Of a DNA stretch of 35,597 nucleotides, positions 1 to 35,597 are shown in pieces. The translations under genes and the position numbers were made by a program. Numbering within the stretch: position 1 is the stretch's first letter; every line of letters starts with the position of its first letter. The stretch spans positions 1 to 35,597 of the forward strand of contig JAGPDF010000047.1 of NCBI GenBank assembly GCA_018057705.1, given 5' to 3'. The stretch comes from Thermoanaerobaculia bacterium (GTDB lineage Bacteria; Acidobacteriota; Thermoanaerobaculia; Multivoradales; JAGPDF01). The notes under the pieces are model-generated. The model saw only the letters and a program-made list of their open reading frames with translations, was not told the origin of the DNA and did not search any database.

Positions 1-130
1 GCTACTCTCGGTCCGTTTTGGATCCACGCGAAGCTCTCGCGTCGCGCCCCGTGATGGCCCACCGGCCGTCGAAGCCGGCGTCGCCAAAGCCCAGCGGGGT
101 CGGCACGGACGGCGCAGACGGCAGAGGTCG
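1..130. other. non-coding left edge
   Basis: No convincing coding sequence is seen between the window edge and the kinase start at 131. The stretch ends in a weak Shine-Dalgarno-like AGAGG just before the kinase ATG. The promoter of the kinase operon may lie here or to the left of the window; I see no clear -10/-35 pair. Confidence 0.5.
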
Positions 131-1642
131 ATGAGCCACCTGCCTGCGATTCTCCTCGTCGACGACAACGCGGACGATCGCGAGCTCCTCTCCCTCGTGC
201 TGCGCGGTGCTTTCGGCGAGGTCGGGATCGAAGAGGCGGCTGATGCCGCAGGGTTGGCGCGCGCCCTCTCCTCCGGGCGCTTCGGCGCCGTCCTCACCGA
301 GCACGAGCTGCCCTGGATCAAGTCAGGCGATCTCCTGCGCCTGCTGCACGATCTGCGGCCCGAATGTCCGGTGCTGGTGGTGACGAGCCGTCCGATCGAG
401 CGCGTCGCCGCGGAGATCGTCCACCTCGCCCCCGACGGGCTCCTTCCCAAGAGCGCCGGCGGACTCGTCGCGCTGCCGCGCGCCCTGCGCGCGGCGCTGC
501 TCGCGGCGCGCCGCCGCTCGGAGGACGCGGGCGCGGCCCCGGCTGCCCGCCGCCTGCTCGATGCGTTGCCGAGCGGTGTCTTCCTCGTCTCCGCACTGGG
601 CACGATCGAGGACGCGAACCCCGCTCTTGCCAGGCTGCTCGGTTTCGCGAGCGCCGCGGACTGCGTCCAGCGTCCTTTCGGCGCGCTCTTCGCCGCGGAA
701 GGGACAGGCGAGGCTCTCCTCGCCCGCCTCGCCGAGGTGGAGAGCCTCGGCCCGGAGCCGGTGAGCCTGCGGCGCACCGACGGCGCCGTCATCGCGGCGG
801 AGCTCACGCTCTGGCGCGCGCCCGGGGAGACCGGGGCGCGCCAGGGGATGGTCGTCTCCCGTTCGTCCGGGAGGGCCGCCGATGCGACCGCGGCCGAACG
901 CGCCGCAGCTCACGCGCGGTCACCGGCGGGGCTCGAAGAGATGGCCTACGTGGTCTCGCACGACCTGCGCCAGCCGATCACGCAGGTCGTGCGCTTCCTC
1001 GACCTGCTCGCCGAGGAGTCCGTCGCGATGACCAGGAGCGAGAGCGGCAACGCGGCCGGGCCCCTGCTCGCCCAGGCGCGCGCCAGCGCCTCCCGCCTCG
1101 AGGAGATGTTGGAAGCCGTCCTGCGGCTGGCACGGATCGAGGGCTCCGACGAAGGCTTCGCCCGGGTGGACCTCGAAGCGCTGGTGGCACGCGTCGCCGC
1201 CCGCCTGGAGACGGTTCGCGCGGCGGCGGACGCCCGGATCGACTGCGCCACGCTGCCGGTGGTGCGCGGCGACGAGGCGCAACTCGATCTGCTCTTTCAG
1301 AATCTGCTCGACAACGCCCTCAAGTTCCGCGGCGCCGAGCCGCCGCGGATCCGCATCGACGCCACCGAGGAAGAGAGCTTCTGGCACCTTCGCGTGCAGG
1401 ACAACGGGGCCGGCATCGCGGCCAGGGATCAGGACCGGATCTTCGCGCTCTTCCAACGCCTTCACACCGCCCACGAGGCGCCCGGGACCGGCATCGGACT
1501 CGCCCTCTGCCGTCGCGTGGTCGCACGCCACGGCGGCCGGATCTGGGTCGAGTCGCGCCCCGGCGAGGGCGCGACATTCCACTTCACGCTCGCTCGCCCA
1601 GCCGAGGCGGGTGCCGACGCCGCGAGAGGTCCGCTTCGATGA
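131..1642 (+). CDS. hybrid sensor histidine kinase (pseudo-REC, PAS, HisKA, HATPase)
   Basis: A 503-residue cytoplasmic kinase with no membrane segments. Order: receiver domain (about 5-122), linker, PAS domain (about 138-245), HisKA with the H-box SHDLRQP (His277), and HATPase_c with N-box NLLDNALK (Asn395), G1 DNGAG (424-428) and G2 GTGIGLAL (452-459). The kinase core looks complete. The receiver keeps its acidic pair (Asp11/Asp12), Thr85 and Lys107, but the phosphoacceptor position in AVLTEHELP is Glu57 instead of Asp, so it probably cannot be phosphorylated and may mimic the phosphorylated state. The stop overlaps the next start as ATGA, so the kinase and the downstream REC-GGDEF-EAL protein are translationally coupled. 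The latter is the likely phosphotransfer partner (inference). The input signal is unknown; the PAS domain has no recognisable cofactor motif. Confidence 0.9.
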   Translation: MSHLPAILLVDDNADDRELLSLVLRGAFGEVGIEEAADAAGLARALSSGRFGAVLTEHELPWIKSGDLLRLLHDLRPECPVLVVTSRPIERVAAEIVHLAPDGLLPKSAGGLVALPRALRAALLAARRRSEDAGAAPAARRLLDALPSGVFLVSALGTIEDANPALARLLGFASAADCVQRPFGALFAAEGTGEALLARLAEVESLGPEPVSLRRTDGAVIAAELTLWRAPGETGARQGMVVSRSSGRAADATAAERAAAHARSPAGLEEMAYVVSHDLRQPITQVVRFLDLLAEESVAMTRSESGNAAGPLLAQARASASRLEEMLEAVLRLARIEGSDEGFARVDLEALVARVAARLETVRAAADARIDCATLPVVRGDEAQLDLLFQNLLDNALKFRGAEPPRIRIDATEEESFWHLRVQDNGAGIAARDQDRIFALFQRLHTAHEAPGTGIGLALCRRVVARHGGRIWVESRPGEGATFHFTLARPAEAGADAARGPLR

Positions 1643-3732
1643 TCGACGATCGCCGACCGACAGTGCTCATGATCGAGGACGATGACGCCGACGCGACGCT
1701 CATCCGTCTGTTGCTCTCCCGCACCGGGCTCGCCTTCGAGGTCGACCGGCGGGAGCGCCTGGCGCACGCCCTCGAGCGGCTCGAGAAGGGGGGCGTCGAT
1801 CTCGTGCTCCTCGACTTCTCGCTTCCCGACAGCGTCGGGCTGGAGTCCTACTGGGCGTTGCGTGACCGGCATCCGGAGGTGCCGGTCATCGTCCTCACCA
1901 GCCTCGACGACGACAACCTGGCGCTCAGGGCGGTGGCGGAAGGCGCCCAGGACTACCTCGTCAAACGGCAGGTCGACCCGCCGCTCCTGGCGCGCGCCAT
2001 CCGCTACGCCATCGAACGCCACCGGAGCGAGCTGGCGCTGCGCGAGAGCGAGCAGCGCTATGCCCTCGCGATGCAGGGCGCCAACGACGGCATCTGGGAC
2101 TGGGATCTGGTGCGCGGGCAGGTCTTCCTCTCGGAGCGCTGGCGGGCGATGGTGGGGCTGAGTCCCGACGAGCCCGACGTCCCCACCGAGAGCTGGTTCG
2201 CCCGGGTCGCCGACGGCGACCGTGAGCGGGTCCGCGCCGCCTTCGCCGCCGCCGCCGCCGCCGGCGACTCCCACGTCGCTCTGGAGCACCGCATGCGCTG
2301 CGGCGACGGTTCGTCGCTCTGGGTGGCGACGCGCGGCGCGCTGGTCCGCGACGGGGTCGGGCGGGTGATCCGGATGGCGGGTTCGATGAGCGACATTTCG
2401 GCCCGCAAGCGCGCCGAGGAGCAACTCGTCCACGACGCCTTCCACGATGGACTCACCGCCCTCGCCAACCGCAGCCTCTTTCTCGACCGCCTCGGCATGG
2501 CGCTCTCCGCCCAGCAGCGCGGCCACCAGGGAACCTTCGCGGTGCTGTTTCTCGATCTCGACCGCTTCAAGACGGTCAACGACAGTCTGGGTCACTCGGT
2601 CGGCGACCGTCTGCTGGTGGCGATCGCGCGGCGACTGGAGAAGCTCATGCGGCCCTCCGACACCGTCGCCCGGCTCGGCGGAGACGAGTTCGCGGTGCTC
2701 GCCTTCGGGGTTCGCGAGGCCTCCGACGCGGTTCACATCGCCGAACGCGTGCACCGCAACCTGGTGGCGCCGTTCCAGATCGACGACCAGGAGGTGCACA
2801 TCACGGCCTCGATCGGCATCGCTCTTCCGGACCTCGCAGGGGCGAGCGCCGACGGGCTGCTGCGCGACGCCGACCTCGCCATGTACCGCGCCAAGGCCGC
2901 GGGTCCGGGACGTTACGAGGTCTTCGACCTCGAGCTCCATCGGGCTTCGGTGCAGCTGCTCAAGCTGGAGACCGAGCTTCGGCGCGGTGTCGCGGCCGGC
3001 GACTTCGTCATGCACTATCAGCCGATCGTCTCGCTCGCGACGGGCCGCATCGCCGGCTTCGAGGCGCTCGCCCGCTGGCAGCATCCCGAACGGGGGCTCG
3101 TGCCACCGGAGCACTTCATCGCGCTCGCCGAGGAGACCGGCCTCGTCGTCCACCTCGGCTGGCAGGTGCTCGACAGCGCCTGCCGCCAGGCCTGCCTCTG
3201 GCAGGAGCGCTTCCCGACCGACCCGCCCTACTTCATGAGCGTCAACGTCTCGGGGAAGCTCTTCGCCCAGGACGGCGCCGTCGAGCAGCTGCTGCGCATC
3301 CTCGAGGCGTCGCGGCTGCCGCCGGAGAGTCTCCGCCTCGAGGTCACCGAGAGCGTCGTCCTGCACCACGGCGACGAGGTCATGCGCCGGTTGCGCCTGC
3401 TGCGCGACTTCGGCGTGCAGCTGTCGATCGACGACTTCGGCACCGGCTATTCGTCGCTCTCCTACCTGCAGCGCTTCCGCTACGACGAGCTCAAGATCGA
3501 TCGCTCGTTCGTGAGCGACATCGCGGGTGCCGACTCGCTGGCCATCGTCGAGACCATCCTCTCGCTCGCCAACCACCTGGGTATCGGTGTGGTCGCCGAG
3601 GGCATCGAGACCGCCGAGCAGCTCGCCCACCTGCGCAGCCTCGGCTGCCCGCACGGCCAGGGCTACTGGTTCGCCAAACCGCTCGCGCCGGCGGCCGCTG
3701 AAGAGCTCCTCGCCTCGAACACGCGCTGGTAG
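1639..3732 (+). CDS. REC-PAS-GGDEF-EAL cyclic-di-GMP turnover protein
   Basis: 697 residues if started at the ATG that overlaps the kinase stop; the reading frame stays open much further upstream, but that part only shadows the kinase. Domains: receiver (about 8-125) with an intact phosphoacceptor Asp59 in LLDFSLPD, Thr87 and Lys109; PAS/PAC (about 135-258); GGDEF (about 262-430) with a perfect GGDEF at 347-351 and an inhibitory-site RPSD five residues before it; EAL (about 440-690) with EALARW (475-480), DDFGTG (598-603), the catalytic Lys in LKIDRSF, and VAEGIE. Both catalytic domains look competent, so it could make and degrade c-di-GMP, with the receiver choosing. The neighbouring kinase probably phosphorylates it. 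A run of Ala codons (GCC repeats near 2230-2265) lies in the PAS region. Confidence 0.93.
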   Translation: MIDDRRPTVLMIEDDDADATLIRLLLSRTGLAFEVDRRERLAHALERLEKGGVDLVLLDFSLPDSVGLESYWALRDRHPEVPVIVLTSLDDDNLALRAVAEGAQDYLVKRQVDPPLLARAIRYAIERHRSELALRESEQRYALAMQGANDGIWDWDLVRGQVFLSERWRAMVGLSPDEPDVPTESWFARVADGDRERVRAAFAAAAAAGDSHVALEHRMRCGDGSSLWVATRGALVRDGVGRVIRMAGSMSDISARKRAEEQLVHDAFHDGLTALANRSLFLDRLGMALSAQQRGHQGTFAVLFLDLDRFKTVNDSLGHSVGDRLLVAIARRLEKLMRPSDTVARLGGDEFAVLAFGVREASDAVHIAERVHRNLVAPFQIDDQEVHITASIGIALPDLAGASADGLLRDADLAMYRAKAAGPGRYEVFDLELHRASVQLLKLETELRRGVAAGDFVMHYQPIVSLATGRIAGFEALARWQHPERGLVPPEHFIALAEETGLVVHLGWQVLDSACRQACLWQERFPTDPPYFMSVNVSGKLFAQDGAVEQLLRILEASRLPPESLRLEVTESVVLHHGDEVMRRLRLLRDFGVQLSIDDFGTGYSSLSYLQRFRYDELKIDRSFVSDIAGADSLAIVETILSLANHLGIGVVAEGIETAEQLAHLRSLGCPHGQGYWFAKPLAPAAAEELLASNTRW

Positions 3733-3757
3733 GCCGGCAGCGCGCCGCGCCCACCGA

Positions 3758-3763
3758 TAGACT
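3758..3763 (+). promoter_or_regulatory. candidate -10 box (TAGACT) of a leaderless transcript
   Basis: TAGACT lies exactly 6 nt before the ATG of the prenyltransferase, and no Shine-Dalgarno sequence is present. With normal -10 to start-site spacing, transcription would begin at the A of the ATG. There is no clear -35. The same arrangement occurs at 25857 and 28098. Confidence 0.4.
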
Positions 3764-3769
3764 TCACGA

Positions 3770-4645
3770 ATGACCGTGAGGAGCGTCACCCACCGGCTTG
3801 GCATCGTCCTCGAGATGATCAAGTTCGAGCACACGCTGTTCGCGCTGCCGTTTGCGTTGATGGGGATGCTGCTCGCCGCGCAGGGGGTGCCGGAAGGACG
3901 GATCGTGCTCTGGATCGTGGTCGCGATGGTCGGGGCGCGGTCGGCGGCGATGGGGTGGAACCGCCTGGTGGACCGCGAGATCGACGCCGCCAATCCGCGC
4001 ACGGCGATGCGGGCTCTGCCCGCAGGTCTGGTGACCCCGGGCTTCGTCGCCCTCTTCGTGGTCGCGAGCCTGGCGCTGCTGGTCTTCGCCGCCTGGCGGT
4101 TGAATCCACTCTGTCTCGCGCTCTCGCCGGTCGCCATCGTGATCCTGCTCGGCTACAGCTATACCAAGCGCTTCACCTGGGCGGCACACCTCGCGCTCGG
4201 GCTCGCCCTTGCCGGGGCGCCGCTCGGCGCCTGGATCGCGGTCACCGGGGGCTTCGCGCCGACCCCGTTCGTGCTCGCCGGCATCGTCGTCACCTGGGTC
4301 GCCGGCTTCGACATCCTCTACGCGTTGCAGGACGAGGCCTTCGATCGCGCGCGCGGGCTGGCTTCGATCCCGGCGCGTTTCGGGGCGGTGAGAGCCCTCG
4401 CCCTTTCGGCCGGACTGCACGTCGCGACCCTGGGGTTCCTCGCCGCTCTGCCGTTCGTCTACCCTCCCGGCCTCGGCTGGATCTACTGGACGGGCGTCGC
4501 CGGCTGCGTCCTCCTCCTCGCCTACCAGCACGCGATCGTGCGGCCGGGCGACCTCTCCCGCCTGAATGCCGCCTTCTTCACCGCCAACGGGGTGCTCGCG
4601 CTCTGGCTCCTCGCGACCACGGCCACCGACGTCTTTCTTCGATAA
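3770..4645 (+). CDS. mqnP: UbiA-family prenyltransferase, MqnP-like
   Basis: A 291-residue polytopic membrane protein with about eight hydrophobic helices. It carries the UbiA-superfamily metal/diphosphate motifs: NRLVDREID (first NxxxDxxxD motif, about residues 64-72) and DILYALQDEAFD (second motif, about 184-195). The flanking pattern GARSAAMGWNRLVDREIDAANPRT is typical of the subgroup long annotated as 'putative 4-hydroxybenzoate polyprenyltransferase', which includes MqnP of the futalosine menaquinone route. That subgroup adds a polyprenyl tail to an aromatic acid in the membrane. The exact substrate is inferred, not shown: no other mqn or ubi gene is in the window. It starts 37 bp after the GGDEF-EAL stop and ends 23 bp before the next start. 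The start ATG lacks an SD and follows a -10-like TAGACT, suggesting a leaderless mRNA. Confidence 0.85.
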   Translation: MTVRSVTHRLGIVLEMIKFEHTLFALPFALMGMLLAAQGVPEGRIVLWIVVAMVGARSAAMGWNRLVDREIDAANPRTAMRALPAGLVTPGFVALFVVASLALLVFAAWRLNPLCLALSPVAIVILLGYSYTKRFTWAAHLALGLALAGAPLGAWIAVTGGFAPTPFVLAGIVVTWVAGFDILYALQDEAFDRARGLASIPARFGAVRALALSAGLHVATLGFLAALPFVYPPGLGWIYWTGVAGCVLLLAYQHAIVRPGDLSRLNAAFFTANGVLALWLLATTATDVFLR

Positions 4646-4668
4646 AGTAGAAGGCGGGCGAACCCTCG

Positions 4669-6084
4669 ATGAGCGAAGACCTGCACCTGCTCGGACGCCT
4701 GGCCGTCCACTACAAGCTGCTCACCGCCGAGCAGCTCGCCGAAACGACTCGCGCCCAGGCAAGGAGCACCGAGCCCCGCCCGTTGGGCGAGCTCTGGATC
4801 GACGCCGGATGGATGAGCCGGGCACAGCTCGACAAGCTCCTGGTGGTGCAGCGTGAAGTGCTCGCCAAGCAGCTCGGCCAGGTCGCAGGCCCACTCATCC
4901 CTCCGCGGCCTGCGGGCTCGACCGTCGACCTCGAGCAGACGGCCAGCGGGGAGACTTCCACCCGCGCCGGAAAGCGCATCGATCGCATCCTCGAGTACGC
5001 CGTCTCGCAGGGCGCGAGCGACGTCCACATCATGACCGGCGAGCGCGTCCTGCTGCGTCGTGACGGACGGTTGGCCTACGCCGGCGACGCCCCGCTCGAA
5101 CACGGTCAGATCGAACGCCTCGTCGCCGAAGTTCTCGATTCGCGTCTGCGCGAGGCGCTCGATCGCGACGGACAGACCGATTTCTCCTGGTCGATCGCCG
5201 GGCGGGCGCGATTCCGCGGCAACGCCTATCGCCATCAGCACGGCTATGGCCTGGTGCTGCGCGCCATACCGCTCGAGATCCCCACTCTCGCGAGCCTCGG
5301 TCTGCCGAATACTCTCGCCAAGCTCACCAACCATCATCAGGGGCTAGTCCTGCTCACCGGCCCGGCCGGGTGCGGGAAGTCCTCGACGCTCGCCGCTCTC
5401 GTGCGGCTGATCAACGAGGAGCGCCAGGACCACATCGTCACCGTCGAGGATCCGATCGAGTACCTCCATACACCGCTGCGCTGCGTCGTCAACCAGCGCC
5501 AGGTCGGCCGCGACACCCAGAGCTTCGCGCGCGCGCTGAAGGCGGCCCTGCGAGAGGATCCGGACGTGATCGCGATCGGCGAGCTGCGCGACCTCGAGAC
5601 GATCTCGCTGGCGCTCACCGCCGCCGAGACCGGCCACCTGGTGCTCGCGACGCTCCACACCGGCAGCGCCATCCGCACGGTCGACCGGATCGTGGGCTCC
5701 TACCCCTCGAACCAGCAGGCGCAGATCCGCACGATGCTCTCGGAGTCGCTGCGCGCCGTCGTCTCGCAGCGCCTCGTTCGTCGCGCCGACGGAAAGGGGC
5801 GGGTTCCGGCGCTCGAGATTCTCCTGGGAACCCGGCCGGTGGCAAACCTGATCCGCGAGTCGAAGACCTTCCAGTTGCGCTCGGTACTGCAGACCGGCAT
5901 CTCACAGGGCATGTGCCTGCTCGACACCTCGCTCGCGCATCTCATCCGGGAGGGCGTGGTGACACGCGACGAGGCGCTGCTCCATGCCGAGGACGTGAAG
6001 CTCTTGCCGCCGGCCGCCGGCGCGGGCGCAGGCGGAAGTTTTGCGCCCTCGGCGTCCGCGGCATCCGGCGCACAGGGAGCTTGA
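4669..6084 (+). CDS. PilT-type ATPase with MshEN-like N-terminal domain
   Basis: 471 residues, about 100 longer than a normal PilT. The N-terminal 70 residues contain two 24-residue repeats of the form xLGxL..........QL.......Q (about residues 8-31 and 39-62), resembling the paired motif of MshEN c-di-GMP-binding domains, though with some positions lost. From about residue 100 onward it is a PilT/PilU-type hexameric ATPase: Walker A GPAGCGKSS (about 230-238), Asp box with VTVEDPIEY, Walker B with DVIAIGELRD, His box ATLHTG, and a NLIRESK segment matching the PilT AIRNLIRE region. Such ATPases power type IV pilus retraction. A Pro/Ala/Gly-rich tail of about 25 residues follows. It lies directly upstream of a canonical PilT, so this may be a PilU-like accessory ATPase. 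Start chosen at the ATG just before the first repeat. Confidence 0.88.
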   Translation: MSEDLHLLGRLAVHYKLLTAEQLAETTRAQARSTEPRPLGELWIDAGWMSRAQLDKLLVVQREVLAKQLGQVAGPLIPPRPAGSTVDLEQTASGETSTRAGKRIDRILEYAVSQGASDVHIMTGERVLLRRDGRLAYAGDAPLEHGQIERLVAEVLDSRLREALDRDGQTDFSWSIAGRARFRGNAYRHQHGYGLVLRAIPLEIPTLASLGLPNTLAKLTNHHQGLVLLTGPAGCGKSSTLAALVRLINEERQDHIVTVEDPIEYLHTPLRCVVNQRQVGRDTQSFARALKAALREDPDVIAIGELRDLETISLALTAAETGHLVLATLHTGSAIRTVDRIVGSYPSNQQAQIRTMLSESLRAVVSQRLVRRADGKGRVPALEILLGTRPVANLIRESKTFQLRSVLQTGISQGMCLLDTSLAHLIREGVVTRDEALLHAEDVKLLPPAAGAGAGGSFAPSASAASGAQGA

Positions 6085-6095
6085 GCGGAGCACGC

Positions 6096-7160
6096 ATGGG
6101 ACGACTTCAGGATCTGCTGCGCGCGACCCGGGAAAGTGGGAGCTCGGACCTTCACCTCGCCTCGGGGTTCGCACCCCGCGTCCGGCTGCACGGCTCGCTA
6201 GTGCCGCTCGCGGGCGCAAGCGAGCTCGGGCCGGAGGCGCTCTCGACACTCCTTGCCGAGGGGGTGAGCGCCGGGCAGTGGAAGGAGTTCCTCGCCTCGG
6301 GCGATCTGGACTTCGCCTGTGCCGTCGCCGGCGTGGCGCGCTTCCGCGGCAACTACCTGCGCCAGGAGCGCGGCCCCTCGGCCGTATTTCGCACCATTCC
6401 GGAGGAGATCGCCTCGATCGAGGAGCTGGGTCTGCCGCCGGTGCTCGGCCGCCTGGCGGAGCTCCACAGCGGTCTCGTGCTGGTCACAGGGCCGACCGGC
6501 TCGGGCAAGTCGACGACCTTGGCCGCGATCGTCGACCGCATCAACCGGAACTTCGCGCGCCACATCGTGACCATCGAGGAGCCGGTCGAATTCGTCCACC
6601 GCAACCGGCTCTCGGTCTTCTCGCAACGGGAGGTCGGCAACGACACGGTGAGCTTCGCGGCGGCATTGCGCTCGGCCATTCGGCAGGACGCCGATGTCGT
6701 TCTGGTCGGCGAGATGCGCGACCTCGAGACGATCGCGCTGGCACTCAAGGCGGCCGAGATGGGCATGCTGGTCTTCGGTACGCTGCACACCAACAGCGCC
6801 GCCAAGACGATCGATCGCCTGATCGACGTCTTTCCCGCCGACGAGCAGCCCCAGGCGCGCCTGTCGCTCGCCGACTCGCTGGCGGCGATCGTCGCCCAGC
6901 TCCTCTTGCCCAGGGCCGGCGGGGCCGGCCGCGTCGCCGTGCACGAGATCCTGCTCAAGACCCCGGCGCTGCCCAACCTCATTCGCGAAAGCAGCATCTC
7001 GATGCTGACGAACCTCATGCAGGCGGGACGCAACGAAGGCATGCAGCTGCTCGACGATGCGCTCCTCGACCTCGTCACCCGCAAGGTCGTGACCCCGCGC
7101 GACGCCTACATGAAGGCATCGGACAAGGGCCGCTTCGAGCCGCTGCTCGAGCGCGAGTAG
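6096..7160 (+). CDS. pilT: type IV pilus retraction ATPase PilT
   Basis: 354 residues, the usual PilT length. The ATG at 6096 is 11 bp after the preceding stop with a GGAG before it. Motifs in order: SSDLHLASG near the N-terminus, Walker A GPTGSGKST (about 132-140), VTIEEPVEF Asp box, Walker B with DVVLVGEMRD, His box FGTLHTNSA, and NLIRESS near the C-terminus (the AIRNLIRE element needed for retraction in PilT). It hydrolyses ATP at the inner-membrane base of the pilus to depolymerise pilin. The pair with the preceding PilT-like ATPase resembles pilT-pilU organisation. No pilin or pilB/pilC is in the window. Confidence 0.93.
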   Translation: MGRLQDLLRATRESGSSDLHLASGFAPRVRLHGSLVPLAGASELGPEALSTLLAEGVSAGQWKEFLASGDLDFACAVAGVARFRGNYLRQERGPSAVFRTIPEEIASIEELGLPPVLGRLAELHSGLVLVTGPTGSGKSTTLAAIVDRINRNFARHIVTIEEPVEFVHRNRLSVFSQREVGNDTVSFAAALRSAIRQDADVVLVGEMRDLETIALALKAAEMGMLVFGTLHTNSAAKTIDRLIDVFPADEQPQARLSLADSLAAIVAQLLLPRAGGAGRVAVHEILLKTPALPNLIRESSISMLTNLMQAGRNEGMQLLDDALLDLVTRKVVTPRDAYMKASDKGRFEPLLERE

Positions 7161-7259
7161 CCCCGGCCGCTCGAAGTCGCCGCTTCGTCACGCCGCCGCA
7201 ACCGGTTGAACACCGCGGTCGGAGATCCTTTCCCTGCACAGAAAGGACCGCCGATCCCG

Positions 7260-7790
7260 ATGCGTCTCGCGCCCGCACTCTCCCGCCTGCAGGAGCTCGA
7301 ACTGGGGCTCTGTCTGCGCCTCTCGCAGGCCCAGCGGCGGCGGAGCGCGCTCCACTTCTTCCGCGCGGTGTCGAAGGCCGGCGACGGCCTTCTCTGGTTC
7401 GCGCTCGCCGGACTCCTGCCGCTTCTCGCCGGCGCGGCCGCGCTGCCCACCGTGCGCCGGATGGCGACGGTCGGTATCGCCGCGGCCCTGGTCTCGAAAG
7501 CCCTGAAAATGCTCACGGGCCGATCGCGACCGTTTCGCGCCCACACCGGCGTGCTGCTCGGCGCGGCGCCGCTCGACCGCTACAGCTTCCCCTCCGGCCA
7601 CACGCTCCACGCCGTCGCCTTCTCGATCGTCGTGCTCGCAACCTACGGCCTCCTCGCCTGGCTCCTGGTGCCGTTCACCCTCGCGGTCGCTCTCTCGCGC
7701 GTCGTCCTCGGGCTGCACTATCCGACCGACGTCGCGGCCGGCGCCGCCGTCGGCGCTCTTCTCGCGTTCGTCACGCTGGCGCTCGGCTGA
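7260..7790 (+). CDS. PAP2-family membrane phosphatase
   Basis: About 176 residues from the ATG at 7260, which follows a GAAAGGA at moderate distance; a TTG at 7206 would add 18 poorly conserved-looking residues. Several hydrophobic helices carry the three acid-phosphatase motifs: KMLTGRSRP, FPSGHTLHA and SRVVLGLHYPTDV. These bind the phosphate and supply the catalytic His pair on the outer face of the membrane. Family members dephosphorylate undecaprenyl diphosphate, phosphatidate or phosphatidylglycerophosphate; the sequence does not say which. The glycosyltransferase starts 20 bp downstream, so the two may form a small lipid or glycolipid unit. Confidence 0.85.
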   Translation: MRLAPALSRLQELELGLCLRLSQAQRRRSALHFFRAVSKAGDGLLWFALAGLLPLLAGAAALPTVRRMATVGIAAALVSKALKMLTGRSRPFRAHTGVLLGAAPLDRYSFPSGHTLHAVAFSIVVLATYGLLAWLLVPFTLAVALSRVVLGLHYPTDVAAGAAVGALLAFVTLALG

Positions 7791-7810
7791 CCCGCGGCAC
7801 CCTCCCCGCC

Positions 7811-9109
7811 TTGGCCCCCTCCTCGCCGCCCGCCCGCTCGCCAACGGCGACGCTCGCGGTCTCCATCCCGGACATCGAGCGGGGTCCGCAGGGCGCAGAG
7901 CGATCCCGTCTCCGCGTCCTCTACCTGTCGGATGTCTACTTTCCGCGCGTCAACGGCGTCTCCACCTCGATCGCGACCTTTCGCCGCGAGCTCGCGCAGC
8001 GGGGCGTCGACGTGCCACTGCTCTGCCCGGCCTATGACGCCGACGGCATCGAGCGCGCTCCAGCCGCCCCGGCCGCCTCGCTCTCCCATCCAGGACGCCC
8101 CGCAGGCAGGATCGTGCGGCTCGCGGGCTTGCGGGTGCCGTTCGATCCCGAGGATCGCTGGGTTCCGGCGCACCGCTTCCGCGCCGCTGCGGCGCACACT
8201 CCAGACTTCGATCACCTCGACCTGATCCACATCCAGACGCCGTTCGCTGCCCATCGCGCCGGCGTCGATCTCGCCCGGCGGCGCGGCGTGCCGGTGGTCG
8301 AGACCTACCACACCTATTTCGAGCACTACTTCGAGCACTATCTGCCCTTCCTGCCGGCAAGCGTCTGTCGGCGGTTGGCGCGCCGCCTGACGCTCCGGGC
8401 AGCGCGGGAGCTCGACCGGATGGTCGTGCCGTCGACCGCGATGCGCGACGCGCTCGGCGAGTACGGCGTGACGACGCCGATGAGCGTGATCCCGACCGGC
8501 ATCCGCCCGGACTCTCTTGGAGTGGGCGACGGCGCGCGCTTCCGCGCCCGGCACGCGATCGCCGCTGACCGCCCGGTCCTCGTCCACGTCGGCCGGATCG
8601 GCCACGAGAAGAACCTGCTCTTTCTGTTGCAGGCTTTCGAGCGCGTCGTGCGGGCACTGCCGTCAGCCCTTCTGATCGTCGCCGGCGAAGGGCCGGCGCG
8701 CGCCGAGCTGCAGCGCGCCGCCTCCGCCCTCGGTCTCAATGGCCACCTGCTCTGGCTGGGCTACCTCGACCGCGAGCGCGAGCTCGCCGACTGCTACCGC
8801 GGCGGCGACGCCTTCGTCTTCACCTCGAAGACCGAGACCCAGGGGTTGGTCCTGCTCGAAGCGATGGCGCTCGGCGTGCCGGTCGTCGCCCTCGCCGAAA
8901 TGGGCACCCGCGACCTCCTCCTCGAACGGCGCGGCGCGCTGGTTGCCGAAGAGAATCTCGACGACTTCGCCGGCAAGTGCCTGGAGCTCCTCCGCGATCC
9001 CGCCCTGCGGGCGCGCCTCGCCGCGGAGGGGCCCCAAGTCGCCGCCGATTGGTCGGCCGGAAGAATGGCCGCCCGCCTCGAGGGCCTCTACGACGAGATG
9101 CTCGCCTGA
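7811..9109 (+). CDS. GT4-family glycosyltransferase
   Basis: A GT-B fold glycosyltransferase of about 432 residues. The N-terminal Rossmann domain has LYLSDVYFPRVNGVSTS (glycine-rich start) and HIQTPFAAH. The C-terminal domain has VHVGRIGHEKN and the EX7E-type donor site in SKTETQGLVLLEAMALG. This pattern is closest to GT4 enzymes that add glucose or mannose to diacylglycerol or phosphatidylinositol-type lipids, so a membrane glycolipid role is likely but unproven. No ATG lies before the conserved core in this frame; the TTG at 7811, 20 bp after the PAP2 stop, is the best available start, without a clear SD. It ends one base short of the convergent VWFA-related gene. Confidence 0.85.
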   Translation: MAPSSPPARSPTATLAVSIPDIERGPQGAERSRLRVLYLSDVYFPRVNGVSTSIATFRRELAQRGVDVPLLCPAYDADGIERAPAAPAASLSHPGRPAGRIVRLAGLRVPFDPEDRWVPAHRFRAAAAHTPDFDHLDLIHIQTPFAAHRAGVDLARRRGVPVVETYHTYFEHYFEHYLPFLPASVCRRLARRLTLRAARELDRMVVPSTAMRDALGEYGVTTPMSVIPTGIRPDSLGVGDGARFRARHAIAADRPVLVHVGRIGHEKNLLFLLQAFERVVRALPSALLIVAGEGPARAELQRAASALGLNGHLLWLGYLDRERELADCYRGGDAFVFTSKTETQGLVLLEAMALGVPVVALAEMGTRDLLLERRGALVAEENLDDFAGKCLELLRDPALRARLAAEGPQVAADWSAGRMAARLEGLYDEMLA

Positions 9110-9110
9110 G

Positions 9111-10856
9111 TCACTTCTTTTCGGGAATCTCGGTCTCCTCGAAGACGGTGGACTGCAGACCGGAAACCTGGTCGACGACCGCCACGGCGACGCGTTGCCG
9201 GCCCGGCGAGAGGCGCACTTCGGCACGGTGGTACCAGGTTGCGGCGAGCGCCTGCTCGAGATCGCCTTCGGGAATGACGATCGGAACGATCGTGACGCCA
9301 CTCTCCTGCAGCCGGCCGCGCGCGTCCTCTATCGAGACGCGGACCTCTACCGAGCCGCGGCGCTCGCTGCCCTGCGGGACGAGCGCGATCAGGCGAAGCG
9401 GAATGCCGACGGCGATCGGGACGATCTCGCCCGACTTCTTCTGATCGTCGGGCCTCCCGGCACCCAGACTCAGGCTGATCTCCAGAGGATTCTCGGTCTG
9501 GCCGAGAGTCGCCGCGGCGGTGAGCGCGGTCGTCACTCGATCGCTCGCACCGCGACGGCGGAAGCTCTCGCGGTGGCGCACGGTGAGGTCGGCCCGGCGG
9601 GTCCGCACCTCGATCCGATGATCGTTCTCTCCCGCTTCGAGGCCGGTCGAGAAGCCGAGCGAGTAGGCGGCGTCGATGTCCGCCGTCACGCCTTCCAGGC
9701 GACGGTCGAGATCGCCCCAGATCGTGTAGGAGGCGCCCCCGGTGGCGCCGGTCAGCCGGGCGATGCTCGCGGCGGCTTCGGCGGCCCCGAAATCGTGCGG
9801 CAGGGGGCGAGCGGAGCTCGACCCGGCACCCCAGACGTCGGCTCCCCCCTCCGCGGGGGGTCGAACCACCGGCGAGAGGCTGTAGACGGTCACGCGGGCG
9901 TTCTGCGCGCCCTGGATCATCTCCTCGAACTCCATGAGCAGGGTCTGGCCCGCGAGCTCGAGCGCAGGTCCCCGGTTGGTGTCGGAGGAGACGAGGGCGC
10001 CGCGCTTCTGGTCGAGCGCGTCGAGCAGGAACTGCGCCGGGTTGGCCTCGATACCTGCCGTCGCGAGGACGACCACCTTGCGGCCTTCGAGCGCCGCCAA
10101 GGAATCGACCAGCTGACCCAGCGCCGCGATCGACCGCCGTTCGCGATCGATCTGCTGCTCCCCCCAGGAGACGATTGCCTGCTCGATCGTCCGCGCATCG
10201 CCGCCGTAGGTTCCGAGGTCGCGGATCTCGCGCTGCAGCTGCCTCTCCTCTCCGAGGCCGAGCGCCGCGAAGGACGGCCGGCGCTCGATCTGGTCGAACG
10301 CGGCCGCGATGGCGGCCGGGTCCGTCGTCGCCGGCGCGACAATCTGCAGCCGCTGATCGAACGCCGCCACCGTCACCCGGTCGGCGCCCGCCGGCCGCGC
10401 GCGCAGGTACTCCCGCAGCTCCTGGATCGCAGTCTTCCTGTCCTGACTCTCGAGCGCGGTCTGATCGATGTAGAGAATGAGATTCGTCGGAGCGACCCCC
10501 TGGACAGGAGTCCCCGGGACCGTCGCGATGCCGCCGGTCGGCGGCAAAGCTGGAGCGGCCGCCGCGGTCGCCCCCGCGAGGCGCGGGCCGGCGAAGTACT
10601 CGATCGCCACCGGGCGGCCGTCCACGAGGAGCTCGAAATCGTCCCTGCCGAGGTCCAGAATTCGTTGCTTCGCCTTATCGGTCACCACGACGTCGACGTT
10701 CACGACCTCGACGTCAACGCGCTCGGCGAAATCTTCCGCGGCGGCGGTCGCCGGCGGCGACTCCTGAGCGAGCGCGCTCGCTCCGTTCGATCCGCCGGCC
10801 AGCACGAACAGGAGCAGCGTTGCGTGTCGAAGGACTCGATCCTGCGGTGAATGCAT
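9111..10856 (-). CDS. VWFA-related secreted protein, paralogue 1
   Basis: 581 residues with a signal peptide (hydrophobic 12-30, cleavage near ALAQ). A VVNVDVVVTD segment (about 51-60) and DDFELLVDG (72-80) mark the N-terminal domain typical of acidobacterial VWFA-related proteins. A VWA-like domain follows (about 124-340), then a linker with AASIARLTGATGG, and a C-terminal beta-rich domain ending in WYHRAEVRL and VSGLQST. The VWA metal site is degenerate: DQTAL (131-135) where DxSxS is expected, and LATAG where LxDG is usual. GGAGG lies 6 nt before the ATG. It is last of four tandem paralogues, 69 bp after paralogue 2, with no promoter of its own that I can see. Its N-terminal domain is closest to paralogue 2. 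Function unknown; a periplasmic or surface protein-binding role is inferred. Confidence 0.85.
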   Translation of the reverse strand: MHSPQDRVLRHATLLLFVLAGGSNGASALAQESPPATAAAEDFAERVDVEVVNVDVVVTDKAKQRILDLGRDDFELLVDGRPVAIEYFAGPRLAGATAAAAPALPPTGGIATVPGTPVQGVAPTNLILYIDQTALESQDRKTAIQELREYLRARPAGADRVTVAAFDQRLQIVAPATTDPAAIAAAFDQIERRPSFAALGLGEERQLQREIRDLGTYGGDARTIEQAIVSWGEQQIDRERRSIAALGQLVDSLAALEGRKVVVLATAGIEANPAQFLLDALDQKRGALVSSDTNRGPALELAGQTLLMEFEEMIQGAQNARVTVYSLSPVVRPPAEGGADVWGAGSSSARPLPHDFGAAEAAASIARLTGATGGASYTIWGDLDRRLEGVTADIDAAYSLGFSTGLEAGENDHRIEVRTRRADLTVRHRESFRRRGASDRVTTALTAAATLGQTENPLEISLSLGAGRPDDQKKSGEIVPIAVGIPLRLIALVPQGSERRGSVEVRVSIEDARGRLQESGVTIVPIVIPEGDLEQALAATWYHRAEVRLSPGRQRVAVAVVDQVSGLQSTVFEETEIPEKK

Positions 10857-10925
10857 CTCTTGCCTCCGGGTCCGCGTAGCGCTGTTGGACGTTCCGTCCG
10901 AGGCGCGTCCGCGGACCGTTGCCGG

Positions 10926-12752
10926 TCATTTCTTCCCGGGAATCTCGATCTCCGCGAAGGTGGTGGACTGCAGTCCCGAAACCTCGTCGAGCACGGCGAC
11001 CGCGACTCGCTGGCGCCCCGGCGCGAGACGCATCTCGGCGCGGTGGTACCAGGAGCTCTCCATCGCTCTCGCCATCTGACTCTCGGGCACATCGATCGGC
11101 ACGATCGCGGCGGAGCTCTCGAGCATGCGGCCGCGGGCGTCCTGGATCGCCACCCGCACCGACACGCGCCCGCGACGCAGCTCGCCCTCCGGAACGAGGG
11201 TCACGAAGCGCAGCGGAATGCCGACCGTGAGTGGCACGGACTGGCCCGACCGCTTCTTGCCCTCGCCCTTGCCGGCGCCGAGCTGCAAGGTGATTTCGAG
11301 CGGATTCTCGGCCTGGCCGAAGGTGACCGCGGCGGCGAGCGACGCTTCGGCCCGCTGCGGGGCGGAGCGGCGCCTAAAGCTCTCGCGATGGCGCACCTCG
11401 AGCCCCGCCCGCAGCGCGCGCACTTCGATCTTGTGGTCCTTCTCGCCGGCCGCGGCGCTGGTCGAGAAGCCGAGCGAGTAGGCGGCGTCGCCGTCCGCCG
11501 TGACCGCCGCGAGGCGAAGGTCGAGATCGGTGCCGACGGTGAACGAGGCTCCCCCGGTCGCCCCCGCGAGCCGCGCGACGCTCGATGCGGCTTCGACGAC
11601 CCCTGTGTCGCGCGGCAGCATCCGCGCGGAGGTGGCCCCGGTGCCCGCGAACTCCGCATTGTTGTCGGGTGGCGGCGGGGTACCGGGCGACACGGTGTAA
11701 AAGGCCACCCGGGCGTTCTGCGCGGCCTGAACCATCTGCTCGAAGGCAAGCAGCAGCTCCTGGCCCCGCACTTCGAGAGTCGGGGCGCGATTGGTGTCGG
11801 AGGAGGTCAGCTTCACCGGACCCTGGCGCTGCTGGTCGAGGGCGGCGAAGAGTCCCCGCGCCGGAAAGCCCTGGATCCCGGCGGTCGCGAGCACCACCGC
11901 CTTGCGCCCTTCGACCGCCGCCAGGGCGCCCACCAGACGCTCCAGGGCGACGATCGAGCGCCGCTCCCTCTCGAGCTCCTGCTCGGCCCAAACGGTGATC
12001 TCGTGCTCGAGGCGCAGCGCCTCGGCCCGCCGGGTCGTCACGACACGCTCGAAGCCTTCTTGGCTCGGCCTGCGCCCCAGGGAGGCCTCGACCCGCAGGG
12101 CGTTCTTGCCGTAGGCCCGCACGTCCTGCTCGAGCCGGTTCTTCTCGCTCAACCCGAGCAGCGCCCGCACGGGGACCTTCTCGAGCTCGTCGAGCGCCGC
12201 GACGATGCTCGCGCGATCGGTGGTCGGCAGGAGCAGCACGCGCAGGTTCTGCTCGAAGGCCGCGACCATCACGCGATCGTCGCCGACCGGCCGCGCCGCG
12301 AGAAACTCGCGCAGCTCCTCGACGGTCTGCTGGCGCACGCGGTTCTCGAGCGCGGTCTGGTCGATGTAGAAGATCAGGTGGGTCGGCGGGGTCAGCGGCG
12401 CAGCGGTCGCCGGGAGGGGCGCGATCGCGAGCTCGGGGATTCTCTCCGGAGAGAGCGCCTGGGGCGCCGCAGGCGCCCCCGCGAGCCGCGGCGCCGCGAA
12501 GTACTCGATCGCCACAGGGCGGCCGTCGACGAGAATCTCGAACTCGTTCCGTCCCAGGTCCAGGATCCGCTTCTCGTTGCGGTCGGTCACGATGACGTCG
12601 ACATTCACGACCTCGACTTCGACGCGCTCGGCGAAGCTCTCGGCGGGGGTTTGAGCGGCAGGAGGCGGAGCCTGGGCGAGAACTGCCCAGGAGTCCAGCC
12701 CGATTCCGAGGCCGAGCGCCGCGAGAAGAGTTTGCATCTGCCTTGGCTTCAT
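10926..12752 (-). CDS. VWFA-related secreted protein, paralogue 2
   Basis: 608 residues. The start is set at the ATG at 12752 because GGAGG sits 6 nt before it and the signal peptide then begins at once (LLAALGLGIGLDS... cleavage near VLAQ); a longer version would overlap paralogue 3. Same layout as the others: N-terminal VVNVDVIVTD domain with FEILVDG, VWA-like domain with DQTALE at the metal site, a long charged helical stretch (ERRSIVALERLVGALAAVEG), SSVARLAGATGG, and a C-terminal WYHRAEMRLAPG domain. It is the longest copy, with an insertion of about 20 residues before the charged helix. It starts 35 bp after paralogue 3, so it is probably co-transcribed from the sigma-54 promoter at 14625-14640. 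Confidence 0.85.
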   Translation of the reverse strand: MKPRQMQTLLAALGLGIGLDSWAVLAQAPPPAAQTPAESFAERVEVEVVNVDVIVTDRNEKRILDLGRNEFEILVDGRPVAIEYFAAPRLAGAPAAPQALSPERIPELAIAPLPATAAPLTPPTHLIFYIDQTALENRVRQQTVEELREFLAARPVGDDRVMVAAFEQNLRVLLLPTTDRASIVAALDELEKVPVRALLGLSEKNRLEQDVRAYGKNALRVEASLGRRPSQEGFERVVTTRRAEALRLEHEITVWAEQELERERRSIVALERLVGALAAVEGRKAVVLATAGIQGFPARGLFAALDQQRQGPVKLTSSDTNRAPTLEVRGQELLLAFEQMVQAAQNARVAFYTVSPGTPPPPDNNAEFAGTGATSARMLPRDTGVVEAASSVARLAGATGGASFTVGTDLDLRLAAVTADGDAAYSLGFSTSAAAGEKDHKIEVRALRAGLEVRHRESFRRRSAPQRAEASLAAAVTFGQAENPLEITLQLGAGKGEGKKRSGQSVPLTVGIPLRFVTLVPEGELRRGRVSVRVAIQDARGRMLESSAAIVPIDVPESQMARAMESSWYHRAEMRLAPGRQRVAVAVLDEVSGLQSTTFAEIEIPGKK

Positions 12753-12787
12753 CTTCCACCTCCTCGAGCTGGTGAGCTGTCCACGCC

Positions 12788-14572
12788 TCAATTCGCTTCC
12801 GGGATCTCGAGCTCCACAAAAGTCGTCGATTGCAGCCCCGACACCTCGTCGAGGACCACGACCGCGACCCGCTGCGGACCCGGTGCCAGGCGCATCTCGG
12901 CGCGGTGGTACCAGGACGAGGCCATCGCCTTCGCCATCTGCGCCTCGGGGACGACGATGGGAACGATCGCGGCGGTGCTCTCGAGCATTCGTCCCTGGGG
13001 ATCCTGAATCGCCATCCGAACCGAGACCCTACCGTTGCGCACCTCGCCTTCGGGGACGAGGGTCACGAAGCGCAGCGGAATGCCGACCGCGAGCGGTACG
13101 ACCTGACCGGAATTCTTCTTGCCTTCGCTCTTGCCGACACCGACCTTCAGGGTGATCTCCAGCGGATTCTCTGCCTGCCCGAAGGTCACTGCAGCGGCGA
13201 GCGCCGACTCCGCGCGCTCGGGCGCCTCTCGCCGCTTGAAGCTCTCGCGGTGGCGCACTTCGAGGTCGGCCCGGCGGGTACGCACTTCGATCTTGTGGTC
13301 CTTGTCGCCGGCCGCGGCACCGGTCGAGAAGCCGAGCGAATAGGCGGCGTCGATGTCGGCGGTGACGGCCTCGAGGCGGCGGTCGAGATCGTCCCCGATG
13401 TTGTAGGAGGCGCCGCCCGTCGCCCCGGCCATGCGCGCGATGCTGGATGCGGCCTCGACCGTCGCCATGTCGCGCGGCAGCGGCTTCGCGGCGGCCTCCC
13501 CCGGCCCGGCACTGCCGAATTCGGCGCTGTTTTCGGCGGGAGGCTGGACCACGGGCGAGACCGTGTAGAAAGCCACCCTTGCGTTCTGGGCGGCGCGAAC
13601 CATCTGCTCGAATTCGCGCAGCACCTCTATCCCGCGCAGCTCGAGTGTGGGTGCGCGGTCCGCCTCGGTGGAGATCACCAGTTGGCGCTGTTGGTCGAGG
13701 GCGGCGAAGAGGCCGCGGGCGGGAAAGGCCTGGATCCCCGCCGTCGCGAGGACGACGGCCTTGCGACCCTCGGCTGCACCCAGAGCCCCGACCAGTCGCT
13801 CGAGGGCGACGATCGAGCGCCGCTCGCGATCGATCTGCTGCTCCGCCCAGTTGGTGATCTCGTTTTCGAGCCTGAAGATCTCGCTCTGCTGCATTCGGGC
13901 CCCGCGCAACTCCGCCGACGCGCCGCTCAGGCGCATGCGGTTGCGGCCGTAGGCACGAATGTCCTGTTCCAACTGCCGCTTCTCGCCGCTGCCGAGCCGG
14001 GCGAGCGACGGCCGGTTCTCGAGCTCGTCGAGCGCCTGGGCGATCGCCGCCGGGTCGGAGGTCGGCAAGAGGAGGACGCGCAGGTCCTGTTCGAACGCCG
14101 CCACCATCACGCGGTCGCCGCTGGCGGATCGGGCGCGCAGGAACTCGCGCAACTCCCGGACGGTCTCGAAGCGGGCACGATTCTCGAGTGCGGTCTGGTC
14201 GACGTAGAGAATCAGGTTCGCCGGCGGGATCGGCTCCGGAAGCGGCGACGGGGCGACCGGAAGCAGAGCGAGACTCTCCGCCGCAATCGCCGGCGCAGCA
14301 GGGAGGCGCGGCGCCGCGAAGTACTCGATCGGCACCGGACGGCCGTCCACGAGGAGCTCGAAATCGTCCTCATTCAGATCCAGCACCCGTCTCTTCTCGC
14401 GGTCGGTCACGATGACGTCGACATTCACGACCTCGACCTCGACGCGCTCGGCGAAGGGCTCCGGCTGGGCTTCCGGCTCCTGGCCCAAGGCGGGCAGCAA
14501 GGTCCCGGCGGCGAGGAGGACCGCGATCGCGAGCAGCCTGCGCGCGGACACCGGATTCGCAGCGGATCGCAT
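12788..14572 (-). CDS. VWFA-related secreted protein, paralogue 3
   Basis: 594 residues from the ATG at 14572, which has GGGAG 8 nt upstream; the frame is open further upstream but that part runs through the promoter. Signal peptide: LLAIAVLLAAGTLLPALG. The N-terminal half (DREKRRVLDLNEDDFELLVDG, then IEYFAAPR and DQTALENRAR) nearly matches paralogue 4, while the last 80 residues (WYHRAEMRLAPG, LDEVSGLQSTTF) are closer to paralogue 2, suggesting recombination between copies. The VWA metal site is again DQTAL, and LATAG replaces LxDG. It has its own sigma-54-type promoter 54 nt upstream and an 18-bp inverted repeat behind that. Function unknown. Confidence 0.85.
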   Translation of the reverse strand: MRSAANPVSARRLLAIAVLLAAGTLLPALGQEPEAQPEPFAERVEVEVVNVDVIVTDREKRRVLDLNEDDFELLVDGRPVPIEYFAAPRLPAAPAIAAESLALLPVAPSPLPEPIPPANLILYVDQTALENRARFETVRELREFLRARSASGDRVMVAAFEQDLRVLLLPTSDPAAIAQALDELENRPSLARLGSGEKRQLEQDIRAYGRNRMRLSGASAELRGARMQQSEIFRLENEITNWAEQQIDRERRSIVALERLVGALGAAEGRKAVVLATAGIQAFPARGLFAALDQQRQLVISTEADRAPTLELRGIEVLREFEQMVRAAQNARVAFYTVSPVVQPPAENSAEFGSAGPGEAAAKPLPRDMATVEAASSIARMAGATGGASYNIGDDLDRRLEAVTADIDAAYSLGFSTGAAAGDKDHKIEVRTRRADLEVRHRESFKRREAPERAESALAAAVTFGQAENPLEITLKVGVGKSEGKKNSGQVVPLAVGIPLRFVTLVPEGEVRNGRVSVRMAIQDPQGRMLESTAAIVPIVVPEAQMAKAMASSWYHRAEMRLAPGPQRVAVVVLDEVSGLQSTTFVELEIPEAN

Positions 14573-14624
14573 GGATGGATCTCCCGACGGTTCGAGGCGA
14601 GACTTCGGACTCGCTGATCCACAA

Positions 14625-14640
14625 AGCAAGAGCTGTGCCG
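14625..14640 (-). promoter_or_regulatory. sigma-54 (-24/-12) promoter for VWFA paralogue 3
   Basis: Read on the minus strand: CGGCACAGCTCTTGCT. It has GG-N10-GC spacing, a full GGCAC -24 element and TTGCT -12 element. The -12 GC lies 54 nt before the ATG at 14572. The consensus is TGGCACG-N4-TTGCW. Confidence 0.7.
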
Positions 14641-14662
14641 CCGTTGGTCGCGGGCTCCGGCA

Positions 14663-14719
14663 CTCGGGATCCAAAGCGGGCTCCTATCTGAGGCGTGGTC
14701 GCCCACTTTGGATCCCGAG
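14663..14719. repeat. 18-bp inverted repeat with 21-nt loop
   Basis: Arms 14663-14680 and 14702-14719 are reverse complements at 17 of 18 positions, with a GGATCC core in each arm. It lies between VWFA paralogues 3 and 4, 23 bp upstream of the sigma-54 promoter. It could be an activator (bEBP) binding site, or a hairpin ending the paralogue 4 transcript; there is no T-run for an intrinsic terminator. Confidence 0.75.
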
Positions 14720-14778
14720 CGCCCTCGCCTCGCGGTGAGACGAGGTTGGTGAGACGCGCGCCTGCGGCCGCCCGGCAA

Positions 14779-16527
14779 TCAGTCCGCTGCGAGAACCTCG
14801 ATCTCCACGAACGCCGTCGATTGCACGCCCGAGAGCTCGTCGACGACGACGACCGCGACACGCTGGGGCCCTGGCGCGAGGCGCATCTCGGCGCGGTGGT
14901 ACCAGGAGCTCGCGAGGGCGAGCTGCATCTGGTCTTCGGGAACGACGATCGGCACGAGCGCCGCCGGGCTCTCGAGCAACCGGCCACGGGCATCCTGAAT
15001 CGCCACCCGCACGGAGACCTTGCCGCGACGTACGTCTGCTTCGGGAACGAGAGTCAGGAGGCGGAGCGGCATGCCGACGGCGAGCGGCACGATCTCTCCC
15101 GTCTTCTTCTTGCCGTCCGGCTTGCCGGCGCCCAGCTGCAGCGTGATCTCGAGCGGATTCTCGGCCTGCCCGAAGGTCACGGCGGCGGCGAGAGAGGCGG
15201 CCGCCCGGTCGGGGGCCGAGCGCCGCCGGAAGCTCTCCCGGTGCCGGACTTCGAAGCCGGCCCGGCGCGTCCGCACCTCGATGCGGTGGTCCTTGTCGCC
15301 CTCCTCGGCCCCGGTCGTGAATCCCAGGGAGTAGCTGGCATCGACGTCCGCCGCCACCCCTGTGAGCCGGCGGTCGAGGTCGCTCCCGATCGTGAAGGAC
15401 GCTCCGCCCGTGGCCCCAGCCATACGGGCGATGCTCGACGAGGCCTCGACCGCTCCGAAGTCTCGCGGCAGCGGGCGGTCGGCGTTCGGTCCGGCGCTGC
15501 CGAACTCCGCACTGTTCTCGACCGGCGCCTCGGTGCCCGGCGCCACGGTGTAGAAGGCGATGCGCGCGTTCTGCGCGGCCTGAATCATGCGCTCGAAGTC
15601 GGCGAGGAGCGCCAACCCCCGACCCTCGAGGGTCGGCGCCCGATTGGTGTCGGTCGTGGTCGCGACGCCGCGCTGCTGATCGAGGGCGGCGAGCAGCGGA
15701 ACCGCTGGATTGGCCTGGATTCCCGCGGTGGCGAGCACCACGACCTTCCGGCCCTCGGCCGCGGCGAGCGCGTCGACCATCTGTGCGAGCGCAGCGATCG
15801 ATCGCTGCTGGCGATCGAGCTGTTGCTCGGCCCAGGCGACGATCTCGTGCTCGATGCGCTGCGCCTCGGCGAGCCGGAACCGCGGCGGGAAGCGCGCCGC
15901 GTCGCGGCCGTAATTTCGGATGTCGTGCTGGAGCTGCATGCGCTCGCCGTTGCCGAGCCGCGCAAGGGAGGGGCGATTCTCGAGCTCCTCGAGCGCCTGG
16001 TGGATGCGGGCCCGGTCGGAGGACGGGAGCAGGAGGACGCGGAGGTTCTGCTCGAACACCGCCACCGTCACGCTGTCTCCCCCTTCGGCGCGCGTCGCGA
16101 AGAACTCACGCAGCTCCCGGAGGGTCTCGTGGCGGGCGCGATTCTCGAGCGCGGTCTGATCGACGTAGAGGATGAGATTCGTCGGCGGGATCGGTTCCGG
16201 CGGCGGGGTCGCAGCCACCGGGAGCGTGGCGAGGTTCTCCGGCGCGAGTGCGGGTGCGGCAGGGGCGCGCGGCGCCGCGAAGTACTCGATCGGCACCGGG
16301 CGGCCGTCCACCAGAAGCTCGAAATCGTCCTCATTCAGGTCCAGGACCCGTCGCTTCTCGCGGTCGGTCACGATGACATCGACGTTCACGACCTCGACCT
16401 CGACGCGCTCCGCAAAGGGCTCTTCGGAGGCTTCCGGCGCCTGTGCCAAGCCAGGAGCTCCTGCAATTGCAAGCGCGAGGCCGGCGAACAGGCAGAGAAC
16501 TTGCGACCAGCGAAGGCAGACGGACAA
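14779..16527 (-). CDS. VWFA-related secreted protein, paralogue 4
   Basis: 582 residues from a TTG at 16527, preceded by GAGG at 7 nt; no ATG or GTG is available before the signal peptide (VLCLFAGLALAIAGAPGLAQ). Same architecture as its three downstream paralogues: VVNVDVIVTD, DDFELLVDG, VWA-like domain with DQTALENRAR, charged helix, SSIARMAGATGG, and C-terminal WYHRAEMRLAPG domain. The metal-site residues are degenerate as in the other copies. First gene of the array, with a sigma-54-type promoter 49 nt upstream; 206 bp separate its stop from paralogue 3. Likely periplasmic or surface-exposed; function unknown. Confidence 0.85.
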   Translation of the reverse strand: MSVCLRWSQVLCLFAGLALAIAGAPGLAQAPEASEEPFAERVEVEVVNVDVIVTDREKRRVLDLNEDDFELLVDGRPVPIEYFAAPRAPAAPALAPENLATLPVAATPPPEPIPPTNLILYVDQTALENRARHETLRELREFFATRAEGGDSVTVAVFEQNLRVLLLPSSDRARIHQALEELENRPSLARLGNGERMQLQHDIRNYGRDAARFPPRFRLAEAQRIEHEIVAWAEQQLDRQQRSIAALAQMVDALAAAEGRKVVVLATAGIQANPAVPLLAALDQQRGVATTTDTNRAPTLEGRGLALLADFERMIQAAQNARIAFYTVAPGTEAPVENSAEFGSAGPNADRPLPRDFGAVEASSSIARMAGATGGASFTIGSDLDRRLTGVAADVDASYSLGFTTGAEEGDKDHRIEVRTRRAGFEVRHRESFRRRSAPDRAAASLAAAVTFGQAENPLEITLQLGAGKPDGKKKTGEIVPLAVGMPLRLLTLVPEADVRRGKVSVRVAIQDARGRLLESPAALVPIVVPEDQMQLALASSWYHRAEMRLAPGPQRVAVVVVDELSGVQSTAFVEIEVLAAD

Positions 16528-16574
16528 GTAGGAACCTCGACTTCCTTGGCTTCTTCGGACTCTACTGTCGGGAG

Positions 16575-16590
16575 AGCAAGGCCTGTGCCG
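16575..16590 (-). promoter_or_regulatory. sigma-54 (-24/-12) promoter for VWFA paralogue 4
   Basis: Read on the minus strand: CGGCACAGGCCTTGCT, with GG-N10-GC spacing. It matches the promoter of paralogue 3 at nearly every position outside the spacer. It lies in the 72-bp gap between the aldo/keto reductase stop and the paralogue 4 start, 49 nt before the TTG. Confidence 0.7.
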
Positions 16591-16599
16591 GAAACCGGC

Positions 16600-17931
16600 T
16601 CAGGCCTGGGTGCCGCCGCGCAGAGAGAGCGCGGCGTCGGCGCGGATGAGGAGCGATTTGACCGGCAGGTCGTAGTCGCAGGCGGCCTCGCAGAAGCCGG
16701 CGCAGTGGGTGCAGTGGGCGGCGCGTTCGGCGGCGACGAGCCTGGCGTAGGACTCGACGGCGCGGCCCTCCTGGCCGTAGTCGTGGAAATACATCGAGAA
16801 GCGCAGGATGTCGGCGATCCGCACGTCGTCCGGGCAGGCCGGCTCGCAGGCGTTGCAGAAGCGGCAGACCTCGGTCGAGAAGCGCGCCTGGTACTCGTCG
16901 AGGAGCGCGAGATCGGCCGCGGCCAGGGGCGCTCCGGAGGCCGCCACGTACTCATCGACCTGCTTGCGGCTCGAGATCGAGATGATCAGGTTCGAGAGGC
17001 TGGGATTCGACAGCACCCATTTGAGCGCCGCCTGCTTGAAGCTCGTCTGGCGGTCGCGGAAGCGGTCGAGGTCGGCGCCCTTCGCTCCGGCGAGCGTCTT
17101 CATGGCGATGAAGCCGACGCCGGCGGCCGCCGCGCGGTCGATCAGCTGCTGCTGCTCGGGATAGTCGAGAAAGCTGTAGCGGCAGAGGAGGACGTCGAAC
17201 TGCCCCGAGTCGATGGCGTAGCCCATCACCTGCGGCAGATCGCCGTCGTGCCCGGAGGCGCCGAGGAAACGGGCCTTCCCGGCCTGCTTCGCGACCGCGA
17301 ACGCCTCGAGCATCTCCGGATCCTTCAGGCGGTCGATCCCCTGGTCGTCCGAGTGCCGGCCGACCTCGTGGTTGAGCACGATGTCGACGTAGTCCGTGCC
17401 GAGCCGCCGGAGACTCTCGTCGAGCATGTCGAGGAAGACCTGCTTCTTCGCTGGCTTGCCGATGTGATGCGGACACCACTTCGTCGTCAGGACGAACTTG
17501 TCGCGGCGGCCTTCGAGCGCCGCCGCGATCGCGCGCTCGGAAGCTCCGCCGCGGTAGCAGTGCGAAGTGTCGACGTAGTTGATGCCGCGCTCGAGCGCGT
17601 AGACGAGGACCTCCGGATCGTCGATGGGAAAGCCGCCGAAGCCGATCTCGGAAACCTGGAGGCCGGTGCGGCCGAGGGTGCGATAGCGCATGGACCCCGG
17701 CGCTGTCGGCGGTGTCGGCGAAGCGGGCAATGCCGGCGACGGCGGCGAGGATGCGGGAACGGGGGCCGCCTCCGGCGAGGCCGGTGCCGCCGCCTTCCCC
17801 TCCGGGCTACAGGCGATGCCCCCGACCATGCCGGCGCCCCCGGCGACTGCCGCGGCGGCGAGCCACTCCCGGCGCGACAGGCGGCGCGCCGGCGGGACTG
17901 GCGGGACCGGTGGCTTGCCCTCCTCGCTCAT
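16600..17931 (-). CDS. Tat-exported aldo/keto reductase with C-terminal Fe-S domain
   Basis: 443 residues from the ATG at 17931 (GGAGGG 6 nt upstream; its ATGA overlaps the preceding stop). The N-terminus has a twin-arginine signal SRREWL, a hydrophobic stretch, and a lipobox-like GGIAC, so the protein is probably folded with its cofactor and exported, perhaps lipid-anchored. An Ala/Pro linker follows. The aldo/keto reductase barrel (about 75-330) shows DTSHCY, TTKWCPHH and LNHEV, matching the Asp-Tyr-Lys-His catalytic tetrad positions. The C-terminus holds two cysteine clusters, CRFCNACEPAC (about 354-364) and CTHCAGFCEAAC (about 404-415), for ferredoxin-like [4Fe-4S] clusters; the second has an unusual Cx2Cx3Cx3C spacing. 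Substrate unknown. Last gene of a three-gene coupled operon. Confidence 0.88.
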   Translation of the reverse strand: MSEEGKPPVPPVPPARRLSRREWLAAAAVAGGAGMVGGIACSPEGKAAAPASPEAAPVPASSPPSPALPASPTPPTAPGSMRYRTLGRTGLQVSEIGFGGFPIDDPEVLVYALERGINYVDTSHCYRGGASERAIAAALEGRRDKFVLTTKWCPHHIGKPAKKQVFLDMLDESLRRLGTDYVDIVLNHEVGRHSDDQGIDRLKDPEMLEAFAVAKQAGKARFLGASGHDGDLPQVMGYAIDSGQFDVLLCRYSFLDYPEQQQLIDRAAAAGVGFIAMKTLAGAKGADLDRFRDRQTSFKQAALKWVLSNPSLSNLIISISSRKQVDEYVAASGAPLAAADLALLDEYQARFSTEVCRFCNACEPACPDDVRIADILRFSMYFHDYGQEGRAVESYARLVAAERAAHCTHCAGFCEAACDYDLPVKSLLIRADAALSLRGGTQA

Positions 17932-18386
17932 GCGTTTCCCTCCGCCGGGAGGTCGCGCCTGCCGGGCCCGAGGAGAACATAGAGCAGACAGAGGAAGAAG
18001 AGAAGCACGTAGACCTTGTTCGTGAACCAGAGGAGCTTCCAGAACGTCCACTCCGGGGCCCGCAGGTAGAAGAAGAACTTCGTCAGCACGACCGCCGATT
18101 CAGCGAGCGAAAGGGTCACGCCGTAAATCCAGGCGAAGTGCTGCCGCTGCCAGAGGAGGAGGGCCAACACCACGTGCGTGAGCGGCCAGAGATCCCACAT
18201 CACCCCCGCTCCGGCGAGCGCCGCCGAGCCGACGCCGCCGGGGCCTCCCGGGGTTTCACCGGCGAGCGCGAGGGAGAGGCCGAAAAGGAGCGGCACGAGG
18301 TACTTCACGACCAGCGTCCAGCTGATCATCACCACCAGCGCGAAGACGGTGGCGACGATCCAGCGCGGCCGCGGCCCGGGGTTCAT
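17928..18386 (-). CDS. small polytopic membrane protein
   Basis: 152 residues with four predicted membrane helices (about 10-38, 62-82, 86-105 and 122-142) and an Arg-rich C-terminus. I recognise no family. The start ATG at 18386 overlaps the stop of the upstream gene as ATGA, and its own stop overlaps the aldo/keto reductase start the same way, so the three products are translated together. It may anchor or pass electrons to the exported reductase, but no haem or quinone motif is visible (few His; no paired-His helix). Confidence 0.7.
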   Translation of the reverse strand: MNPGPRPRWIVATVFALVVMISWTLVVKYLVPLLFGLSLALAGETPGGPGGVGSAALAGAGVMWDLWPLTHVVLALLLWQRQHFAWIYGVTLSLAESAVVLTKFFFYLRAPEWTFWKLLWFTNKVYVLLFFLCLLYVLLGPGRRDLPAEGNA

Positions 18387-19357
18387 GCGGCTGGGACGGC
18401 CGTTGGAAGTCCGGGCGCCTGCGCTGCGCGCGCCGGGAGGAAGCGGACCAGCAGCAGCGCCGCGACCAGCGGCGAGGCGGCCCGCAGCAGGTAGAAGGCG
18501 TCGCCGCTGGTGACGTAGTTGGCGCTCGGGAAGACCGGCGCCAGCCAGTCGGCGATCAGATAGAAGTCGACGAAGAGGAGCGTGCCGCGAAAGATCCCGG
18601 CGGCGACGAGACCCGAGGCGCGGTAGAGCACCGTGCTGCCGACCTCGCGCGCCAGCGCGGTGACCAGGGCCGCGGCGACGAAGGCGGGCTCGCTGATCGA
18701 AAGACCGGGAGCGATCGCCGGCAGGGCGAGCGCCGTTCCGCACAGCAGCGAGAGCGTCCAGGCGGCGGGAGCGCCCCAACCCGCGAGAGCCTCCTCGAAG
18801 AGCCGCCCGCGGAGTGTCCGTTCGTAGAAGCGCACCGCCAGCAGGACGAGGAGCGGCAGCGCCCAGAGAGCCGTCGCCGCGCGGGTGGCGGCGAGCTGCT
18901 GATCGCCGTAGGTGAGGGTCAGCCAGCCGAGCTGGTAGGCGATGCCGATCGGCGCGAGATCGACGGCGATCGCCACGCCGATCCAGAGCAGGAGCTTCGT
19001 CCAGCGCAGGCCGGGTGCCGGAGGCGCAGCCCCGCCGGCTGGGGCAGGTGTCCCGCCGGAGGTCAGGGAGGGCGAGGGCAACGCCGACGGAATCGGCAGG
19101 CTGGGCTTCGGCGGCGGCAGGGCGGGCAGCGGAATGCCCGGCAGCCGCAGGCGCTGCGGCAGCGCCCCCGCGGCCGCTCGGCGCGCCTTCCGCTCCCGCG
19201 TCAGCAGGCCGCAGAGGAAGACCAGGCCCGGCAGCGCCCAAACCAGAAAGAGCCGCAGCGCATCGGGCTGGCCGTCGCCATAGCGCCCGGCGAACCAGGT
19301 CGCGCCGGCCGCCAGATCCAGGAGAAGCATGGCGAGCAAAGCGGTGCGGACTCTCAA
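18383..19357 (-). CDS. polytopic membrane protein, possibly degenerate CPBP-like
   Basis: About 324 residues. Start taken at TTG 19357, which gives an N-terminal RVRTALLAMLLLDLAAG signal anchor; ATG 19330 is an equally possible start inside that helix. Two N-terminal helices, a Pro-rich cytoplasmic or periplasmic linker of about 60 residues (about 80-140), then about six helices. The segment ERTLRGRLFEEAL followed by a helix, and later VLYRASGLVAAGIFRGTL, is reminiscent of CPBP intramembrane proteases (EExxxR and a C-terminal His helix), but the Glu pair and the catalytic His appear to be lost. This assignment is weak. First gene of the coupled operon with the small membrane protein and the Fe-S aldo/keto reductase; divergent from the dienelactone hydrolase. 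Confidence 0.6.
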   Translation of the reverse strand: MRVRTALLAMLLLDLAAGATWFAGRYGDGQPDALRLFLVWALPGLVFLCGLLTRERKARRAAAGALPQRLRLPGIPLPALPPPKPSLPIPSALPSPSLTSGGTPAPAGGAAPPAPGLRWTKLLLWIGVAIAVDLAPIGIAYQLGWLTLTYGDQQLAATRAATALWALPLLVLLAVRFYERTLRGRLFEEALAGWGAPAAWTLSLLCGTALALPAIAPGLSISEPAFVAAALVTALAREVGSTVLYRASGLVAAGIFRGTLLFVDFYLIADWLAPVFPSANYVTSGDAFYLLRAASPLVAALLLVRFLPARAAQAPGLPTAVPAA

Positions 19358-19416
19358 GGTACGGGATTCTACGGCTTTCGATAGGCTCCAGCCTTCCCTT
19401 CGAGAGGAGAATTCCG

Positions 19417-20358
19417 ATGCGCCCGACCCCCCGACTCTCCACGACCCTGGCCGCCACCGTCCTGGCGCTTGCCGCTGCGCTCGCCAGCGCCCAGACCTCG
19501 CCCGCGCCGCAGGCCGCACCGGCTTCACCCTCTTCACCCCCTTCCGCTACTTCAGCAGCCGCCCAGAACGCCGCCCACGCCGCGAAAATGGCCAAGGAGC
19601 ACCAGCACGACACGGCGGCGGCCAGCCCGGCCACGGTGCCCCCGCCGGCACAGGCGGTCGCCGCCGAAGAGATCGCCTACGCGACCCTCGACGGCGTTAC
19701 CGTCAAGGGCTACTTCGTGCGGCCCTCGCAGGTCGCACCGGGAGGGAAAGCGCTGCCGGCGCTCATCGTCATCCAGGAGTGGTGGGGACTGAACGACAAC
19801 ATCCGCGCCATGGCCCGGCGCTTCGCCGGCGAGGGCTACGCCGTGCTCGCGGTCGACCTCTACGAGGGCAAGGTGGCGACCACCTCCGAGGCTGCGATGG
19901 CGACGATGCAGGGAGCCATGGAGAAGCCGGCGCGCCTGCTCGACAACCTCCGGCAGGCGCACACCTTCCTCGCGACCCAGGCGGGCGCCACCCGGATCGG
20001 CGTCGTCGGCTGGTGCTTCGGCGGCGGCTGGGCACTCGAGACCGCGCTCGCCATTCCGGACGGCATCGACGCCGCGGTCATGTACTACGGCCGCACCCAG
20101 AGCGATCCGAAGGCGCTTGCCCCGCTCCAAGCACCGCTCCTCGGTCTCTTCGGGGGCAAGGATGAGGGCATTCCGGTGGACGGAGTGCGCCAGATGGAGC
20201 ACGAGCTCGTGAAGCTCGGCAAGAACGCCACCATCGTCATCTACCCCGAAGCCGACCACGCCTTCGCCAATCCGACCGGCAACCGCTACCTCGCCGGGCC
20301 GGCGACCGACGCCTGGGAGAAGACGATGGCCTTCTTCGCCCAGCATCTCAAGAACTGA
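19417..20358 (+). CDS. exported dienelactone hydrolase family protein
   Basis: 313 residues; the ATG at 19417 has an AGGAGA 7 nt upstream. Signal peptide (LAATVLALAAALASAQ), then a low-complexity Ala/Pro/Ser linker with a His-containing stretch, then an alpha/beta-hydrolase domain from about residue 85. The dienelactone-hydrolase triad is visible: nucleophile Cys in GWCFGGG, Asp in GGKDEGIP, His in ADHAFAN. The family includes carboxymethylenebutenolidases, but exported members often act on other esters, so the substrate is open. Divergent from the membrane-protein operon and 26 bp upstream of the SUI1 gene. Confidence 0.87.
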   Translation: MRPTPRLSTTLAATVLALAAALASAQTSPAPQAAPASPSSPPSATSAAAQNAAHAAKMAKEHQHDTAAASPATVPPPAQAVAAEEIAYATLDGVTVKGYFVRPSQVAPGGKALPALIVIQEWWGLNDNIRAMARRFAGEGYAVLAVDLYEGKVATTSEAAMATMQGAMEKPARLLDNLRQAHTFLATQAGATRIGVVGWCFGGGWALETALAIPDGIDAAVMYYGRTQSDPKALAPLQAPLLGLFGGKDEGIPVDGVRQMEHELVKLGKNATIVIYPEADHAFANPTGNRYLAGPATDAWEKTMAFFAQHLKN

Positions 20359-20384
20359 CCCGTGGCGAGCCGAGCGTAACCAAC

Positions 20385-20738
20385 GTGAGTCGCACGCCGC
20401 CCGCCAGGCTCGTCTATTCGACCGCCGCGGGCTCGGTCTGCCCGCGCTGCGGCTGGCCGAGGAACGACTGCCGCTGCGCAGCGAATCTCGACCAGCCAGT
20501 GCCGGAGAGAATCGTCGCCCGCCTCCGCCTCGAGAAGTCGGGGCGGGGCGGCAAGAGCGTCACCGTGATCGACGGGCTGCCGCAGAACCGCGACTTCCTG
20601 CGCGGGCTCGCCACCGAGCTCAAGAAGGCCTGTGGCGCCGGCGGCACGGCCGCAGACGGCGCCGTCGAGATCCAGGGCGACCGGCGCGAGGTGCTGCGCT
20701 CGCTGCTCGCGGCGAAGGGCTATACGGTCAAGGGTTAG
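20385..20738 (+). CDS. SUI1/eIF1-like translation factor (YciH type)
   Basis: 117 residues from a GTG at 20385 without a clear SD. The C-terminal 75 residues match the SUI1/YciH fold: RLRLEKSGRGGKSVTVIDGL, then a helix (FLRGLATELKKACG), GTAADGAVEIQGD, and a final helix. The N-terminus has four cysteines (C19, C22, C29, C31) in CPRCGWPRNDCRC, a likely zinc knuckle. Bacterial YciH-type proteins resemble eukaryotic eIF1 and influence start-codon selection in vitro; the in vivo role is not settled. Convergent with the sulfatase-fold gene, 6 bp apart. Confidence 0.88.
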   Translation: MSRTPPARLVYSTAAGSVCPRCGWPRNDCRCAANLDQPVPERIVARLRLEKSGRGGKSVTVIDGLPQNRDFLRGLATELKKACGAGGTAADGAVEIQGDRREVLRSLLAAKGYTVKG

Positions 20739-20744
20739 AAACGG

Positions 20745-23165
20745 CTAGAAGTAGCCGAGCGCCCGCAGGCTGCGCTCGAGCTCGGCGTCGATCTCCACGT
20801 CGATCTCCGACTCCGATGCCGGCGCGCTGCCGCCGTGGCGCGCCAGCGCGGCCGCGAGCCTGCCTTCGAGCCACAGGGCGCGCAGCGGGCGCGGCAGCCC
20901 GGGATCGAGCAGGTTCGTGCGTTCGTCCGGATCGCTCGTCAACCGGAAGAGCTCCCGGTCGGGAAGTGTGCGCTGCGCGGCGGACGCGGCTTCCGACTTC
21001 GCCGCCCAGCCGGCGGTCGCGCGGTCGCCGCCGAAGACGATCGACTTCCATCCCCCCGCGACCGTCGAGGTCGACTCCGCCCCCGGCCGCGCGAGCCAGG
21101 CAAAGGAGGTCTGCCCGTCCTGCGCCCCGCCGGCGACCGGGCGATCCGCTCGATCCGGACGCTCCGCGACCAGCAGGCGGCGCACATCGCGTCCCGGCAG
21201 GTCGGGTGCCGCCGGGGCTCCGGCGAGGGCGAGGAAGGTCGGCACGATGTCGATCTGATCGACCGGTGTGACGAGGCTGCGTCCCTCGGCCCCGCTCCGT
21301 TGGCCCTCCGGCAGACGGAGGATGAACGGGATGCGCAACATCTCCTCGTAGAGCGTGAAGCCGTGCTTCCAGCCGCCATGATCCAGGAACTCCTCGCCGT
21401 GGTCCGAGGTCAGCAGGACTGCGGTCGAGGGCGCGAGGTCGCGGCGCTCCAGCTCGTCGAGGAGGTCGCCGAAGGCGGCGTCGTTCTGCGCGATCTCGGC
21501 ATCGTAGAGAGCGCGCGCGGCGGCGGCGCGGCTCTCCGCCGCTGCGCCGACGAGCGCCGCGAGCGCGTCGGAGCCCGCGCAGCAGGCCGACTCGACCTCG
21601 ACCTCCGGCGCCAGCCGGCGGCGAAACTCCTCCCGCGGCCGGTAGGGATCGTGCGGATCGAGGGTGTGCACGACGAGGAGAAAAGGCTTCGCCGCCGGCC
21701 GCTGCCCGCGCGCCTCGAGCCAGGCGAAGACCTCGCGATTCATCTCTGCGGCGTCGAAATGCTGGTGCTTCCTCCCTTTGCGGTGGGCGAGATAGCGGAA
21801 GGTGTCCCAGCCCTGGGCGAAGCCGAAGCGCGCCACGATGTTGGCGTTGGTCGTGAAGAGCGCCGTTTCGTAGCCGGCCGTCTGCAGGCGCTCGGCGAGC
21901 GTGTCGACGCTCTCGGGGATGCGCTGCGAGCGCAGCTCGGCCCCGTGCGCGGGCGGAAAGAGGCCGGTGAGGATCGTGGCCACCGCCGGTTTGGTCCACG
22001 AGCTCTGGGCGCGGGCGTGGGAGAAGAGGAGCGCGTCGGCAGCGAAGCGGTCGATGCGCGGCGAGGTCGGGCGCGGGTAGCCGTAACAGCCGAGATGGTC
22101 GGCGCGCAGCGTGTCGATGAGATAGACGATGAGATTCGGGCGCGGCTCCGCGCTGGCCGCGGCCGCTTCGGTCGCTTCTGGCGTTGCGACCGTCGCGCCG
22201 GGTTCGCCCGCGCCGCCGGTTGTCGGCACGGCGGAGCGCAGGCGCGGCTGTTCGAGGCGCAGACCGCTCACCCGGACGACGCCGTCCGCCCCGGGCGCGC
22301 GCAGGGCGAAGCGGACGAGCGCCGGCTCTGCCGACGCGGCGACGAGCTCGATCCGGCCGGCGCCGCCCGGCGAAACCACCTTCCGGACGACGTCTCGACT
22401 CTCCTCTTCGACCGTGAGCGCGAGCTGCGTGCTGCCGCTCGCCGCGACCGCATCCCAGGCGATCCGCGCACCGGGAGCGAGATCGAATGCGCCATCGACA
22501 GCCGAGCCCGCGGGCAGGGTGAGGGTCCCGCCGGCGGCGTCGATCCCCGGGAGCTCGGTGGTTTGCTGGGTCTGGGGGTCTTGCCGGTCCCGGCGGTCGC
22601 CGGCGCCGCTGAAGCGCACGCCGTCCCAGGCGACCGCCCAGGGCGCCTCCTCGCGCCCCGTGTTGAAGCGCGCATAGCGCAGCTCGAGGAGGTTCTCCCC
22701 GGCGCGCAGCCGGGCCGCCGGCAACGAGAAGCGCAGCGTCGTCGGGTCCGGACCGATCTCCTGCTCGCCGGCCGTAGCGCCGTTCGCCCGCAGCTCGACG
22801 CGCTGGCTGGGACCTCCCGCGAACGGAAAGGACCAGCCGCGCAGCCGCAGCTCGAGATCGCGCGCCTCGACGAGCTCGAAGGAGAGCCGCGAGCGAGCTC
22901 CCGCCCCCCAGATGAAGCTCGTCGCGCCGCTCCTCTCGGGTGCGGCCCAGCCCTCGCGCAGATGCGCGCCTGCCGCGGGCTCGCCGATGTCGATGGCGCG
23001 CGTTTCCGCCGACAGCCGAAGCGCGGGCCCGAACGCCGCCAGATCGAGGCGCTCGTAATCGTCCGCACCCGTCGGCGCTTCTCCCGCCGGGGACGAAGGC
23101 GGACGGCAGCCGGACGTTCCCCCGGCGGCAACCAGCAGCGTGAGCAGTGCGGTGAACTTCAGCAA
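20745..23165 (-). CDS. sulfatase-fold lipoprotein with Thr nucleophile
   Basis: 806 residues from a TTG at 23165 that overlaps the cupin stop (TTGCTGA), suggesting coupled translation. Lipobox TSGC (Cys20). Residues about 40-340 form beta-sandwich-like sequence plus low-complexity linkers; from about 343 it is an alkaline-phosphatase-superfamily hydrolase: LIVYLIDTLRADHLG (metal Asp351), SSWTKPAVATILTG, and later TSDHGEEFLDHGGWKHG (metal Asp/His). At the sulfatase signature the residue expected to be Cys or Ser (formylglycine precursor) is Thr391, and the following Arg is Val. It is therefore more likely a phosphatase or phospho-group transferase of the Thr-nucleophile type than a true sulfatase. 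Probably anchored in the envelope. Confidence 0.85.
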   Translation of the reverse strand: MLKFTALLTLLVAAGGTSGCRPPSSPAGEAPTGADDYERLDLAAFGPALRLSAETRAIDIGEPAAGAHLREGWAAPERSGATSFIWGAGARSRLSFELVEARDLELRLRGWSFPFAGGPSQRVELRANGATAGEQEIGPDPTTLRFSLPAARLRAGENLLELRYARFNTGREEAPWAVAWDGVRFSGAGDRRDRQDPQTQQTTELPGIDAAGGTLTLPAGSAVDGAFDLAPGARIAWDAVAASGSTQLALTVEEESRDVVRKVVSPGGAGRIELVAASAEPALVRFALRAPGADGVVRVSGLRLEQPRLRSAVPTTGGAGEPGATVATPEATEAAAASAEPRPNLIVYLIDTLRADHLGCYGYPRPTSPRIDRFAADALLFSHARAQSSWTKPAVATILTGLFPPAHGAELRSQRIPESVDTLAERLQTAGYETALFTTNANIVARFGFAQGWDTFRYLAHRKGRKHQHFDAAEMNREVFAWLEARGQRPAAKPFLLVVHTLDPHDPYRPREEFRRRLAPEVEVESACCAGSDALAALVGAAAESRAAAARALYDAEIAQNDAAFGDLLDELERRDLAPSTAVLLTSDHGEEFLDHGGWKHGFTLYEEMLRIPFILRLPEGQRSGAEGRSLVTPVDQIDIVPTFLALAGAPAAPDLPGRDVRRLLVAERPDRADRPVAGGAQDGQTSFAWLARPGAESTSTVAGGWKSIVFGGDRATAGWAAKSEAASAAQRTLPDRELFRLTSDPDERTNLLDPGLPRPLRALWLEGRLAAALARHGGSAPASESEIDVEIDAELERSLRALGYF

Positions 23166-23542
23166 GCGGCTTCGAGGATGTCGATCCTGTCGGGCGAGTT
23201 CGGGACGACGCAGAGAAACTCGAACGGCGCCTCGAGAACGGTGTAGGAGTGCGGCATGCCGGCCGGGATGTAGAGGGTGTTGCCGGCCGCGACCTCGTGG
23301 ACCGTGTCGCCGACCGTCATCCGCGCCCGGCCGGCGAGGACGTACTGCTCGTGCTCGACCAGATTGGTGTGCAGCGGCATACCTCCGCCTTCGCCCATGA
23401 TGAAGCGCCGCAGCGCGAAGTTGGGCGCGCCGTCGCCGGGGCCGACCAGCACCTGCACCTCGGTCGCCTTGCCGGCGGCCACGACCTTCTTCTCGACCTC
23501 TTCGGCCCGTTTCACCGCGGCCGTCGGCAGCTCTGCGCTCAT
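23159..23542 (-). CDS. cupin-domain protein
   Basis: 127 residues; the ATG at 23542 has GGGGAG 6 nt upstream. A single cupin barrel: motif 1 LHTNLVEHEQYVLAGRARM (metal His/His/Glu) and motif 2 PAGMPHSY (metal His). Likely binds a divalent metal; it could be a small enzyme or a sensor. No DNA-binding domain. It lies 22 bp after the DoxX gene and overlaps the sulfatase-fold gene, so it belongs to the same transcript. Substrate not predictable. Confidence 0.85.
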   Translation of the reverse strand: MSAELPTAAVKRAEEVEKKVVAAGKATEVQVLVGPGDGAPNFALRRFIMGEGGGMPLHTNLVEHEQYVLAGRARMTVGDTVHEVAAGNTLYIPAGMPHSYTVLEAPFEFLCVVPNSPDRIDILEAAC

Positions 23543-23564
23543 CCCGTTCTCCCCGGCTCGGACC

Positions 23565-24296
23565 TCAGCTTCGTGGAGGAGAATCGTACGCGATCCTGTC
23601 CCGCGGAACACGAGCACGGCGCCCGGACCGCACTGCCCGGACCGCTCCGGCGAGCGCCACGAGCGCAGCCAGCAGGCCCGCCGCGAAGCCGGCCTTCGCA
23701 CCGGAAGCGCCGACGAGGCCGCGGACCGAACCGAAAATGGCCAGCCCGGCTGCCGTGCCGGCGACGTAGGCGGCGCGCTCCCAGGCGGGGCCCAGTCCAG
23801 CGATACGAGGCCAGCGCTCGCCCTCCGCGGCGGCGAGCACCGGCGGCGACGACGTCACAATCCCGCGCAGGCGATCCCAATCCCAGGCGAGGAGCGCGGC
23901 GGCGGCAAAGAGCATCGGGCCGGTGACCAACGGCGTGCCCCGGAAGTCGAGCGCCACCGTGATGACGAAGATGTTCAGCGCCACCGGAAAGAAGACGATC
24001 GCCCCGAGGGTTGCGGCGCGCGGCACCAGCATGAGGAGCCCGGCCACGACCTGCGTCGCGCCGAGGAACTGCCAGTAGCCGCCGGTCTGGTACATCGCCT
24101 CGAAGAAGGCGCCGACCGGACTCTCGACCGAAATCTGGGTGAAGCGGTGGCCCATGAACTTCACCCAGCCGGTCGGGATGAAGGCCATGGCGAAGAGACA
24201 GCGCGTCGCGAGGACCACCCGGTAGAGCAGCGGACTCGCCCGCGCCCGGGCATGCAGTCGGTCGAGAAAGGCGATCGCAGGGTTCATCGATGGCAC
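23565..24296 (-). CDS. DoxX-like membrane protein
   Basis: 243 residues. DoxX-like four-helix core at about 25-140: FIPTGWVKFMGHRF, GGYWQFLGATQVVAGLLMLVPR, and LVTGPMLFAAAALLAWDWDR. A second hydrophobic pair (about 175-220) and a basic tail follow. DoxX-family proteins sit in the inner membrane and are linked to thiosulfate or thiol oxidation and redox homeostasis in some bacteria; nothing here defines the substrate. The GTG at 24296 lies exactly 6 nt after a -10-like TAGAAG and may start a leaderless mRNA; the ATG three codons on (24287) is the alternative, and neither has an SD. Confidence 0.82.
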   Translation of the reverse strand: MPSMNPAIAFLDRLHARARASPLLYRVVLATRCLFAMAFIPTGWVKFMGHRFTQISVESPVGAFFEAMYQTGGYWQFLGATQVVAGLLMLVPRAATLGAIVFFPVALNIFVITVALDFRGTPLVTGPMLFAAAALLAWDWDRLRGIVTSSPPVLAAAEGERWPRIAGLGPAWERAAYVAGTAAGLAIFGSVRGLVGASGAKAGFAAGLLAALVALAGAVRAVRSGRRARVPRDRIAYDSPPRS

Positions 24297-24327
24297 CGCA
24301 ATCTTCTACGCCTGTCCCTGGCGATTG

Positions 24328-25218
24328 TTACCGCTTCGCGGGAGCGACGGGTCGCGGGCCCGCGACAGCCAGCGCGATGCTGGAGAGGACCAGCAGGCCC
24401 GAGAGCACCAGCCGGGCGCCGAGCTCTTCGGAAAGCAGCAGCACTCCGCCCAGAGCCGTGAGCACCGGGACGCCGAGCTGCACCAGCCCGGCCGAGAGCG
24501 GCCTGAGCCCGGGCAGCGCCGCGTACCAGATCGCGTAGCCGACTCCCGAGGTGAGCGCACCTGAGAACACGGCGAGGGCGATACCCCCCAGGCTCGCGTG
24601 CGGGGAAGATGTCGTCCACCCCACTAGCGGCAGTGCGAGCATGGCGAGGAGCATGGCGAGCGCGAGCGGTGTCGCGCGCGCGAAGTTTCCGGCGGTGACC
24701 GCCAGCGGCGCCGCTCGTTCGTTTCGCCCGCGCAGACTGTAGATCCCCCAGGCGACGCCAGCTGCAGCCATGCCGAGCGCCGCGAGCGGCGGCGCACGCT
24801 CTCCTGCCGCGGAAGCCGCGACGCCTGGCAGAGTGAGCCAGCCGAGTCCGGCGAGCGCGAGCGCCAGGCCAGCGCCGTCGTAGCGGGTGAGGCGATGCCC
24901 GGAGAGCAGGCCGCCGACGAGCATCGTAATCTGCACGAAGCCGAAGAGGATCAACGCCCCGACGCCGGCGGAGAGCTCGACGTAGGCGAGCGAGAAGGCG
25001 ATGGCGTAGGCGAAGAGCGCCGCAGCCGAGGCCCAGCCGCCGGCGAGGCGGGGGGCGCCGGGCCGCAACGGCCGCGCGAACAGCAGGAGCCCGAGGACCA
25101 CCGCGCCGCTCGTGAGCCGCACCGCGGTGAAGCTCGCCGGATCGATCGCCTGCGAACGCAGCGCCGCCCGGCACAGCCAGGAGTTGCCGGCGAAGGCGAC
25201 CAGCGCGCCGCCGGTCAG
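24328..25218 (-). CDS. EamA/DMT-superfamily transporter, non-standard start
   Basis: Ten-helix drug/metabolite transporter with two EamA repeats. Conserved residues extend well upstream of the first GTG (25122): the translation there reads ALVAFAGNSWLCRAAL and IDPASFTAVRL, a typical EamA N-terminus. No ATG, GTG or TTG exists between the in-frame stop at 25261 and 25122, so translation must begin at a rare codon. CTG at 25218 gives 296 residues, the normal length. GAGGAG, which is also the end of the upstream gene, lies about 29 nt before. A sequencing error or start-codon mutation could also explain this. Transported substrate unknown. It follows the nucleotidyltransferase gene and precedes DoxX by 31 bp. 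Confidence 0.75.
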   Translation of the reverse strand: MTGGALVAFAGNSWLCRAALRSQAIDPASFTAVRLTSGAVVLGLLLFARPLRPGAPRLAGGWASAAALFAYAIAFSLAYVELSAGVGALILFGFVQITMLVGGLLSGHRLTRYDGAGLALALAGLGWLTLPGVAASAAGERAPPLAALGMAAAGVAWGIYSLRGRNERAAPLAVTAGNFARATPLALAMLLAMLALPLVGWTTSSPHASLGGIALAVFSGALTSGVGYAIWYAALPGLRPLSAGLVQLGVPVLTALGGVLLLSEELGARLVLSGLLVLSSIALAVAGPRPVAPAKR

Positions 25219-25246
25219 GACAGCCGTGCGAAAGGGGCTCGCCGTT

Positions 25247-25714
25247 CTACTCCTCGCCCATCAACTGGAGGTCCAGAAGGTCCTTGGGTCGGCCGGTGGC
25301 GCGCTTGTTGCGAATCATCGCGGCGCGGCCGATGAACGGCAGGTCGAGTCCGGAGTGCGACACGATCGCGTGTTCGAGCCAGGCTTCCTCGAATGAGATG
25401 CCGGTCAACTCGGTCGCGAGATCGATGCGATAGGGCGGCATTCCCATCTGAAAGACGACGCCGGGGGTCCGCAAGTCCTCTTCGGTCAGGTCGAAAAGGG
25501 GAGCGCCGAAATCCCCCAGGGCCGCAAAGACCCGCGCGGCGTTGTCGGGTGTCGGCTCGACGAAGAGATCGAAATCTCCGGTCGCGCGCGGTTGGGCCCA
25601 GTAGCCGAGCGCATGGGCGCCGACGACCAGGAACCTGACCTCACGGGCGCAGAACGCGCGCAACAGATCGAGGGCGTCCGGCGGGATCGGGAGGGAGCTT
25701 GCCGACGATGCCAT
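25247..25714 (-). CDS. nucleotidyltransferase-fold protein (DUF6036/AbiEii-like)
   Basis: 155 residues; ATG at 25714 with an AGGAGG very close upstream. MNT-type nucleotidyltransferase pattern: VRFLVVGAHALGYWAQPRATGDFDLFV, with VGAHAL in place of the GG-loop and the catalytic acidic pair D47/D49 in GDFD. The C-terminus has the NKRATGRPKDLLDLQ helix typical of this family. Such proteins resemble AbiEii/MenT toxins and are often found beside a small acidic or charged partner; here the 69-residue gene overlaps its start. A toxin-antitoxin role is plausible but unproven. Confidence 0.8.
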   Translation of the reverse strand: MASSASSLPIPPDALDLLRAFCAREVRFLVVGAHALGYWAQPRATGDFDLFVEPTPDNAARVFAALGDFGAPLFDLTEEDLRTPGVVFQMGMPPYRIDLATELTGISFEEAWLEHAIVSHSGLDLPFIGRAAMIRNKRATGRPKDLLDLQLMGEE

Positions 25715-25850
25715 AAGCCTCCTGGCTCATTTGGAAAACGCGGAGGAAGCGATCGACCGGTGCGATTCGGGACCAGAACTCGGCGTCGCGGCCCGCGTCG
25801 TCGGCCTCCCTGTGCGTCGTCTTGCGAACCGGAATCGAACGCGGGTCCAT
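25641..25850 (-). CDS. small partner protein of the nucleotidyltransferase
   Basis: 69 residues overlapping the next gene by 74 bp in a different frame. The sequence (READDAGRDAEFWSRIAPVDRFLRVFQMSQEAYG ... RSVARVLRP, quoted in part) follows the pattern of small proteins that pair with DUF6036-type nucleotidyltransferases: an acidic 'DAEFW..L.P.ER' helix and a basic, Arg-rich C-terminus. The ATG at 25850 has no SD but has TAGAAT exactly 6 nt before it, indicating a leaderless transcript. If the pair is a toxin-antitoxin unit, this is the candidate antitoxin. Family assignment is from memory of the pattern only. Confidence 0.6.
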   Translation of the reverse strand: MDPRSIPVRKTTHREADDAGRDAEFWSRIAPVDRFLRVFQMSQEAYGIVGKLPPDPAGRPRSVARVLRP

Positions 25851-25856
25851 CGAAGA

Positions 25857-25862
25857 ATTCTA
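25857..25862 (-). promoter_or_regulatory. candidate -10 box (TAGAAT) of a leaderless transcript
   Basis: On the minus strand TAGAAT precedes the ATG of the 69-residue protein by 6 nt. No SD and no clear -35. It probably drives the nucleotidyltransferase pair and perhaps the genes behind it. Confidence 0.45.
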
Positions 25863-26034
25863 CGCTCAGGGCCGGTGGGAGGCGAGTCGTCGTCCGATGC
25901 CATCGAGCCCGGGTTCCGCCCGCCGGATCGCCCCTTGCGGCCCACTCGAGAAGCGCCCTCCTCGAGTCGAGATATCGTTCGCGCGCACCCGGCATTCAAG
26001 AGTCGAACCCGAGAACGACCGCGAGGAGTCTCGT

Positions 26035-26187
26035 ATGTCTGACGAGAAGAAGCGCCCCCCGACGGATGAGCGCCGCGCCGGCAGCGACCGGCGGCGGGAG
26101 GAACGGCGAAAGAAGGTGGTCCCGGTCGCGGTCGAGCGTCGCAAAGGCGGCGATCGGCGAGACGACGGGGACCGTCGCGGCCGCTGA
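26035..26187 (+). CDS. 50-residue Arg-rich small protein
   Basis: A short gene with a strong GAGGAG 6 nt before its ATG. About 20 of 50 residues are Arg or Lys, and the sequence repeats an ERRxGxDRR-like unit (DERRAGSDRR, ERRKGGDRR, DGDRRGR). No membrane segment, no Cys. Probably disordered and nucleic-acid or polyphosphate binding, by composition only. It is read away from the nucleotidyltransferase pair and faces lepA, whose stop lies 21 bp away. Confidence 0.65.
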   Translation: MSDEKKRPPTDERRAGSDRRREERRKKVVPVAVERRKGGDRRDDGDRRGR

Positions 26188-26208
26188 GGAACCGGAGGGC
26201 CGACGGGG

Positions 26209-28011
26209 TCAGTCCTCGACTTTGAGCACCGCCAGGAAGGCCTCTTGCGGGATCTCGACGTTGCCGACCGATTTCATCCGCTTCTTGCCCTCTTTCTGCT
26301 TCTCGAGGAGCTTTCTCTTGCGGCTGATGTCGCCGCCGTAGCACTTGGCGAGAACGTCCTTGCGCAGCGCCTTGACGGTCGATCGCGCGACGATCTTCGA
26401 GCCGATCGCCGCCTGCAGGATGACCTCGAAGAGTTGGCGCGGGATGAGCTCCTTCATCTTGTCCACCAGGGCCTTCCCCTTGGGGTGCGCCTTCTGGCGG
26501 TGCACCATGATCGACAAGGCATCCACCGGCTCGCTGTTGATCAACACGTCGAGCTTGACGACGTCGCCCTCGCGGTAGTCGGAGAGCTCGTAGTCGAACG
26601 AGGCGTAGCCGCGGGACACCGACTTCAGCTTGTCGTAGAAGTCGTGGATGACCTCGGCGAGCGGGAAGTCGTATTCGATCAGGACGCGATCCGACGAGAC
26701 GTACTGGAGGCTCCTCTGGATGCCGCGCCGGTCCTGCGACAGCGCGAGGATCCCGCCGACGTACTCGTCGCGGGTGACCATCGTCGCCTTGATGTAGGGC
26801 TCCTCGATCGACTCGACGCGCGACAGATCCGGCAGCTGCGCCGGGCTCGAGATCTCGATCTGGGTGCCGTTCGAGATGTTGACGCGGTAGCGCACGCCCG
26901 GCGCCGTCGTGATGAGAGCCAGATTGAACTCGCGCTCGAGGCGCTCCTGGATGATCTCCATGTGCAGCAGCCCCAGGAAGCCACAGCGGAAACCGAAACC
27001 CAGCGCCGTCGAGCTCTCGGGCTCGAAGGTGAACGAGGCGTCGTTCAGACGGAGCTTGTCGACCGCGTCCCGCAGGTCTTCGTAGTCCTCGGAGACCACC
27101 GGGAAGAGGCCGGCGAACACCATCGGCTTCACTTCCATGAAGCCGGGACAGGGGTCGAGCGTCGGGCGGTCGGGGTGGGTGACGGTGTCGCCGATCTTCG
27201 CCTGGATCAGGTCGCGGATGTTGGCGTAGACGTAACCGACCTCACCGACCGACAGCTCCTGCACCTCGCGCGGCTTCGGGTGGTAGGTGCCGAGCTCCTC
27301 GACCGTGTAGACCCTTCCGGCGGCGACGAACTTGATCTTGTCGCCGCGCTTCAGTGTGCCGTCGATGACCCGGATGAAACAGGCGACGCCGCGATAGGTG
27401 TCGTACCAGGAGTCGAAGAGCAGCGCCTTCAACGGCGCTTCCGGATCGCCGACCGGCGGCGGAATGTCGCTCACGATGCGCTCGAGGAGCTCGTCGATGC
27501 CGATGCCGGTCTTGGCCGAGGTGAGCACCGCGTTCGAGGCGTCGATGCCGATGACCTGCTCGACCTGCTCCTTGGCGCGATCGATGTCCGCCGACGGCAG
27601 GTCGATCTTGTTGATCACCGGCAGAAGCTCGAGTCCGCCGTTGACGGCGAGGTAGGCGTTGGCCAGCGTCTGCGCTTCGACCCCCTGCGCCGCGTCGACG
27701 ATGAGCAGCGCCCCCTCGCAGGCGGCGAGCGAGCGCGACACCTCGTAGGAGAAGTCGACGTGCCCGGGGGTGTCGATCAGGTTGAAGACGTAGGTCTCGC
27801 CGTCCTTCGCCCGGTAGTCGAGTCGAACGGCGCGCGCCTTGATGGTGATGCCGCGTTCGCGCTCGAGGTCCATGTCGTCCAGGAGCTGGGCGTGCATCTC
27901 GCGCTGCGTCACCGCGCCGGTACGCTCGAGGATGCGATCGGCGAGTGTCGACTTGCCGTGATCGATGTGCGCGATGATCGAGAAGTTGCGGATGTGGGAG
28001 GCCGGAGGCAT
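26209..28011 (-). CDS. lepA: elongation factor 4 (LepA), back-translocating GTPase
   Basis: 600 residues, the normal LepA length. GTP-binding motifs: [10 protein letters not shown] (P-loop), RGITIKA (switch I), DTPGHVDF (G3), NKIDLP (G4). Domains II to V follow, including [14 protein letters not shown], and the LepA-specific C-terminal domain ending [13 protein letters not shown]...[10 protein letters not shown]. It acts on the ribosome during translation, notably in initiation-phase or stalled states. The ATG at 28011 has no SD. Divergent from the ABC transporter with a 98-bp gap; the usual lepA partner lepB (signal peptidase) is not adjacent. Confidence 0.97.
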
Positions 28012-28097
28012 AGGTGTGGGACCGACAGCGGGGGCTCGCGAGCGGCGCCGCCGGGCAGGAGAGCTTATCAGGTCAGCCCCGGGGGACCGGTCTCGGC

Positions 28098-28103
28098 TAA
28101 ACT
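28098..28103 (+). promoter_or_regulatory. candidate -10 box (TAAACT) of a leaderless transcript
   Basis: TAAACT sits 6 nt before the ATG of the ABC ATPase, where no SD is visible. The upstream -35 region shows no good match to TTGACA. Confidence 0.45.
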
Positions 28104-28109
28104 TGGCGC

Positions 28110-29156
28110 ATGAGCTTTGGATCGGCCGCGAATCCCGCCATCGGATCCACTGGCGGCTCCGCTGGAGGCTCCCGCGCGGGCTCCGGTTCCCCCACGGTCC
28201 CGGCGCTCCACTGCCGGGGTCTGGTCAAGCGCTACGGCGACCTCGTCGCCGTCGACGGGCTCGACCTCGAAGTGGCGGCGGGCGAGTGTTTCGGCCTGCT
28301 CGGCCCGAACGGCGCCGGCAAGACCACGACGGTCGAGCTCTTCGAGGGCCTGCTCTCTCCCGACGGCGGCACGCTCGAAGTGCTGGGCCTGCGCTGGAAG
28401 GGGGACGGCCAGAGGCTGCGGGCGCGGCTCGGCGTGCAGCTGCAGGAGACGCGCTTCCCGGAGAAGCTCCGGGTGACCGAGCTGGTCGAGCTCTTCCGCA
28501 GCTTCTACCGCGACGGTCTCCCTCCCGCGGCGGCGCTCGCCCTCGTCGGCCTCGAGGAGAAGCGGCGGGCGTTCGTGCGCGAGCTCTCCGGCGGCCAGAA
28601 GCAGCGCCTGTCGCTCGCCTGCGCGCTGGTCGGCGATCCGGAGGTGCTCTTCCTCGACGAGCCGACCACGGGACTCGACCCGGCCTCACGCCGCCAGATC
28701 TGGGAGATCGTCGAGCGGTTGAAGGAGCGCGGCCGGACGGTTCTCCTCACCACCCACTACATGGAGGAGGCGGCGCGCCTCTGCGACCGCGTCGCCATCA
28801 TCGACCGCGGACGGATCCTGGCGGAGGGCGCCCCGGCCGTGCTGGTCGCCTCGCTCGGCGCCGAGCACGTCATCGAGGTCGAGACCGAATCCGAGATCCC
28901 GGAGGCGGCTCTCGCGGGTCTGCCCGGCGTCGAAGCGATCCGGCGCGACGGTACGACGGTCCGTCTCACGGTACGCGAGGTCCACCGGGCGGTACCGCCG
29001 CTGCTCGCGCGGCTGGCCGAGCGCCACATCGAAGCGCGCCGCCTCGCCACCCATCACGCGACCCTCGAGGACCTCTTCATCGCCCTCACGGGGCGGACCC
29101 TGGAAGGCGGCTCGGCGGTGGTCGCCTCCGGCGACGCCGCGGGGAGCGCTGCATGA
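28110..29156 (+). CDS. ABC transporter ATP-binding protein (ABC-2 type)
   Basis: 348 residues. A Gly/Ser/Ala-rich N-terminus of about 30 residues precedes the nucleotide-binding domain: Walker [12 protein letters not shown]-loop [13 protein letters not shown], signature [12 protein letters not shown], Walker [14 protein letters not shown], and a switch His in TTHYMEE. The last 100 residues form the regulatory tail common to daunorubicin-resistance and CcmA-like exporters (CcmA/DrrA group). It energises the permease encoded by the next gene, with which it shares an ATGA overlap. Substrate unknown; neighbouring genes give no hint. Confidence 0.93.
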
Positions 29157-30208
29157 GCACCTGGCGCGCCCGTGGGCCGCTCTCTTCCCCGCTCGTCCAG
29201 CTCACCCTGGCGCGTCTGCGCGAATTCCTGCGCGAACCCGAGGCGATCTTCTGGGTCTTTCTCTTTCCGGTCCTGCTGGCGATTGCCCTCGGTGTCGCCT
29301 TCCGCAACCGCCCGCCCGAACCGCTGCCGGTGGGCATCGAGGAGAATCCCGTCGCCGAGGCGCGGCTCGCGGCGCTCGCCGCCTCCGGGACACTCGCACC
29401 CCAGATCCTGACGCGGCCCGAAGCGGAGCATGCGCTCGCCACCGGTCGGCTCGCGCTCGTGGTGCTCGGCACCGATCCGCCCACCTACTGGTTCGACCCG
29501 ACGCGGCCCGACAGCCGCCTGGCCCGACTCGAGGTCGATCAGGCGCTCGAACGCGCCGCCGGCAGAACCGATCGCTTCGAGCCCCAGGTGCTCGAGATGA
29601 CCGAGCGCGGCGCGCGCTACATCGACTTCCTGGTGCCGGGCCTCCTCGGCATGAACCTCATGGGCACAGGCATGTGGGCGATCGGCTTCTCGCTCGTCCA
29701 GCAGCGTGCCGGAAAACTCCTGAAGCTCTTCATCGCCTCGCCGATGCGGCGCTGGCATCTGCTCGCGGCGCAGGTGCTGGCGCGGCTGGTCTTCCTGGCG
29801 CTCGAGGTGGCGATACTGCTCGGCTTCGCGGTCGTGGCGCTCGACGTCCCGATGCGCGGCTCGGTGGCCGCCGTGGCCGTGGTCTGCGTTCTCGGCGCGC
29901 TGTCGTTCGTCGGCCTCGGGCTCCTCGTGGCGGCGCGTCCACGGACCATCGAAGGTGTTTCGGGCCTGATGAACTTCGTCATGTTCCCGATGTGGATCTT
30001 CTCCGGCGTCTTCTTCTCGAACGAGCGCTTTCCGGCGGCTCTGCAGCCGTTCATCCAGGCGCTGCCGCTCACTGCGCTGAACGACGGTCTGCGCGCCGTC
30101 ATGCTCGAGGGCGCTTCGCTCGTCTCGCAGGCGCCCGAGCTCGCGATTCTCGCCGGCTGGGGCCTGATCGGCTTCGCCGGCGCGCTCAAGCTCTTCCGCT
30201 GGAGCTGA
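29153..30208 (+). CDS. ABC-2 type transporter permease
   Basis: 351 residues, coupled to the ATPase gene by ATGA. One N-terminal helix (FWVFLFPVLLAIALGVAF), an extracytoplasmic domain of about 130 residues, then five C-terminal helices. IDFLVPGLLGMNLMGTG and the GLMNFVMFPMWIFSGVFFS segment with a following PLTALNDGLRAVM are typical of ABC-2/DrrB-like permeases. Together with the ATPase it forms an inner-membrane exporter. A sigma-54 promoter for the next gene lies about 90 bp downstream. Confidence 0.92.
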   Translation: MSTWRARGPLSSPLVQLTLARLREFLREPEAIFWVFLFPVLLAIALGVAFRNRPPEPLPVGIEENPVAEARLAALAASGTLAPQILTRPEAEHALATGRLALVVLGTDPPTYWFDPTRPDSRLARLEVDQALERAAGRTDRFEPQVLEMTERGARYIDFLVPGLLGMNLMGTGMWAIGFSLVQQRAGKLLKLFIASPMRRWHLLAAQVLARLVFLALEVAILLGFAVVALDVPMRGSVAAVAVVCVLGALSFVGLGLLVAARPRTIEGVSGLMNFVMFPMWIFSGVFFSNERFPAALQPFIQALPLTALNDGLRAVMLEGASLVSQAPELAILAGWGLIGFAGALKLFRWS

Positions 30209-30300
30209 ACCCCTTCCGCGTCGGCTCGCAGGCCCTTCGCGTGCGGCGACACGGGAAGAGGCCAACCGTGAAACCAACGCAAGGTGCCGCCGCACAGGTG

Positions 30301-30316
30301 TGGCACGACGAGTGCA
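30301..30316 (+). promoter_or_regulatory. sigma-54 (-24/-12) promoter for the 70-residue gene
   Basis: TGGCACGACGAGTGCA differs from TGGCACG-N4-TTGCA only by G for the first T of the -12 element. GG-N10-GC spacing is exact. It lies 62 nt before the ATG at 30377. Confidence 0.7.
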
Positions 30317-30376
30317 GCGGCCCCTCTGTGCACGGGCGCGAGCCGCGTCTGCGCCCGGTAACCGGAGGACGACCCC

Positions 30377-30589
30377 ATGTCCGCGCACCCGTTCGATTTC
30401 ATGCATCAGCCCCTCCCCTTGCGGCTTCGTCGCCTCCAGCAGTTCCGCACGGACAACTTCGCGCAGACGCTGGTCGAAGGTTTCGCGCTGCCCCTCGCCC
30501 ACCCGTCGCCCTCTGCGCGCGAGCGCAGCGACGCCACGGAGCGCCTCCTCCATGCGCGACGTCGCGATCTCGCCACGAAGCCCGTCTGA
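30377..30589 (+). CDS. 70-residue hypothetical protein
   Basis: A small gene with GGAGG 8 nt before its ATG and a sigma-54-type promoter 62 nt upstream, which together support that it is expressed. It has many Arg and His residues, no Cys and no membrane segment: MSAHPFDFMHQPLPLRLRRL at the start, then RTDNFAQTLVEGFALPL, which could form an amphipathic helix. I recognise no family. Convergent with the 85-residue membrane protein, 36 bp apart. Confidence 0.5.
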   Translation: MSAHPFDFMHQPLPLRLRRLQQFRTDNFAQTLVEGFALPLAHPSPSARERSDATERLLHARRRDLATKPV

Positions 30590-30625
30590 CCTGCTGCGCA
30601 CGCGGTGGCGCGCCGCGCTGCGGGG

Positions 30626-30883
30626 CTAGCTGCGCGGTCGGCGCAAGGCGAAGCGGGAGGGCCGCCGGCTGCGCGCCCGGTCGGTCGAGATCGACGGTTC
30701 GCGGCCCGCAGTCACGGCGCGCGCGCCTTTGTACATGAAGGCCGAGATCATGGCGGAGAAGAGGATGATCGCGACCTGCGTGAGCCGCATGTAGGTGGTG
30801 GGGATGTCCAACAGAAAATCGATGAGGATCCCGGCGATGAGCCCGGCCAGCGCTCCCATGAACAGGTAGGTCTTGACGCCCAT
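30626..30883 (-). CDS. small two-helix inner-membrane protein
   Basis: 85 residues from the ATG at 30883, with GGAGAG upstream. Two membrane helices (about 4-24 and 34-50) are separated by a short loop containing DIPTTYMRLTQ; a basic, Arg-rich cytoplasmic tail of about 30 residues follows. No family recognised. Its promoter region holds a near-perfect sigma-54 site 50 nt upstream, and it is divergent from the lipoprotein gene, which has its own sigma-54 site. Confidence 0.65.
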   Translation of the reverse strand: MGVKTYLFMGALAGLIAGILIDFLLDIPTTYMRLTQVAIILFSAMISAFMYKGARAVTAGREPSISTDRARSRRPSRFALRRPRS

Positions 30884-30931
30884 AGTTCGTCTCTCCACAT
30901 GCGCCTGCGTCCCGCGTGGGTCCCTCCCTAC

Positions 30932-30947
30932 CGCAACCGGCATGCCA
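30932..30947 (-). promoter_or_regulatory. sigma-54 (-24/-12) promoter for the 85-residue membrane protein
   Basis: Minus strand: TGGCATGCCGGTTGCG. TGGCA and TTGC elements with exact GG-N10-GC spacing, 50 nt before the ATG at 30883. Confidence 0.7.
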
Positions 30948-31013
30948 CGAAGATCGGGGTCGCAGGCGAGTCCCGGCCGCGCCGTCGAGGCCGTCCGGGG
31001 AGAAGAAGCGTGG

Positions 31014-31055
31014 CGCTTTCTTCAAAAAGCGAAGCGTTGCCCCCTTGCGGGGGGC
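31014..31055. promoter_or_regulatory. two inverted repeats between divergent sigma-54 promoters
   Basis: CGCTTT/AAAGCG at 31014-31031, and a GC stem at 31039-31055 (GCCCCC/GGGGGC). They lie between the sites at 30932-30947 and 31086-31101. They could be binding sites for a shared enhancer-binding activator; this is inference from position and symmetry only. Confidence 0.3.
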
Positions 31056-31085
31056 TCCGGAGCCGCTTTCGTCAGCTCGGCCGCC

Positions 31086-31101
31086 TGGCATGCGCCGTGC
31101 T
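31086..31101 (+). promoter_or_regulatory. sigma-54 (-24/-12) promoter for the lipoprotein gene
   Basis: TGGCATGCGCCGTGCT. GG-N10-GC spacing is exact; the -12 element has GTGC in place of TTGC, as in the site at 30301. It lies 63 nt before the ATG at 31163. Confidence 0.6.
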
Positions 31102-31162
31102 CCTTGCGTCAGGCGTCCTTCGCCGCTCTCGCGGTCGAAGCGCTTCCAAGGAGAGAACCATC

Positions 31163-31678
31163 ATGAAGACTTCCACGACCGTAACCGGGGGTATGGCCCT
31201 CGCCGCTCTGCTCTTCGCGGGCTGTGCGAACGAGCCGAAGCGCGCCGAGCGCGACTCCGACAAGACGACCCCCACGGTGACCGAGACCGAACGCCCGGGT
31301 TCGGCGGCCAAGAGCGACATCACGCCGGTCACCGCTGCCGCGCGCATCTCCGACCTCAAGATCGGCACCGTCCTCGACGCCGAGGGCAAGGTGGCGGAGA
31401 ACCAGGACAACGTCCACGCCGGTGAAGTGGTTCATGCATCCCTCGCCGTGGGCGATGTCGGCGCCGGCTCCAGGATCAAGGCGGTGTGGCTCGGCCCGGA
31501 AGGCGTGCGCATCTCCGACGAAACCAAGGACGTCGCCACCGGCATGGCCTTCCTCGTCTTCCATGCACCGAGCACCCAGGGTTGGGCGCTCGGCGACTAC
31601 AAGGTGGAGATCTATCTCGGCGACGAGTTGGCCTCGAGCGAGGGTTTCGACATCGTTGCCCCCCGGCCGGGCGCCTGA
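31163..31678 (+). CDS. lipoprotein of unknown function
   Basis: 171 residues with AAGGAGAG before the ATG. Lipoprotein signal with lipobox FAGC (Cys21). A charged, Thr-rich linker follows, then a beta-rich domain of about 110 residues (DLKIGTVLDAEGKV, VHAGEVVHASLAVGDVGAG, IKAVWLGPEGVRI, AFLVFHAP, GWALGDYKVEIYLGDEL). This resembles an Ig-like or CalX-like fold that ends with a 'DYKVEIYLGDELA' strand pair seen in bacterial surface lipoproteins; I do not recognise a named family. A strong intrinsic terminator follows. Transcribed from a sigma-54-type promoter, so co-regulated with the neighbouring envelope genes (inference). Confidence 0.8.
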   Translation: MKTSTTVTGGMALAALLFAGCANEPKRAERDSDKTTPTVTETERPGSAAKSDITPVTAAARISDLKIGTVLDAEGKVAENQDNVHAGEVVHASLAVGDVGAGSRIKAVWLGPEGVRISDETKDVATGMAFLVFHAPSTQGWALGDYKVEIYLGDELASSEGFDIVAPRPGA

Positions 31679-31733
31679 GGCTCGAAGCGTCGACTGAGCA
31701 GGACCTCCGGGCGAGGCGCTCGCCGGGAGACAA

Positions 31734-31765
31734 ACGGCGCCGGAGTTTCTCCGGCGCCGTTTTTT
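31734..31765 (+). terminator. rho-independent terminator after the lipoprotein gene
   Basis: A perfect 12-bp stem (31734-31745 with 31749-31760), a TTT loop, and a run of six T at 31760-31765. The reverse strand has only a short T-run, so it would end the convergent Cys-rich transcript less well. Confidence 0.93.
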
Positions 31766-31829
31766 CGTCTTCCCCATCACCCGTCGTGAGCGCGTGTCCG
31801 GCACCGCGACCACGGCTGGCGATGGGCCT

Positions 31830-32078
31830 TCAGGCGCGATCGCGCAACCGTTCCTCGCCCTTTTGTTCCGCGCAGTGCGAGCAGCAGTACATGACGCCAT
31901 CGGCCTCCAGGCCGTGGCCGATGATCCTGCAGGTGCAATGCGCGCAGGTCGGGGCCAGCAGCTGGATGGCGCACTCGAAGCTGTCGAAAACGTACCGGTT
32001 GTCGTCGAGCACAACCACGAACGCCTTGTCGTAAACGTTGCCGCAGAGACTGCACGGCTGCTTATCGGTGTTGGCCAT
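31830..32078 (-). CDS. Cys-rich putative metal-binding protein
   Basis: 82 residues with nine cysteines: C9/C12 (CSLC), C36, C45/C48/C50 (CAHCTC with its preceding C), C65/C66/C69 (CCSHC), plus His47, His55 and His68. The layout suggests two zinc-ribbon-like sites. The stretch FDSFECAIQLLAPTCAHC and IIGHGLEADG is a pattern I have seen in small bacterial proteins of unknown role, sometimes labelled metallothionein-like. No signal peptide, so cytoplasmic. It starts 20 bp after the outer-membrane barrel gene and is probably co-transcribed with it. Confidence 0.75.
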   Translation of the reverse strand: MANTDKQPCSLCGNVYDKAFVVVLDDNRYVFDSFECAIQLLAPTCAHCTCRIIGHGLEADGVMYCCSHCAEQKGEERLRDRA

Positions 32079-32098
32079 GGCTCGGATCCCCCGGTCGC

Positions 32099-32698
32099 TC
32101 AGAAAGCCCAGCGCACGCCGACGTTGACGCCGAAGCCGTCGATGTCGAAGCTGGGCGAGTTGTCCACGTCGATATCGTCGATGTCGCCCAGATCTTCCGG
32201 GTCGACCTCGACCTCGGCGCTCGCCTGACGCCAGATTCCCTCGAAGAAGAACTCGGCTCCGGCGCCGTCGCCGACGGTCGCGCCGGCGGCGAGGTAGTAG
32301 CCGAGCTGGTCCTGGATCTCACCGAAGTCGCTGTCGATCAGGAAGTAGCTGCCACCGCCCCCGAGGTAGGGGCGAAAGGTCGAACCCGGCGCGAAGCTGA
32401 AGCGCAGGCCGGCTTCGATCGGCATGGCCTGGATGCCAAGCTCCTGGAAAACGGTCTCTTCGCTCTCGAAGATGTTGTCGAACGGATCGTCGCTCAACTG
32501 CTCGAAGTAGGTGGCGCGCAGCTCGAAGGCGAGCGTTTCGTTGAACGGCAGACCGAGGATGACGCCGGCACCGGCCGTGTCGCCGGCGACATCGGTGTCC
32601 CAGTAGCTGCCCATCAGCGAAAAGTCCGCGGCGGCGAGCGGCGCGGTGGCGAGAATCGCCGTGCAAAGCGCGGCGATCGGATACGTGCGAAGTTTCAT
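32099..32698 (-). CDS. outer-membrane beta-barrel protein (OmpW/OmpA-barrel-like)
   Basis: 199 residues with AAGGAG 6 nt before the ATG. Signal peptide cleaved near PLAAA. The mature part alternates polar and hydrophobic residues in strands of about 8-10 (FSLMGSYWD, GAGVILGLPF, LAFELRATYFEQL, AGLRFSFAPG, RPYLGGGGSYFL, GYYLAAGATVG, AEFFFEGIWRQAS, FGVNVGVRWAF) and ends in Phe, the BAM-recognition signature. An acidic loop (DPEDLGDIDDIDVD) precedes the last strands. About eight strands fit a small OmpW- or OmpX-like barrel. Driven by a sigma-54-type promoter; the Cys-rich protein follows on the same transcript. Confidence 0.85.
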   Translation of the reverse strand: MKLRTYPIAALCTAILATAPLAAADFSLMGSYWDTDVAGDTAGAGVILGLPFNETLAFELRATYFEQLSDDPFDNIFESEETVFQELGIQAMPIEAGLRFSFAPGSTFRPYLGGGGSYFLIDSDFGEIQDQLGYYLAAGATVGDGAGAEFFFEGIWRQASAEVEVDPEDLGDIDDIDVDNSPSFDIDGFGVNVGVRWAF

Positions 32699-32760
32699 GT
32701 CGTTCTCCTTGGGAAGGGCCGGGAAAGGGCATCCCGGCGGTGGTTCCTGGAGATCCCCAA

Positions 32761-32776
32761 GGCAAGAGGAGTGCCA
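32761..32776 (-). promoter_or_regulatory. sigma-54 (-24/-12) promoter for the outer-membrane barrel gene
   Basis: Minus strand: TGGCACTCCTCTTGCC. Full TGGCAC and TTGC elements, exact GG-N10-GC spacing, 64 nt before the ATG at 32698. A 14-bp GC palindrome at 32859-32872, about 85 bp further upstream, could be an activator site. Confidence 0.72.
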
Positions 32777-32893
32777 GCGCGCAAGGCGCCGCAAATGGTC
32801 TGCGGACGGGGCTTCGCGGCCGTGCGGCGCGGACCGGGTCGCCCTTTTGTACACAGTTCCGGGCGCGCCCGGGCCAGCAGAGACGCTACGGCG

Positions 32894-33886
32894 CTACTTC
32901 GGCGGCGGCGGGGAAGGGGCCGCCTGTCGCTGCCGGTTGGCGGCACGCAGGTTGATCTCCGCAGCCTGCGCTACGGCGTCGGCGAGCGGGGGCAGACCCC
33001 ATTCGGCACGCTCCGCATCGGTCACCGCAGGGTCGACAGCGTAGACCTTCCACTTGCCGCCCTCCTCGACGAACTGCGTGCCGTACTTCTGCGGCCTGCC
33101 GGCGAGCATCTCGCCGCGGTCGACCGCCGTTGCGACCAGCGGGCGGGCGGCCAGCAGATCCGGATCCCGGGCGAGGGCCTGGCGCCCCAATTCAGCGGCG
33201 AGCGCGACCTCCGCCGGGCGTTCGCTCTCGACCAGAAGCGCGGCGGCGTGAAACGCATCCTCGGGCTGGCGTACGCGTCCCTGACTCACCAGCCCCGCGG
33301 CCTCCTCCCGCCGCGCCAGGCTGCGCTCGACCCAGGCGGCGGTCGGCGCGACGGCGCCGGCGTCCCGTGCTCCGGTCGCGGGCAGCTCGCGGGCGACGGT
33401 GTCGCGCTCCCCCTGGAGCTCGAGATAGAGGCGCAGGAGATCGGGATCGAGCGCCTTCTGGTGCATCTGTTGCCGCTCCTCGAGGAGCGTGATGAAGCGC
33501 ATCCATCGCGCGTCGGCGCGCAGCGTCTCGAGACGCGGGTCGGCGAGCGCCCGCTCGAGGTCGACGAAGCCGTTGTCCAGCGCCAGCGCCAACGCCTCGT
33601 AGCCGCCGTCGAGGTCGTTGCGCACGGCGGCGCAGCAGGCCGCGCCGTAGGAGGCCCGCGCCGCGAGCCCGGCACGCGGGGCGGCGCCGGCCGCCTGGGT
33701 GAAGGCGATCTGACACTCCTTGAATTTGCCGGCGGCGAACAGGTCGACCGCTTCGCGGAAGCGCGGCGGCAGCTCCTCCGCGCCGAGCATCGCCGGGGCG
33801 AGCGCCCTGCCGGCGAGCATCAGGCCGAGCGCGATCGTGGCCCTGCGGCGGTCGAACCCGGGCAGCAGCCCCTCTCTCTTGCGCAT
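32894..33886 (-). CDS. exported TPR/DUF6624-like protein
   Basis: 330 residues; ATG at 33886 chosen for its GAGGAG at 7 nt (an ATG at 33901 is possible). The N-terminus is a basic, weakly hydrophobic signal (RRRATIALGLMLAGRALAPAMLGA). A TPR-like helical region (about 40-130: FREAVDLFAAGKFKECQIAF, YGAACCAAVRNDLDGGYEAL) is followed by a C-terminal part whose ALLVESE, ATAVDRGEMLAGRPQKYGTQF and EWGLPPLADAVA match my recollection of DUF6624. The function of that domain is not known. It is 27 bp downstream of plsC and in the same direction, so probably co-transcribed with tsaD and plsC. Confidence 0.72.
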   Translation of the reverse strand: MRKREGLLPGFDRRRATIALGLMLAGRALAPAMLGAEELPPRFREAVDLFAAGKFKECQIAFTQAAGAAPRAGLAARASYGAACCAAVRNDLDGGYEALALALDNGFVDLERALADPRLETLRADARWMRFITLLEERQQMHQKALDPDLLRLYLELQGERDTVARELPATGARDAGAVAPTAAWVERSLARREEAAGLVSQGRVRQPEDAFHAAALLVESERPAEVALAAELGRQALARDPDLLAARPLVATAVDRGEMLAGRPQKYGTQFVEEGGKWKVYAVDPAVTDAERAEWGLPPLADAVAQAAEINLRAANRQRQAAPSPPPPK

Positions 33887-33913
33887 CGGTTGTCTCCTCA
33901 TTCCGTCCCGATC

Positions 33914-34783
33914 TTAGACCGACCGCCCCGCAGGCGCTGTCGCGCGACGCGCGGCGCTCTCTTCCGGGGATTCCCGTGGAGCGGCTGGGATCGCGGTGCT
34001 CGGAGGATCGGCGGCGTTGGCGCTGGCGGCGCGGGCCGGCAACCCGAGCAGGGCGGCGACCGCCGCCTCGGCCCGACGCGCGAGCGCACCGCGCTCCTCG
34101 CGCTCGAAGCCGGCCACCGGAATCGGCTCGCCGAAGCGCACTTCGACACGGCCCGGACGCACTTTGAAGCCACCGCGCGGCAGGATCCTGCCCGCTCCGA
34201 CGATTCCCACCGGAACGACGTCGACGGCGCGCGCCGGCGAGTCGAGCACTGCCGCGAAGCCGCCGGTCTTGAAGCGACCGAGCTCGCCCGGCGCCGACCG
34301 TGTCCCTTCGGGAAAGGAGACCAGGCTGGCGCCTGCGGCGAGCAGCTCGCCGGCCGCGCTGACACTCGAGAGCGCCTTGCGGCGCGCGCTGCGATCGACG
34401 AAGACCATGCCCATCGCGGAGATGTACCAGCCGAGAAACGGCACCCGCGCGAGCTCCTGCTTGGCGATGAAATGGAGCGGCGCCGGCACGGCGGCAAAGA
34501 GCACCGGGATGTCGAGCCAGGATTGATGGTTGGCGACGAAAAAGCAGGGGCGCCGCAGGTCGAGGCGTTCGCGACCGACGATCCGCAGGCGCGACAGACC
34601 GATGGCGACGATGCCGGGCGCCCAGACATGGCGCGCCAGCCAGAGCGCCGGCCCGCGCCGCCGGCCGACCGAAGCCACGATCAGGGCGACGCTGATCCAG
34701 AACGCGGACCAGAGCCAGGTCGCCAGGAGCTGCAGCGCATTGACCGGCAGCCAGAGGAGGTCGATGATGGGTCTCGGCTTCAT
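33914..34783 (-). CDS. plsC: 1-acyl-sn-glycerol-3-phosphate acyltransferase
   Basis: 289 residues from the ATG at 34783, which overlaps the tsaD stop as ATGA. One N-terminal membrane helix (about 10-35), then the acyltransferase domain: catalytic NHQSWLD (HX4D), a FVDRSARRKAL block, phosphate-binding FPEGTRS, and VVPVGIVGAG. It transfers a second acyl chain to lysophosphatidate in the inner membrane. The Ala/Pro-rich C-terminal 40 residues are extra. Middle gene of a tsaD-plsC-DUF6624 transcript. Confidence 0.93.
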   Translation of the reverse strand: MKPRPIIDLLWLPVNALQLLATWLWSAFWISVALIVASVGRRRGPALWLARHVWAPGIVAIGLSRLRIVGRERLDLRRPCFFVANHQSWLDIPVLFAAVPAPLHFIAKQELARVPFLGWYISAMGMVFVDRSARRKALSSVSAAGELLAAGASLVSFPEGTRSAPGELGRFKTGGFAAVLDSPARAVDVVPVGIVGAGRILPRGGFKVRPGRVEVRFGEPIPVAGFEREERGALARRAEAAVAALLGLPARAASANAADPPSTAIPAAPRESPEESAARRATAPAGRSV

Positions 34784-35597
34784 GCACCGAGCGGCAGCCG
34801 GCTCGCCGCCTCCGCGAGCAAGGGGTCGTCGAGCTCGCCTCTTGCCTGCCGCGCGACGGCGGCGAAAGCGATCATCGCCGCGTTGTCCCCCGAATAGACG
34901 AGAGGCACGAGGCGTAGCGTCACCGCGCGCTCCGCTGCCCATTCCGGGAGTCTTCGGCGCAGCAGCCGGTTCGCCGCCGCCCCGCCCGAGACCGCGAGGT
35001 CCGTGAACGGCTCCCGGCGATGCAGCCGGGTGAGCCGGTCGAGGACCTGGCGCACGGCGGACTCCCGGAAACCGGCGGCGAGGTCGAGGAACGGTTGGGC
35101 AATCGCCTCCAGGGCAGCGTCGGGCTGCTCGGACAGAAGCGCCAGCGGCGGCATGCGCAGCCCCCTCGCTTCGAGCTTTTCGAGCGCGCTCACCGCCTGA
35201 GTCTTCAAGCCCGAGTAGGAGAAGAACAGCTCCTCCGTGCCGACGAGCCGGGCGACCGGAGCCGCCGCGGCGTCACCCCGCTCGGCGAGCCGGTCGAGCA
35301 GCGGCCCCTGCGGATAAGGCAGGCCTAAGCGCTTGCCGAATTTGTCGAACGCCTCGCCGAAGGCGTCGTCCCGGGTCTCGGCGACGAGGGTGATCGAACG
35401 CTCGTCGACGGAGGCCGCCGACCTCGCCGCCCCCGGGGCTCCCGCCGGACGAACGCGATAGAGGCTCGTATGCCCGCCGGAAACGACCAGCCCCACGAAG
35501 CGCTCGGGGAAGGGCGCCGCCGGTGTGCCGTCGGTCGTGAGCCAGGGCGAGTAGAGGTGCCCTTCGAGGTGGTGCACGGCGAGAAACGGCAGGCCGC
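34780..35597 (-). CDS. tsaD: tRNA threonylcarbamoyladenosine transferase TsaD (5' end beyond window)
   Basis: C-terminal about 270 residues of TsaD; the reading frame continues to the right edge (GLPFLAVHHLEGHLYSP just inside it), so the start and the first metal-binding His lie outside the window or at its edge. Visible motifs: HHLEGH (metal-binding), VSGGHTSLYRV, FFSYSGLKTQ, AVSGGAAANRLLR, and LVYSGDNAAMIAF with the conserved metal Asp. With TsaB, TsaE and TsaC it makes t6A37 in ANN-decoding tRNAs. The GTG at 35577 is an internal codon, not the start. Confidence 0.95.
   Translation of the reverse strand, partial: GLPFLAVHHLEGHLYSPWLTTDGTPAAPFPERFVGLVVSGGHTSLYRVRPAGAPGAARSAASVDERSITLVAETRDDAFGEAFDKFGKRLGLPYPQGPLLDRLAERGDAAAAPVARLVGTEELFFSYSGLKTQAVSALEKLEARGLRMPPLALLSEQPDAALEAIAQPFLDLAAGFRESAVRQVLDRLTRLHRREPFTDLAVSGGAAANRLLRRRLPEWAAERAVTLRLVPLVYSGDNAAMIAFAAVARQARGELDDPLLAEAASRLPLGA

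Follow-up and report, generated by a model that had tools for sequence, protein, structure and literature searches.

The VWFA array and its upstream sites

The window, by which we mean the whole 35,597-nucleotide stretch that was analysed (JAGPDF010000047.1, positions 1-35,597, from assembly GCA_018057705.1 of a Thermoanaerobaculia bacterium), carries four VWFA paralogues on the minus strand, each of which exceeds, at 145-155 bits, the curated TIGR03436 (acidobact_VWFA) threshold of 81.25 bits. Gene starts were taken from a simple home-made GC-frame caller, which misplaced that of paralogue 4. The features of the array are listed here, with the sites upstream of paralogues 3 and 4 denoted p3 and p4.

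9111..10856, minus strand: VWFA paralogue 1 (gene calls; TIGR03436, 153 bits)
10926..12752, minus strand: VWFA paralogue 2 (gene calls, start at 12752 or 12791; TIGR03436, 145 bits)
12788..14572, minus strand: VWFA paralogue 3, 594 aa (TIGR03436, 152 bits)
14603..14612, minus strand: block GAGTCCGAAG, p3 copy (alignment of both upstream regions)
14625..14640, minus strand: candidate sigma-54 -24/-12 site of paralogue 3 (p3), CGGCACAGCTCTTGCT, exact match, 15.8 bits
14655..14730, no strand assigned: interspersed palindromic repeat between paralogue 4 and p3 (RNA fold z-score -8)
14779..16527, minus strand: VWFA paralogue 4, 582 aa (TIGR03436, 155 bits; AlphaFold2 model with a VWA fold)
16553..16562, minus strand: block GAGTCCGAAG, p4 copy (alignment of both upstream regions)
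16575..16590, minus strand: candidate sigma-54 -24/-12 site of paralogue 4 (p4), CGGCACAGGCCTTGCT, exact match, 15.8 bits

Paralogues 3, 2 and 1 are separated by gaps of 35-69 nt, paralogue 1 lying 69 nt past paralogue 2, and they look like one unit, with paralogue 4 forming a separate one. Paralogue 2, which sits after paralogue 3, has no sigma-54 site of its own; a candidate before it at 12873-12888 was taken as a chance match, being a 10.3-bit site inside paralogue 3 with no TTGC. On the opposite strand, the array is adjoined by a gene for a GGDEF-EAL response regulator (1639-3732) and by two genes for type II/IV secretion (PilB/PilT-like) ATPases (4669-6084 and 6096-7160).

Paralogue 4, as modelled with AlphaFold2 (pLDDT 81.5), comprises a VWA domain followed by a beta-rich C-terminal part, and VWA domains account for most of the model's best matches in the PDB. 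A search of solved structures by sequence found no relative. The paralogues are like the TIGR03436 family in the scores of all four and in the VWA fold of the paralogue 4 model, but differ from it in the beta-rich C-terminal part and in the metal site. The canonical MIDAS motif DxSxS is absent after the first strand in paralogues 1-4, where VDQTALE is found instead; DxSxS does occur in several of the genome's other VWFA proteins, whereas these four have D-Q-T-A-L. TIGR03436 genes were present in each of 121 Thermoanaerobaculia genomes that were searched, often with more than 10 per genome.

Both upstream sites read CGGCACA-N4-TTGCT in the coding orientation. Their -24 and -12 elements are identical and the four-base spacer differs; positions, strand and shared elements are exactly those that a sequence-only reading of this DNA had assigned to them. 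Counted from the -12 element, the start codon is 52 nt away for p3 (ATG at 14572) and 47 nt away for p4 (TTG at 16527). With 15.8 bits each, they are the top two sites of the window by a sigma-54 matrix with hand-set frequencies modelled on the published consensus, and only 0.15 sites of at least 15 bits are expected per dinucleotide shuffle of the window. Both have the GG-N10-GC spacing that sigma-54 requires, in a GGCAC/TTGC context, and both have the correct orientation and lie within about 200 nt of a start codon, as is expected of true sigma-54 sites (PMC3162934). No sigma-70-like site was found in the region searched. Judging from the -12 position, transcription would start near 16564 for p4 and near 14614 for p3, with GAGTCCGAAG just downstream, and p3 is probably the promoter of the whole 3-2-1 unit.

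Alignment of the two upstream regions shows that they have diverged outside the motif and GAGTCCGAAG, which begins 12 nt past the motif in both. The pair appears to be partly a duplication relic with its core retained, because the upstream regions are poorly alike except for GAGTCCGAAG at equal distance. The inverted repeat before p3 was also considered as an enhancer site, and was ruled out because this element of about 70 nt (14655-14730) is one of about 32 copies in the genome, at 82-99% identity, which form a REP/MITE-like family.

Position and number of sites in the window and genome

Six sites in the window reach at least 12 bits, compared with 0.95 expected in shuffles. Each is correctly oriented towards a plausible start, at a distance of 47-62 nt. 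In addition to p3 and p4, these are the following.

30301..30316, plus strand: sigma-54-type site TGGCACGACGAGTGCA, 14.7 bits, 60 nt before a 70-aa ORF (30377-30589)
30932..30947, minus strand: sigma-54-type site TGGCATGCCGGTTGCG, 13.7 bits, 48 nt before an 85-aa membrane-protein ORF (30626-30883)
31086..31101, plus strand: sigma-54-type site TGGCATGCGCCGTGCT, 12.8 bits, 61 nt before a lipoprotein-like gene (31163-31678)
32761..32776, minus strand: sigma-54-type site TGGCACTCCTCTTGCC, 12.4 bits, 62 nt before an outer membrane beta-barrel gene (32099-32698; Pfam OMP_b-brl match)

The suggestion that the array is linked to the genes at 30-33 kb is borne out to the extent that four sigma-54-type sites lie 48-62 nt before starts there, but the further step to a single regulon is not, since no shared enhancer site was found.

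Counting the motif across the genome is an uninformative test: the strict form YGGCACRN4TTGCW occurs five times in 5.08 Mb, as against six times for the reversed control, and one of the five, on contig C161, is the p4 promoter as it occurs in a second strain. What is non-random is the position of the motif and not its number, and the claim that the pair is unlike a chance match holds only in the former sense. The form GGYACRN4TTGCW has 12 sites genome-wide, six of which (one being a strain copy) lie before VWFA genes. Weighing against the sigma-54 reading, the top pair in an unbiased search of trinucleotide pairs was not a piece of the -24/-12 motif, although several such pieces ranked near the top.

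Contig C161 (positions 1-3824, locus L213) is 93.9% identical to positions 16463-20331 of the window, and its copy of the p4 promoter, TGGCACAGGCCTTGCT, has one change toward the consensus. Together with contig C171 (positions 1-3134, locus L214; 90% identical), it is colinear with the two flanks of the array, and both contigs end where the VWFA array repeats begin. Most likely, the genome bin also contains a co-assembled second strain, and these contigs are its version of this locus; that they belong to another array of the same genome is less likely in view of the 94% and 90% identity and the colinearity with both flanks. In the one further genome available for the genus, the orthologous array is cut off before its promoters.

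Enrichment upstream of VWFA genes in the organism's own family

Enrichment of the motif upstream of orthologues, the check that the sequence-only reading had proposed, is strong within the organism's own family. We compared 72 VWFA genes from eight Thermoanaerobaculia genomes with 264 neighbouring genes, the genomes used for comparison including many MAGs. Sites of at least 12 bits are present between -160 and -25 in 19 of the 72 VWFA genes and in 6 of the 264 neighbours (p 1.5e-9), and on the antisense strand of the same intervals in 0 of 72. Over the wider interval of -250 to +30, sites at this threshold precede 24 of the 72 genes, compared with 0.21 expected in dinucleotide shuffles. In a control that is independent of the matrix weights, the spacer of GGYNY-Nk-TTGCW was varied, giving 23 occurrences at the sigma-54 spacing versus 0-2 at each of ten other spacings, and none on the antisense strand at the sigma-54 spacing. 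Relatedness of the genes does not account for the enrichment: when proteins are clustered at 40% identity, sites of at least 10 bits are found for 10 of 17 VWFA clusters and for 7 of 162 control clusters (p 4e-8).

Within the genome itself, six of the nine VWFA units have a site (p4, the 3-2-1 unit led by p3, C14, the C63 pair, C24 and the C10 pair), and none was found in the other three (C6, C15 and C25). In the C63-type two-gene unit, all 8 orthologues of the first gene have a site upstream, compared with 1 of 7 for the second gene; in the first-gene sites the GG and GC core is invariant, with variation in the surrounding bases. The other member of the genus has the C14 site unchanged, within a conserved block. 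The C24 site, at a distance of 226 nt from its VWFA gene and behind a small divergent ORF, is probably real; a chance match was dropped as an explanation given that two orthologues have a site at a similar distance (-223 and -232), three others being without one.

Sites in the rest of the class and phylum

Outside the family the signal fades. Among other families of the class, sites of at least 12 bits precede 9 of 119 VWFA genes and 7 of 327 control genes (p 0.01), a small excess; single strong sites do occur, such as TGGCACGGGTCTTGCT before L128_1 and TGGCACAGGGCTTGCT before L123_0. An initial class-wide test of the highest-scoring VWFA genes gave three sites of at least 12 bits in 85 genes; in the organism's own family, the top-scoring VWFA subfamily occupies the second position of a VWFA pair, where sites are mostly missing. 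In the rest of the phylum, no clear excess was found among 68 VWFA genes outside the class, and phylum-wide conservation was rejected on this basis. The search across Acidobacteriota that had been suggested is therefore positive for the organism's own family, weak for the rest of the class and negative for the rest of the phylum. Given the weak excess in the class and none beyond it, sigma-54 control would be a trait of a lineage and not of the whole VWFA family.

Proposed mechanism and alternative explanations

In established sigma-54 biology, the holoenzyme waits at the -24/-12 elements until an activated AAA+ protein opens the complex. The genome encodes rpoN (C13:44169-44645, E 2.5e-66) and has 24 matches to the sigma-54 activator domain PF00158, about 20 of them strong. 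We consider it highly likely that p3 and p4 are real sigma-54 (RpoN) promoters and a local case of a wider family rule, and the comparative data make sigma-54 control of the own-family VWFA genes a well-supported prediction. RNA polymerase with sigma-54 would bind the -24 and -12 elements in a closed complex, which a signal-activated AAA+ enhancer-binding protein would then open, with one promoter switching on paralogue 4 and the other the 3-2-1 unit. Under the wider rule, many VWFA (TIGR03436) transcription units from several diverged subfamilies would each have their own sigma-54 promoter, and some envelope-type genes would carry such promoters alongside them.

A functionless duplication relic, in which a chance match before an ancestral paralogue was subsequently copied, would be consistent with the 70% identity of paralogues 3 and 4, with the second 10-nt block that p3 and p4 have in common after the motif, and with a genome-wide motif number no higher than that of the control. 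It is very unlikely, however, because the remaining upstream sequence has diverged, sites with other spacer bases occur at the corresponding position in distant VWFA subfamilies and in other genera, and duplication at a single locus cannot yield an enrichment seen only at the sigma-54 spacing. That the motif is instead the binding site of another factor, or reflects a coding or structural constraint resembling -24/-12 elements, strikes us as extremely improbable. Coding constraint could hold the sequence of those sites, such as C63, that fall within the end of an upstream gene, but the defining marks of sigma-54 promoters are all there, with an exact GG-N10-GC spacing in a TTGC context, the expected orientation and a start close by, and rpoN and many activators are present.

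If p3 and p4 are indeed sigma-54 promoters, the question becomes which activators serve the VWFA units. There is perhaps an even chance that each unit answers to a different activator, with no VWFA or envelope regulon beyond the common RpoN. The roughly 20 activators in the genome, the spread of VWFA units over many contigs and the lack of an activator gene beside the array point in this direction, as does the outcome of a search upstream of 12 own-genome promoters, in which no convincing shared enhancer motif or common dyad was found. Enhancer sites are short, however, and could be missed, and the fact that sigma-54 sites favour a single protein family across the eight genomes points to a shared theme. 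A more ambitious reading, which we regard as possible but somewhat doubtful, is that a single sigma-54 activator controls VWFA units from several subfamilies as well as the outer membrane barrel, the lipoprotein and a periplasmic protease, switching them on in response to an envelope or contact signal; the same tentative standing applies, as part of this reading, to the idea that the expanded VWFA proteins of this Thermoanaerobaculia family might be the core of a dedicated surface-protein regulon.

Relation to known sigma-54 systems

The reduced sigma-54 consensus was derived from 85 mapped promoters (PMC3162934). Sites p3 and p4 match known sigma-54 promoters in the GG-N10-GC core, the GGCAC/TTGC elements, orientation and distance to the start, as well as in the presence of rpoN and AAA+ activators in the genome. 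The sites here differ from those of PMC3162934 in that position -26 is often C and not T, and from known promoters in having TIGR03436 VWFA genes as targets. Comparative genomics has tied sigma-54 to the bacterial exterior, with exopolysaccharide, flagellar, lipid, LPS, lipoprotein and peptidoglycan genes among its targets (Francke et al. 2011, PMC3162934); the main text of that study names no Acidobacteria and no VWA proteins. Several targets here likewise look exported or envelope-bound, namely the VWFA proteins with signal-peptide-like N-termini, the beta-barrel, the product of the lipoprotein-like gene and a DegP-like protease. Our literature search, which covered few subscription journals, found neither a described function for TIGR03436 proteins nor a paper on sigma-54 control of the family, in agreement with the sequence-only reading, which had known of no such description.

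Sigma-54 control would place expression strictly off or on under a specific activator, and suggests that the VWFA proteins may be made only on demand. It would also offer a testable lead to VWFA function, through the activator and its signal, and would add a large new target family to the part that sigma-54 plays in controlling the cell surface.

Other sigma-54-type sites in the genome

In locus L303 (C21:15000-25000), at 3194-6251 on the plus strand, the DegP-like protease gene has a sigma-54 site, GGGCACGGCGATTGCT, at -68, and a gene for an NtrC-like sigma-54 activator lies 172 nt downstream of it. From their arrangement, the protease and its NtrC-like neighbour may be a lead toward an envelope-linked activator. 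A strong sigma-54 site, TGGCACGGGGCCTGCT, accompanies the gene of a 110-aa protein resembling a nitrile-hydratase-type leader peptide (locus L307, G000:C27:41553-41885, minus strand). In addition, at 3995-5690 on the plus strand of locus L295 (contig C55), a sigma-54-like site, CGGCACACCCATTGCA, lies about 256 nt before a gene outside TIGR03436 whose product has a VWA-like motif and is FHA-like in its C-terminal sequence.
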